Below, piece after piece: positions 1-64,000 of a DNA stretch of 64,000 bases; within the stretch, counting starts at the first letter, position 1; every line of letters starts with the position of its first letter. Below the pieces are notes generated by a model, which worked only from the letters and a program-made list of their open reading frames with translations, searched no databases and had not been told where the DNA came from. The stretch comes from Ricordea florida (Eukaryota > Cnidaria > Anthozoa > Corallimorpharia > Ricordeidae): NCBI GenBank assembly GCA_949710005.1, contig OX453275.1:2211973-2275972 (forward strand), in the 5' to 3' direction. The position numbers and the translations under genes were made by a program.

Positions 1-720
1 ATCTTTAGCTGCTGGAGGCGTTTGGATGTATATTGAAGAAGATCTTAATTATACTATAGTGAATAATAGAAAAGGCATCCGAAGATACTTTTCAGGCCTT
101 GTGGATTGAAATTCAGTCCTCTAAAACAAAGTGGGGCTGTTTACCGACAGTACAACTCTCCCAAACGCTTCCAGGAGTATTTTGACCGAACTTTGGAAAA
201 GCTTATCGCTTGTGATAAATGAATCTTTGTCTTAGGAGATTTCAATATAAATCTCCTCAGAGTTGAGTCTTGTAATTACTACTACAATAGTTCTGCTTTC
301 CTTGCAAAACTTTTCTTTTATCCCGACCATCGATAAACCTACGAGATTGTATCGTAATTCTGCTACTCTAATTGACAACATTCTGGTGAACCGGCAATGT
401 TAAAAGAACCGTATCCAGGGGCAACAACGTTTCTGATATCAGAGATCACTTTACGCTATTTGGCATTTTTTATTCCTGCATGAAGAGAACCTTTCCTCCT
501 AGACATAAAACTTGAGATTATTCCTGCATTTCCGAAACCAAATTCCATTTCGAATTATCTCAGATTGAGTGGGATTCTATCATCACTGACAATCATAATG
601 ATATTGATCATCCGTTCTCAAGCTTTTTCAACAAACAAACTTGTTACTAAGCATGTTCCTCTTAACGAGAAGCCAATCGTTTCATGAAAACCTGGATAAC
701 AAAACAACTTAGAAAGTCCA
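1..720 (+). repeat. Degenerate LINE (non-LTR) endonuclease fragment, copy A
   Basis: The plus-strand frames read AGGVWMYIEEDLNYTIVNN, then after frameshifts LGDFNINLLRVES and ATLIDNI. These are landmarks of the apurinic-type endonuclease of Jockey/CR1-like LINEs. Several frameshifts and stops make it inactive. Window position 1 aligns to 20075 in a second copy inside EndoU gene 1 (19560-20780), so the element began left of the window. Confidence 0.75.
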
Positions 721-926
721 TAAAGATGAAACATACATTGTTTTACACGGGAGATATTAATAAATATAAATTGTCTGATAGGAACAAACTTCTCACTCTT
801 TCGCGATTAAGCAAAAAAACTTTATTACAATGCATATTTCAGTGGTAATCTGATACTGATATGCGCAAGACTGGGCTGGTATAAATTTCTTAATTAGCCG
901 CCGCGGTCGCTACTCTAATTCAATTA

Positions 927-1581
927 CAGTGGAACCCCGCTCTACGGACACCCGGTTAATAGGGACACCCCGATATTATGGACAGCTTCGTTTTCCCCGA
1001 CGAAATGCTCATACATTTTTTCTAAAATTAACCCGCTTATTACGGACACCCGTTAATACGGACAACGGACACTTTTCTGTGTCACGAGCGACAAACTCTT
1101 ATACAACGTCAACCCCGCATTACGGACACTATCTGTGCATTGTCTATTGTCATTGTCATGATTATGTGCTAATTAGAGATTTTGTACCCTGGTCAAATTA
1201 TGACAGATTTCGACGGGTTAAAACAATTTTATAACTAAATGAAACAGTCTGTAATACATAAGATTTATTTTAGTCCGAGAGTGATGCAGTTAATGATTTG
1301 TAACTTACAGTACAATTAAAACGTTTTGTTGCCGTACAAGTGTCGGCCTTAGTGTCTGTATCGATAAAACACGTGTCCGTGACTTTTTTCCGAGGACCCC
1401 GGTTAATACAGACACCCCGTTAATACGGACATTTTGGCATGTCCCCTTGGTGTTCGTACTAACGGGGTTAGTAAAGAACCTTTATTGATTTATACCGCTC
1501 AGGGTAGCCCCTTCAGATGCAAAAAGATGTCTGTTATCAATGGGAGCCCTGAGCGCAACAATATACAATATACTTCCACTG
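927..1581. mobile_element. pogo/Tigger-like non-autonomous DNA element
   Basis: The left end CAGTGGAACCCCGC and the right end ...TTCCACTG form short inverted termini flanked by TA on both sides (925-926 and 1582-1583). That is the Tc1/mariner/pogo target duplication. The interior repeats a motif close to GTTAATACGGACACCCC in both orientations. No transposase remains. It interrupts the degenerate LINE, since the LINE reverse-transcriptase part resumes at about 1596. Confidence 0.6.
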
Positions 1582-1595
1582 TACTTCTCTGAGGT

Positions 1596-2345
1596 ATCCG
1601 AATGGTGACTTTTAAAACACACAATCTCTTCGAAATACAAAACATCTTAAACAATTACTTTACATCTATTGGTCCTAACTTGACCTCTAAAATCAGCCCG
1701 CCCAATCAACACCTTTCTGAATATTTGCCCAGACTTAACTCAAGTTCTGATTCTTTCTATTTTTAACCAGGTCTGTCCAGTTGAAATTGAATCCGAGATA
1801 ATGTTTTTACCCCTTAATACGCCTAGTGGCCTCTACTCTCTTCCAACCCGTATTCTTAAGTCGGCAAGGCATATCTTTTCTAAACCATTATTTTTCTATA
1901 CATAAATCACATACGTGACCTCCAGTTAATTCAAATTCCATTTATTTGCTGATGACACCAATCTGCTATATATACTAACAAAAATCCCTAGAGACAGGGT
2001 CAGCGACTAGCTTCATGCTAATAAATTAACATTAAACACCAAGAAATCAAAGTGCTATCTTCTATCCCTATCAAAAAAAGATTTATTATCAAGTGCAGAT
2101 AAATTTATTAACATTTCAACATCAATAGCGTATTTCCCCTGGAACAACAAGATAACATGAATAATTTGGGGATGCTAATGAATAAAAACCTTAGCTGGAA
2201 ATACCATATTGATTATGTTGCCTCTAAGATTAACAACAACTACTGGGAGTTTCATTGTGAACGTATGTTCTAGCGTTGGACATGGAAGAGGATATTGATG
2301 AACTAATATGAGGTAAGACGCTTTGTAAGCGTAAGGGGGATGCCT
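1596..2345 (+). repeat. Degenerate LINE reverse-transcriptase fragment
   Basis: Frames read NNYFTSIGPNLTSKI, the usual linker before the reverse transcriptase, and HLFADDTNLLY at about 1946-1975, which carries the FADD form of the catalytic motif. HANKLTLNTKKSKCYLLS follows. Many stops and frameshifts are present. It is probably the continuation of the 1-720 fragment. Confidence 0.7.
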
Positions 2346-2349
2346 TTTA

Positions 2350-3345
2350 AAGGCCATGCCAGTGTTGCTGTCCCAGCTGCATGAGCGTTTGTATGTTTCC
2401 CTCTCTAGGGTATAGAAGTAATCCTTTCTTTGAGGTTACCTGTTTATGAAAAGACAGCTTACAAAGCCAAACAATGTAAATGACGTACACAGGGAGCGAT
2501 AGTGTAATTTGTGTATTTTTTTATGAGGGAAATTTGTTGGGCTGTTCCTTTCTTCGATTGGAATTGCCTTAGGCAACCCACTAATTGCTTCTAAAATGAA
2601 ATTTGCGGTTAGTTTAATAAAATTGTTATGGCTCCAGTTCATTGAACAAACTCAATAACGTGTAAGCGGTTTTATTCATGTGCAATGCGGGCTCATGTCC
2701 TTTCAAAAAAAATTGTAAATGTATAAATCAACTTGTTAATGATTATTTTTTGACAAACTGGAAAACTTTTTTTTCCTGTAATGTTGTCCTTTTATAGTTT
2801 ATTTATCACTGGTTGTTCTCGTACTACTTAAAGCTATTGAATACAACAAAATGAACGTTTAACATGAACTTGACTGCTTACACGGACTATATTAAAATAT
2901 TTTAAGTTTGAACAACTTATCACTGTCAAAACATAGGTACGCAATACGTACATGTGTCTACTGCGAGGTTGAATGTGGGTTCTAGGCATGCGCGTGGTTG
3001 TTATGACTAAAGAATAGATTTAGATTTGGGACTTCATATGTTGACGACCTTGGACAGAAGAGGAGAAATGAAAGGCTGAAAATTAAAAGCACTGGATCTT
3101 TGTGTTGATACAGAAAAAAGTAAGTTTGAGGGTTCTGGATTAAGTTAAATGTCACCAGACATTAAAATTTTTTTTTCTCGAAACACAAAATTTATCCTGA
3201 CAAAAACTGGAGCCTGACGAGCTATTATAATCTGAAGATGACAAAATTGGACAACAATTTGAAACTTTGAGCTCCAAGGAACAAATCTGATCAAATGAAC
3301 CGTATTGCGGATTCGGTTTTTTTTTTGTTAAATTCTATAACTGCA
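2350..3345. other. No gene recognised
   Basis: AT-rich DNA with homopolymer runs. No exon-like frame with splice sites and no repeat shared with the rest of the window was seen. Confidence 0.4.
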
Positions 3346-3349
3346 GTGC

Positions 3350-3787
3350 TTAATGAGACCTTGTTATTAAGACCCCACGATAAAATTCGCTGAATAAACA
3401 ATCGCTTCTGTGTTCATGTATCATATACCAAGTTTTATAATGAGCTGCCATACTTCTTAGTCTGGATGAAGTTGAAGTCATATTTCTGAGAGTTGATTTT
3501 AGTCTCCTTCGAACAGTTCGTTTCTTTGTAAACTTCAAAATCTTTTTAATATTTATCCTAGATGGTTCCCGGTTCCTACATGTGCGTTTCTTAGCTTTGT
3601 AGAGTCTTTCCCTTTCCCTTATTGTTGTTCTCCAATCGTGCTTATTAGCATCTGTGTGATGTAATTGTTTCGTACATACAACGCCATTTCTAACAGCAGG
3701 GATGTTCGTGACATAAAGATAAAAAAGATGTTTTCTTTTAGTCGCAAGTAATCGGACTTCAGACCACATAAAAATGAAAGCATTCAT
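3350..3787 (-). CDS. Unrecognised highly basic 145-residue ORF
   Basis: Open frame rich in Lys and Arg (for example KKRTCRNREPSR and KKRTVRRRLKSTLRN) with no family that I recognise. It lies downstream, on the minus strand, of the orphan signal exon at 5324-5379. I found no acceptor in the right phase joining the two. It could be a chance frame, and I would not treat it as a gene without transcript support. Confidence 0.15.
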   Translation of the reverse strand: MNAFIFMWSEVRLLATKRKHLFYLYVTNIPAVRNGVVCTKQLHHTDANKHDWRTTIRERERLYKAKKRTCRNREPSRINIKKILKFTKKRTVRRRLKSTLRNMTSTSSRLRSMAAHYKTWYMIHEHRSDCLFSEFYRGVLITRSH

Positions 3788-3910
3788 ATTTCATGTAGGT
3801 GCGGTGTGAACTCGCAATACGTCGCCTTTTATGGCGAGCCATCGCAGTCAAAACCTATTATCATGTTATTATAAGTTATCATGATATCACGGTGATATCT
3901 CTTTGATACC

Positions 3911-4265
3911 GACCGTTTAGCTCAGTTGGTAGAGCATCGGACTAGTGTGCGGTAGGTCGTGGGTTCAAACCCCGGCGGAACCAACACTCAGGGTCTTAAA
4001 ATATTTGAGGAGAAAGTGCTGCCTTTGTAATGACATCTGCAAATGGTTAGACTTTCTAGTCTTCTCGGATAAGGACGATAAACCGTAGGCCCCGTCTCAC
4101 AACTCTTCATAATTGATTCCGTGGAACGTAAAAGAACCCACACACTGTTCGAAAAGAGTAGGGGACGTAGTTCTCGGTGTTGTGGTCTATCTCTTATCTG
4201 ATGGTTAAATGCTCGGAGAAATTAGCTGCATAAAGCTACTCTAAAAATCCGAGGGTAAATAAAGT
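3911..4265 (+). repeat. tRNA-derived SINE with microsatellite tail
   Basis: The head has a clear A box (TAGCTCAGTTGGTAGAGC) and B box (GGTTCAAACCCC) in tRNA spacing. The arms of the anticodon stem (TCGGA and GCGGT) do not pair and the acceptor stem is poor, so it is a SINE promoter and not a working tRNA gene. A body of about 280 bp follows and it ends in an (ATGT)n tail, as SINEs commonly do. Confidence 0.7.
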
Positions 4266-4303
4266 AATGTATGTATGTATGTATGTATGTATGTATGTAT
4301 GTA
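4266..4303. repeat. (ATGT)n microsatellite
   Basis: About nine tandem ATGT units form the 3' tail of the SINE. Confidence 0.9.
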
Positions 4304-4307
4304 TACC

Positions 4308-4405
4308 ATGATATCACAATATTGCGATATCTCATGATATCTTAACACCATGATGTCAACCAAGATATCCTCACACCTTGATATCACATACCATGTTACT
4401 ACCCG
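4308..4405. repeat. GATATC-rich degenerate repeat cluster
   Basis: The motif CATGATATCAC and the core GATATC recur several times here and also just left of the SINE (about 3878-3905). The SINE probably landed inside a small palindromic repeat tract. Confidence 0.5.
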
Positions 4406-4469
4406 AGATAAAAATGACTGTTTTTGGTTGTTATTGTAAATGTCTGGATTACGAAATTTCAAGATTTAT

Positions 4470-5110
4470 TTGCGCTAATCAGAATAGGCGCTAGTCTTAA
4501 AGCTGCATGACTGATCGAAATCTGGCTACTGATATTTTTTCTTATAATAGTCTTATTCAGTTCAGGTATTTCTGGTGTCCCTCCTGGTCAGCTTTACGGA
4601 AGGGCACAACCGCGTTTGCAATTGAGTAGTCTGGGTTGTTTTTTCGAGCGAGGTCTTGGTTTGGTCTGTGAAGTTACCCGACTTCTACGCACAATAGAAA
4701 ATAGAGACGATTGTGTCGAGTATTGTTTCACAAGGCTGGACAATCTTCTCTCTAACTGCGTCAATCTTTTTACACTTATCGATGACTAACAACCGCATCA
4801 TCGCGGATGCCGTACGGCGTTCACGTGCAGCAAGCCCTGACTGACAAGGGAGGCGGTCCTGTTCATCTTACAACTCTCCTTGTTCGTGTCTCTACATAAA
4901 ATTCTCTCTGCATAAAACGCAGTAAATTTCCTTTTTATTTTTGCTAACCGGATAACTTCATTTTGTTATTCTAAAACGTCTTCTTGGTTTTCCTCTGCGC
5001 TGAGCAGTCTGATTGTCTCGTGAACTAGGTTAAACGCGCTTTCAAAAACACTATTCAGATTCCCAGGCTGTGCTCTTTCATGGAACTACTTTCATGGAAC
5101 TTCTTTCGGG
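4470..5110. other. No gene recognised
   Basis: Unique-looking DNA. The only structure seen is a short TTCATGGAACT tandem near 5080-5125. Confidence 0.4.
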
Positions 5111-5323
5111 AACTTTCATGAATAAACTACGCGAAGTTCAAATCCCGGGAGATTTAAATCATAAATAACAGTAGTTTTGTTAACGGAAGAAAATTGGGAG
5201 GGTCGTAAAAATGTTCCAGGGTCATCTGAGTTCGTAATCGAAACGTTAGGTTTGCATGCGTCCATCAGGTACATTAATAAAACGACAAAGAAGACTATTA
5301 CAGCAAAAAAAAAAACAACTTAC

Positions 5324-5379
5324 CTAGCGTCCAACTGGGGAATCAGAATCAAACACGAAAAGATAAGAAATTGCATCAT
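5324..5379 (-). CDS. Orphan EndoU-type signal-peptide first exon
   Basis: Encodes MMQFLIFSCLILIPQLDA and then two bases of the next codon, followed by the donor GTAAGT, as in the first exons of EndoU genes 1 and 2. The hydrophobic core FLIFSCLILIP is a typical signal peptide. No matching acceptor with EndoU sequence lies between 1 and 5324. The LINE copy at 1-720 matches one in intron 1 of gene 1, so a gene body may start just left of the window. Otherwise this is a dead exon. Confidence 0.55.
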
Positions 5380-5524
5380 ATTGGATGAGATTCGCTTTGT
5401 GAGAAAGTGTTGGAGTCTTGACGAGTTCTGGAAGTGCACGCATTAATATTAGCTTGGTCCTTTTAACTTAAGGGTTCATCAATTGTTAAGCACCTCTTAA
5501 CCCAAGAATTTAACGCAGTTGTAA

Positions 5525-5551
5525 ATTTATATGGCAGTTGTAAATTTATAT
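5525..5551 (-). promoter_or_regulatory. Tandem TATA boxes of cassette A
   Basis: On the minus strand the string CCATATAAATTTAC occurs twice about 19 bp apart, roughly 150-170 bp upstream of the ATG at 5379. The arrangement is kept in copies B and C. Confidence 0.5.
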
Positions 5552-7005
5552 GGCCATTAGTCGTTAAATTACCCTCTTATCATTTCTAATGCTCGTTCGT
5601 CATCCTAATGCTAATTCGATTTCTATGTCGAAACGAAATCTACTTGATTCAAATTGTCATATATTGATTTAGCTTGATCAACTGCCGATCAGAAGACTCT
5701 TTTGTAAACAGCTAAGATCAATCCAAAAACGCAATTTGACGTTTACTTTGTAAATAATGTGTGGTGAGTAATCGGATGTGACCTGCGAATATTTTTTAGC
5801 TAATTCCGAGGATGGTCACCAGCTGTAAGATAAGCACTCTTGAATAGTTAAGTGCCGCTAATTAACGCACAAGAAAAGTCATTGTGTCTATTAATCACGC
5901 CACAATATTTAGTTTTTAAGAAAAGGATTTTGGAGAGATTTTCAAGAATGAGCTAGCTAAAATGATGTGAGATTTTGCGTTTAGAATTTAATTTGAGTTT
6001 TCCATGGTTCAACCAAGAGATAAAATGGATGTCACTTCTCAGTGGATAGATAAGCAAGTGGACTCTTGTAGTTGTTAAGTCTGATACATTCCTTCATACC
6101 CTTAGAACCGATTCTAGATTACAATAGTTGAGATAAAGATGAGAAAACCAAAGAAACTCGTTTCGTTTTCAATGGTGCAACGAATTTAACCTTATCGTGA
6201 TCGACTTTGTTTGCTAGGCACTCATCTTCAAGTGTGGGGCAAGAGTATTTTAAGAGTGTTAATTGATAGTTTGTACTTACCCTTAAAAGTATGTCATGTT
6301 TGGTTAGGTTTGCTGTTGTGAATACAAGGTAATCCGTTTTACTACACAGGAAATATACTTAGCTGATGTCTACGAGTTTTTAAAAATAGCGGGCGTTGGG
6401 ACCTATAATAAACCGAAGAAACGCCTAAAGCCGAAATTAATTTCGAACAAAACCGAAACGGCCACTGAACACAAAACCAAAGATTTACATTCACCCCAAT
6501 TTCTAAAATTCTAATGTTCCCTAATGGATTTCATAATAATCGGCTGTAGGTGGCATTTGGGGCATGCATACTCGGATCTCGTCTAGTCTCTGTTCATATT
6601 TGAGGAAAATTCACAAAATCCTACATTGAATCGCAACTAGGGGATTCGGCGATTGCGAAAAACTATAGCTATAGCTCTGAAAATCACCCCTGAAATCACA
6701 CTAAAATCCAAATAACGCACTGAATTGTGATAACTTAAATGTGAATATGATGCGATGAGGCTTGCAACAACCTGTAACCTGTCGGATTCCAAATCCATAA
6801 AACTGTTTGTAGTTTTTCCTAAAACCGAAAACCAAAAGCCAAAAAAAGGAAAATTAAAATGAATGATTCTGATTTTTGCTGCAATTCTTCCACGTTTCGT
6901 GAAGTATCGCATGCCCAGAAATACGAGGCAGTTTGTGTCGTGATAAGACTTCCGACTCTGGTGTTCCATATGTCATGATATGATTTCCAGTCTGCGGTAT
7001 GAATA

Positions 7006-7050
<45 letters not shown>

Positions 7051-7109
7051 CTATCTCTCTATATATATATATCTCTATCTCTATATCTCTATCTATATAT
7101 CTCTATATA
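7006..7109. repeat. (TATC)n microsatellite
   Basis: Long run of TATC units decaying into TCTC/TATA variants. A related tract lies at 7299-7439. Together they bracket the palindrome at 7110-7247. Confidence 0.9.
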
Positions 7110-7247
7110 TAGTTGTTGCGGGAGAAAAAAACACACAAACAAACTACGGGTTTATCCCTACAAGCCTGATGAGTGGGCAACCACGAAACAGGCTTGTAGG
7201 GATAAACCCGTAGTTTGTTTGTGTGTTTTTTTCTCCCGCAACAACTA
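7110..7247 (+). ncRNA. Perfect 59-bp palindrome with hammerhead-ribozyme core in its loop
   Basis: The arms 7110-7168 and 7189-7247 are exact reverse complements. The loop region carries CTGATGA (7166-7172), a GTGG/CCAC stem closed by a GCAA tetraloop (7173-7184) and GAAA (7185-7188), which is the hammerhead core in order. The usual pyrimidine-H cleavage dinucleotide before the 3' stem I strand is missing, because the right arm simply mirrors the left. It looks like a hammerhead half fused to its own inverted copy and may not cleave. Confidence 0.6.
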
Positions 7248-7298
7248 CTTCGCTCTGCGTTCACGTATTGAGCACTGTTTTACGATTAATCTACTTTT

Positions 7299-7439
7299 AC
7301 AATTTATCTCTATATATATATTTATCTATTTATCTATATATCTAAATCTATATCTATATCTATAATTATATATCTATATCTATATTTATATATCTATATC
7401 TATATATCTATATATCTATATTTATATATATATATATAA
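7299..7439. repeat. AT-rich (TATATC)n microsatellite
   Basis: Degenerate TATCTA/TATATC tract that abuts the 3' end of the minus-strand Penelope-like element at 7440-7857. Confidence 0.85.
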
Positions 7440-7476
7440 TCAAAATGTGAAAAATCAGAGTCTTTTCCTTTTGCTT

Positions 7477-7517
7477 TATGCTAAGTGTTTCACCGCTGTT
7501 GCGGCTCCTCAGGCATA
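7477..7517 (-). ncRNA. Type I hammerhead ribozyme motif of a Penelope-like element
   Basis: Read on the minus strand: stem I TATGC, core CTGAGGA (position 7 of the hammerhead core is free), stem II GCCGC-AACA-GCGGT, then GAAA, a four-base CACT loop closed by one A-U pair, U-A as the cleavage dinucleotide, and stem I GCATA. All invariant core positions are present. Very short stem III is described for hammerheads in Penelope-like elements. It lies about 90 bp past the GIY-YIG fragment at 7590-7857 on the same strand. Confidence 0.65.
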
Positions 7518-7589
7518 GCAAAGGATTTTTATTGACGTGTTCTGATTGTATAAATGAAGTAATTATAGAAGCAATTAAAGTAATTGTAA

Positions 7590-7857
7590 ATCATTAAGAG
7601 CGGGCTTAACTCAGAATGAAGAATCTTTCCTTGTTCTCTCTCGTGCTTTCCGTACAACTGAGAATTTTATAAAGCGGAAAGATGGAAAACTGCGGTGTTC
7701 GCCCAGCAGCGCATTCATCGATGTGTGCGCTTACACCTAACATGCGAGTGTCTGGGTCCCTAATTTGTTGTTTATTAACAGTAACTCTATTCCTAAGTAC
7801 ATCGCCCGTCTCTCCTATATAGTTCTGTCCCCACCCAGCACATGTTATAACATACAC
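7590..7857 (-). pseudogene. Penelope-like GIY-YIG endonuclease fragment (family 1)
   Basis: Encodes VITCAGWGQNYIGETGDVLRN and then MLGVSAHIDECAAG, the GIY-YIG-like endonuclease tail of a Penelope-like retroelement. It is a different family from the element at 7970-8635. The reverse-transcriptase part is absent and stops follow FFILS, so it is a 5'-truncated dead copy. With the hammerhead motif downstream it forms the 3' end of one element on the minus strand. Confidence 0.7.
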
Positions 7858-7969
7858 CAGTGCAATTCATTAAATGTTTGATCCGGAAAGGGGATTTAAT
7901 AAGAATGTCCTTTACCATCGCTGATATACAATATAGTTAAATTTACATAATAATAGTGATCATTAAGTT

Positions 7970-8635
7970 TCAGGTATTGTGTAAGAGGATTTTGTCTCTG
8001 TGGCGGCAAGAAGACACAAGCTCATTACGTTTGTTTAGCGTGGATAGTTCGAGTCGGCAGATGATTAGGAATTTTTCTTTGAGGAAGAGGTTACATCTTT
8101 TGCTTGAGCTGTTATATGGCGAGTGTGAAGACAGGATGCGCCAGGAAATAAAGTGTTCAATGTTGTTGTCTTTAAGGGTCCATATGTGTTTGCTGAGTTC
8201 GGTGGAGTTTCTGTGTTTAGCGTGGCGGAAAGATGCGGTGTGTTTTCTGTATCTTGTTTTGAAGTTGTTTTCCGTATGTCCGATGTAGGTTTGGGACGTG
8301 TTGTTGTCTTTGCGCTTAACGGTGGCTTGGTAGATTACCGATGGTTGCAGGAAGTTTCCGTTGAGCGGGCAATTGTTCTTTTGTCGGCAGTTGCATGTCT
8401 TTCTTTCTTTAGTGTTAGCGGCGGCGGTATTGTTGGTTTGTGTAGATGTGGTTAAGATGCGTTTATTATGGTTGTCGATTATTTGTTTAGTGTTGTTCAT
8501 GCAGCTGTAACTGATCTTGATGGTGTTGCGGTTGAAGATTTTGCGGAGCTCACGGTCCTTTAGGAAGTGCTTATCTACTAGAGCGAGGAATTTGTGTCCG
8601 ATGTTAGTACTTGTGTTCTTGCTGAAAGAACACAA
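7970..8635 (-). CDS. Penelope-like element C-terminal region with GIY-YIG domain (family 2)
   Basis: A 221-residue open frame. The N-terminal part, NIGHKFLALVDKHFLKDREL then IFNRNTIKISYSCM, is the region after the reverse transcriptase in Penelope-like elements. CNCRQKNNCPLNG is a Cys cluster. TYIGHTENNFKTRYRKHTASF is the YIG-containing endonuclease core, and NELVSSCRHRDKILLHN ends it. It is the most intact of three copies. The copies at 22215-23020 and 33675-34470 share a 2-bp insertion after HAKH that this one lacks. The reverse-transcriptase palm is missing, so it cannot move on its own. Confidence 0.75.
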   Translation of the reverse strand: MCSFSKNTSTNIGHKFLALVDKHFLKDRELRKIFNRNTIKISYSCMNNTKQIIDNHNKRILTTSTQTNNTAAANTKERKTCNCRQKNNCPLNGNFLQPSVIYQATVKRKDNNTSQTYIGHTENNFKTRYRKHTASFRHAKHRNSTELSKHIWTLKDNNIEHFISWRILSSHSPYNSSSKRCNLFLKEKFLIICRLELSTLNKRNELVSSCRHRDKILLHNT

Positions 8636-8715
8636 GTACTAACACTGCTGAAACTTAGTGTACTTACTGTACACTTACTTACTTAGTGTACTTAACTGCT
8701 GAAAGAACACAAGTA

Positions 8716-8795
8716 CTTTTCCCCTTTCAGCAAGAACACAAGTACTAACATCGGACACAAATTCCTCGCTGTAGTAGATAAACACTTTCCAAAAG
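8716..8795 (+). repeat. Inverted partial copy of the Penelope-like element
   Basis: The segment reading CAGCAAGAACACAAGTACTA then ATCGGACACAAATTCCTCGC is the start of the same coding segment seen on the minus strand at 8560-8635, now on the plus strand. A roughly 80-bp spacer of repeated TTAGTGTACTTA lies between. Head-to-head partial copies are typical of Penelope-like insertions. Confidence 0.65.
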
Positions 8796-8799
8796 ACCA

Positions 8800-9690
8800 C
8801 CCGGATGGTTGGGCAGACACGTAACAGTACGGTGCAACACACTTCTCTCTTCAAAACTCATTCAAACTATTCAATACTGCCACTAGCCTCATTCACTATT
8901 CAACATGGCGTCAACCTCTCCATTCTGCCTCCCACTGCTCACACACACCCCCCTCACCCCATATCCCTCCTTCCTCCCTCAAATATACCTGCATATGATT
9001 TGAATAAATTGATCTATCCATCCGTCACCTACTACTGGTTTCCTGTTGATTTAGTTGCCGACCTACCAGTCAATAAGTCTATTTTGGAATGGTGTATCGC
9101 TATTTTGGTTTGGAGTCTCGTATTGAGATATTTTTTCTTTATAAAACTGTTCTTTCGGGCAAAACCTGATTTGTTCTTTAGTAATTTGATTATAATTATT
9201 ACTGGTTTATATCCAGTTCATTTCTTTGGAAGAGTTTCAGTTATAGCAATATTTTTTTTTCATGCTTATGAAACCACATGGCTTTTCTCAGTATTTATTT
9301 CCCTCACTTTTTACAAATTAAAGCTGCATCTATACTATATAACGTATAACACTTTTTTAGCTTGGGCCGGCACAAAAAGCCGTATCGAATAGGCGTTTAG
9401 TTCACACAAGAAACAATGGTTTCGGAGCGATTTTTGTTTCAGTGCGCCGGTCTTTTTCAAGTCAGTCGGAGCCATTTTCGTTCACACTAGGCCGGCACAT
9501 TTTTCATGTCGACTCAAAAGCAGACATAGCTTATAGTAAGCTGAACATCAAATGTCATTCAAAATGATTTTTATTTATATTTATGGACAGCTGACTACGT
9601 TCTGGGGAAGGAACTAAGACTACTCGGGCGGTAACCATCACTGTCTTTTATTCAAATCATTATATTATATCCATAACACTGAAATAGTGA
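8800..9690. other. Non-genic; contains an EndoU intron-1-like fragment
   Basis: The stretch at about 9030-9130 (GTTTCCTGTTGATTTAGTTG and what follows) matches 31725-31850 inside intron 1 of EndoU gene 2. The rest is AT-rich with no supported gene. The 195-residue open frame across it is not credible. Confidence 0.4.
9647..9652 (-). terminator. Polyadenylation signal of EndoU gene 1
   Basis: AATAAA on the minus strand about 50 bases past the stop codon at 9700-9702. Context and distance are suitable for the 3' end. Confidence 0.5.
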
Positions 9691-9699
9691 ACTTGATTT

Positions 9700-12600
9700 T
9701 TAAGAGAGGGGGTAAGTAGTGATAACTTGCATGTTTTTTGGCACGATCTGAATGGTGATTAGTTTGCTGTTTATCTTGCACTTGCATTTCTGGCTTGCCT
9801 GACCAGCTCCGATGAAACAAGCCGAGTAGAGAGCCATTTCAAAAGCGGGACTGGTTCCAACGAAGAAGCCGCTGCACGGTTTATTTGCGTTTCTCCAAGT
9901 GAAAGCGAATTTCATCAGTGGAGGCTAAAAAGTAAAAACAGCAGATAAATAAACAAATAATTGTTACTATGTTTCTCGCGTTACTTATAGGCCCGAAATG
10001 CTAATTGTGAAAATATGAAACACTCACTCTACAAATCTGTTTTTAAATTTGGGAAATCTTCTTCTCTGGGAAAATTTGATGGGCAGATTCGAAACATCTT
10101 AGTTATTAAACTAAAGTAAGAATCATTGTGCCCATCAAAACGTCGATCCTGAAACCCTTTTCAAGAAAAGCGCATCAGATACCGCTTCTTAAAAGGCTCG
10201 ATAACTTAGCAGGACTTGAAAACCATTTTATGATTTATGATCCCGATATTTACAAAGGAAATTTTACTAATTTTTTGGTTCTTAAGCTTAATTAAGCCAA
10301 GAAGAAGAACTACATAAAAATCGGGGATCATCCTCGGTGTAAAACCCTGTGAAGTTATTCTTTGTTATTTCACTATTATTTTCCTAGTCTCTATTGTTTT
10401 GTCTCCTTTGTTTCCTTTGTTCTACGTCACTCGTGAATGTAACACCGAGGGTGAGCCAAAAATCGATAGAATCCCACCTAAAAATGAAGCGCCGGGCTCG
10501 TAAAGTAATCTGGACCTTCGCGAAACCGGCTCCAGATCTGGTTTGAAGAAGAGGTGATAAGAGCTAGTCTCGGGTGTAATGATTTTACCCACTAAATTTA
10601 ATTACAACCAGGAGCCCATGACCAGGAGCGTTCCTCTGTGTTGGGTGACGTCCCCAGCACAGTAGCAGATGTGGTTATTTTTAGAACTCATATTTCCCGC
10701 AAAGCGGTTTCCATAGTTTCCGTTGCTGTAAGTGACCAACTCGCTTTCTCTTCCGATCTTTCGCTTTTCTTCGCATCTTTTGCCCTTTTATCACAAAAGC
10801 CATTCCAGAATTTACTCAAAGTGTATCCCACAGTTCAAAGAAGGCTTAGATTAAATAATATGTAACTAAACACGATAAAAGTTGGAGGAATGATAGAGCT
10901 ACTTTTCAAGTCGTAAACGCAGCGGTACGGTTTTCTCCTCTTGAAACGTTTCACTGTTTAAGAAACTGATGAAGCGCTCAGGAGCAGACGAATTAAAGAA
11001 AGAAGATTTATGTAAAGTTTCAAAGTTACATTTGCGGAATCCTCGCGACGATTCCATTCATTATGTTCACGAATTGGAAAGCGGTACCGTCCCCAATACA
11101 CCGAGTGCTTCTTCTCAGGCTAGCGAGCATACCCAAATGCAATCAGCGCAGTCGATTTTAAGAAAGAAGCTTTGATAATGATGGGCTCCTGTTACAACTC
11201 TACATTATTTCGATTTTTGAGGGGAAAAGAACACTGAAAAGCAAAAAGAGGGAAAAAACAAAGCGGAACTCCAAGTTAAAAAAAGGAGCAAAGACAATAA
11301 ACTTAACCCCAGGCTCCTGACTGAGCCGCTTATGACTGCTGGTTACTAGGCCGGGAATTGAATAACAAACAAATAAGATTGGAGGCGAATGTCCTCTGTC
11401 CAATCCCTGTTCTCTTATCACTGGAAACTGCGTCACTCTGAGATCAGACATAAGCTTACCGCAATAGCGTCCCATTTATTGACACTGGTGACTGTTATCC
11501 CGTTTGGTTTACCTTTAAGCAAATACAACTGGTACCAATTGTGGAAACCACTCACGCTGTTACCGCGCAGTTCACCTGTCAGACAGAAAGGACAATCACA
11601 ATCGAAGGGGATGTAAAAGATTTTCGGTAATGCGGTTTTGCGTCATTTTTGCTGTGGCCTTAGTGTGTGGAGGCACATTAGCGTAGTGGCTAGCGTGTCG
11701 GACTTCAGAGCAGGAGGTTTCGAGTTCCATGGCTTAAGTTAAATAGCCTAACAAGCTGTCCCTTTACCTCAAAACTAAAGAACTTCAGTCACTACTGACA
11801 CTACAACTCACGAGCTATTTGAAATATCCACTTGAGGGCAAACAACTCTTGAATTCTCCTTAGGACAGCTTCTCCAGACAATCTCACGGCAAACGCGATC
11901 TCCAAACAACTTTTGACTACTTGAGATTACTTCCGAGCGTACGTACGTAAGCAAACTCCTGGGCGAACGTCAGACTACGGAACGTCAGACAGAACGTCAG
12001 ACGTCGCAGAGCTGCGTGGTAACGTTCCTTATATACAGTTACAGAGAATTCTAGAACATTCGAAAGATTACAATAATAACTATTTATAGTGGGATCACTT
12101 CAGTAACTCGGTTAATCCATGTCTTAGTGTGTTGTAGAACTCTCCAGAGGGAATATTGCGCGACTCATCAAACATTTGAATGTTAACAGGCTCTAGAAAG
12201 TTCGCCTTGTAACAACCTTTCTTTTCGAGACGAGAAAAGAAAGTTTTATCAAAACTTTCTTTCAGCTCTTACACTCCTGCTTTAAACAGTGACGATGAGA
12301 GCTTATTACCATTAGTATATTTACACCTTATAATAAGGCAACACCCTTCAATTCAACAGGGGTATAAACGAACCACGCAGCATAAACCACTTTAACCCGA
12401 CAGAAGACACCAGACGGGAATATCAAAGCGTCCAGTTGGTGAATTGCAACTGTTTCATTCACATTTCTTTACTTTGACAGCTTGCCACCAAACTACGTCT
12501 AACCTAAAGACATATTTTACTTCAATTTGACAAAAACGAAATCCGTATCTGTAGAGGCGAGTCAAATGATCCCCTCCCCCACCCTTGTGCGTTTATTAGC

Positions 12601-15600
12601 AATCAAGCCCCGAAGGAAGCTCTTGAGAATTTAGGATAAGTGTGAGCTGCCAAGGTTCGCAAACCCTGATCTTATTTAAGGGTAGAACATTGATATTTGA
12701 TACCCTTTCTAAGACCCAAAACCACGAAATGCACGCTATTTAAGGGAAAAATGATAACTCATAATTATTGAACTGATAGGTTGTTTTCTTTTTTTTCCTT
12801 TGTATACGCACTTTAAGCATTAGGCATAGAATAATACGTGAATTCAGGCATATAGTACAGTTTTAATGGACCATAACTTTTTCGTTTTGTACGTTGGGGT
12901 GGATACTGCAATTTAGTGACCCTATCTAAGGAATATCTCAGGATTACACTACCAAAAAATACCAAAAAGGACGCCCTGTTTAAGGACTGAGCACCTCGAA
13001 AAACCCTACCCTATCGGGCGGCATATACCTATATAGCGTAGGGTACCCCAATCAAGGTTGTTCAAAAGACATAGACTATTTATAGATATACTTACCGACA
13101 AACACATGTTCAAAGCCGGAGAAGAGGCCCTGCCTTCTGTTCTTGTTGTACTCTCGGAACCAAGCGATCGCTAAGTCATTTGCGAAATCCTGTAAACTCT
13201 AGAAACGAAAAACAACGTGGGAAGATAAAAAATAGCATTTAATCTATTTTTTAATCTCGCTTGAAAATTCTTGTGTAAGAAAACCACTTGTTCCCTAATT
13301 ATTTTGTTTTCCGGGTACCAGCAATTCATTCAGAGGTTCCTTAGTTTCCAAAACATAATTCGCAAATATCCCATGTTCCGGCTGAAAATAAATGCTTCTC
13401 ACGGTTCCCTTGTTCCCTAGAACACCAAGGGAGGAGAGGGAGGGGCTCTCGTGTGACTAAGATCCGCAAGATCGTTCATCACAAGTCAGCAGTTTAAACA
13501 GTTAAACAGTTTATATTATGATTTGGATTGGCAGTCAAATGGTTTCGAGTGCAATTTGGAATAAATGAGCACAAGTAAATTTTTCAAAGACTACAACAAT
13601 GCACGAACCTGTAGGGCGAGTTAAATTTGCTGTCTTTGAAAAATCTACGAGTGCTTATTTATACAAAATTGTACTCGAAATCATTTGATTAGTTGTTAAT
13701 ACTTGTGTAGCCAGGGCTATGAAAGTGCTGCAGAAATTTATGAGTGCGATCTTTGTAGGAAATTCAACTCTACCACGGCGTGTTGCCTCGGAAGAATGGC
13801 TCGTTTTCTTAGCATGAAAAAGGCCGTGGAATCGGAATTAAATGACATAGGTGCTTGTTTTAAGGTGTTGAATCTCATAATTGAGAAGCGAAGATATCCC
13901 CAACAAACATTAAATCTCAAACTAGTAGCGTCGAGTACTATTCTGCTGATTATACTACAAGGGTTAGTTGATATCTGACACGGCAATTCCCTACCAAGGC
14001 AACAGCTATTGATCACAGCATCGCAAATTAAATACGCCAAAGAAACGCAGAGCGCCGTTTCAAGCTTATCATTTTTGCTCTCACGGCTTTACAGTATATA
14101 AATGATACGTCCATAAGTCAATCTTTCTCGAAAGGAAGATGACATTAGGCCTTTTTTGTGGTTGTCTTTATTTCAAATCGAGGCTCTACCAAAGCGCAGT
14201 GCATTCTGGTCCGCTAAAAGCGAGGCTCTTCTACAGCGCAGAGCTTTGTGGTCCGCTGAAGAAGAGGCTAAAAACCACAGCAAAATCTCGATTTTACCTC
14301 TTTTTCTTTTAAATTTTGATTATGAATTGATGCTCCGCTCGCCGGCTTCGCTTCCTCCGCAGCAATAAACACACCGAGGAACAAAGCAAGTCTTTGTCTT
14401 TCATAATGAGAGTACATTATTAATGTTGTAAACATAGTAAAGGTTGTAACTTAAATAAGGCGGTGAACTAGAGCAGCTTTGGTTTAACCAGACGGGATTG
14501 GGATGAAAATGCTTATTGCGGCGGGATGGCGGGATGGAATGAAAAATACCGGCGGGAAGTGGGATTGGCAACCTCGTTCCCAGGGTCTTTTCCCTGGCCC
14601 ACCCCAAAGCCAGGGAAAAGACCCTGGGAACGAGGTTGGTGGGATTGGAAAAGTCTATTTTGGACCCTCTACTTAGATATAAGTTAAGAAACAAACAAAC
14701 AAAATAACAAACAAGCAAACATATGAATAAGCAAAGAAACAAATAAACAAACAAGTAACCAGGGAAATAAATAAACGAAATCTCTTCCTTGGCTTGCATT
14801 GCATTATGTGAAAGAGAAAGGAACGGTTCGACTGCTTTCAACCAATGAGAATTACAGGTAATTGTGTTAGCTTACTGCAGCCGTGGTTCTTCCGTTAGTT
14901 TTAAGCCATTGATAGGCAGCATCGACAGGCCCCCCTGCAACAAGGATCTCCGATAGAAAGGCATTTTGCTTCTGTGTTCTCGCTACGTTATCATCTCCAG
15001 ATCCAGGCAAGTAACTGCTCAGTAGCGCTGCGTGTGAATTCAAACAAAAACGTTACTTACTTACTCATTTTTTTTGGAACGACTTGCACATCTACAGAGT
15101 ACCTCACATTCGCTTAAAACTGCAATTCTCAGTATTTTTGAACGAAGAAAGCATTTTAGGGTCGTAACAAGTTCCTTTGTTAATGGTGGCTAGGATATAT
15201 GATTTGCAAAATAATTTCCATAATTCGGGATTGGCGTAACATAGAACACGGGATTGAAACGCGCAGTTTTAGATCCATAAAAGACGATCTGATATCTAAG
15301 TGTGTCACTGCTTATAAGCGATTACGTTGTGAAGTCCCCTCATATCAATAATCTACCTAAGTTAAACAGCAATGTCTACCGGCTAGGCAAACTATGCATT
15401 CTAGTGTTAATCCAATTTGCCCTAGATTTAATCGCCAGACGCCGAAGGGAAAGAACTCTTACCATTACCACTTGTGAATAGTGAAACAGTTTACCATTGT
15501 CACTCATACGATTCGCTAAAATATTTTAAGCATGCAATATGGAACGAACTATTTAGTCAAAAGCAGACTCTTGGTCATTTTATTATTTAACTTAGATTAA

Positions 15601-18600
15601 GACTCTTATACAATAATTTTTTGTATTTTTTATATGGTCTAGTATTTTCTATTTAATATAATTTGTAGCATCATTAGCATTGTATTTATATTTATTAATA
15701 GTATAGAGGGCCACAAGTTTATTAGCCTTAGCTTTTTAGTGTAACCCTCTTAAAATAAAGTCCTCACCTCACTTTTAAACCGTCTTTGAAAAAGTAGAGC
15801 TTATTAGAGATTTGATGCTATAGACGGTGTTCTCATGGAGAGAGTGAGAGAGTGAGAGAGAGAGAGAGAGAGAGAGTGAGTGAGTGAGTGAGTGACACTT
15901 TATTTAAACTCGGAATTCCATCAATTAATATTGGTTTTCATGAAAGCCGAGTAAGATTAAAAATTTAAACAGAGATTAAAAAGTGGGACAAACTATCAAT
16001 AACAAGATAATAACATATCAAAGTCAAAAATATTATTATCTTCCAGTCCTCTCTTGAAGGCTGCAAGAGTTTTAGCCGACTTAATTGAATTAGGCAAGGA
16101 ATTCCACAATTTAGGACCAGCGTAAAGAAAACTCCTTTTCATAAAATCGGTTTTCGGTAATGGTAAATTAATATTTAATTCACTGTTCCTAATATTGTAA
16201 GGATTTCTTGCCTCGACTTTGAAAAATCTGTCAATTAAATAGTTTGGGGCTGCACCAGTAGAAATTTTAAACATTTGGGTGGCCTTATGCTGAGCTCTTC
16301 GGGTTTTTAAATCAGACCATCCAAGTTCCCTTAAAACATCCTCTGAGCTTACATCATAGGCAGCCCTTAAAATAACCCTACCAGCCCTATTCTGTAATTT
16401 TTGTAATCTGGTTGCTAGACCTTTAGATAAATTATCCCATACCAAATCACAATAGTCAAAAGATGGCTGGATAAGGGAATTATAAATAGTTATAAGAGTA
16501 TCATCATTAACAAATTGCCTTATTTGTCTTAAGCCCCCGATTGCAGATGAGACCTTTTTTGCCACATGGTTAATATGAGTGGACCATGATAAACGATCAT
16601 CAATATAAACACCAAGAGATTTAGCAGAGTAGACTCGTTTTATACTTGTATCACCTAATCTGATCTCAGGAGAATAGCCAAGATTGGCGAGATTGTAATT
16701 AGAGCCAATAATCAAAAATTCTGTTTTAGTGGTGTTTAAACTCAATTTGTTTGCTAAGAGCCACTGTCTAATATTTTCCAGGTCATGATTTGTACCATTC
16801 TGTAATTCAAAATAATTTTTACCAGAAACGGTTAAATTAGTGTCATCTGCAAACATTCTTGGGGTTGAGAAATTTAAGCAATTGGGTAAATCATTGATAT
16901 ATATTAAAAATAACAGAGGGCCGAGAATAGATCCTTGAGGAACACCACAAGGGATATCTGAGAACTCCGAGAGACAGCCATTTAAGTAGCATTTTTGCTT
17001 GCGATTAGAGAGATACGAATAAAACCATTTGTGTGCTGTTCCAGAAATACCATACATCTCCAATTTAGCAAGCAAAATGCTATGGTCAACTGTGTCAAAG
17101 GCCTTGGCTAAATCAAGAAAGACAACAGAGTTAAGGAAACCATTGTCAATATTGAAGAACCATTCATTAGTAGCATCTAATAACGAAGTAAGAGTAGAAT
17201 GCAGGGAACGAAACCCAGACTGGCAATTTGATAAAAGGGAATTTACCTTAAGGTAGTCATATAGCTGATTATAAATGATTCTTTCAAAAAGCTTAGCAAT
17301 AACAGAAATGACCGATATAGGTCTGTAATTGTTAAGATCATCAGTGTTATCTTTCTTATGTATTGGGGAGACTTTAGCATACTTCCACTGATCAGGGAAG
17401 ATACCACTCGTTATAGAAGCATTGAAAATTAAGCTTAAAGAATGCGATATTACAGGAGCAGCCTCCTTTAATAAGGCTTTAATCAGGTGAATTGTGAGCT
17501 AACAAATAATCAAATAAGGCGACCATGATTTCTGCTCAGCATGACTGCTGAATATATCTCGTTCTCAAAACACTGGTAGCCCAATACTGACAACAAGGGA
17601 ACTAAGTAACATTACACTGGCTAACGGGGAGACGGAGAACGCATACAGGGGCATTCTAATTAGTCCTGGATACCAGGTTTTTCAAGAACTGTAGCAGTAG
17701 GGCAATTGTGTAAAGTAACAGGAAAATATTCTGAAAGAGCGGACATTTTGGATTTTTAGATTCTCTGTGATGTCACTTCCTGTTATCTGGCTTTAAATTT
17801 TATTTTCCTCTAGCTGCCGAACAGAAAACATGATATTCGTTATTTATTTACGTACAGTCGGTAATTCCACCTCCGTGGCTTGACGTTAATATTACTCTTT
17901 ACTGTACAATGTCAGTGACTTGCTTCTGTCAACAATTTTCAACGACGTACATATGTGAACGAGGAAGTATTTGTTCAAAACGTTCTGTGGATATCTTTAT
18001 GGAAAAGCCACACCACAAGTTTCGCCATTACATAACGGCTCCATGTCTGAATTAACAGCTAGCTCAGGCTATTTACATTTGCCCTGAGAAAGGGCGTGGC
18101 GTCTATATACACACATACCGCTGTGCGTGCTGCTATTATCTGAAAAAGTTTTGTTTTATTCCCGAAAGAATTCATTAAATCGGGATGACTGATAAATGTT
18201 TTTCTTTATATATATTAGTGTCTTTGTGTTACTATTTCCTTCAACCCTTTATTAGTCCATAAACGAAGAACATGAAACGCTTTACTTTTTTCCCGTGCGT
18301 ACACCTTCAAAATCTCACGCTACGCCGTCGTGGAGAATTCTTCGAAGTAGGCAGGGATCGAGAATTCTTCGCTCCGATGTCCGATGCCTAATGAGCACCT
18401 TACCGATGCTGTCTCTATCTAAGGGCCTGTTTACATGGAGGTGGGGACCCCAGGTAGTTGAGGTAACCCGACTAGGTTGGGTAATCCGCCTCTCCATATA
18501 ATTTCTGATTTTTATTTGATCACGATTACATGACAGGTGGGGTAACCCGCGCCGTCTAGGTGGGTTGCCCGTTCTGCTAGGTAGGGTAACCCAGTCTGCT

Positions 18601-20845
18601 AGGTAGGGTAACCCGGTCTGCTAGGTAGGGTCACCCGGTCTGCTAGGTAGGGTAACCCGGTCTGCTAGGTAGGGTCACCCGGTCTGCTAGGTAGGGTAAC
18701 CCGGTCTGCTAGGTAGGGTAACCCGGTCAGCCGGGGTTGCATCAGTGACATGCATTTGCAAGCGCAAAATAATAAAAAAAAAGACACGGCAGTGAAATGT
18801 AGCAGCGAGAGCAGCTAGTGAGAGGAAAAGAACACTGACCAAAATGCGTCGTTCGCCCGCCATTTTCTCTGTTTATGTGCTAGCGATCACGCAGCAACCT
18901 TTAGGAATTTCACCCCGGGAGACGGGGGTTGTAAGTTTGCATGTAAACTGCGGGTTATTCTTCGACCACGGCTAGGCGGGTTACCTCACCTACCTGGGGT
19001 CCCTCACCTCCATGTAAACAGGCCCTAAGAGGCCACTCGTTTAATTTATTTACCTCCAAACTTTGTGAACACGTCTTTCGCAAGTTTTGTTTGACCAGTT
19101 TGCGTAAAACTGAAGAGTGCTGGAATGTTGTTTTCATTGACGTTCATGTCAGTACCGATGATCAGGTTATTTCCCGCCTTGTCCCACATATCTTGACAAA
19201 CATCATCAGGCACATTGATATCCCGACGGACCCGTAGTCCCCTAAGGATGAAAATATCACATAATAAATCATACACTTTAATATCCGACTGTACATTACC
19301 GCTGGTTACTGCCAAAAGGCAGTGTAATTGTTTTACAGACTTTTCTATTTACAGACTGTCACCATTCTCTTGAAATTAAAGCTACTCAACAAGCCGGGTT
19401 CCAGAAAAGCCTATTAGCCCTAAACTATGTATTTAACCCTGAGTTATCAATCGATCAGAGAGCTTAGTGAACTCCAGAGGCTAGCAGGAGATTTCCTTCC
19501 TGCAAAGACTGCCAGCTCACTTACTGACTTGTTATGTCATTTTGTTTCGTTTTTCTTTTTTGTTCCATTAGTTCATAATGAAGCTTGATATCCCATGGCC
19601 AAGTCACTTTTGCGCGAATTATCTTATTATGGTATCCGAATCTTCTCTCTGCTCATGGTCAATTTAACAATATTCTACGAGACCATCTGCCCACCAAGAA
19701 ATATCTTGAAAAACTGACTAGTGTTCATGATCTACTGACTTGTTTACCGAAATACAGATACAAACCCTGACATCATGAAACCTCTCTCATCAAAGAATAT
19801 ATAGTCGTTATGATTCCCGTCATAGCGTTAACAAATTGAAATCATCATGACGTCCATCATATCTTAAATCCAACCAAAAATTCAAGTTTCTCGCTTCTTC
19901 ACAATAATACTAGAAATTTAAAGCGTAATCTTGATGATTTTCAGACGCATGTACTTCATAAAATCGATAATAGATTTAATGTTATCAGTGGGAATAACTG
20001 GCAAGAATTTCAAAAGCCAGTTCCCTTGACTATAATCCTAGTATCCCGGGATATAAATTTAAATACAGCCCAACATCTTTAGCTGCTGGAGGCGTTTGGA
20101 TGTAGTTATTGAAGAAGATCTTAATTATACTATAGTGAATAATAGAAAAGACATCCGAAGATACTTTTCAGGCCTTGTGGATTACAAGCCAACGAGATCT
20201 GTGGGGTTGTTTACCGACAGTACAACTCTCCCGAACGCTTCCAGGAGTATTTTGACCGAACTTTGGAAAAAGCTTATCGCTTGTGATAAATGAATCTAGG
20301 TCTTCAATATAAATCAGGATTTCAATATAAATCTCCTCAGAGTTGAGTCTTGTAATTACTTCTTCAACAGTTCTGCTTTCCTTGCAAAACTTTTCTTCTA
20401 TCCCGACCATCGATAAACCTACGAGATTGTATCGTAATTCTGCTACTCTAATTGACAACATTCTATCCAGGGGCAACAATGTTTCTGATATCAGCGATCA
20501 CTTTACGCTGTTTGGCATTTTTTATTCCTGCATGAAGAGAACCTTTCATCCTAGACATAACTAAAACTTGAGATTATTCCTGCATTTCCGAAACCAAATT
20601 CCATTTCGAATTATCTCAGATTGAGTGGGATTCTATCATCACTGACAATCATAATGCGGATATTGATCGTCCGTTCTCAAGCTTTTTCAACAAACAAACT
20701 TGTTACCAAGCATGCTCCTCTTAACGAGAAGCCAACAAACAAACTTGTTACTAAGCATAACAAAACAACTGAGAAAGTCCACAACTTACCTAGCGTCCAA
20801 CTGGGGAATCAGAATCAAACACGAAAAGATAAGAAATTGCATCAT
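9700..20845 (-). CDS. Secreted EndoU (XendoU/PP11-type) endoribonuclease, gene 1
   Basis: Six exons: 20790-20845, 19054-19241, 14876-15027, 13096-13198, 11460-11575, 9700-9924. All have GT/AG borders and phases 2,1,0,1,0, giving 279 residues and a TAA stop. Exon 1 is a signal peptide (MMQFLIFSCLILIPQLDA). The rest is one EndoU domain of normal size: NNLIIGTDMNVNE (N-terminal part), FLSEILVAGGPVD, WFREY, SGFEHVFVGELRG (catalytic His163), SGFHNWYQLYL (His178), NANKPCSGFFVGTSPAFE (Lys220) and a final TTYP. EndoU enzymes are metal-dependent ribonucleases that cut at uridines, and secretion is inferred from exon 1. Introns hold a LINE, a Harbinger-like MITE, another LINE and a SINE. The first exon and promoter are almost identical to gene 2 while the enzyme body is far diverged. 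Confidence is high for the exons and moderate for the exon 1 join. Confidence 0.87.
9925..11459. other. Last intron of EndoU gene 1
   Basis: No repeat shared with the window and no further exon was recognised in this 1.5 kb intron. Confidence 0.5.
11667..11740 (+). repeat. tRNA-headed SINE fragment in EndoU gene 1 intron
   Basis: GGAGGCACATTAGCGTAGTG then GGCTAGCG has A-box form, and GGTTTCGAGTTCC is a degenerate B box. It resembles the head of the SINE at 36940-37149 (same order of blocks). The 3' limit is not clear. Confidence 0.5.
14179..14270 (+). repeat. Two-copy tandem duplication, about 48 bp
   Basis: GAGGCTCTACCAAAGCGCAG and GAGGCTCTTCTACAGCGCAG each start a diverged unit that ends in TGGTCCGCTRAAR. 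It lies in intron 2-3 of EndoU gene 1. Confidence 0.5.
14570..14637. mobile_element. Short perfect palindrome (foldback MITE type)
   Basis: The arms 14570-14598 and 14609-14637 are exact 29-bp reverse complements (core CCCAGGGTCTTTTCCCTGGC) around a 10-base loop. This is a recurrent short palindrome type that I recall from coral genomes. Confidence 0.65.
15838..15894. repeat. (GAGA/GAGT)n microsatellite
   Basis: Runs of GAGAGT, GAGA and GAGT. It adjoins the 3' end of the minus-strand LINE and is probably its tail. Confidence 0.85.
15996..17497 (-). CDS. LINE ORF2 with intact reverse-transcriptase domain, 5'-truncated
   Basis: A single frame open for about 500 codons. It begins without a start codon at about 17497 (LIKALLKEAAPVISH) and ends at a stop at 15996. 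Reverse-transcriptase blocks in order: KVSPIHKKDNTDDLNNYRPI, QSGFRSLHSTLTSLL, VVFLDLAKAFDTVDHSILL, PCGVPQGSILGPLLFLIYIN, RMFADDTNLTVSG (catalytic FADD), then a C-terminal region ending YAGPKLWNSLPNSIK. Clade looks Jockey/CR1-like. No endonuclease domain is present, so it is a 5'-truncated insertion that could not move alone. With no stop codons across the palm and thumb it must be young. It lies in intron 2 of EndoU gene 1 (between its second and third exons), in the same orientation. Confidence 0.88.
18423..19025. mobile_element. PIF/Harbinger-like MITE with TAA target duplication
   Basis: Left end GGGCCTGTTTACATGGAGGT and right end, reverse-complemented, GGGCCTGTTTACATGGAGGT, with similarity continuing to about 45 bp. 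It is flanked by TAA at 18420-18422 and 19026-19028, a three-base duplication as in PIF/Harbinger. It carries a 22-bp minisatellite. Its right end stops 25 bp short of the splice donor of EndoU gene 1 exon 2. Confidence 0.75.
18574..18728. repeat. 22-bp minisatellite, seven units
   Basis: Unit CTGCTAGGTAGGGTMACCCG plus GT, starting at 18574, 18596, 18618, 18640, 18662, 18684 and 18706. The only regular variation is A or C in GGGTMACC. The unit resembles the sub-terminal sequence of the MITE that contains it. Confidence 0.85.
19560..20780 (+). repeat. Degenerate LINE 5' end and endonuclease, copy B
   Basis: Homologous to 1-720 over its right part. It reads EEDLNYTIVNNRKDIRRYF and RLYRNSATLIDNILSRGN, with frameshifts. 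It lies in intron 1 of EndoU gene 1 and ends only a few bases from the signal-exon donor at 20784-20789. The left part (19580-19770) is the upstream region of the element. Confidence 0.7.
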
Positions 20846-22172
20846 ATTGGATGAGATTCGCTTTATGAGAAAGTGTTGGAGTCTTGACGAGTTCTGGAAG
20901 TGCACGCATTAATATTAGCTTGGTCCTTTTAACATAAGGGTTCATCAATTGTTAAGTACCTCTTAACCCAAGAATTTAACGCAGTTGTAAATTTATATGG
21001 CACTTGTAAATTTATATGGCCATTAGTGGTTAAATTACCCTCTTATCATTTCTAATGCTCGTTCGTCATCCTAATGCTAATTCGATTTCTATGTTGAAAC
21101 GAAGTCTACTTGATTCAAATTGTCATAAATTGATTTAATAAATTGATTCAAGATCAATCCAAAAACGCAATTTGACGTTTACTTTGTAAATAATGTGTGG
21201 TGAGTAATCGGATGTGATCTGCGAAGATTTTTTAGCTAATTCCGAGGATGGTCACCAGCTCTAAGAAAAGCACTCTTGAATAGTTAAGTGCCGCTAATTG
21301 ACGCACAAGAAAAGTCATTGTGTCTATTAATCACGCCACAATATTTAGTTTTTAAGAAAAGGATTTTGGAGAGATTTTCAAGAATGAGCTAGCTAAAATG
21401 ACGTGAGATTTTGCGTTTAGAATTTAATTTGAGTTTTCCTTGATTCAACCAAGAGAAAAAATGGATATCACTTCTCAGTGGATGGATAATCAAGTGGACT
21501 CTTGTAGTTGTTAAGTCTGATACATTCCTTCATACCTTTAGAACCGATTCTAGATTACAATAGTTGAGATAGAGATGAGAAAACCAAAGAAACTCGTTTA
21601 GTTTTTAATGGTGCAACGAATTTAACCTTATCGTGATCGACTTTGTTTGCTAGGCACTCATCTTCAAGTGTGTGGCAAGAGTATTTTAAGAGTGTTTATC
21701 GATAGTTTGTACTTACCGTCAAAAGTATGTAATGTTTGGTGTAGGTTTGCTGTTGTGAATACAAGTTAATCAGTCTTACTACACAGGAAATATACTTAGC
21801 TGATGTCTACGAGTTTTTAAAATTAGGGGTTGTTGGGACCTATAATAAACCGAAGAAACACCAAAATCCGAAATTAATTTCGAGCAAAACCGAAACAGCC
21901 ACTGAACACAAAACCAAAGATTTACATTCATCAGTCCCAATTTCCAAAACTCTAATGGTCCCTAATGGATTTCATATTGATGGCACTGGGGGCATGCATA
22001 CTCGGATCTCGTTTAGTCTCTATTCTTTAGGAAAATTCTCAAACTCCTACATTGAATCGCAATTAGAGGGATTCGGCAATCACAAAAAACTATCCTATAG
22101 CTGTGAAAATCACCCCTGAAATCACACTAAAATCTAAATTACGCACTGAAGTTTAAGAATTTAAATGTGAAT
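20783..22172 (-). repeat. Promoter/signal-exon cassette, copy B
   Basis: Supplies exon 1 and upstream DNA of EndoU gene 1. Aligned by eye it is nearly the same as copies A and C over about 1.4 kb of non-coding DNA. It lacks the 5112-5310 part of copy A, where the LINE fragment now joins. Confidence 0.8.
20991..21017 (-). promoter_or_regulatory. Tandem TATA boxes of EndoU gene 1
   Basis: CCATATAAATTTAC occurs twice, 19 bp apart, 145-170 bp upstream of the ATG at 20845. A transcription start near 20960 is inferred, not seen. Confidence 0.5.
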
Positions 22173-22214
22173 ATGATGCGATTGACTGATCCTTATATTA
22201 TGCGATTGACTGAT

Positions 22215-23020
22215 TATATATACAAAGCATCCTTTGACAAAGCCGCCCCTCCATACCATGAAAGCACTCGACGAAAGCGGATACAGCTACACCCTGCACA
22301 ACGAACCAAGCGCATCTAACAAGCGAAAAAACCGTCAACGCAGTAACATCCTGTGGTACAACCTCCCCTTTCAGCAAGAACACAAGTACTAACATCGGAC
22401 ACAAATTCCTCGCTCTAGTAGATAAGCACTTCCCAAAGGACCGCGAGCTCCGCAAAATCTTCAACCGCAACACCATCAAGATCAGTTACAGCTGCATGAA
22501 CAACACTAAACAAATAATCGACAACCATAATAAACGCATCTTAACCACATCTACACGAACCAACGATGCCGCCGCCGCTAACACTAAAGAAAGAAAGACA
22601 TGCAACTGCCGAAAAAAGAACAATTGCCCGCTCTACAGAAACTGCCTGCAACCATCGGTAATCTACCAAGACACCGTTACGCGCAAAGACAACAACACGT
22701 CCCAAACCTACATCGGACATACGGAAAACAACTTCAAAACAAGATACAGAAACCACACCGCATCTTTCCGCCACGCTAAACACACTCAGAAACTCCACCG
22801 AACTCAGCAAACACATGTGGACCCTTAAAGACAACGATATTGAACACTTTATTTTCTGGCGAATCCTGTCTTCAAACTCGCCATATAACAGCTCAAGCAA
22901 AACATGTAACCTCTCCCTCAAAGAAAAATTCCTAATAATCTGCCGACCCAAACTATCCACGCTAAACAAACGTAATGAGCTTGTGTCTTCTTGCCGCCAA
23001 CTATGGTGGAAGATTTTGAG
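22215..23020 (+). pseudogene. Penelope-like element C-terminal fragment, copy B
   Basis: Reads ALDESGYSYTLHNEPSASNK, then ILWYN, FNRNTIKISYSCMNNTKQI, the Cys cluster CNCRKKNNCPLY, TYIGHTENNFKTRYRNHTAS and ends NELVSSCR, where repeat R begins. A one-base shift before the Cys region and a 2-bp insertion after HAKH break the frame. Copy C shares the 2-bp insertion, so B and C descend from one already broken copy. Confidence 0.75.
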
Positions 23021-23029
23021 TAAAACCAC

Positions 23030-24784
23030 AAACGATCAAACGGACCGCCAAATGATGTGTTACAGTTTTGTGCAAGCGATGCATTTTACCATGAACTTAC
23101 CATGACAGTAGATGGTCAGGGGTCTACCCAAGTCATACCTACTCAAACAGTGTGGAGTTGACCTAAATAAATTGTGTCATATTGACCCATTGCAGGGTAA
23201 ATACACTGGTGCCAAAGTCAGCTCAGTTGCAGCAGCAGTATTTCAGCAACACATCCAAGACTACTGACCTTTATCAGATCTAGAATCCCACATTTGACAC
23301 AGCTAATGACACTATCAAAATCAAAATCAATGGGAATGGAGCACGAATGACTAGAAATTCAAACTTAATTCTTCTTTCTTTTTCCGTTTTAAAAACTGGT
23401 GAATCAGTGATGTCTGCTAAAGGTAACAGAACAGTTTCTATTGTTAATGGCTCTGAAAGTTAATATGAAACTTTCAAAGAAGCCTGATTTGGTGAAATCT
23501 TTGAAGAAACTAACACTATGATTTCTTCTGCAACTGACTGTGAACAACCAAGAAATGAATGTTGACCTCTTTCTAGGAGGGGACGACAAATTTATTTTGC
23601 TAATGGTTGGACTTAAGAGTGCCACATCCATCTATGGGTGTTCATGATGTAAAGTACATAAAAAAGATCGCTGAAACATTGGGGAACACTTTTATTGCTA
23701 CAAGAAAACACCCCGGTCCAGGTCATTCAAAGAAATTTGTGAAATGAGTTCAAATTTCACTGCTGTGAAAAAAACCAGGAGCCCCTGAAAAAAACCCATT
23801 CTCAATATTGAATTTGACCACATAGTTGCATTTGTTCATGAGCTGCACCTGATGCTGAGAGTAACATACATTTTAACTGAAAATAGGATAACAGAGTGTA
23901 TTAACTGGGATAGGAAAGATGATATTAGCCGGCAACGAGGAGAACCACCGGGACTGCATCTTTAAAAGGTTGTCCAAGGTATCAGATTGTGTGGGGTGTC
24001 TTTTGGTGTTTGGGAGCAGCGCAATACTGATAGAAAGGCAAGTGGGAAAAATGATTGGACCAGCCTATTGGGAGCTTACAAGAAAATTATTTTAAATACC
24101 CTCCCAGACAAAATGAAAAGCTTTTTGCGACCAGAAACATCTGATGTTGTCGTCAAGATATGGAAAAACGTTACTACAGTTTTGTCAACAACTGGGCACC
24201 TGAGGGAGACCCCACAACTTTTTTCAGCCAAGCAAAAGAATGGATCAAGCGTTTCTTAGAGCTGAGTGGTAAAAGGGACCTCTTTTAAGTACATGCACTT
24301 TCAAGCGCCATATTTCAAACATAAGCTGTTGTTTATTTGTAAAGAGACAGCAGCAATGTACACTTTATTTCTAGCGGCGTGACAGTTGTTTACGCCATTA
24401 GACTGTTGTATTTACCAAGATATTTTTACCATATCTTTTACGACCCAAAAGACGATTCCATGTTGTCTCTTATTAATAAAAGGTTCAAATATCATTTGAA
24501 ATAGGTAGCTTGCTTCGCAAAGCACTCGCATTTGGCACCCCCTCCCCAAAATTCTTATGGCTACAATTCCGAAGTAAATATTTTTGCCAGTATGAAAACA
24601 ATAGCAATAATTTTGTTATTTGGCTTTCCCCTGCCTTGTTCCCTGCGGACAACCCTGGGATTACCTTCCCACTACCTTGCCTCTTCTTTACGGACAAGTG
24701 GACAAGCGTACGGCATTTGCTTTGACCATGAAAAGTGGCGTGTCGTGCACGCGCCTTTAGGGCTCTGCTATCAGTAGGACTACA
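23030..24784 (+). pseudogene. Repeat R, copy B: degenerate transposon-type protein gene
   Basis: Stop-broken frames carry blocks of a widespread invertebrate multicopy protein: FYHELTMTVDG, YLLKQCGVDLNKLC, FKTGESVMSAKGNRTVSIVN, NVDLFLGGDDKFILLMVGL, then GVWEQRNTDRKASGKNDWTS, LPDKMKSFLRPETSDVVVKI and ETPQ. I recall this block order from many uncharacterised invertebrate proteins but cannot name a Pfam family. No introns are visible. Other copies lie at 34480-36347, 54951-56101 and 62620-64000. Confidence 0.6.
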
Positions 24785-26844
24785 GGTGGCTCGATAGGCA
24801 AAAAAAGGCCATTTTTGTTACAATTATTTGAACCCAAAAACACTCAATAGATCCATGGCTGTTCAACATTTGTATTGTACGTTCTTTAAACATTTTATGT
24901 GTGGAATCATGAACGAATACCTCACATTCCTGCGGAACCACACCCAATATACTGACCACACCCATTTCAAGCTGGTCCAAAACTAGGTTTACGCCAAAGA
25001 CGATATCTCTACAACAAAAAATGCTACACCCTTGAGATTTTGCTTGCAGAACAACAATACTCAGAGCTGTGCAACCTACCACTCTAAGCTCATCAGTGCA
25101 CATATTGAAAGTTTTATCATGCTGTAAAATAATTGCTCAAAAATATGCATAATGGATTCCAATTAAAATCTTATAACTCTCCAGTTATTCACTAGAATCT
25201 CACCAAAGTGGTAGGTTGCACAGCTCTGTTAATGTCCAAAACACCCTGAAAATTTCAGCCTGTTCTCTAAAATAGTTTTGGAGAAATCACATTTCTAAGC
25301 ATGAAAAACAGTCAAAATGCAGGTATTGAGAAAAATGGGCACAAAAAGTGCAAACATTTGTTCAGTTATTTTTAGACACATCAGAAGGCTCCTGGTCCAT
25401 ATGCAGGACCTTCTCTTGCCTCTTATGTCTCAGTGAAGCCCTTCTTGTAGTTTCGGAGTTGTCTGCGCCTTTTCTTGGATGCTTCTCCGCTTTTACGACG
25501 CGAATGGTGAATTCTGTCATGGTCCAGCTTCATACAGGCTTTCCTATAGTGATAACCTGGATCAATTCCGAGGGCTTCTAAAGTGGTCAGGAGTGTTTGT
25601 GAGCCATCATTGAAGTGGCCAACTGCTAGGAAGGTTGCCAGCTCTACAGTTGGTGTACTGGCATGCATTTCCTTGGTTGCCCGTTGCCAAATGAGCGCGT
25701 TGATGGCCTCGTTTTGATTTTGGGTGCCACCATGAAGGCATGTTGAAAGTAGACTTTCGCCACTCAGTGCTTCAAACGTTGGATAAATTGCATCAGCAAT
25801 AGCTTCTGGAATGGGCGATTCATGGACATAATCTGCTGTTCCCTTTGAAAGCCGCACCAAGATTCCTCACCAGGAGGACAGAGATCATGATCGGGTTCTT
25901 CATCAATTGATTTTGAATGATGCCAAATGGTCATGACAGCATTTTGCTAAAACAGCCCTCCTGTTCACCTCGAACGCTTTGCTACTGTTGGCCTTGGCTG
26001 AGGTGTAAAATGACTTTTGAAAAGAGCACTTTCAAGTCGTACACTTTAAAATAAGAAGGGAGGCAAGGCCCATCTCTGATTTCTTGTCCTCGTCGAAAAC
26101 AATATGCCCTTGTTTACACAAACAACGACTCGAACACAACGGCAAGAATGGCGATATCAATGAACCGGAATCCACTTACGTGTTCCACTTCATCTTCATT
26201 GCTCTCTTCTGTTGAAGAATCACTTGATTCTGCCTTCATCTTACGGACGGACGCTGGTAAACTCTTGAAACTCTCTGCTTCCTCAGTTTCCACGTGCTCC
26301 TCGCCACTACTCGAGTCTCCACTCACTTCGGGTGAAGCCTCCTTTTTTGAGCGTTCGGTTTCTATCTTTTCTGCTTTCTTTTGGTACTGATTCCCCTTAA
26401 ATGTCTTTTTCTTCCTTGGGATACTTCGAATTTTTTTTGGGAGGCATATTCTTCTAAATTTCCGACCAAACAATCTTCTACGAACAGATGACAACAACGT
26501 TTTACTTTCGTCCCAGAAAGGACGTCATATAACCGTCAGCTATTGTGCCCCTTTGAAAGCTCAAACTAGTAACTAGGCTCCTATAGGCTTTTAGATCACT
26601 CGTTCTCGATTTGGGAGAAAATCTGACAATAAATACCGATTCTTTTCACCAAAAACGACGCGTAAACAATGCTGGTTTCCATAGCAACTATTTACAAGGC
26701 TTAGGAAAAGTTAAAATTTCTTGATTAAATCGAAGGGTGTATAGCAAAAAACTAACTTTCCTTCAAAGTACACTAACTAAACAAGTTAAAATTGCTTTTT
26801 CTAAAAATATGAAATTTTTTACTTTTTTTCCCTTTCGGGCCACC
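24785..26844 (-). mobile_element. Internally deleted Mutator-like DNA transposon
   Basis: The ends GGTGGCTCGATAGGCAAAAA and, reverse-complemented, GGTGGCCCGAAAGGGAAAAA are imperfect inverted repeats of about 23 bp. On the minus strand 26114-26497 gives a basic N terminus ending SGFRFIDIAILAVVFESL, and FEVNRRAVLAKC follows in another frame. After a deletion, CPPGEESWCGFQRGTADY leads into the frame 25423-25860 with CLHGGTQNQNEAINALIWQR and LGIDPGYHY. This order matches the Mutator-like transposase proteins of invertebrates as I recall them. The central catalytic part is missing, so it is non-autonomous. No clear target duplication was found. In the duplicated gene 3 copy the same spot (56104) lacks the element. 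Confidence 0.65.
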
Positions 26845-29800
26845 TTATAAGAACAATTCAGATAATTGGTTCATGCATCATTGACAAATGAAATGAATCA
26901 AAAAGTAATAACGCAAATAGAAGCATTGCAAAAAAAAGGCAACTTTTAATATATTTAACAATGACCTAGATGACAAGTCCACAAGACAACGGATTTCAAA
27001 TTTATTCTGCTTTTACTAGTTATTTTACAGTTAAATATAATGCTTTCTTTGAACTACATTCTTGTTTTGTCTGTTACTTGTAAACGTCGTTTATCCATGT
27101 AAATTCTCACTACTTTGGATACACAGTTTTAGCCTGTGCTGAACCTGCTGATGCTCGGCATACTTGTATCGTCAGCGGATTGCCGTTGATTGTACATTTG
27201 CATGTATCACAATATGTTGCTGCAGGCATGCTAAAAAAGCAGGCTGAAAAGATAGCAATGTCGAACGCAGGACTGGTACCAACAAAGAAGCTGGAACGCC
27301 GTTTGGTTGCCACTCCTCCACCTGCTAGCTTCCAATTGAAACCTACTTCTATCTTGGAAGGCTGTCATAATATATGCATCCAGAAAAGAAAAAAAAAGCA
27401 AATCAGCAAAACGGAATATTAACTCTGATAAGTGGAAAGTACAAGGTGAGAAAACAAAATTTAGTATTAAAGATTAGATGGCCGCAAAAATGAAAAGAAA
27501 CTTGAAGAAACGCCTTTGGCTTCACTAAGGAAACAAAATAAAATAAAGAATCTTTTCTTCCCACAAATTTAGAGTTTATGTCACAATTCTGCATCGGTCT
27601 GCTATAAGTCTCTGTACAAAGTTAGAGTATTCAGACAATAAATTTCAACAATTATGCATGCATGTGTTACGGTGAATCAAATCCGCGCAGTGCTTAAGGC
27701 TTGATTTTTAAATCTCCTTTCTCTTTTGATGGATTTTACAAGTAACTGGTGATGGCACAGGTTGTTTTGAAAAAAAAAAATTCTAACGAAACTTACCGAT
27801 AATTCGGTGCGGCGTGTGGTCTTTAAAGATAGAAATGACTGAAGAGTAAATTTTGTGCCAGTGCGGCCCCTCGTAAGCTTGGCCATTAAGATATTAAAAT
27901 TTATCACATGACAGTCACTGTATACGTAAACTATATTCAGAATTCGTGAGCTCAGTGAAAGACTGATTTGAAGGATCGAAACAGGATATTCCTATGATAG
28001 CTCGCTATTCATTCAGGAGTTTTGCATTGACTATTGGGAGAAATAGTGATACTGTTCGTAATCTTCATTTAAAAGGAAAACAATTGGCGCTCAAGTTGAA
28101 TCTCTCCGGATCATTCGAGACTATTCCTGGTCAACACTTGGAAAACGTTCGCGCTTTGGGGACCAGAAATGAGGGAATCTGATTGGTTGGCATTGGTTAT
28201 TGTCATTAGGACCGCCTCCGTCGCGTAATAAATGTATGTACGTAATACCTGACAACACTTACGTTATTTGGCGCGTAATGTCCCACGTTGTTGATTGTGA
28301 AACGGCCTGCTGTAATACCAAGATGCATTGCGTACCAGCTGTGCATTCCTTTGAGAGTTGTTCCACGCAGCTCACCTGTTACGTCATTCAAATAGCACTA
28401 TCAATACCTTAATAAGTAATTAATAAACACGCTTTCAGGTTAAAGGCGCTTTATTTCTAAACTAAAATAAGTCGATTGTTAAAGTCTGCAGGGTTGTAGC
28501 GAGAACGCGGGAGTTTTTCGTGGCGATTGTTGAGGTCTCAATGGTCTTATACTTTCCAGTTGGCAAGGGTGGAACCAGTTTACTTTGTTCGGGGAAATGA
28601 AAAAGGTGCAAAGGTGCAAAGGTCCAAACAGTCAGTTCCTACAGATTGTCTTATTAACCGTGGGGTTTGCTTCTATTGCCTGTATGTCGCATTTTGATTC
28701 AAAGCCATGGAATTGAAATACGCCCACACTAAAGTAATGAAAACAGAATATCCCTACCGACAAAAGTGTGTTCAAAGCCTGACGAAGTTACAGTACCAAC
28801 AGTGTACGGTGTAAACCAAGCAGTCCTGAGGCTGTTTTTAAACAACTGAAGAGTCTGTTTAGGTATAAAGTATGTCATCAGTGCAGTGAAGCAGTCCTTA
28901 ACCTGAGTCATACAATGTGGTTCTACCTGTTACCCTTTCACTCCCACAATGAAACCTTGAGTCATACAATGTGGTTCTGCCTTTAGACATTCTAACTCCC
29001 GGAGTCGAACCTTGAGTTACACTGCACTGTTAAGACGTTTGAAACGTTTGCCCCAAGAGAAAGCCTTTGATTCGTAAATACATGTTAGATGGTGGTTCTA
29101 TCTTCGTATTGCAGAAATCAACCATAATTTGCAATATGGCTTCTTTTTATGGTCTACTTCAACCCATTTATTCCCAAAGTGATGGCTGTGCAAATTCTCC
29201 GTACAGTATCAATACGCTGTCAGGCGAAGAGCTGATGAGACAGTGAGAATTAAGAAAACTATCGACTCATACATAACATTCAGCTAAGAACAAATTTTCT
29301 CGACTAGCTTATAAGGAAGTGCATTACACTCACTAAGAAGAATTGCTACTCTACCCCTACTCCAAGAATAACCAGTTTTCTTCTAAAATGAGTTATTAAG
29401 ACTAATTCGTAGGAGAGCCCCTCCCAGGAGGGGAGGGAGGGGGGTACATGCTCCCATGTTTCCTTAATGTGTTTGTATTTTCTCCCGAGTCACGCATTAA
29501 TAAAATCACCTGTTCCCTGAAATGTTTTAAGCCCATGTTCCCATGTTACCTAGTTCCCTGAAAATAACTTGGAAATATTCCCTGTTTCCTGAACATAAAT
29601 GCTTCTGTTCCCTTGTACTATAAATCTCCTTGGAGAGGTTCATACGTTTACTCTAGCAGGAAGATGTCCAGAGTTGTTCAGGTACTGAAAAGCTACATCC
29701 ACGGGTCCTGGTGAGACGCAAATGGCATCCAGAAAATCAGTTATTCTTGCTGGCTGTGTAGCAGCTGCGCCACCAGGCAAGTAGGTCGCTAAAAGTGCTG

Positions 29801-31660
29801 ATTATAAACAGAGAAATTCCACGTTAATTAAAAAATTCGATGCTACTGATAATTGGGAGTTAATCGTAGATCAGGGAGTGTGTTTAACATAGTTGAGAGG
29901 AGCTGATGTTAAGCGTTACTGTGGGTAAAAAAAGTATTAAGCAGTAAAGAGGGTAGGATTTTTTAGATTTCTACAGTACAAAACTTGAATACCCGAACTG
30001 AATCTTCTTTATGGATCCCTTTTTAAATCCCATTTACCTTTCACCTTAAATCACCCTTCACCTTATCCCACCCCCACCCCACCCCCCTAAAGAAAGATCT
30101 TGGTCCACAGATCTACAACCCAATCAACACAATAGACGAGCGTTTCCACGTGAGTAAGTGGTCTAAAGCACAGCAACGGCCCCTGAGAAAAAATTCTTCA
30201 GGGGGTGAGAGGGGGCGAAGTTTTGGTGGGATAAATTTGCGTCAACCAAAGAAAATCAGCAAATTGAAATTTCTACATCCACACATGTGCATAGAACACC
30301 GACGCAAGAAGTCGGCTTTATAGCGGTTCGTTCAGGAAAATCTAGACCGCTCGGAGAACCATCAGTCGTACTAGCTAAGCTACATAGTAAGTCCTGAACT
30401 AATGTACTGGTTGAAAGTTTCGGCGTGGTTTCGCTGAACAATGTGCATTACCTGAAAAATTTCCATACGCGGGTGCTGCAAGCTTGGCAGTAGCTGATGG
30501 AGCTAAAGTGAAGGGACTTGGTCGAGTGGCGGGGTTAACAGTGATATCTGTTCCAACCTGCAGGTTACTTGTCGTTGCGTTATATATGTTGGTACAATCA
30601 ACGGATGGCAAAGGGATAGCTCGACGACGTCGATCGCCACTTGATTTAGCACAAAATAACATATGTAATTCAATCAGTGACTTTATAGAAGATGCTAATA
30701 TTCATTGCAATTTAAGTACAATTGTCCACCATTAAAAAGAGCTGGTGAAAATTTTGTTTTCAGAAACTGTTAGAAACGGGGGCTGTGACGGTAAGTCTTG
30801 CCGTTGTCGGGACTAATGGGGTAAACTGGACTAAGTAGGGAATGAGCTGTATGGGGAACTCTTTTGGGAGAGAGCCGTCAATGCAGAGTTGTGCCACACA
30901 TACGTTTACCCTAAATACTCTTTGATCATGGACTAATCATTATAAGCTAGAAAAAATCCGCTGCTGTGTTTTGCTCAAAAAGGGAATTCGAATATAATTT
31001 TTGTGACTGTGCTAATGCCAGACCCAGTACGAAAGAACGTTGCTCCTGACAAACAACTTGAACAAACAAGGAAAAACATCATAGAAAAATATTGCAAGAA
31101 CAAAAGAGTAACAAATGAAAATACAGAATACATCCAGAGATGGCATAAATTGCAAACATATCAAGAAGGTAACGAAAAACTTGAGCATTTTTTAATAGGC
31201 AGTGTTGTCGTCTTGGAGTTAGGAAATGCTACAAGGAATTGACTTGACGAGAGTTCTTCTTCACTAATTACTGTATGAATTTTTAAGGCCTGAAGAAGAG
31301 GTTTTGTATAATGGGGGTTAATGGCTACTAACGAATTCAAGAAAGAGGCACGCCGTTTAAGCTGCATGTACCATTCTACCTTTTAAAATTCCGGGTGATT
31401 CTATGGCCATTTGGTATAAGAGTATTTTGGGAAAAAAAAACAGCTTCTAAACGGTCATTCCTTCCCATCGTGATATTTGTAATATTTTCAATTTTTGCGA
31501 ATTTTTTTAATTGTCAGTGTTCGTGCTACAAATTAAATTAAATTACAAATTGAATTACTCTTGGAAGCGTAAGTCTTGGAGTGGTCGTGTGGTATTTAAT
31601 AAGTGTTGTAACTGGTTAAGTTGTTTGTTTTTAGGGGTACCCATCACAGTATATATATGG
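26845..31660. repeat. Segmental duplication, copy 1 (EndoU gene 2 unit)
   Basis: Collinear with 56105-62430 through all exons 2-6 and introns at about 90 percent identity or more by eye. Copy 2 carries an extra MITE (60198-60620) and about 1 kb of further DNA. Confidence 0.85.
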
Positions 31661-32241
31661 TATTCATGAATTAGTCTTCGGTGAAAGTGATTTGTTTTAT
31701 CTCGACAGTTTAAGTGCCATAATGGTTTTCTGTTGATTTATTCACCGACATATCAGTCAATAAGTCCTATATGAGAATGGCGTATCGCTGATTTTGTTTT
31801 AGGAGTCTAGGATATTGTGAAATGTTTTCTTTGTGCTATTTGTTTTACTAAACGGTGTGGTGCTAACTTTTTTATCTAGTGGATCACACCATGTAGACTA
31901 GTGTAACCATTCCCAGGAAAGCTACTGCCGGGATATTTTTCCGTTGGAGCTTTGAAATATCAAAAATGAGACCTGGGGAAAATAAACTACGCGAATTTCA
32001 AATCCCGGGAGATTTAAGTCATAAATAACAGTAGCTTTTTAACGAAAGAAAATTGGAAGGGTCGTAAAATTGTCCCAGGGTCATCTGAGTTCGTAATCGA
32101 AACGTTAGGTTTGCATGCGTCCATCAGGTACATTAATAAAACGACAAAGAAGACTATTACAGCAAAAAAACAAAAAACAACTTACCTAGCGTCCAACTGG
32201 GGAATCAGAATCAAACACGAAAAGATAAGAAATTGCATCAT
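27110..32241 (-). CDS. Secreted EndoU (XendoU/PP11-type) endoribonuclease, gene 2
   Basis: Six exons: 32186-32241, 30452-30639, 29652-29797, 28758-28854, 28263-28375, 27110-27361. Phases match gene 1 at every junction and lengths are nearly the same (56, 188, 146, 97, 113, 252), giving 283 residues. Exon 1 is the same signal peptide as gene 1. The domain reads NLQVGTDITVNPATRP, FLDAICVSPGPVD, SSGFEHTFVGELRG (His159), KGMHSWYAMHLG (His174), TKRRSSFFVGTSPAFD (Lys220), LTIQV and a final VYPK. The two His and the Lys of EndoU are kept, though GFHNW has become GMHSW. Extra Cys residues (CDTCKC) suggest disulphides in a secreted enzyme. Upstream of the exon 2 acceptor the frame has a stop not seen in gene 3, which supports the chosen acceptor at 30639. 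Confidence 0.85.
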
Positions 32242-33632
32242 ATTGGACGGGACTGATTCGCCTTTGTGAGAAAAAGTCGGAGTCTTGACGAGTTCTGGAT
32301 TGATCTGCAACAGAAGTGCAGTGCAGGAATTAGCTTGTTCCTTATAACTTAAGGGTTCATCAATTGTTAAGTACCTCTTAACACAAAAATTTAACGCAGT
32401 TGTAAATTTATATGGCACTTGTAAATTTATATGGCCATTAGTTGTTGAATTACCCTCTTATCATTTCTAATGCTCGTTTGTCATCCTAATGCTAATTCAT
32501 TTGCTATGTCGAAACGAAATCTACTTGATTTAAATTGTCATATATTGATTTAGCTTGATCAACTGCCGATCAGAAGGCTCTTTTGTAAACAGTTAAGATC
32601 AATCGAAAAACGCAATTTGACGTTTACTTTGTAAATAATGTGTGGTGAGTAATCGGATGTGACCTGCGAAGATTTCAGTTTTAACTAATTCCGAGGATGG
32701 TCACCAGTTGTAAGAAAAGCACTCTCGAAAAGTTAAGTGCAGCTAATTAACGCACCAGAAAAGTCATTGTGTCTATTAATCACGCCTCAATGTTTAGTTT
32801 TTAAGAAAAGGATTTTGGAGAGATTTTCAAGAATGAGCTAGCTAAAATGATTTGAGATGTTGCGTTTAGAATTTAATTTGAGTTCTCCATGATAATTTGA
32901 GTTTTTCAGTCAAGACAAAAAAACGGCAATCACTTCTCAGTGGATAGATAATCAAGTGGACTCTTGTAGTTGTCAAATCTGGTACATTCCTTCATACTTT
33001 TAGAACCGATTCTAGAGATTACAATAGTTGAGATAGAGACGAGAAAACCAAAGAAACTTGTTTCGTTTTCAATGCGGCCACGAATTCAACCTTATCATGA
33101 TCGACTTTGTTTGCTAGGCACTCATCTTTAAGTGAGGGGCAAGAGTATTTTAAGAGTGTTTATCGATAGTTTGTACTTACCGTCAAAAGTATGTAATGTT
33201 TGGTGTAGGTTTGCTGTTGTGAATACAAGTTAATCAGTTTTACTACACAGGAAATATACTTAGCTGATGTCTACGAGTTTTTAAAAATAGGGGGCGTTGG
33301 TACCTATGATAAACCGAAGAAACGCCAAAACCCGAAATTAATTTCGAACAAAACCGAAACAGCCACTGAACACAAAACCAAAGATTTACATTCATCCCAA
33401 TTTCCAAAACTCTAATGGTCCCTAATGGATTTCATATTGATGGCATTGGGGGCATGCATACTCGGATCTCGTTTAGTCTCTATTCTTTAGAAAAATTCTC
33501 AAACTCCTACATTGAATCGCAATTACAGGGATTCGGCGATCACAAAAAACTATCCTATAGCTGTGAAAATCACCCCTGAAATCACACTAAAATCTAAATT
33601 ACGCACTGAAGTTTAAGAATTTAAATGTGAAT
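31980..33632 (-). repeat. Promoter/signal-exon cassette, copy C
   Basis: Supplies exon 1 and the upstream region of EndoU gene 2. Shares its left limit (ATAAACTACGCGAARTTCAA) with copy A and its right join to the Penelope-like fragment with copy B. Confidence 0.8.
32406..32432 (-). promoter_or_regulatory. Tandem TATA boxes of EndoU gene 2
   Basis: Two CCATATAAATTTAC boxes 19 bp apart, 165-190 bp upstream of the ATG at 32241, as in cassettes A and B. Confidence 0.5.
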
Positions 33633-33674
33633 ATGATGCGATTGACTGATCCTTATATTATGCGATTGACTGAT

Positions 33675-34470
33675 TATATATACAAAGCATCCTTTGACCA
33701 AGCCGCCCCTCCATACCATGAAAGCACTCGACGAAAGCGGATACAGCTACACCCTGCACAACGAACCAAGCGCACCTAACAAGCGAAAAAACCGTCAACG
33801 CAGTAACATCCTGTGATACAACCTCCCCTTTCAGCAAGAACACAAGTACTAACATCGGACACAAATTCCTCGCTCTAGTAGATAAGTACTTCCCAAAGGA
33901 CCGCGAGCTCCGCAAAATCTTCAACCGCAACACCATCAAGATCAGTTACAGCTGCATGAACAACACTAAACAAATAATCGACAACCATAATAAACGCATC
34001 TTAACCACATCTACACGAACCAACGATGCCGCCGCCGCTAACACTAAAGAAAGAAAGAGATGCAACTGCCGACAAAAGAACAATTGTCCGCTCAACGAAA
34101 ACTGCCTACAACCATCGGTAATCTGCCAAGCCACCGTTTAGCGCAAAGACAACAACACGTCCCAAACCTACATCGGACATACGGAAAACGACTTCAAAAC
34201 AAGATACAGAAACCACACCGCACCTTTCCGCCACGCTAAACACACTCAGAAACTCCACCGAACTCAGCAAACACATGTGGACCCTTAAAGACAACGATAT
34301 TGAACACTTTATTTTCTGGCGAATCCTGTCTTCAAACTCGCCATATAACAGCTCAAGCAAAACATGTAACCTCTCCCTCAAAGAAAAATTCCTAATAATC
34401 TGCCGACCCGAACTATCCACGCTAAAAAAACGTAATGAGCTTGTGTCTTCTTGCCGCCAACTATGGTGGA
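33675..34470 (+). pseudogene. Penelope-like element C-terminal fragment, copy C
   Basis: Same limits and joins as copy B. It has extra defects: TGG to TGA near 33815 and a TAG after QAT at 34138. The 2-bp insertion after HAKH is shared with B. It runs straight into repeat R. Confidence 0.75.
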
Positions 34471-34479
34471 AGATGTTGG

Positions 34480-36347
34480 GGAAAACCACAAACGATCAAA
34501 CAGACCGCCAAATGATGTGTTACAGTTTTGTGCAAGCGATGCATTTTACCATGAACTTACCATGACAGTAGATGGTCAGGGGTCTACCCAAGTCATACCT
34601 ACTCAAACAGTGTGGAGTTGACCTAAATAAATTGTGTCAGATTGACCCATTGCAGGGTAAATACACTGGTGCCAAAGTCAGCTCAGTTGCAGCAGTATTT
34701 CAGCAACACATCCAAGACTACTGACCTTTATCAGATCTAGAATCCCACATTTGACACAGCTAATGACACTATTCAAATCAAAATCAATGGGAATGGAGCA
34801 CGAATGACTAGAAATTCAAACTTAATTCTTCTTTTTTTTTCCGTTTTAAAAACTGGTGAATCCGTGATGTCTGCTAAAGGTAACAGAACAGTTTCTATTG
34901 TTAATGGCTCTGAAAGTTAATATGAAACTTTCAAAGAAGCCTGATTTGGTGAAATCTTTGAAGAAACTAACACTATGATTTCTTCTGCAACTGACTGTGA
35001 ACAACCAAGAAATGAATGTTGACCTCTTTCTAGGAGGGGACGACAAATTTATTTTGCTAATGGTTGGACTTAAGGGGGCAGTCTAGTCAAATTTCAGAGA
35101 AATGTTCTAAGCATCTTTAAAACAACAGAGCTCTGTAACGATTTTATAGAAAACAATGAAATTTTCACCAGAGCATCCCTTCAGGATGACCTACACAGGA
35201 AGGTGTAATTTGAGATGAAGTAGTTAAAAGATAGTTAATGATTAACTCCTGAATTTGACCTTATCAGCTGAGGGTTGCCGTCTGCCCCACATACTTGTTA
35301 TGTGCAGAATTCATTGAAAATGAATTCCACTTTCTATCCATAACTAACATGGATTGAACTATGATCCTATGGAGCGGTTTCGGGGTAAGGCCATAAGTGT
35401 TCCCATGGCAACCAAATCCTTCCAAATATGGGTGTAGAAAAGATATATCCTCAAGTATTTAACTTAATCCAATTTCGCTCCATAGGATCATAGTTTACAT
35501 CCTAAAGGCAGTCTGTGCCAAATTTCACAGCAATTGGTCATATACTTAAGCAAAAAATAGTTAGGGGGAGATGCCTACTTCCGGAAAAAGGCAAATTTGA
35601 GAAAAATGCCCTTAAAGTTGGCACAAATTTAAACTTTTCCTTAACCGTTTCCATGGCAACCGATCGCCATTGGCAGATTACATCACGAAAATCGCTTTTA
35701 TCAGCTTTCACAGGTCAATTTATGTGAAAAAGACTTCGAAAACTTAAAGTAGATGGGTTAAACTATAGTTTTAAGTAAAAATATAAAAAATGGTTGGATG
35801 ACCGAAAATTAACAAAAAATCTGACTAGACGGCCCCCTTAAGAGTGCCACATCCATCTTTGCGTGTTCATGATGTAAAGTACATAAAAAAGATCGCTGAA
35901 ACATTGGGGAACACTTTTATTGCTACAAGAAAACACCCCTGTCCAGGTCATTCAAAGAAATTTGTGAAATGAGTTCAAATTTCACTGCTGTGAAAAAAAC
36001 CAGGAGCCCCTGAAAAAAACCCATTCTCAATATTGAATTTGACCACATAGTTGCATTTGTTCATGAGCTGCACCTGATGCTGAGAGTAACATACATTTTA
36101 ACTGAAAATATGATAACAGAGTGTATTAACTGGGATAGGAAAGATGATATTAGCCGGCAACGAGGAGAACCACCGGGACTGCATCTTTAAAAGGTTGTCC
36201 AAGGTATCAGATCATGTGGGGTGTCTTTTGGTGTTTGGGAGCAGCGCAATACTGATGGAAAGGCAAGTGGGAAGAATGATTGGACCAGCCTATTGGGAGC
36301 TGACAAGAAAATTCTTTTAAATACCCTCCCAGACAAAATGAAGAGCT
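34480..36347 (+). pseudogene. Repeat R, copy C, interrupted by a TTAA MITE
   Basis: Same degenerate protein gene as 23030-24784, with the same stops, cut off at 36347 inside LPDKMKS. A 764-bp MITE sits in it at 35074-35837. From 35085 on it is almost identical to 54194-55455. Confidence 0.65.
35074..35837. mobile_element. TTAA-duplicating MITE (Kolobok/piggyBac type), complete copy
   Basis: Termini GGGGGCAGTCTAGTCA and, reverse-complemented, GGGGGCCGTCTAGTCA, with TTAA on both sides (35070-35073 and 35838-35841). The empty site GGACTTAAGAGTG is present in repeat R copy B near 23610, and a similar one in copy D near 63226, proving the borders. It is non-coding. An inner hairpin is formed by CTATGATCCTATGGAGCG and its complement. 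GG-starting ends with TTAA favour Kolobok over piggyBac, but no transposase is present to decide. Confidence 0.85.
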
Positions 36348-36935
36348 TATGTTTATCGGCCCCGATTGTTTGTAAAGAGACTTTGCATTCATTTAGTTCC
36401 CTGTGGAGGCTTGCAACTGCTCCGAGCAGTTGCCAAGCTTTAGTATTATGTTATCTGCTTGGTGGCAGGTCGTTGTTAAAGTGCAGGAAAAGCGGGAACG
36501 TAATATCAAATGGCTATAAATGGCTACTAAGTTTACACGGAACGTGTTAGGTATTAAGTGTCTTACCAATAATTTACACATGCAAATCCTCTCACGTTTT
36601 GGCTAACTTACTTTCCAATAGTCTGCGTGGCATGCGCTGAGGCAGTTTTTGCGTCGCGCGGGGGAAACGCGCGCGAGGGAAGAAGTGTGTGTTCTGGTCG
36701 CGTAGCTTTGAAAATCTCGACTTCAGATATGAAGGCTCACTTGTTTACGGGTCCATTAACTCATTATCTTTTTTCTTGGTTTACATTTCTAAATTCCTTG
36801 AAGTAAGATTTTGTTCATTCTTAAAATCGTAAGTGCATGGTTATTATAGCTCAAGGCAGGAGTTCCTGATAACTGATTGCGGCCAACCCGCGGTTATGTG
36901 TATACAGTTTCTGTTTAATCGTGGTTTAGCGCCGA
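36348..36935. other. No gene recognised
   Basis: Starts where repeat R copy C breaks off. It contains a CpG-rich spot (GTCGCGCGGGGGAAACGCGC near 36650), probably part of a repeat. Confidence 0.4.
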
Positions 36936-36939
36936 TCTT

Positions 36940-37149
36940 GTGGAGACACGGTAGTGTAGTGGTTAGCGCCGTGTCGGTCTTTTGAGTAGGAAGTCCGAAG
37001 TTCATGCTCTGGTGGTGGCACTGTGTTATTTTCTTCGATAAGAAATTTAACTTCACACTGTCCCTCTCCACTCAGATGTATAAATGGCTACCGGATAAGT
37101 TCCGGCCGTGTGGGTTTTAAGGCTCGTGTGCGCCTTTACATTTTTAGCT
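36940..37149 (+). repeat. tRNA-headed SINE with flanking direct repeats
   Basis: GGAGACACGGTAGTGTAGTG then GTTAGCGCC is the A-box head. A body with CACTGTCCCTCTCCACTCAG follows. It is bordered by TTTAGCGCCGATCT (36925-36938) and TTTAGCGCTGATCT (37150-37163), a 14-bp target duplication with one change. It has the same head type as 11667. Confidence 0.7.
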
Positions 37150-37164
37150 TTAGCGCTGATCTGC

Positions 37165-38235
37165 TATTTAGCAACTGGGCGAACTTTTAAAGCCGTACCA
37201 TTAACCAGCTTTCTACATTGTTTCTAGACTTCAGCGGGACCCCAAATCTGAGAAAAAGAAACTTCAAGAAGCAGTCTCCAATACAAAGAATGGCTGGTGC
37301 CTGTTGAAAGTTACATAGCAGTTTGTCGCCGTCACTCCTTAATTACCTGCAAAAATGTCTGAAGCACAGAACAGAGAGTAGCCGTTAAACATTGCTTATT
37401 TCTTTTGGAACGAAACATTCTTTCTGCAGGGTTTTGTGGCTTTGTACATACGTTTATCCTCCCATGCAAGCCTCTATACAAGACGTTGTTTCATAGAAGT
37501 TCCAGGATTGCTGGAATCTTCGTTTTATTTTCCCTTTGTGAAGACACAGACTTACTAGGAGTTGAAAACGAATATTGGAAATATTAACTTGTTCGTTCCA
37601 AAACGCCTTTTACTCACTTTTGCCTGAGTTTCACGTGGGCGAAGTCCATGATTTCCAACAACTAACCTGCGTCGGGTTTGTTGAACCCCGTGTTACTGTT
37701 AACCAGGCATCAATTCAATAAAACTTACAAGTACAAGACTTGGTGTACTTTTCAATTGTAGCTTAAAGCATTTTTGTTTTAGAGTTACACTTGAAGATTA
37801 GACTTGTAAAAGTGTTATTGTATTGACCCAGCTTTTCTTCAGCTGGAACAGGTATTGTTTTTTTGTTCCTCGACAAAGTTCCTTTGTTACAAGGCATTTC
37901 TAACTACTGACTGAGTTTTACTGTTTCATGATTAAATATTTTCAATGTTTATTTTTTATTTATCCCGTCAGAAAATAGATCGGTCAATAAATTTTTTTTT
38001 ATTTATTTTCTTGGGAAGAGGGGACCATTTTAACCCCAGTGATCATTCCAGAATCTATTGTCCGAGACTATAAAATTTCTCACCTGCTGTTTTCAACCAC
38101 AATTTGAGTGACAGCTTAAAAATTGAAAAGTAACATTTGAAATAACAACATTCTGGGCTCAGGCCTTAACTTATTCAAACGTTTGAGTCACTTCCAAGGG
38201 TGATCACAAACACCTGGTTAAAATATCAATACACT
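37165..38235. other. No gene recognised
   Basis: AT-rich, with only short open frames and no splice-consistent exon seen. Confidence 0.4.
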
Positions 38236-38250
38236 GTTGCAATCAAAATT

Positions 38251-38823
38251 ACTAGAGTCGTAAATCTGCTGTTAGAATTTCAAACGTGAAATCTGACAAA
38301 ACTGATCAGGTGATCTGAAAATACGCTCCACATGACGTGCTTCGGAAAACAACGGCGAACAGCAGAGAAGACGGACTGACAGCTGATAGGCAGATTTTGC
38401 ACTAGGCTTACCGCAAGGACAAGAGTGTCTAGGTTACGGGTTTATACTTCATGCCCGTATGCCATAGAGCCTCCCGCGCCCATCACAATGGTGCGGGAGA
38501 CTATTTGGCATTACTGACATGAGGTATAAACCCTCTCATTATGCCATATAGTCTCCCGCGCCATTGTGAGTTGCGCGGGAGACTATATGGCATACTTGCA
38601 TGAAGTATATCCCAGGTTACGAGCATTTCCTTGTGCAGCAGGCAGATTGAAAAATACAGGTAAGTTTTTCACTTTATCGTGATGACTGGCCTTAAATTGT
38701 CAGTCCTTCTCTGCTGTTTGCCGTTGTTTTCCGAAGCACATACAGCATATATTTTTCATATCAGGTGTTAAGAATCCAACGATTTCACTTTTGAAATTGT
38801 AACGGCAAATTTAGCACTCTAGT
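38251..38823. mobile_element. Large foldback element
   Basis: The left arm (38251 to about 38395) and right arm (about 38690-38823) are imperfect reverse complements. Matching blocks are ACTAGAGT, GTTAGAATTTCAAACGTGAA and TGCTTCGGAAAACAACGGC, then AACAGCAGAGAAG. The centre holds two smaller hairpins. No coding frame. Confidence 0.6.
38541..38593. repeat. Perfect 21-bp stem hairpin, with a diverged neighbour
   Basis: ATGCCATATAGTCTCCCGCG plus C (38541-38561) pairs exactly with 38573-38593 around an 11-base loop. The hairpin at 38438-38533 uses the same stem sequence in weaker form, so the unit is duplicated. Confidence 0.75.
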
Positions 38824-39023
38824 GACGATAGTATACTCGTAGATGAACCTGCGGAACCATCTTGCGGTCCAGCTCTTGCAATATGAAAATATCAGAAAAG
38901 TAATTTTTGAACGCGGAAGTCTGTTTTCTGAGAGGTCTTCATGTCTCTTTGTGATGCTCAGGGCGTACTCAGTAGGCTGACACTTGTTTGTAAATTCGGC
39001 CTGAGTAATACATAATGTAACAA

Positions 39024-39405
39024 CTCATACATAGTCAAGAGGCGCTAGTGGCCATTAAATACAGATAATAAGGATTGGGCTACAGTGGAGTCATACATAT
39101 ACTCATACATATTCAAGAGGCGCTAGTGGCCATTAAATACAGATAATGAGGATTGGGCTACAGTGGAGTCATACATATACTCATACATATTCAAGAGGCG
39201 CTAGTGGCCATTAAATACAGATAATAAGGATTGGGCTACAGTGGAGTCATACATATACTCATACATAGTCAAGAGGCGCTAGTGGCCATTAAATACAGAT
39301 AATGAGGATTGGGCTACAGTGGAGTCATACATATACTCATACATAATCAAGAGGCGCTAGTGGCCATTAAATACAGATAATGAGGATTGGGCTACAGTGG
39401 AGTCA
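39024..39405. repeat. 78-bp tandem repeat, five units
   Basis: The motif TCAAGAGGCGCTAGTGGCCA recurs with an exact 78-bp period (C of TCAAG at 39036, 39114, 39192, 39270 and 39348). Units differ by single bases. Flanking inverted blocks GGAAGTCTGTTTTCTGAGAG (about 38918) and CTCTCGGAAAACGTACTTCC (about 39413) suggest that the array lies inside a foldback element. Confidence 0.9.
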
Positions 39406-39454
39406 TGCGGACCTCTCGGAAAACGTACTTCCGTTTCTTCATGTAGCTTTACTG

Positions 39455-39600
39455 AATTTATGGGTGCTTCTCCAGGTTCCGGCACAGATGACGTAAAAGA
39501 AGGCCAAACAATAAACAATATGTTACTGAATAATTTACAAACAATGATGAAACAATGCGCTACGTAATCTGAGCCGGTACCTGGAGAAGGAGCAAATTTA
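39455..39600. repeat. Imperfect inverted repeat
   Basis: GGTGCTTCTCCAGGTTCCGG near 39460 and CCGGTACCTGGAGAAGGAGC near 39573 face each other around about 90 bp of AT-rich DNA. MITE-like, no coding. Confidence 0.5.
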
Positions 39601-39757
39601 TAATATCCCAGCCAGCACCCCGAGTTTCCCTCTCTGTCCTTTATGTTCTCTTGGTTTTACTTAACCACAAATGAGTGTGTGAAGGTCTATAGTCAAGAAC
39701 CTTCTCTCTACATCTCGTTAACGGTCGAAAAGTTGAAACGATTCAAGAAAGTTTCAA

Positions 39758-39826
39758 ACAGTGGTTATAAGGATGGTCTTCAAGTCACTTGAGTCGAGTG
39801 ACTTAAAAACCATCCTTATGACCGCT
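39758..39826. repeat. Short hairpin
   Basis: AGTGGTTATAAGGATGGT plus AAGTCACT pairs with AGTGACTT plus ACCATCCTTATGACCGCT around a small loop. Confidence 0.55.
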
Positions 39827-40127
39827 GACTTGCCCTAACTTTTTTCCTCGAGCATTAGCTGTCAATTTTCATTAGCTTAAGTTACTTACGCCCGTGTGAA
39901 GTGTTTGGTGTCCTTAACTGGCAGAAAAAGATACTTGACTTATAAAATTAAAATATTCCTAAGTTTACTTGGGATGGCTGGTTCCGCAAGCGGGAAAGAT
40001 GAGGTGAATATTGAGTTTTGATTGGCAATCCGAGCGGGCAAGATAGGCCTTATCTTGCCCTTCCGGGATTTCCCGCAATGTCCCGCTAAACAAAAGAAAA
40101 CAAAATTGCCATAAAATAAGTTCTTTA

Positions 40128-40279
40128 TTGACCAAGCTTGTTCGGTCAAGATGGCTGGATATTGTCCTTGTTCTTTCTTACATTTTTAATGACCTCGACT
40201 ACTTCTCGGTCAACAGAAACGCAAAGAGATTGGCTATCATCCAGCCATCTTAGCTTGACCAAACATGTAGCTTGGTCAT
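40128..40279. mobile_element. Foldback MITE
   Basis: The left arm GACCAAGCTTGTTCGGTCAA then GATGGCTGGAT is mirrored by ATCCAGCCATC then TTGACCAAACATGTAGCTTG near 40243-40279. This palindrome type is familiar to me from coral DNA. The 137-residue frame across it is not a gene. Confidence 0.6.
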
Positions 40280-40575
40280 TTACGCATCATAAGGGTACAA
40301 GACTTACGCTACACCACTATATGATAGTAACACCACGTACCTACCAAAATAATGGTAATCCAATATGGTGGCGAATAAGTTTTGACCGCCTAGTAATGGA
40401 TTTTGTGTTATTAGCAACCATATATACTCTTTGTTTTCTTATTATATCCTGCCTTATTTTCTTTAGAGGACGAGGGCATCTTGACACAGGATTGTTGGGC
40501 TGTATTGGAAGAGGAATTTTGTCGGTTAGTCCTGGTTCTTCAATTTTCTAGTCAATTTCACTACCGTAACCCTGG

Positions 40576-40711
40576 TCGTGTTTAGATCGTATTTAGCTCG
40601 CAAAGCGATCGTAATTTCGGTCGTATTTTAAGCGTATTGTAGTCGTCAATCGCTCGCAAACTGTTCGTGTTTTTATCGTAAATTAAATCGTATTCTAATC
40701 GTTTTTTGTCG
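40576..40711. repeat. 11-bp periodic TCG tract
   Basis: TCG occurs at 40576, 40587, 40598, 40609, 40621, 40643, 40654, 40665, 40676, 40688, 40699 and 40709, with CG also near 40633. Spacing is 11 +/- 1 throughout. The loose unit is TCGTRTTTWRN. It could be a decayed 11-bp minisatellite. Confidence 0.65.
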
Positions 40712-41276
40712 TTTTTACGACGCGAACGCGATTAAGTTGCGGTCAAGTTACGATTTTCATCTCGTATTTTTATCGTGAAATGTCGTTTTTACGTGCAATT
40801 TGCGATTGAAATGCGAGTTTTTCCAAGAAATACGAGCTAAATAAGGGCAAAATAAGTGAATTGCATAGAGAAAAATACGGTCGTTTTACGATCGAAATAT
40901 CACATTTACCCACCATTAAACTGGAAACAGGAGACGGCTTCTCATGTGCAGATTAAATGTGAAGTGATCAATGTTGTAAAAGAAATTTATAGTTATCTTT
41001 TATGCCTTGTGTCAGCTAATACGTGCCAATTTCTCAGCAGGTTTGCTGCTCGAATCACGTGTCATGTCGGAGCGGAAGTGTGGCACACTGTGCATGATTT
41101 CCGGGGGCCGGATCAGGACACGCCAGAACATTAAAGCTTGTATTCACGAAAACTAAATCATGAATTGTTTATTCATTTATTTGTAATTCTACATATGCAT
41201 TTTAATAAAAATATTTCAACAGTTACAGTGCAAATATTTTTTACTTTTCACTTTAGTAATCGAGACAAAACCAATG

Positions 41277-41730
41277 ACAAAGTAGAACGGTAACAATAGA
41301 GTTGTCCTTTATTTCCTTCAGCCAATGAAATGTCGAGTGCAGAACAATGAAAAATTCATCTTGTTCAGTCGTGAAGCTATGTGGTTATGTTGAATGGAGC
41401 TTTAGCGTTAACCTTTTGATCTAAATTTGATTAATTTAAAATGCTTCATACATGTGTGTCATTAAATTGAGCGAGAAATGAATTCATACTGTATGAAATA
41501 ATCTGAACGCGACGGCCGTTTGTTTGGACAAATTGCGCGGCGGATTTGAATTCTCGTTTAAAATAAGAACTTGACCCCGGCTCTCTCGAGCACTCCACTT
41601 CCATTCAACAAAACCACGTATTACAGCTTTACGAGTAAACAAGTTGAAACTTCATTGTTCTGTACTTGAAATTTCATTGGCTGAAGGAAATAAAAGACAA
41701 CTCTATTGTTCCCGTTCTTCATTGTGGCTT
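41277..41730. mobile_element. Foldback MITE with about 65-bp inverted ends
   Basis: GTAACAATAGAGTTGTCCTT then TATTTCCTTCAGCCAATGAA on the left is mirrored by TTCATTGGCTGAAGGAAATA then AAAGACAACTCTATTGTTCC on the right (41675-41715). No coding frame inside. Confidence 0.7.
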
Positions 41731-41735
41731 CATTC

Positions 41736-44700
41736 TTAAAGCTTGATCAACTTGGTAAATTCCACCGGCCATGACGCCTCTGTTCCGATCTGTTGGAATA
41801 AGGAAAAAAGAAGAATTAGTATCTTATAGTGCGATGTTCAAAGAATACTTTATGACCCTTTTTAAAAAAATGTCAAAAAAAATAAACAGTAAAATACAAT
41901 TTTTTGCTGATTTCTAGTTTATCGCTAAGATAATTAACCACCAAACGCTGAGTAGGACTCCTCATGAATTAATTATTTGAAATAGATTTTTTCCAATTTT
42001 TGTTGTTTTGAAGTCACAAACTGCCAAAATAGGTTTTGTCTATTTTCTCGAAATTAAAGTGTTCAGTCATTTTGTAATGCTTATCTGTACGCAAAATATA
42101 TGCGAAATCAAAATCTTTCCCCGACCGCCCGGTGCTCTTTTGCTGACATTTCTACTTAATTGGCCTCACAAATCGTAGGGAAGTTAAAATGCCACTGCAA
42201 GTGTACGCAAGGAACGAAATCGAAGCAAACAACACAGATACCTTATAGCCGCACGACGGTTCAAAAACGTCCGTCACGGACACGTGGACCGTGTCAACAC
42301 AATCTAAGGAAACAATAGACAGGGTACGTATCGTCAATAGTTTTCTCGGTAGATGCTTTCTGTGTCATCAAAAAAAAAAGAAACCAGGAGTGAATAGGCT
42401 CAGGGATGGAACAATTTCTTTGGTGAGAAATAAAGAGGATTTCTTGGTTTCAGAAATACTACAGATTGCAGATAATTTTGGATTATGCATGCCTATTTTG
42501 AAGCTCGGGTCGTGGGTTTGGTGTTGGTGGAGGAGTTACATTGGACTAATTGTAGTATAGTCCAAGCAATGGCAGAAAATTTCTTGAAAAATTCACATCA
42601 AATAACAAACATCAATAATGTCTGGCAGGTCTGTATTTGAAAGAATGACATCCGTGGATTGACGGATCGGGCGGGAAATCTGATTTAGCACGGATCGGCG
42701 AAACTGCGTCCCAGTTTTACTACCCGTACGCACCACATACCTTCCAGTTCTTTTAAAACAACCCCCTTCGCCACGCGGTTTTGTTGGTCGTCGTACAGGC
42801 GACAGTACCGTCCTGCAATGCTGTCGCAAAGAAACATAGCAGAAGTCACAATAGAAGTACACGTGAATTTAAAAGTAGAAAGGTATTAACTGTGCTTTGA
42901 CAAGGAAATTACACGGAAATAGATAATCGGTACTTTTCTTTGAGGACATAGCAGTGGCGGACGACGGTTTTGATTGGGGAGTCATGTGCCAATGAAGCTG
43001 TTGCTGGGAAAGACGTCAACCAAAACTTTGTTTTCCTCGTAATATGTGTTTATGGACTGAGTTAGGTCGGGCCGGACGGGAAAATATTTGGCTTGGGGTC
43101 AGGACGTACGGACCCAGTGCAGGGAAGTGCGTGTTTCCTGAACGAAAAGCCTGATATTTTCCAGTCTGGCCCGACCTAACTCAGTAAATAAGCATTTTAT
43201 CATATGACCACTGATTTTTTTTTGTATTGTTTTCGTTTCCTGGATGCAGACGGTGCAGCCCTAAAAATTGTCAAAATTACTGCCAAATGTTCCGGTTTTA
43301 GCTTAATTCCAAGGAGTGTTTTCAGCCCCGCCATATTCTTCGTCCACGACTGCAGTTAGCAGAAATTTCAAAAGAAAAAGTTAAAAAGCACTTTGCAAGT
43401 CGATTTAGCTAGTCGAGTTTGGACATATTTTGCTTTAAATTCCAGCGCTTGCAAAGAACATTGATTTCTAGATAGTAAATTTTAAACGTGCCGAATATTC
43501 TTTGCTTTCGGAATAAACTTCGGAATATCTATCGCTCATTTTGAATTCAAACTTATTGAATCCAATGGTTTTAAATTCCATCTCGCGGGAGTCGCGCGTC
43601 CGTACACTTTTCCAGTGGGGCCGTACGGCTTCTCCAGGCCCTGTCAGATTGAGGCGTGCGGGACTTTTTTTCAGATAGTTTTCCAAGGAAATAGCCCGCG
43701 GATCCGTTCGGATCATATGATAAATGATGTTACCATTGCAAAAATGTTTCTTTTGTAGATTTCATAAAAATAACCAATGTATGTTCGTGAGGGGGGATCC
43801 GTGAGCGTCTGCGTAGGAGACTAAGGGCCTCTCCATATGAACCCGGTTTGCCGAGATCTCGCCTAACTCTTATTTTCTTTCTAAAAATCTCGATGTGTTA
43901 TAATTCATATGAGAAGGCGGGCCAGCACGTTTACCGAGATCTCGGTCACTACTCAATGCAACCGGGATGAAAATTTTCCCAAATGAACACTTAAGTCCGG
44001 TTAACGGGATGAAACGTTTTGGACAAATTAGCCTTGCTTTCGAAACAGGGCGGCCAAAATGGCATAATTTTGTCTTGTATGCATTTCCACTTTCAAAAGT
44101 AGAATTAGCTTTACGAGTAAAGTGACAAGAGTTGACAAAGCTCTGATAATCGCGAACGATACAAGTTTATGTGGCTCCATTTTGGTTTTGTTTCTTCAAT
44201 TTCGTATATGAACAGACGACAAAATTCGGTCAGTAGTTCATGTATGACCCAAAGACCCCATGAAATGTCCTGAGCTACTACAATTACTACACTTTATACA
44301 GCTTCTTCACTTACTACAGCTACTCTAGGCATAGAAGTAACTGTAGTGAATTTAACAAAGTGAAGAAGCTGTATAAAGTGTAGTAATTGTAGTAGCTCAG
44401 GACATTTCATGTGGTCTTTGGGTCATACATGAACTACTGACCCAAAATTCATCCCGGTAACCGAGCCTGCCCGGTTACCGGGCTTATATGAACATGTATG
44501 AAGAGACCGGATTCGCTTTCTCAGTAAGGCGATAAAATAAACTTGATCGGAGCCAACGTAGGGCAGTTAAAGATTAATGATAACATACCTCTTATAGTTG
44601 CCTTTCTGTTTTTCTTTACATGTTGACCTGTGAAGTTGAAATTTCAATTATTAATTGATTTAGACACCGGTTTTCAAGTTCGCGGTTTCATTCTCAATAC

Positions 44701-45345
44701 TGTCCTTCAATTAAATGGAAATCTATAAAGTTCCGAAAACAGAAGCAGTTGCAAACAACCTTCAAGGGATCCCCCCCACCCCTTTTTTCCCTTTTTTACG
44801 AAATGTGATTGCCATGTCCGTTACCTTGGGTGGCTGCCGCTGGCTGTGGTTCCTGTGGTAGCTGGCCTACGAAGTTAAAAATCAAACAGAAATTAGATTT
44901 AAAATATTAACTGTATAGCTGTTGGTTGGTAATTTTTCGTCGCAGTAATGTTACTCAATGCAAACATGCGAAAAAAAAAAAACACGACGAGCGTGGCTGA
45001 ACTTACTCTTTCGATGGCTCTTTCCATCCTGGTTTTGTCGCCAGATTTCAGATCAAAAATGCGGACACTGGCCCGAACTTCTCTCTAAAGAAAACACATG
45101 TGTTTTTCCAAATAAAGCACCGGCAACGAAAGTGAAAGAAAGCAACACCACAGACGAGCGTATTTTTGTTTTCATTCCGCTGCTTTGTTAGTTAATTTAA
45201 TGAAAGCGCAAAATTTGTTAAGAGAAACACCTGAAAACCAGTTTTCCTGAAAGAAAGAATGTAAAATTCGACCTACCAGAAAAGCCTTTCTCTCCTTTGT
45301 CCGCACACCCCTGGTCTTTCGACAAAATAAGTCGGTTGTTGCCAT
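41736..45345 (-). CDS. Unrecognised small multi-exon gene(s), model partly resolved
   Basis: Exon-like pieces with good GT/AG signals. First: 45277-45345 (MATTDLFCRKTRGVRTKERK plus AFL). Second: 45007-45084 (REVRASVRIFDLKSGDKTRM plus ERAIER), in phase. Candidates follow at 44825-44866 and about 44590-44628. A later chain is 42741-42820 (GRYCRLYDDQQNRVAKGVVL plus KELE), 42242-42303 (CVDTVHVSVTDVFEPSCGYK) and 41736-41789 (IGTEASWPVEFTKLIKL and stop), mutually in phase. I could not join the two groups securely, so they may be separate genes. The C-terminal chain loosely resembles a short domain ending in a WP motif found in transposon-associated proteins. Function unknown. Confidence 0.4.
43057..43186. 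mobile_element. Palindromic MITE
   Basis: ACTGAGTTAGGTCGGGCCGG then ACGGGAAAATAT is mirrored by ATATTTTCCAGTCTGGCCCG then ACCTAACTCAGT. A short foldback unit of a type I recall from coral genomes. Confidence 0.65.
43825..44510. mobile_element. MITE with nested long palindrome
   Basis: Outer ends GGGCCTCTCCATATGAACCC and, reverse-complemented, CCGGTCTCTTCATACATGTT are imperfect inverted repeats, with GAGATCTCG and GGTTACCGGG sub-repeats inside. Contains the hairpin at 44228-44442. Confidence 0.55.
44228..44442. repeat. Long near-perfect hairpin, about 82-bp stem
   Basis: 44228 to about 44313 (GGTCAGTAGTTCATGTATGA onward) is mirrored by about 44360-44442 with almost no mismatch. The loop is about 45 bases and includes CTACTCTAGGCATAGAAG. 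Confidence 0.8.
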
Positions 45346-46735
45346 ACTTAATTAAATAAACCGAAACCTTTAAAAAGTTATTTTGTGCGTCGGCGGAGGC
45401 TTTAAAAACCGGCGCGAAAGTGGTTGAACACCCGCGAGGAGCTGAAACTTGATTGGTTGTTTATTTTTAGATCTGCCAAGCCGTCAATCAATCATACGAA
45501 AACTGTAATGTTTTCTGGCAACAAGGGAAATTTTACGAACCGGAAATTTTTTTCCTGCGAGAATTTTCAAACATTAAGAAAGTCTTAAATTGAAGAATAT
45601 AGAAGCTAGTTAGGTCAACGGAAACCTCTGGTAGGTTTGCATTTTAATTTATAATACAATGGAGTAATTAGTTGGATTTATTTGCTCAGTTTCTGGGGTG
45701 TTTGGCTGGGATAAATTTCACGCAATCGTAAAATTTAACATTGTAAGCTGGCTACATCAGAGCTCGTAAAACTCAATTTTCCTCCGTTTTCCTATTAACT
45801 ATTTTGGGTGACAAATGACTAATACATTGTTCAACATATTTATTTTGTTCGCACTTAGTACCTTATGTCAGCCGTTGTAGTTCGGAAGAGGTTTTTTAAG
45901 TTTCCACAAATATTTCGTGATGCGAGTTACAGAAATTAAGATTATGCGAGTTGCTTTTTCTCGCGGAACTTTGAAGTGGCTTCCTAATTCGCAAATCATT
46001 TTCTATCTCAATTCTGTTTGCCCCTGAAAAATTACTCAAAATGAAGCATTGTCTGCTTAATATTTACAGGCTTGAACCAGCTACCTAAGGTTAAATATTT
46101 TATCTTCAGACCTACTGCTAAATGCTGGTAAATCGCTGAAACCGACTCAGTGAGTTTATCTGCGCAAATTCTAATTTCAGTCGCGTTTTAATGTCTACAT
46201 TTCTCGGTGTTTTAGTGAAACGGCAAAGGTTTACCTTTAAAATTCAACATGCAGACCAAAATAGAAAAGCTAAACCTATTGTGCGCATAGCATGTCTTCC
46301 CTCGTTGAACGAAAAAACCTCGGCCGAATATCCATAAGTGTTGTATAGGTGTGAATATTCCGTACAATTTCCCCTTTTTCCATTGTTTGAAATCCTTTTA
46401 AAACAAAAAGTAGTGATATCAAGAACCAGAAGATAGCAGGTGAAGGCGAAGCGATATTGTAACCGAGGAGTTAAGCTTAACACTGAAATGTAGGCGATGA
46501 TCGTACGAATAATCAAGCAAAGTGAAGTTAAATAATTTGCCCTTTCGCAAGGGACTTATTAAAATGTTCGGACAGTGCAAACAAAACCTAGGTCCACAGA
46601 ATGTTTTACGTGGAAAAAAGTAATTCAATTGAATTTTTTTACTAACTCTAACATTTTTTGAATCACTTAAGCCACGATATTAACTGATAGCCAGTGTTCA
46701 CGATCCTTTCTTTACGAGTAGGCATAACAACAACA
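45346..46735. other. No gene recognised
   Basis: Upstream side of the minus-strand gene fragment at 45345. No repeats or exons seen. Confidence 0.4.
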
Positions 46736-46739
46736 AAAC

Positions 46740-47300
46740 ACTTACCGTTTAATAGTTTTCGTCACAGCTCTTCTGCATCGGAGAACTGATTGGACCGTTT
46801 GGGCTCGCAGAAAACCGTTTCAGCGGAAAGGAAAAAAAAGGAACAAAACTTAATGCAAGAGTTCAAATAGAGTGATTCATCTTCTAATCTCGATTTAACA
46901 AGAAAGGGAAAAGCCGTAAGCTTCCAATTTGGTGAACGAGTTCGGATACAGCGATTCGACAGGACTCGCCATCTAAGCTTCATTTAACATGTAAAGCTGC
47001 CGTGTTTAGAATTTTCAAAAAAAACCTAAGGCCCTAATCTATTCCAGCATCGAGAAACGAACTCGGATTGAGAGAGAAAATTCAATTGAACACAGAACTT
47101 ACCGCTTCAGTTTTCCAACTGCCACATGTGAATCCGGAGAGCTGAATGGACCAACTGGAACCGCGAAGACTCAATGCAGCAAAAAGAGGAAAATCCAAAT
47201 AAGAAAAAAAAAATGAAGTTTAGGGATTGAGTTGTAATACCACAATCTGAGAACAAGGTTGATTCAAAGAACAAAAAAAAGTTCTCAAACACTAAGCTGA
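46740..47300 (-). repeat. Diverged tandem pair of exon-like units
   Basis: 46742-46830 and 47100-47170 each read, on the minus strand, GGTCCA(A/T)TCAG then (C/T)TCTCCG and end at a GTAAGT-type donor. Spacing is about 360 bp. They look like duplicated small exons. The second keeps an open frame (SPDSHVAVGKLKR) and the first has a stop. Confidence 0.35.
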
Positions 47301-47719
47301 AGCTAGGTCTGCTCTACTCCAGAAGTCAAGAGATGCCAAGTCGGCTCGTGTTATTATAAAATCAATCGAATACTTGCCTTTACGATCAAGTGATACTTCA
47401 TTAGTTCCCTTGTATATGTCGTCGTTCAATTGCCAACTCTAAAACTGATGTATTACGAGTATTTCGAATTGAAGTTTTGATAATTTGATGCACAGATGCT
47501 TACACGCTGCTGGAATAAAACTTTTGCGCTGATGGTTCGGTGGCAATTCCATTGACTATGGCGCGGGCAGCATCGAAACCTGATGTGGGCATTTGGTACC
47601 AATCAGATTACAGGAAACGCTGCTTTTTCCCGCCTACATTTCGGGAAACAGCATATGGCATCCCTCTATGTTATAATTCATGAATTATTTAATTTCATTC
47701 TTTCTTTCTTTATTTGTTT
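47301..47719. other. No gene recognised
   Basis: No repeat or exon supported. Confidence 0.35.
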
Positions 47720-47724
47720 GTTCG

Positions 47725-48041
47725 CAATAAATCATGTTTCATTGCATTACAGATTGCTTTAGACTGTTTTTTCATCTGATTGTTGTTGCATTCTTCGAGC
47801 GAGTCAAAAGGACGGACTTACAGTGACTCGGTAAGAAACATTTTCCAGTGTTTAAATCCCCTATGTTATCAGCGCTGATTGTCAGCATTCACAATAAATG
47901 TTTCATTGCATTACAGATTGCTTTAAACTGTTTTTCACTTCTGATTGTTGTTGGATTCTTCGAGCGCGTCAAAAGGACGGATTTACAGTGACTCGGTAAG
48001 AAACATTTTTTAATGTTCAAATCCCCCTCTGTTATCAGATT
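47725..48041 (+). repeat. Tandem duplication containing a non-coding exon-like unit
   Basis: Two copies about 165 bp apart of CATTGCATTACAG then ATTGCTTTAGACTG ... CAGTGACTCG then GTAAGAAAC. Acceptor and donor signals are kept in both. They lie about 400-700 bp upstream of the CACTA-type transposase start and may be duplicated 5' untranslated exons. Confidence 0.45.
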
Positions 48042-48421
48042 TTTTAATGTAATAGATTTTTAATGTAAATAGATTTTTTTTCTTCATTTGCTTTTCTTTT
48101 GTACCATTATTTTCTCGAAGATATTAGCCTTTTCAGGCTACTCTGAAATACGAGTTTTACATAAAGTTCATGTATGTATGTATTACCCGATAGTTAATCT
48201 TCAGACAAGCGGGACTTGATGGATAAGGCATGCCTTAGGCTCAACCCATGTTTTATTCGGACATTTGTCCACAATATGAAGAAACGGATCAGGCGGGAGG
48301 GGACGAGAGAAGAGGTTAATTAAGCTGTTATGGCAATGGCACAACAGCTGGAATTAGGATAATTATTTAAAGCCATGAATCCAATGCTATAGATTGAGAT
48401 TAATGATAATTTCCACTTCAG

Positions 48422-51400
48422 ATGGACGCGACCATAGTGTGTCATTGTAGCACATGCAGGGGAGAGTGTTCTCAAACAGTTCGCACATGTCAGCGACACA
48501 TGAGTTTGTATGGTGCTTATCAGGACGCTGATGTGGTTTCCGGTGAAACAGATAATGAGGTGACAAAACGTAAAACTTTACTTTACGTCTTTTTTTAATT
48601 AAGTTTATAATACAAGCATATAGCCTTGGATTGAAATGAACGTGTTATCGTGATGGCATTCATTTGCAATTCTTACGGCTAAAAGCACGGATAGAAATGA
48701 GAGCGCAGTAGAGGGTTTATAACGTTTCCATGCGTTTTCTGAAAGGTCCTGTTCCGACGACAAGTAAATTGCATTTCAAACTCGTTCCCTAAGGTTTTTT
48801 ACGCGAAAACAATTAGAGCGGCTGTAAAAAGACTACAATTATTGTAAAGTATCCAATTTCTCATCCTTTGTAGTCCGAGTTGGGTGTTGTATGTCAGTGC
48901 CAAACGTGTCGCGGAGACACCATTATATCAGCCAGGTCCTATCAGAGACACATGAAAAATCAGCGAGGCGAAATGAATTTCCAAAGCGATTCAGAGTCAG
49001 AAACAACAGACAGTGAAACTGGCGATGCTATGGATATTGACGAGGTAGGTCGTATCGAGTAACCGCAGTCTATACATATGTGAAAGTGCCATGTTAATTA
49101 CATGTTCGATAACTAGGACTGATTGTTGTTGCAAATGGCTCAATTTAATACACTGTAACTTCGATTAAAATATATTCAAAGTATGGAAAAATGATACTTC
49201 GTTAGTTTCTTCGCAATTCGTTCCTTCAGGCATACTCTCTAACAAAATACAAACAAAATGAGAGAGCTGATCCTGCGCAACCTAAGTCATATTTAAGTTG
49301 AAAGCACTCTCAGCAGGCCTCAATGCGCGTACCTGGTAGAAAATATAACTAAAGGGGTTCTTCATTTCATCTAGGTCTCCCCGGTTCCTGACAGCATGTC
49401 GGACACGGAGAGCGATTTGCAGGCAGATCACGCATGCCAGATGGACTCTGACAGTCAAACAGATTTGGAGCCAGAGATAGAGTCAGAGTCGGAACCAGAG
49501 TCGGAAAATCAAATCAGTGAGGCAAATGAGCCCATAAGTGGCAGGTCTAAGGTGACCAAACTTGACGTTGCCGTGGCATTACTGAACTGGTTTTCCAAAT
49601 TTCCTGGCGTCTCAAAGGCAGCGGTTGGTGAGCTACTGCAGCTGATGCAGAAGATGATGTCACTGGCGATGGAAGAGGAGGTACAATTCCCCACAAGTTT
49701 TAAGCAAGCTAGAAAAACTGTTAAACCTTTCCTGACTGAGTCCAAATCATACCAGATATGCTCCCATGAGTGTATTGTGTACACTGGTGAGCATAGCCAC
49801 TGCACGGACTGCCCAAAATGTGGGGAGGAACGTACCAAAGCAAAATGGTATTCAGTGGTACCCATTATTCCTCGGTTGAGAAATATTTTTCAGTCTCCAT
49901 CGCTTGCTAAGCTGGTGAAGTGCCATGCGATCAGGAGGGAAGCAAGAGAGGAGGATGACTCCATCTTCGACATCCAAGACACTAAGTTTTGGTCGGATAT
50001 GTTTCAGAACGGCGGGCCACTAGACGGCGATCCACGCAATTTGCTGCTTTCTTTTAGTGCGGACCCTGTGCAACCCTTTAAAGTTACAAATCCAAAATAC
50101 AGCATGTGCCCCATTTCACTTCAAATTCTAAACTTTCCAAAGCCGCTACGATCTGCTGACAACCGCATTCTCCTCTGGTCCATACTTCCAGGCCCAAATA
50201 AACCACGGTCGCTATCGGCCTACCTTCGTCCACTTGTGGACGAACTACTCGTCTTGAATTGAAAGATGGGATCCCAGCTTTTGACTCTGATTCCTCACAA
50301 TCTTTCACCCTCAAAGCCAGATGTGTGCTAGATGTACTGGACTACGAGGGGCAGCAAATGTTTCTAGACTCGCTAGGTCCAAATGCATACCAAGGATGCA
50401 ACAAATGTAGGCAGCCTGGTTCTTACCTCCATATCCTCTCGAAAATGGTGTACAGTGACTCGCGTCGATTCCTGCCATCGGACCACCCTTTACGCACATT
50501 TTCTCCCACCAACGTCCAGCGATTCCCTTTCCGCACAGAAGAATCTCGGCCACCACCGCAGGCAAGGACTCAGGTGTGCCAGCACCAATATGGCATCGCG
50601 TATGAAAGTGCCGAAGCAAACGGCGCTAATGAGGCAACATTGAAAAAAGTGGCTAAGTCTACAGGCGTTAAGGGTAGGTGCATGTAATAGTTATGATGGA
50701 GACTATCTTGACGACGACTACATTACTATAATGCAAATGATAACGCTAACATAACAATGACAACGGTAATATTTCATTTGTTTGGACAAAACATATTGTA
50801 TGTAATTTACGGCATACAAGAACAAGTACTGCCTACTTATTATTTACATCACAGTAAATAATCAGAGTTTGGGACCGACATTTCTTTCTAGATGGGGGGG
50901 GGGGGGGTACTGAAAAAACTTTTTGGCATGGAATAAAAAGACAAAGAAATTGCTTGCAAACAAGATATTTCGAAAAAGAGTTTGCATTTCAAAAAAAAAT
51001 TGTTCGACTAACTGCTCGGGGACAAAATGCGATGTTGCTGTACTATTGGCCTAACCATGCTGTCCTCCACACACTAACATAAACCTACCTGCGGGGGACG
51101 GGAGGGTGGTAGTAGATAACAGGTACCACGAAGCTTACCAACTGACAGAGAAAGACGATGACCGATCCACACCCATGCTTTTTTGTGCAATCTGATTTTT
51201 TTCAGGTATTCCAGCGTTTGACAGGCTCCCATATTTCGATGCAACAACTGACGTAGTTCCTGAACCAATGCACATGATTGCAAGGATTGGTTTAATAATT
51301 GTAAAAACCCTTACTTGTGTTTCGCCAATGGATGGTAGGAAAGTAAGACTGCAAGAACAATCTTTGGGTCGCTTCCATGACGCTTGCCAGTTGGATGACG

Positions 51401-52698
51401 ATCCTGACGTCCCCTTACCAAGGGCACCGTGGTCCCTCACGCAGGACGAGATGAAAGTTGCAGATCGCCGACGATCACAAGTGTTGGCTCCAATTGGGTT
51501 CGACTTTAGAGCAAATGTTTACATGTTTCAAAGTCAAAGTCACCTAAAATCCTACGATTGGTTTCAGGTAACAAGACGCGTTTCGTTTTTGACATGTGAC
51601 AATCTATAATACGCCCAGATTACTTCCTTTCTGTGCCAATTCCCACAATATGCTATCCGCACTGAATACTCGCGCGTTGCTTGTTTTTACGCTTCCGAAG
51701 GCTTCTCGACCAAAACCTTTTTTTCCAATGCAGAATTCTTTCAATGCAATTTTCAATACAGAAATAATGGGGAAGCGCCTAAGTGTTTGCTCATAGCTAT
51801 TTCGCACATTTTCGGCATCAGTCGTCGTACTTTGTGCATACACTTTTCATAAATGCACGGCAATGTGCGGAACTTGCCCCCCGCGACCTCAACCAATGCC
51901 CTCTTTTTAATTGTAGAAATTTGAATAAACGCCTTTTTTTTCCTCCACGACTAATGGGGGCTCCCATCTGCCCTATTTATACTCGCTTTGGAGTCAGTCT
52001 ACAGTCGTTTCCCGCAGCGACGAATTTTTCTTGATTTGTCAATGCAATTTGTGTTTTTGCTAATAGGCATTCAACAGCGGGATTCTTAAGTTCTGCCTTC
52101 GTGGCATGCTTAATGAGGAACAGCGTGGCGCCCTTTTCCGCTTTGTTGACGCGGTTGCTGCCTTACAAGTGCCCGTTACAAGTGCAGAAAGAGAAGGCCA
52201 GCTAAGAAGCATCCAGGAAGCGCTCTGTTTTCTTGAAATGACGTTTCCAGTGTCATTGCAAGTTGTGTTGCTACACCTGTTTCAGCATCTGCCGGCAAGC
52301 CTGGAAAGATTCGGAGCATTGCAATGTTCGCAATTGAAAGGTACCAACACTTCCTTGTGTCACGGATCCATAACAAACGCTATCCTGAGGCCTGCATATT
52401 AGAAACATACAAGGTATGTCATTTTTTGGCACCCAGCAGATGTACTGGATGTGTGTGTTGTACGAGTAGAGTGGTGAAAACTAGGAAATTAACGCTCCCA
52501 CCTGAAACTTCGGGCCTTTCTAAATACGGCGACTTGAATTCACGTGATCTGGAGGGAAAATTACTTGCTAATAAAGGAAATCAGTACGAGAAATATATGT
52601 TATTTGCCGGCTGGGACGTCTTGAACATGCTGCCTGAGGCCGCAAAAAGCCAGCAAATTACTTATTTTATTCTTCCCTTCTTTAATATTTTTGGTTAA
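48422..52698 (+). pseudogene. CACTA (EnSpm/TNP2-like) transposase gene, frameshifted
   Basis: Exons 48422-48559, 48874-49044, 49375-50673, 51206-51567 and 52067-52413 or beyond, with GT/AG borders in phase. Exons 1 and 2 each encode a CxCxxCxG...RxxQRHM zinc-binding unit (VCHCSTCRGE and VCQCQTCRGD), an apparent exon duplication. An acidic stretch follows (SDTESD...). Then come CPKCGEERTKAKWYSVVP, KFWSDMFQNGGPLDGDPRNL, LLWSILPGPNKPRSLSAYL and VYSDSRRFLPSDHPLR, the TNP2-type core. EPMHMIARIG, FLEMTFPVSLQVVL and MFAIERYQHFLVSRIHNKRY complete the order. One frameshift at about 50256 (after DELLVLN) and one near 52315 inactivate it. No CACTA termini were identified. Confidence 0.75.
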
Positions 52699-52699
52699 A

Positions 52700-54193
52700 A
52701 AAAAGCCTACAAAGATTGCATTACAAAATGCGTTGGTTTTCTACGTGCGCATCCAATGTTGAGTCGATCGCAAAGCTACGGCAAGAATGAAGAATGATCT
52801 TTTTATTACCGCACGAAACAAAATAAATTCACTACAAGAACAGTACTCTGGAAAAATGTCATCATAAAAAAAAGAAGAGCACCTGAAATAGCTATTTACA
52901 TTTGTAGTTAACGAGTGAACAATCTGAACCTCTGTGCTCAATCCCCTCGGCATTTTGTTTTGATTAAAAGTTTTCGAAAGTGAAACTGAATGACGCTGAA
53001 ATATGTAGTTTTGTCGCCGCCTGCACACAGCACAATATTGCGAGAATTCATTTGACTGTTTTTTGTTTTCTTTTTATCAAAGAATCTCATTTCCTTGAAT
53101 AGTGATAAGCAGCATTCAGATTTCGGGGAAAAGTAGCAGATAGTCAAGGTGTGTGAAAGAATAGATCGCGTCTGTAAATTAGCGATTTGCAGTTCAACAC
53201 AATGGCGTGAAAAATTGTCAGAGAGAATATTAAATGCACAAACAACGATCGACAAACTACGGCCATAAAGCCATAACTTGACTTTCTCAATAGAAACAAT
53301 GAATATTCGTCTTTTGGAGAACTTCAAATCCTTTAATTCCGTTACTTATTTAGCTTGTGCTTGGATAAATCAAATATATAAGCCGGTGACTTGCAGTTAA
53401 CCGTATTAAATGGCGTGAAAATCAATACGAATCGACAAACTTGTATAATTTAATTTCGTCAATAAAAAGAATAAATACTTGCCTTTTGGAGAACTTCAAC
53501 GCCTTCAATTCCACTGCTGATTTTCTCTTTTGCATTTTCAAAGGTTGCTGAGCAACTACCTCGATTTTGGAGAGCAAAAGTTTTGAGGGCTGGTTTGTCT
53601 CGCCGCCAAATCAAGCCCCTGATCAAACTGACGGAAGCGTTACCATTGCCCATGGGCAGATGTTGAAAATCTTGCCCGCGCTAAGAGCCAATCAGATTGC
53701 AGGATTCTCTACGGTGCCCTAACAAATTTTCGAAATAAAGAAAAGTAACGCGACTATTGACGTCTCTATCGATATTTAGTATGTAGTCTAGAAAACTGTC
53801 TCTTGATTGCAATTGAATGAAATGGAGTATTGCAGATCAGTGGTGTGCAGAATGCGGAAGCGGTTACCTAGTCTATGTATTTGTGTTAGGACAGAATACA
53901 GAATTTCGGAAACTTATATATCGCAAACTAACGGGCCCTTTCTCCCCCCCCCCCACCCCAAAAAAAAAAAAAGCAAAAAGAAAAAAAAGGATTTCGCCAG
54001 CTGATTAGCGCTGACAAAAATTAAGGCGTCTTAATTGAATAAATATAATTCGTGTAAATTCTTGTGGAGCGTTCATTTCCTTTCATACACCCCTCAGCAA
54101 AGGTGGCAACTAGAAAGTAGGTGAAAAAGGTCATTAAAAGAAAATTGTTGCACATTGCCTTGAATGGATAGTCGGTTGTCATCTATATTTCCC
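52700..54193. other. No gene recognised; contains a two-copy tandem
   Basis: 53160-53345 and 53390-53510 are diverged tandem copies, aligned at CATTTAAT/AATGGCGTGAAAA and GAAGTTCTCCAAAAG. A 64-residue minus-strand frame at 53459-53653 covers one copy and is not supported further. A C/A homopolymer block lies at 53943-53990. Confidence 0.4.
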
Positions 54194-54946
54194 AGTCAAA
54201 TTTCAGAGAAATGTTCTAAGCATCTTTAAAACAACAGAGCTCTGTAACGATTTTATAGAAAACAATGAAATTTTCACCAGAGCATCCCTTTAGGATGACC
54301 TACACAGGAAGGTGTAATTTGAGATGAAGTAGTTAAAAGATAGTTAATGATTAACTCCTGAATTTGACCTTATCAGCTGAGGGTTGCCGTCTGCCCCACA
54401 TACTTGTTATGTGCAGAATTCATTGAAAATGAATTCCACTTTCTATCCATAACTAACATGGATTGAACTATGATCCTATGGAGCGGTTTCGGGGTAAGGC
54501 CATAAGTGTTCCCATGGCAACCAAATCCTTCCAAATATGGGTGTAGAACAGATATCTCCTCAAGTATTTAACTTAATCCAATTTCGCTCCATAGGATCAT
54601 AGTTTACATCCTAAAGGCAGTCTGTGCCAAATTTCACAGCAATTGGTCATATACTTAAGCAAAAAATAGTTAGGGGGAGATGCCTACTTCCGGAAAAAGG
54701 CAAATTTGAGAAAAATGCCCTTAAAGTTGGCACAAATTTAAACTTTTCCTTAACCGTTTCCATGGCAACCGATCGCCATTGGCAGATTACATCACGAAAA
54801 TCGCTTTTATCAGCTTTCACAGGTCAATTTATGTGAAAAAGACTTCGAAAACTTAAAGTAGATGGGTTAAACTATAGTTTTAAGTAAAAATATAAAAAAT
54901 GGTTGGATGACCGAAAATTAACAAAAAATCTGACTAGACGGCCCCC
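54194..54946. mobile_element. TTAA MITE, left end truncated
   Basis: Almost identical to 35085-35837. It lacks the first 11 bases and the left TTAA. The right end and TTAA (54947-54950) are intact and the same repeat R sequence follows. Confidence 0.8.
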
Positions 54947-54950
54947 TTAA

Positions 54951-56101
54951 GAGTGCCACATCCATCTTTGCGTGTTCATGATGTAAAGTACATAAAAAAG
55001 ATCGCTGAAACATTGGGGAACACTTTTATTGCTACAAGAAAACACCCCTGTCCAGGTCATTCAAAGAAATTTGTGAAATGAGTTCAAATTTCACTGCTGT
55101 GAAAAAAACCAGGAGCCCCTGAAAAAAACCCATTCTCAATATTGAATTTGACCACATAGTTGCATTTGTTCATGAGCTGCACCTGATGCTGAGAGTAACA
55201 TACATTTTAACTGAAAATATGATAACAGAGTGTATTAACTGGGATAGGAAAGATGATATTAGCCGGCAACGAGGAGAACCACCGGGACTGCATCTTTAAA
55301 AGGTTGTCCAAGGTATCAGATCATGTGGGGTGTCTTTTGGTGTTTGGGAGCAGCGCAATACTGATAGAAAGGCAAGTGGGAAGAATGATTGGACCAGCCT
55401 ATTGGGAGCTGACAAGAAAATTCTTTTAAATACCCTCCCAGACAAAATGAAGAGCTTTCTGCGACCCGAAACATCTGATGTTGTCATCAAGATATGGAAA
55501 AACGTTGTTACTGGGTTGTCAACAACTGGGCACCTGAGGGAGACCCCAAGCAAAAGAATGGATCAAGCGTTTCTTAGAGCTGAGTGGTAAAAGGGACCTC
55601 TTTTAAGTACATGCACTTTCAAGCGCCATATTTCAAACATAAGCTGTTGTTTATTTGTAAAGAGACAGCAGCAATGTACACTTTATTTCTAGCGGCGTGA
55701 CAGTTGTTTACGCCATTAGACTGTTGTATTTACCAAGATATTTTTACCATATCTTTTACGACCCAAAAGACGATTCCATGTTGTCTCTTATTAATAAAAG
55801 GTTCAAATATCATTTGAAATAGGTAGCTTGCTTCGCAAAGCACTCGCATTTGGCACCCCCTCCCCAAAATTCTTATGGCTACAATTCCGAAGTAAATATT
55901 TTTGCCGGTATAAAAACAATAGCAATAATTTTGTTATTTGGCTTTCCCCTGCTTTGTTCCCTGCGGACAACCCTGGGATTACCTTCCCACTGCCTTGCCT
56001 CTTCTTTACAGACAAGTGGACAAGCGTCCGGCATTTGCTTTGACCATGAAAAATGGCGTGTCGTGCACGCGCCTTTAGGGCTCTGCTATCAGTAGGACTA
56101 C
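54951..56101 (+). pseudogene. Repeat R, copy 3 (3' part)
   Basis: Continues from the MITE with the same degenerate protein blocks (GVWEQRNTDRKASGKNDWTS, LPDKMKSFLRPETSDVVIKI) and runs to GGACTACAGG, the point where the Mutator-like element sits in the gene 2 unit. A 16-bp loss after ETP distinguishes it from copy B. Confidence 0.65.
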
Positions 56102-56383
56102 AGGCTTAAGAACAATTCATATAATTGGTTCATGCCTCATTGACAAATGAAATGAATCAAAAAGTAATAACGCAAATAAAAGCAGTGCAGGAAATAAGGC
56201 AACTTTTAATATATTTAACAATGACCTTGATTACAAGTTCACAACACAACGGATTTCAAATTTATTCTGCTTTTACTAGCAGGTTATTAGTTTTAATTTT
56301 ACAGTTAAATATAATGCTTTCTTTGAACTACATTCTTGTTTTGTCTGTTACTTGTAAACGTCGTTTATCCATGTAAAGGCTCA

Positions 56384-59300
56384 CTACTTTGGATAAAGAG
56401 TTTTTGCCTGTGCTGAACCTGGTAATGCTCGGCATACTTGTATCGTCAGCGTATTGCCGTGGCCGATTGTACATGTGCATGTATCAACATTTGTTGCTGC
56501 AGGCATGCTAAAAAAGCAGGCTGAAAAAATGGCCATGTCGAACGCTGGACTGGTACCAACAAAGAAGCTGGAACGGAATTTGGTTGCTACTCCTCCACCT
56601 GCTAGATTCCAGTTGAAATCTACTTCTATCTTGGAAGGCTTTCGTTATATATATGCATCCAGAAAAGAAAAAAAAAAACACGGAAAAAACAAATCAGCAA
56701 AACGGAATATAAACTCTGATAAGAGGAAAGTAGAAGCAGAGAAAACAAAATTTAGTTTTAAAGATTAGATGGCCGCAAAAATGTAAAGAAACTTGAAGAA
56801 ACGCCTTTTGCTTCACCAACGAAACAAAATAAAATAAAGAATCTTTTTTTCCCACAACTTTAGAGTTTATGTCACAATTCTGCATCGGTCTACTATCAGT
56901 CTCTGTACAAGGTTAGAGTCTTCAGACAATAAATTTCAACAATTATGCATGCATGTGTTACGGTGAATCAAATCCGCGCAGTGCTTAAGGCTTGATTTTT
57001 AAATCTCCTTTCTCTTTTGATGGATTTTACAAGTAACTGGTGATGGCACAGGTTGTTTTGAAAAAAAAAAGAATTCTAACGAAACTTACCGGTAATTCGG
57101 TGCGGCGTGTGGTTTTTTAAGACAAAAACGACTGAAGAGTAAATTTTGTCCCAGTGCGGCCCCTTGTAAGCTTGGCCAATAAGATATTAAAATTTATCAC
57201 ATGACTGTATACGGAAACTATATTCAGAATTCGTGAGCTCAGTGAAAGACTGATTTGAAGGATCGAAACAGGATATTCCTATGATAGCTCGCTATCCATT
57301 CAGGAGTTTTGCATTGCCTATTGGGAGAAATAGTGATACTGTTCGTAATCTTCATTTAAAAGGAAAACAATTGGCGCTCAAGTTGAATCTCTCCGGATCA
57401 ATCGAGACTATTCCTGGTCAACACTTGGAAAACGTTGGCGCTTTGGGGACCAGAAATGAGGGAATCTGATTAATTGGCATTGGTTATTGTCATTAGGACC
57501 GCCTCAGTCGCGTAATAAATGTATGTACGTAATACCTGACAACACTTACGTTATTTGGCGCGTAATGTCCCACGTTGTTGATTGTGAAACGGCCTGCTGT
57601 AATACCAAGATGCATTGCGTACCAGCTGTGCATTCCTTTGAGAGTTGCTCCACGCAGCTCACCTGTTACGTCATTCCAATAGCACTATCAATACCTTAAT
57701 AAGTAATTGATAAACACGCTTTCAGGTTAAAGGCGCTTTATTTCTAAACTAAGATCAGTCGATTGTTTAAATGTGCAGGGTTGTAGCGAGAACGCGGGAG
57801 TTTTTCGTGGCGACTCTTGAGGTCTCAATGATCTTATACTTTCCAGTTGGCAAGGGTGGAACCAGTTTACTTTGCTCGGGGAAATGAAAAAGGTCCAAAG
57901 GTCCAAACAGTCAGTTCCTACAAATTGTTTTATTAAGCGTGGGGTTTGCTTGTTAAATCCAGCCAACTTGACATAACCTGTATGTCGCATTTTGATTCAA
58001 GGCCATGGAATTGAAATACGCCCACACTAAAGTAATGAAAACAGAATATCCTTACCGACAAAAGTGTGTTCAAAGCCTGACGAAGTTACAGTACCAACAG
58101 TGTACGGTGTAAACCAAGTAGTCCTGAGGCTGTTTTTAAACAACTGAAGAGTCTGTTTAGGTATAAAATATGTCATCAGTGCAGTGAAGCAGTCCTTAAC
58201 CTGAGTCTTACAATGTGGTTCTACCTATTACCCTTTCACTCCCACAGTCAAACCTTGAGTCATAGAATGTGGTTCTGCCTTTAGACATTCTAACTCCCGG
58301 AGTCGAACCTTGAGTTACACTGCACTGTTAAGACGTTTGAAACGTTTGCCCCAAGAGAAAGCCTTTGATTCGTAAATACATGTTAGATGGTGGTTCTATC
58401 TTCGTATTGCTGAAATCAGCCATAATTTGCAATATGACTTCTTTTTATGATGTACTTGAACCCATTTATTCCCAAAGTGATTGCTGTGCAAATTCTCCGT
58501 ACAGTATCAATACGCTGTCAGGCGAAGAGCTGATGAGAATTGAGAAAACTATCGACTCATACATAACATTCAGCTGAAAACAAATTTTCTCGACTAGCTA
58601 ATAAGGAAGTGCATTGCACTCACTAAGAAGAATTGCTACTTTACTCCTACTCCAAGAATAACCAGTTTTCTTCTAAAATGAGTTAATAAGGCTCATTCGT
58701 ACGAGAGTTCCTCCCAGGAGGAGAGGGTAGGGGGTACATGTTCCCATGTTTCCTTAATCTCTTTGTATTTTCTCCCGAGTCACGCATTAATAAAACCACG
58801 TGTTCCCTGAAATGTTTTAAGCCCATGTTCTCATTTTACTTAGTTCCCTGAAAATAATTTGGAAATATTCCCTGTTTCCTGAACATAAATGCTTCTGTTC
58901 CCTTGTACTCTAAATCCCCTTGGAGAGGTTCTTACGTTTACACCAGCAGGAAGAAGTCTAGAGTTCAGCAGGTACTGAAAAGCTTCATCCACGGGTCCTC
59001 CTCCGACGCAAATGGCATCCAGAAAATCATTTATTCTTGCTGGCTGTGTAGCAGCTCCGCCACCAGGCAAGTAGGTCGCTAAAAGTGCTGATCATAAACA
59101 GAGAAATTCCACGTAAATTAAAAAATTCGATGCTACTGATAATTGGGAGTTAATCGTAGATCAGGGAGTGTGTTTAACATAGTGGAGAGGAGCTGATGTT
59201 AAGCGTTACTGTGGGTAAAAAAAAGTATTAAGCAGTAAGGAGGGTAGGTTTTTTTATATTTCGACAGTACAAAACGTGGATACCCGAACTAAATTTTCTT

Positions 59301-59931
59301 TATGGATCCCTTTTAAATCCCATTTTAATCACCCTTCACCTTATCCCTCCCCCACCCCACCCCCCCCAAAGAAAGATCTTGGTGCACAGATCCACAACCG
59401 AATCAACAGAATAAACGAGCTTTTCCACCGGAGTAATTGGTCTAAAGCACAGCAACGGCCCCTGAGAAAAAATTCTTCAGGGGGTGAGAGGGGGCGAAGG
59501 TTTGGTGGGATAAATTTGCGACAACCAAAGAAAATCAGCAAATTGAAATTTCTACATCCAACATGTGCATAGAACACCGACACAAGATGTACTTCATAGC
59601 GGTTCGTTCAGGAAAATCTAGACCGCTCGGAGAACCATGAAAACGTTCTTTACGTCTCGTACTAGCTAAGCTATAGAGTAACGGTCCTGAATAATGTACT
59701 GGTTGAAAGTTTCGGCGTGGTTTCGCTGAACAATGTGCATTACCTGAAAAATCTCCATACGCGGGTGCTGCAAGCTTGGCAGTAGATGATGGAGCTAAAG
59801 TGAAGGGACTTGGTCGAGTGGCGGGGTTAACAGTGATATCTGTTCCAACCAGCAGGTTACTTGTCGCTGCGTTATATATGTTGGTACAATCAACGGGTGG
59901 CAAAGGGATAGCTCGACGAACTCGATCGCCA
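56384..59931 (-). CDS. EndoU (XendoU/PP11-type) endoribonuclease, gene 3, exons 2-6
   Basis: Exons 59744-59931, 58942-59087, 58056-58152, 57550-57662, 56384-56638, with lengths 188, 146, 97, 113 and 255 and the same phases as gene 2. The domain reads NLLVGTDITVNPATRP, FLDAICVGGGPVDEAF, SSGFEHTFVGELRG, KGMHSWYAMHLG, TKFRSSFFVGTSPAFD and ends LYPK. Both catalytic His and the Lys are kept, and no stop or frameshift was found. The last exon is one codon longer than in gene 2 (GHGN for NGN). The exon 2 acceptor expects a first exon ending in phase 2, like the shared signal exon. None was found up to 64000, where repeat R occupies the expected place, so the gene is either cut by the window edge or has lost its start. 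Confidence 0.83.
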
Positions 59932-60197
59932 CTTGATTTTTCACAAAATAAAATATGTAATTCAGTCAGTGACTTTATAGAAGGTGCTAATATTCCTTGC
60001 AATTTAAGTACAATTGTCCACCAATAAAAAGAGCTGGTGAAGATTTTGTTTTCAGAAACTGTTAGGAAAGGGAGCTGTGACGGTAAGGCTTGCCGTTGTC
60101 AGGACAACAAGGCGACTTGGACTAACAACTGGCGTAAACTGGACTAAACAGGGAATTAGCTCGCTTGGGGACTTTATATAGAGAGAAGGCCGTCACT

Positions 60198-60289
60198 CCG
60201 GGGGGGGGGGTACTGCCACTACCGTCCCCCCAGTACCGTCACTACTGGGGGGGGGTATGTGCCGCTGTGAAGGGTATGCTTTTCAAGCA

Positions 60290-60326
<37 letters not shown>

Positions 60327-60620
60327 CGGTCTAGAATAGGGTATCATTTTTCACGAAACTGACCAGTTGGTTGAGAATAAAAAAAAAATGAACTAGTATA
60401 AATAAACTCATTTTGGGAGAGAGAAACGATTGTGGTGTAAGGTTTTGTTTTGGCTAGACTGTGCTAGTGGAATACAGCTACTCTAGATTAGGAGTGATTT
60501 GGGGGGTTTACTCTAGTATAGGGTAGCAAAATTCAGCTGCACCAGCTCTGGTATAGGCTAAGAGTTTCAGGGTTCCAGCGGCACATCCCCACCCAAAAAT
60601 TCCTAAAGTACCCCCCCCGG
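60198..60620. mobile_element. G-run MITE with 9-bp target duplication (Mutator-like)
   Basis: Ends CCGGGGGGGGGGTACT and, reverse-complemented, CCGGGGGGGGTACT. Flanked by GCCGTCACT on both sides (60189-60197 and 60621-60629). The matching place in the gene 2 unit (near 30890, GCCGTCAATG) has one copy and no insert, confirming the borders. Inside, TTTACTCTAGYATAGGGTA occurs twice. Confidence 0.85.
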
Positions 60621-60629
60621 GCCGTCACT

Positions 60630-61640
60630 CTCTCAGGTACCCTGAGATCTAACCACGCACTCCATTTACGGCGAACAGGAACAACAGCACTTTATTCTTC
60701 AAGATACAGCGTCGAATGCTCTCGAATTAGACAGCAAAGACATAGGGTTTATTCATAACGTTTTTGCATTCAGTGATATCATCCCTCCTTTATAGTCTTT
60801 TTGGATGAAATTACCTAACTGATCCTTGAATTGACATCCGTAAAGAAAACCCCAAGTGTAAATTGACACAACGGAACCAATAGTGAATATGAGAAGCAAT
60901 CGAATAAAGGCCTTAGTAATAACTAAGGAAGAGTTATTGTATTTGATTGATTAGCAGGCAGAATAGTTAATGAACTAGAAGGAAAGCCAAATTAGCAAGC
61001 TGTGAAACGCTCAGCCAAACTTGAAATCATAGCACTTATCTAATGGTGTCATCAGTCGTTTTATCGCTCATCTTATAGCGTTACTAGCCGTCAATGTAGA
61101 AGGCGACTAAACGAACAGGTGACTGACACAGGTGAAAGTGTTTCTCGCACAAAGTAAGAATGAAAGGAATAGGAAACAAACCGCGATCGCAACTATTTCA
61201 TATTAGGTCAGGTGTTAACTAAAGTAAATCAAAATTAGTGGTCACATTACTGATGACTGTTTTTGAATATGAAATACGTCAGCTTCAGCTGATTAACTGT
61301 TAGGCAGCTATGTAATAACAACTTTGGGATTAACCTTTTGAGGTAACATCCATGCCTTAGGAAAATATCGAGAACATCTAAATTCTTAAACCCTACACCG
61401 AAACTGAAGCAAGAAAGGAATGATATGTTTTTTTTTGTTATTTTTCCCCTAACAGGGCATCACTTTGACTCCCACCCAAAAGGAACAGATAGTCTAAGTT
61501 AGGTGAACCGTTTAAAAGGCTCGGAAAATTACTTTATGTTGTTTGGAATTCGTAAATACATTTACCCCACTACCAGCAAATAGAAGGTTTGCCGGGGTAT
61601 TGAAACAGAATACAGTTTCCCAGCCTTATCGAGAGTACTA
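60630..61640. other. Extra DNA absent from the gene 2 unit, no gene recognised
   Basis: About 1 kb between the MITE and the point where homology to 30905 resumes. No terminal repeats were identified at its limits. Confidence 0.4.
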
Positions 61641-62619
61641 GTGAATACGGAGTTTTTTTTTCACACTACATACGTTACCCTAAATACGTGTTGATCATGG
61701 ACTAATCACATTAAGCTAGAAAATTTCCTCTGCTGTGTTTCGTGCAAAAAGAGAATCTTCGAATAGAATTTTGTGACTATGGTAATGGCCAGACTCAGTA
61801 CGAAAGAATACTGTTCCTGACAAACAACGTGAATGAACTAGGTAAAACACAAAAATATTGCAAGAAGAAAAGAGTTACAATTAAATGAAAATACTTCACC
61901 GGGCGTCCATAAGTTGAAAACATATCAAGAAGGTAACGAAAAACTTGAGCATTTTTTCGAAGGCGGTGTTGCTGTCTTGGAGTTAGAAAATACTACAAGG
62001 AATTGACTTGACGAAAATTCTTCTTAACTAATTACTTTATAAATTTTTAAGGAAGAAGAGGTTTTGAATAATGGGGTTAATGGCCACTAACGAATTCAAG
62101 AAAAAGCTTTAAAGTGAAAACTCATTGACTTCGTTGTTAATATTTTGTGATCAGTTTTGTGTCGTTTTATGATGCAAGTGGCACACCGTTTAAGCTGCAT
62201 GTACTTTTCTAACTTTTAAACACTGGGTGATTCTAAGGCCATGTGGTAAATGAATATTTTGGAAAAGAAACGGCTTCTAAACAGTCATTCCTTCCTATCG
62301 TGATATTTTCTGATATTTTTAATTTTACGAAACTTTCCTTCATTTTCAGTGGTGGTATAAATTAACATCTCATAAAAGGGTAAGCCTTGTAGTAGTCGTG
62401 TGGTATGTAATTAGTGTTTTAACTGGTTATGTTGTTCGCTTTTAGGGGTAGTTAACATAGTATGTCATTTATGACTTAGTCTTGCGTGAAAGTGATTTGT
62501 TTCATTGTCACAATGAAAAATAATTTTGCGGAATTGTAAGAACGTGGAACATATCGTCACCGCAACGGTAATAGCAAATAGCGCTTTGAATGTAACTGAG
62601 AGTGTCATTTTCAGTGGAA

Positions 62620-64000
62620 AATGTCGAGGAAAACCACAAACGATCAAACAGACCGCCAAATGATGTGTTACGGTTTTGTGCAAGCGATGCATTTTACCAT
62701 GAACTTACCATGACAGTAGATGGTCAGGCGTCTACCCAAGTCATACCTACTCAAACAGTGTCGAGATGACCTAAATAAATTGTGTCATATTGACCCATTG
62801 CAGGGTAAATACAGTGGTGCCAAAGTCAGCTCAGTTGCAGCAGCAGTATTTCAGCAACACATCCAAGACTACTGACCTTTATCAGATCTAGAATCCCACA
62901 TTTGACACAGCTAATGACACTATTCAAATCAAAATCAATGGGAATGGAGCACGAATGACTTGAAATTCAAACTTTATTTTTCTTTCTTTTTCTGTTTTAA
63001 AAACTGGTGAATCACTGATGTCTGCTAAAGATAACAGAACAGTTTCTATTATTAATGGCTCCGAAAGTTAATATGACACTTAAAAAGAAGCCTGATTTGG
63101 TGAAATCTTTGAAGAAACTAACACTATGATTTCTTCAGGACAACTGACTGTGAACATCCAAGAAATAAATGTTGACTTCTTTCTAGAAGGGGACGAGAAA
63201 TTTATTTTGCTAATGGTTGGACTTAAGGGTGCCACATCCATCTATCGTGTGCATGGTGTAAAGTACATAGTGTATTAACTGGGATGAGGAAGATGATGTT
63301 AGCCGGCAAAGAGGAGAACCACAAGGACTTCATCTTTAAAAGGTTGTCCAAGGTATCAGATTGTGTGGGGTGTCTTTTGGTGTTTGGGAGCAGCGCAATA
63401 CTGATGGAAAGGCAAGTGGGAAGAATGATTGGACCAGCCTATTGTTTTAAATACCCTTCCAGACAAACATGTGATGTTGTCATCAAGATATGGAAAACTG
63501 TTGCTACAGGGTTGTCAACAAGTGGACACCTGAGGGAGACCCCAAAATGTTTTTCAGCCAAGCAAAAGAATGGATCAAGCGTTTCTTAGAGCTGAGTGGT
63601 AAAAGGGACCTCTTTTAGGTACATGCACTTTCATGCGCCATATTTCAAACATATGCTGTTGTTTATTTGGAAAGAGACAGCAGCAATGTACACTTTATTG
63701 ATAGCCTTGCGACAGTAATTTGCGCCATTAGACTGTTTTATTTATCAAGATATATTTTTACCATATATTTTACGACTCAAAGGACGATTCCATGTTGTCT
63801 CTTATTTATAAAAGGTTCAAATATCATTTGAAATAGGTAGTTTGCTTCGAAAAGCACTCGCATTTGGCACCCCCTCCCCAAAATTCTTATGGCTACAATT
63901 CCGAAGTAAGTATTTTTCCCGGTATGAAAAAAATAGCAATAATTTGGTTATTTGTCTTTCACCTGCTTTGTTCCCTGCTTTGTTCCCTGCGGAAATCCCT
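62620..64000 (+). pseudogene. Repeat R, copy D, runs off the window
   Basis: Starts at GGAAAACCACAAACGATCAA and reads the same degenerate protein blocks (MTVDGQ, KQCRDDLNKLC, SAKDNRTVSI). It lacks the TTAA MITE (empty site near 63226), has a 270-bp deletion after AAGTACATA and is more diverged than the other copies. Confidence 0.65.

Follow-up and report, generated by a model that had tools for sequence, protein, structure and literature searches.

A probable fusion gene formed by deletion within a tandem array of predicted secreted EndoU genes in Ricordea florida

Introduction

How does an enzyme gene come to stand behind the promoter and signal exon of a distant paralog? The question is raised by a window of 64,000 nucleotides of Ricordea florida DNA, the whole stretch analysed here. 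An earlier note on this DNA described nearly identical cassettes, each a promoter region with a signal exon, in front of two strongly diverged EndoU genes (genes 1 and 2), and proposed that a cassette had recently been copied or converted between old paralogs. We find that gene 2 does appear to have a borrowed start, and its surroundings point to another origin: gene 2 is very probably a fusion gene produced by a deletion within a tandem array of predicted secreted EndoU genes.

Results

The EndoU Array

Genes 1 and 2 are members of the XendoU/EndoU endoribonuclease family by sequence, and RNA-cutting activity is predicted for both. They score 145.2 and 114.4 bits, respectively, against the family model PF09412 (cut-off 32.3 bits) and match solved EndoU chains. 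In alignments to XendoU (2c1w), whose catalytic residues are H162, H178, and K224, genes 1 and 2 each retain the two His and the Lys. One minus-strand array in the genome contains nine or more EndoU genes, whose bodies are mainly of two types, A and B. The features needed here are as follows.

5121..6756, minus strand: gene 0 (A-type) with cassette A, its promoter region and first exon (5324-5379)
9700..19241, minus strand: gene 1 exons 2-6, A-type EndoU body (19054-19241, 14876-15027, 13096-13198, 11460-11575, 9700-9924)
20790..20845, minus strand: gene 1 exon 1, MMQFLIFSCLILIPQLDA, phase 2
20781..22182, minus strand: cassette B of gene 1 (A-type), comprising promoter region and first exon
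27110..30639, minus strand: gene 2 exons 2-6, B-type EndoU body (30452-30639, 29652-29797, 28758-28854, 28263-28375, 27110-27361)
32186..32241, minus strand: gene 2 exon 1, from an A-type cassette, phase 2
31839..33642, minus strand: cassette C, preceding gene 2, with A-type promoter region, signal exon and the start of an A-type intron 1
56384..61952, minus strand: gene 3, B-type, open frame, native first exon at 61900-61952 (MLKFFVTFLICFQLMDA)
C4:2302276-2304260: cassette D, a fourth and more diverged copy beyond the window

Exons 2-6 of gene 0 lie to the left of the window start. Gene 1, including exon 1, encodes an open protein of 279 amino acids. For the A genes (3 of 3) the cassette is the usual promoter plus first exon. 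The B genes start with an exon of another kind, MLKFF-like and also phase 2, which is present in native form with a phase-2 donor in four of the five (U1B, gene 3, U3B, and B2179); exon 1 ends in phase 2 in all eight modelled genes. Two units, at -17292..6756 and 73456..92291 in window numbering, show the complete order of B body, native B exon 1, A 3' flank, A body and A cassette. Among the papers listed in literature searches, none described, by its title or abstract opening, an EndoU gene array in corals or other cnidarians. A tRNA scan of the whole window found none.

Cassettes and Enzyme Bodies

Cassettes B and C are identical at 1293 of 1389 aligned bases (93.1%, from the distal end to the exon-1 donor), and a single BLAST alignment of the two runs to 2907 columns at 93.5%. 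The other pairs give 94.4% (A-B), 92.0% (A-C), and 81-82% (D against A, B, or C). The signal exon is identical at 56 of 56 nt among cassettes A, B, and C, where it ends in AG|GTAAGT, phase 2. The bodies behind these cassettes are far apart: over 254 codons of exons 2-6, genes 1 and 2 share 39.8% amino-acid identity, with pS 0.70 and a dS of about 2.0, which is saturated. The contrast drawn in the earlier note is thus real, and synonymous divergence in exons 2-6, set against that of the cassettes, indicates that the two bodies split long before the cassettes did. It is likewise borne out that a promoter region and secretion signal from elsewhere, here of A type, connect to the gene 2 body by way of a phase-2 intron. 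Gene 1 is no recipient of the cassette, which is native there.

The Junction Upstream of Gene 2

The DNA between the gene 2 body and cassette C, and that beyond the cassette, contains the following features.

30749..30773: change point in intron 1; gene 2 differs from the other B genes by ~16% on the 5' side and by ~4-5% in the body
31131..31188, minus strand: former B-type first exon of gene 2 (MLKFFVTFLICLQFMPSLD), now a relic that has lost its splice donor
31271..31279, minus strand: TATA-like element of the relic, TTCATACAG, which reads TTTATAAA in the four other B genes
31720..31831, minus strand: fossil of an A-gene 3' flank, 81% identical to 9033-9140 behind gene 1
31831..31839: proposed fusion junction, with A-type intron 1 to its right and the 3' flank of an A gene to its left
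31833..31927: at the junction edge, a single unit of a dispersed repeat that occurs in tandem (~106 bp spacing) on several chromosomes
22150..23617: stretch upstream of cassette B, sharing 97.9% identity with 33610-35074
33610..35074: counterpart of 22150-23617 upstream of cassette C, ~1.47 kb outward from its distal end

Remnants of both partners are present at the junction, where the relic of the native B exon and ~110 bp of A-gene 3' flank, lying between that relic and cassette C, stand beside A intron 1. Positions 31343-31831 align to 79189-79645 at 77.6% in a single alignment that passes from the edge of the B unit into the A 3' flank; from 31839 on, the matching DNA is instead that of A intron 1, from 90170 on. 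The two points that correspond to the junction are ~10.5 kb apart in the intact unit U3 (C4:2291617 and 2302142). Beyond cassette C the DNA resembles that beyond the cassette of gene 1, with 97.9% identity both between 33600-35074 and 22140-23617 and, further upstream, between 35837-36348 and 23612-24123. Nothing matching an A body turned up in 33600-37000. Upstream of cassettes B and C there is a repeat-like stretch.

We infer a deletion from the sister units; the order of flank and relic is that expected if the upstream A gene had lost its body. The ancestral unit, in transcription order, would have consisted of A promoter and A signal exon, A body, B promoter and B signal exon, and B body. 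A deletion of ~10 kb in one such unit, from A intron 1 to past the 3' end of the A gene, would have removed A exons 2-6 and left the A promoter and signal exon upstream of the B gene. Because B exon 1 opened its own gene, it should lack a splice acceptor, and the phase-2 A signal exon could therefore splice to B exon 2 in frame. Cassette C would then drive gene 2 and its product would be secreted; gene 2's own exon 1 would now be an intronic relic lacking a donor.

Alternative Explanations

A first alternative concerns function and is compatible with the deletion history: gene 2 may be dead or unexpressed, with cassette C merely left from a deleted A gene. All four other B genes keep the TATA octamer and the native donor, CCCG|GTGAAG; in gene 2 the donor is lost and the TATA element altered. 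Between recent copies dN is near dS (0.038 and 0.047 for gene 2 and U1B), a ratio that does not demonstrate strong constraint on the gene 2 protein. We nevertheless consider a dead gene unlikely, because the 283-amino-acid frame that includes the cassette exon is open, the splice sites are canonical, the phases match and the catalytic positions are retained.

Copying or conversion, by which an A-gene promoter and signal exon were brought upstream of gene 2, is very unlikely. The cassette copies do seem to exchange sequence, as A, B, and C are mosaic: B pairs with C at all of the ten most distal of 24 informative sites, and A pairs with B at 12 of the 14 others. A sharp identity breakpoint in intron 1, which the earlier note suggested looking for, is also present as the change point, and divides old 5' DNA from a young body. 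An insert, however, should have target sequence on both sides, whereas A 3' flank is found downstream and A-type DNA upstream. B-C identity is moreover uneven, reaching 98% in the two most distal 200-column windows and dropping to 84-88% in the two next to the exon, a stretch over which A-B identity is 97-99%. Since B-C identity is 98% distally and beyond, and lower near the exon, the best-preserved B/C DNA lies mostly outside the supposed unit. With A 3' flank and a disabled gene 2 exon between cassette C and gene 2, the idea that a cassette was placed in front of an old paralog is not supported.

Unequal crossing-over of two units, with breaks in A intron 1 and behind the 3' end of the A gene, is highly improbable. 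The junction lies at the edge of a repeat unit that is tandem on several chromosomes and also occurs in A intron 1 of U3A, and the repeat may have prompted such an event. No copy was seen, however, in the A 3' flank of intact units, which leaves homologous pairing through the repeat unsupported; the end product would be the same as that of a deletion, and sequence alone hardly tells them apart.

A genome-wide search with cassette B gave 34 matches, namely itself, A and C at full length, three pieces of D, and 28 short matches (at most 314 bp, 66-82%, all in the distal 360 bp), all counts being lower bounds; on this count there are four copies, in one array, at A-type starts or at the fused gene 2. 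It is scarcely conceivable that the cassette is a mobile element with the ATG inside it by chance, for the weak dispersed matches and the repeat-like stretch are outweighed by the restriction of three full-length copies and the diverged D to a single array (lower bounds), and the earlier note was right not to regard it as a high-copy transposon.

A two-domain fusion or read-through of A and B bodies was rejected, as the last exon of gene 1 has its own stop; the other four B genes, with signal exons of their own, also rule it out.

Probable Later Exchanges and a Change Point in Intron 1

The deletion is unlikely to be the whole history of gene 2. The change point is strongly supported (2dlogL 148; the maximum over 200 shuffles was 17.6). 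Polarised site counts at the relic are small: gene-2-derived changes number 0 of 49 comparable sites in the relic exon, and just upstream of it 7 gene-2-derived stand against 8 trio-derived changes of 130 sites. Because these are nearly equal and the shift is abrupt, faster neutral decay is disfavoured as the sole cause of the 16% divergence. The 5' side and the body of gene 2 differ in age, so that at least one further exchange is needed. Later exchanges appear to have homogenised parts of the gene 2 region.

A more speculative proposal, possible but on balance doubtful, is that intron 1 is a standing exchange point at which promoters with signal exons and enzyme bodies, each with its own genealogy, are repeatedly re-paired. 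It is suggested by three disagreements: cassette D is 18% diverged from A-C while the A body behind it is 1-9% from other A bodies (bar a few poorly aligned windows), the 5' side of gene 2 differs from its body, and cassettes A-C are mosaic. If true, this would be a slow combinatorial system placing secreted ribonucleases under different controls.

Discussion

The array brings together a new start, a disabled old start, the fossil of a deleted gene, and two undeleted sister units. A common phase-2 first intron lets a deletion yield an in-frame fusion, and the array allows a direct test of whether a bypassed first exon decays. With an exchange breakpoint in intron 1, promoter trees and body trees must be kept separate in such families.

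The putative event is clearly a gene fusion of a known kind, a chimeric gene made by deletion in a tandem array. In the tandem Sdic cluster of Drosophila melanogaster, duplication followed by deletion fused neighbouring genes; the partners were unrelated, and the promoter newly arose from an exon and a piece of intron (PMC3395120). Gene 2 resembles Sdic in its tandem setting, in the proposed deletion fusion, and in that regulatory DNA derived in part from one partner drives, for gene 2 by prediction, the coding part of the other. It differs in that both partners are EndoU paralogs, the promoter and signal exon were ready-made, and the first exon that they replaced can still be recognised.

In the CYP11B1/CYP11B2 chimera the exchanged part is the control region. 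As in gene 2, neighbouring paralogs recombine and one enzyme comes under the other's control, which for gene 2 is a prediction. The chimera is a disease allele of glucocorticoid-remediable aldosteronism, arising by unequal crossing-over of highly homologous genes (PMC7994620). The EndoU paralogs, by contrast, are only ~40% identical in protein, and the breaks lie in flanking DNA and in intron 1. The gene 2 fusion, unlike the disease allele, is present in the assembly itself.

A Schistosoma japonicum family has a common core promoter and signal sequence on 34 contigs in 18 scaffolds and is repeat-linked (PMC3434034). Both systems place one promoter region and signal sequence before differing downstream sequence; unlike the dispersed Schistosoma module, the EndoU cassette occurs in four copies, in one array, before homologous enzyme bodies.

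The EndoU array

A six-frame search of the genome (537.8 Mb) for the EndoU family, PF09412, gave 21 exon matches. Four of these belong to one distant EndoU gene on C6, and a minus-strand array on C4 (2.169-2.296 Mb) holds nine last exons and eight further exon matches. A further, weak last-exon match of 24 residues (C4 ~2177399-2177470, window -34573 to -34502) may represent a remnant or a piece of a tenth EndoU gene. The array was mapped over 163.9 kb, comprising the window, which is C4:2211973-2275972, and ten stretches around it; coordinates below 0 or above 64000 extend the window numbering. Models were built for eight of the nine array genes; for the ninth (last exon C4:2169295), more distant than the other eight, the analysis covered a search for its exons and for a signal exon. 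The reading frame is open in 8/8 models and splice sites are canonical in 7/8, the exon 4 acceptor of B2179 being non-AG as modelled and the model uncertain there. Genes 1 and 2 each have six exons, which join at GT/AG sites into open proteins of 279 and 283 amino acids and score 145.2 and 114.4 bits against PF09412 (cut-off 32.3). Both retain the catalytic residues (His, His, Lys) when aligned with EndoU chain 2c1w. The bodies of the modelled genes are of two types:

Body types in the C4 array (minus strand)
Type A: gene 0, gene 1, U3A
Type B: U1B, gene 2, gene 3, U3B, B2179

A and B bodies share 39.8-42% of amino acids, with a pS of 0.70-0.75; within types pS is 0-0.064, except for B2179 (0.19-0.21). 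In several pairs of gene 0, 2 or 3 with a close copy, dN is near or above dS (gene 2 versus gene 3: dN 0.064, dS 0.044), which suggests relaxed or diversifying selection.

Cassettes and bodies

Promoter region and signal exon form a cassette, of which copies A, B and C stand before genes 0, 1 and 2, and a diverged fourth, D, before U3A. The earlier note had set near-identical cassettes against strongly diverged bodies. The mismatch in age is real, since cassette B agrees with C at 1293 of 1389 positions (93.1%) and the bodies of genes 1 and 2 share 39.8% protein identity with saturated synonymous sites. As a genome query cassette B gives at least 34 matches. Those to the query itself, to A at 91%, to C at 89% and to D, in three pieces at 77-88%, are all in this array; the other 28 listed, at most 314 bp long and 66-82% identical, are confined to the distal 360 bp.

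Cassettes A-C are mosaic. The 24 informative sites split into 12 that unite A with B, 11 that unite B with C (including the ten most distal) and one that unites A with C; the difference in mean position between groupings was equalled in 0 of 10000 label shuffles. The odd one in the third nearest the exon is C at 25 sites and A and B at two each; in the distal third it is A at 36, B at 11 and C at 13. "Near-identical" is therefore a better description of the distal portion, and of the DNA that lies beyond it, than of the proximal promoter. DNA upstream of cassette C matches that upstream of cassette B at 97.9% over ~1.47 kb.

The relic and the probable fusion junction

All three A-type genes start with the cassette exon MMQFLIFSCLILIPQLDA, in U3A as MMHFLVFLCLILIPQLDA. 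The first exon starts with MLKFFVTFLICFQ in U1B, gene 3 and U3B and is MFNFFITFLICLQFVSAVDA in B2179, ending in phase 2 in all four. Gene 2 is the sole B gene for which a scan found no native B exon with a phase-2 donor. Its native first exon survives as a relic in intron 1 (31131-31188) that keeps the ATG and signal codons but has lost its donor. A TATA-like octamer, TTTATAAA, lies 91-97 bp before the ATG in the four other B genes, and reads TTCATACA 91 bp before the relic ATG. With B2179 as outgroup, and in small counts, gene 2 has derived changes at 0/49 exon sites, 7/130 upstream sites and 5/26 sites directly following the exon; the corresponding counts for the U1B/gene 3/U3B group are 2, 8 and 0. 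By our reading of the alignment, two of gene 2's seven upstream changes fall within the TATA element.

In the DNA upstream of the relic, 31343-31831 can be aligned with 79189-79645 (77.6%) and 31374-31830 with -11586 to -11163 (77.2%). Both alignments pass from sequence upstream of a B gene to sequence behind an A gene. A stretch behind gene 1, 9033-9140, also matches 31720-31832 (81.4%). At 31833-31839 A-type intron 1 becomes the matching sequence, from 90170 on in U3A and, starting at 31981, from 5121 on in gene 0. In U3, the intact A-B unit right of the window, A exons 2-6 lie between the equivalent points, which are separated by ~10.5 kb. Bordering the junction is a single unit of a repeat that occurs in tandem, at a spacing of ~106 bp, on several chromosomes (40 of 1420 candidates scored). 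Region order and orientation, as aligned, are those of an A-B unit minus its A body. At gene 3, B upstream DNA stops at 62505 and the sequence from 62614 matches 34466, beyond an A promoter. An A gene and its cassette are thus missing there, in what looks like another deletion with the native B start kept.

The identity breakpoint looked for in intron 1 lies 110-134 bp upstream of exon 2 (30749-30773); gene 2 diverges from the other B copies by ~16% on its 5' side and by 4-5% in the body (2dlogL 148 against U3B; maximum 17.6 in 200 shuffles). Since U1B, gene 3 and U3B differ mutually by 1.5-3.2% on the 5' side, the 5' part of gene 2 is of an older lineage, its body having probably been exchanged or homogenised later.

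Predicted function

If cassette C is used, the B-type enzyme of gene 2 would bear an A-type signal peptide, its join residue would be S where the four remaining B genes have R, and its expression might follow that of the A genes. Directly behind the signal peptide, the eight modelled genes carry a short stretch rich in arginine (RGLRVRR, RGDRVRR; SGDRRRR in gene 2) that resembles a furin-type cleavage site. Cassettes A-C have two CATATAAATTTACAA elements each and cassette D one altered copy. As this TATA-like element in D (C4:2302276-2304260) is altered, to CATACAAG, and single, U3A may be controlled differently.

Other elements in the window
22364-23000, 33828-34460 and, inverted, 8001-8628: repeat in three copies, 95-98% alike, its translation resembling part of a Penelope-like element; no Pfam family was found in two frames of the 22.3-23.1 kb copy
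15999-17498, minus: 500-aa open frame with reverse transcriptase domain PF00078, in gene 1 intron 2
24786-26848: ~2 kb behind gene 2, missing at the equivalent site behind gene 3 (56104-56107), hence by alignment an insertion or deletion
35085-36348 and 54194-55457: the most similar long pair in the window's self-comparison, 99.7% identical over 1.26 kb
39023-39406: tandem repeat of 78 bp, 4.9 copies, 98% matches
49375-50684, plus: two frames that overlap and match successive parts of Transposase_21 (PF02992)

Comparison with known systems

Genes that pair one partner's control with the other's coding part are known to arise when tandem genes undergo deletion or unequal exchange, as with Sdic (PMC3395120) and CYP11B (PMC7994620). 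In Schistosoma, too, different proteins are preceded by a common promoter and signal sequence, but in a dispersed family (PMC3434034). Given these precedents the gene 2 case belongs with a known kind, and its interest lies mainly in the completeness of its fossils.
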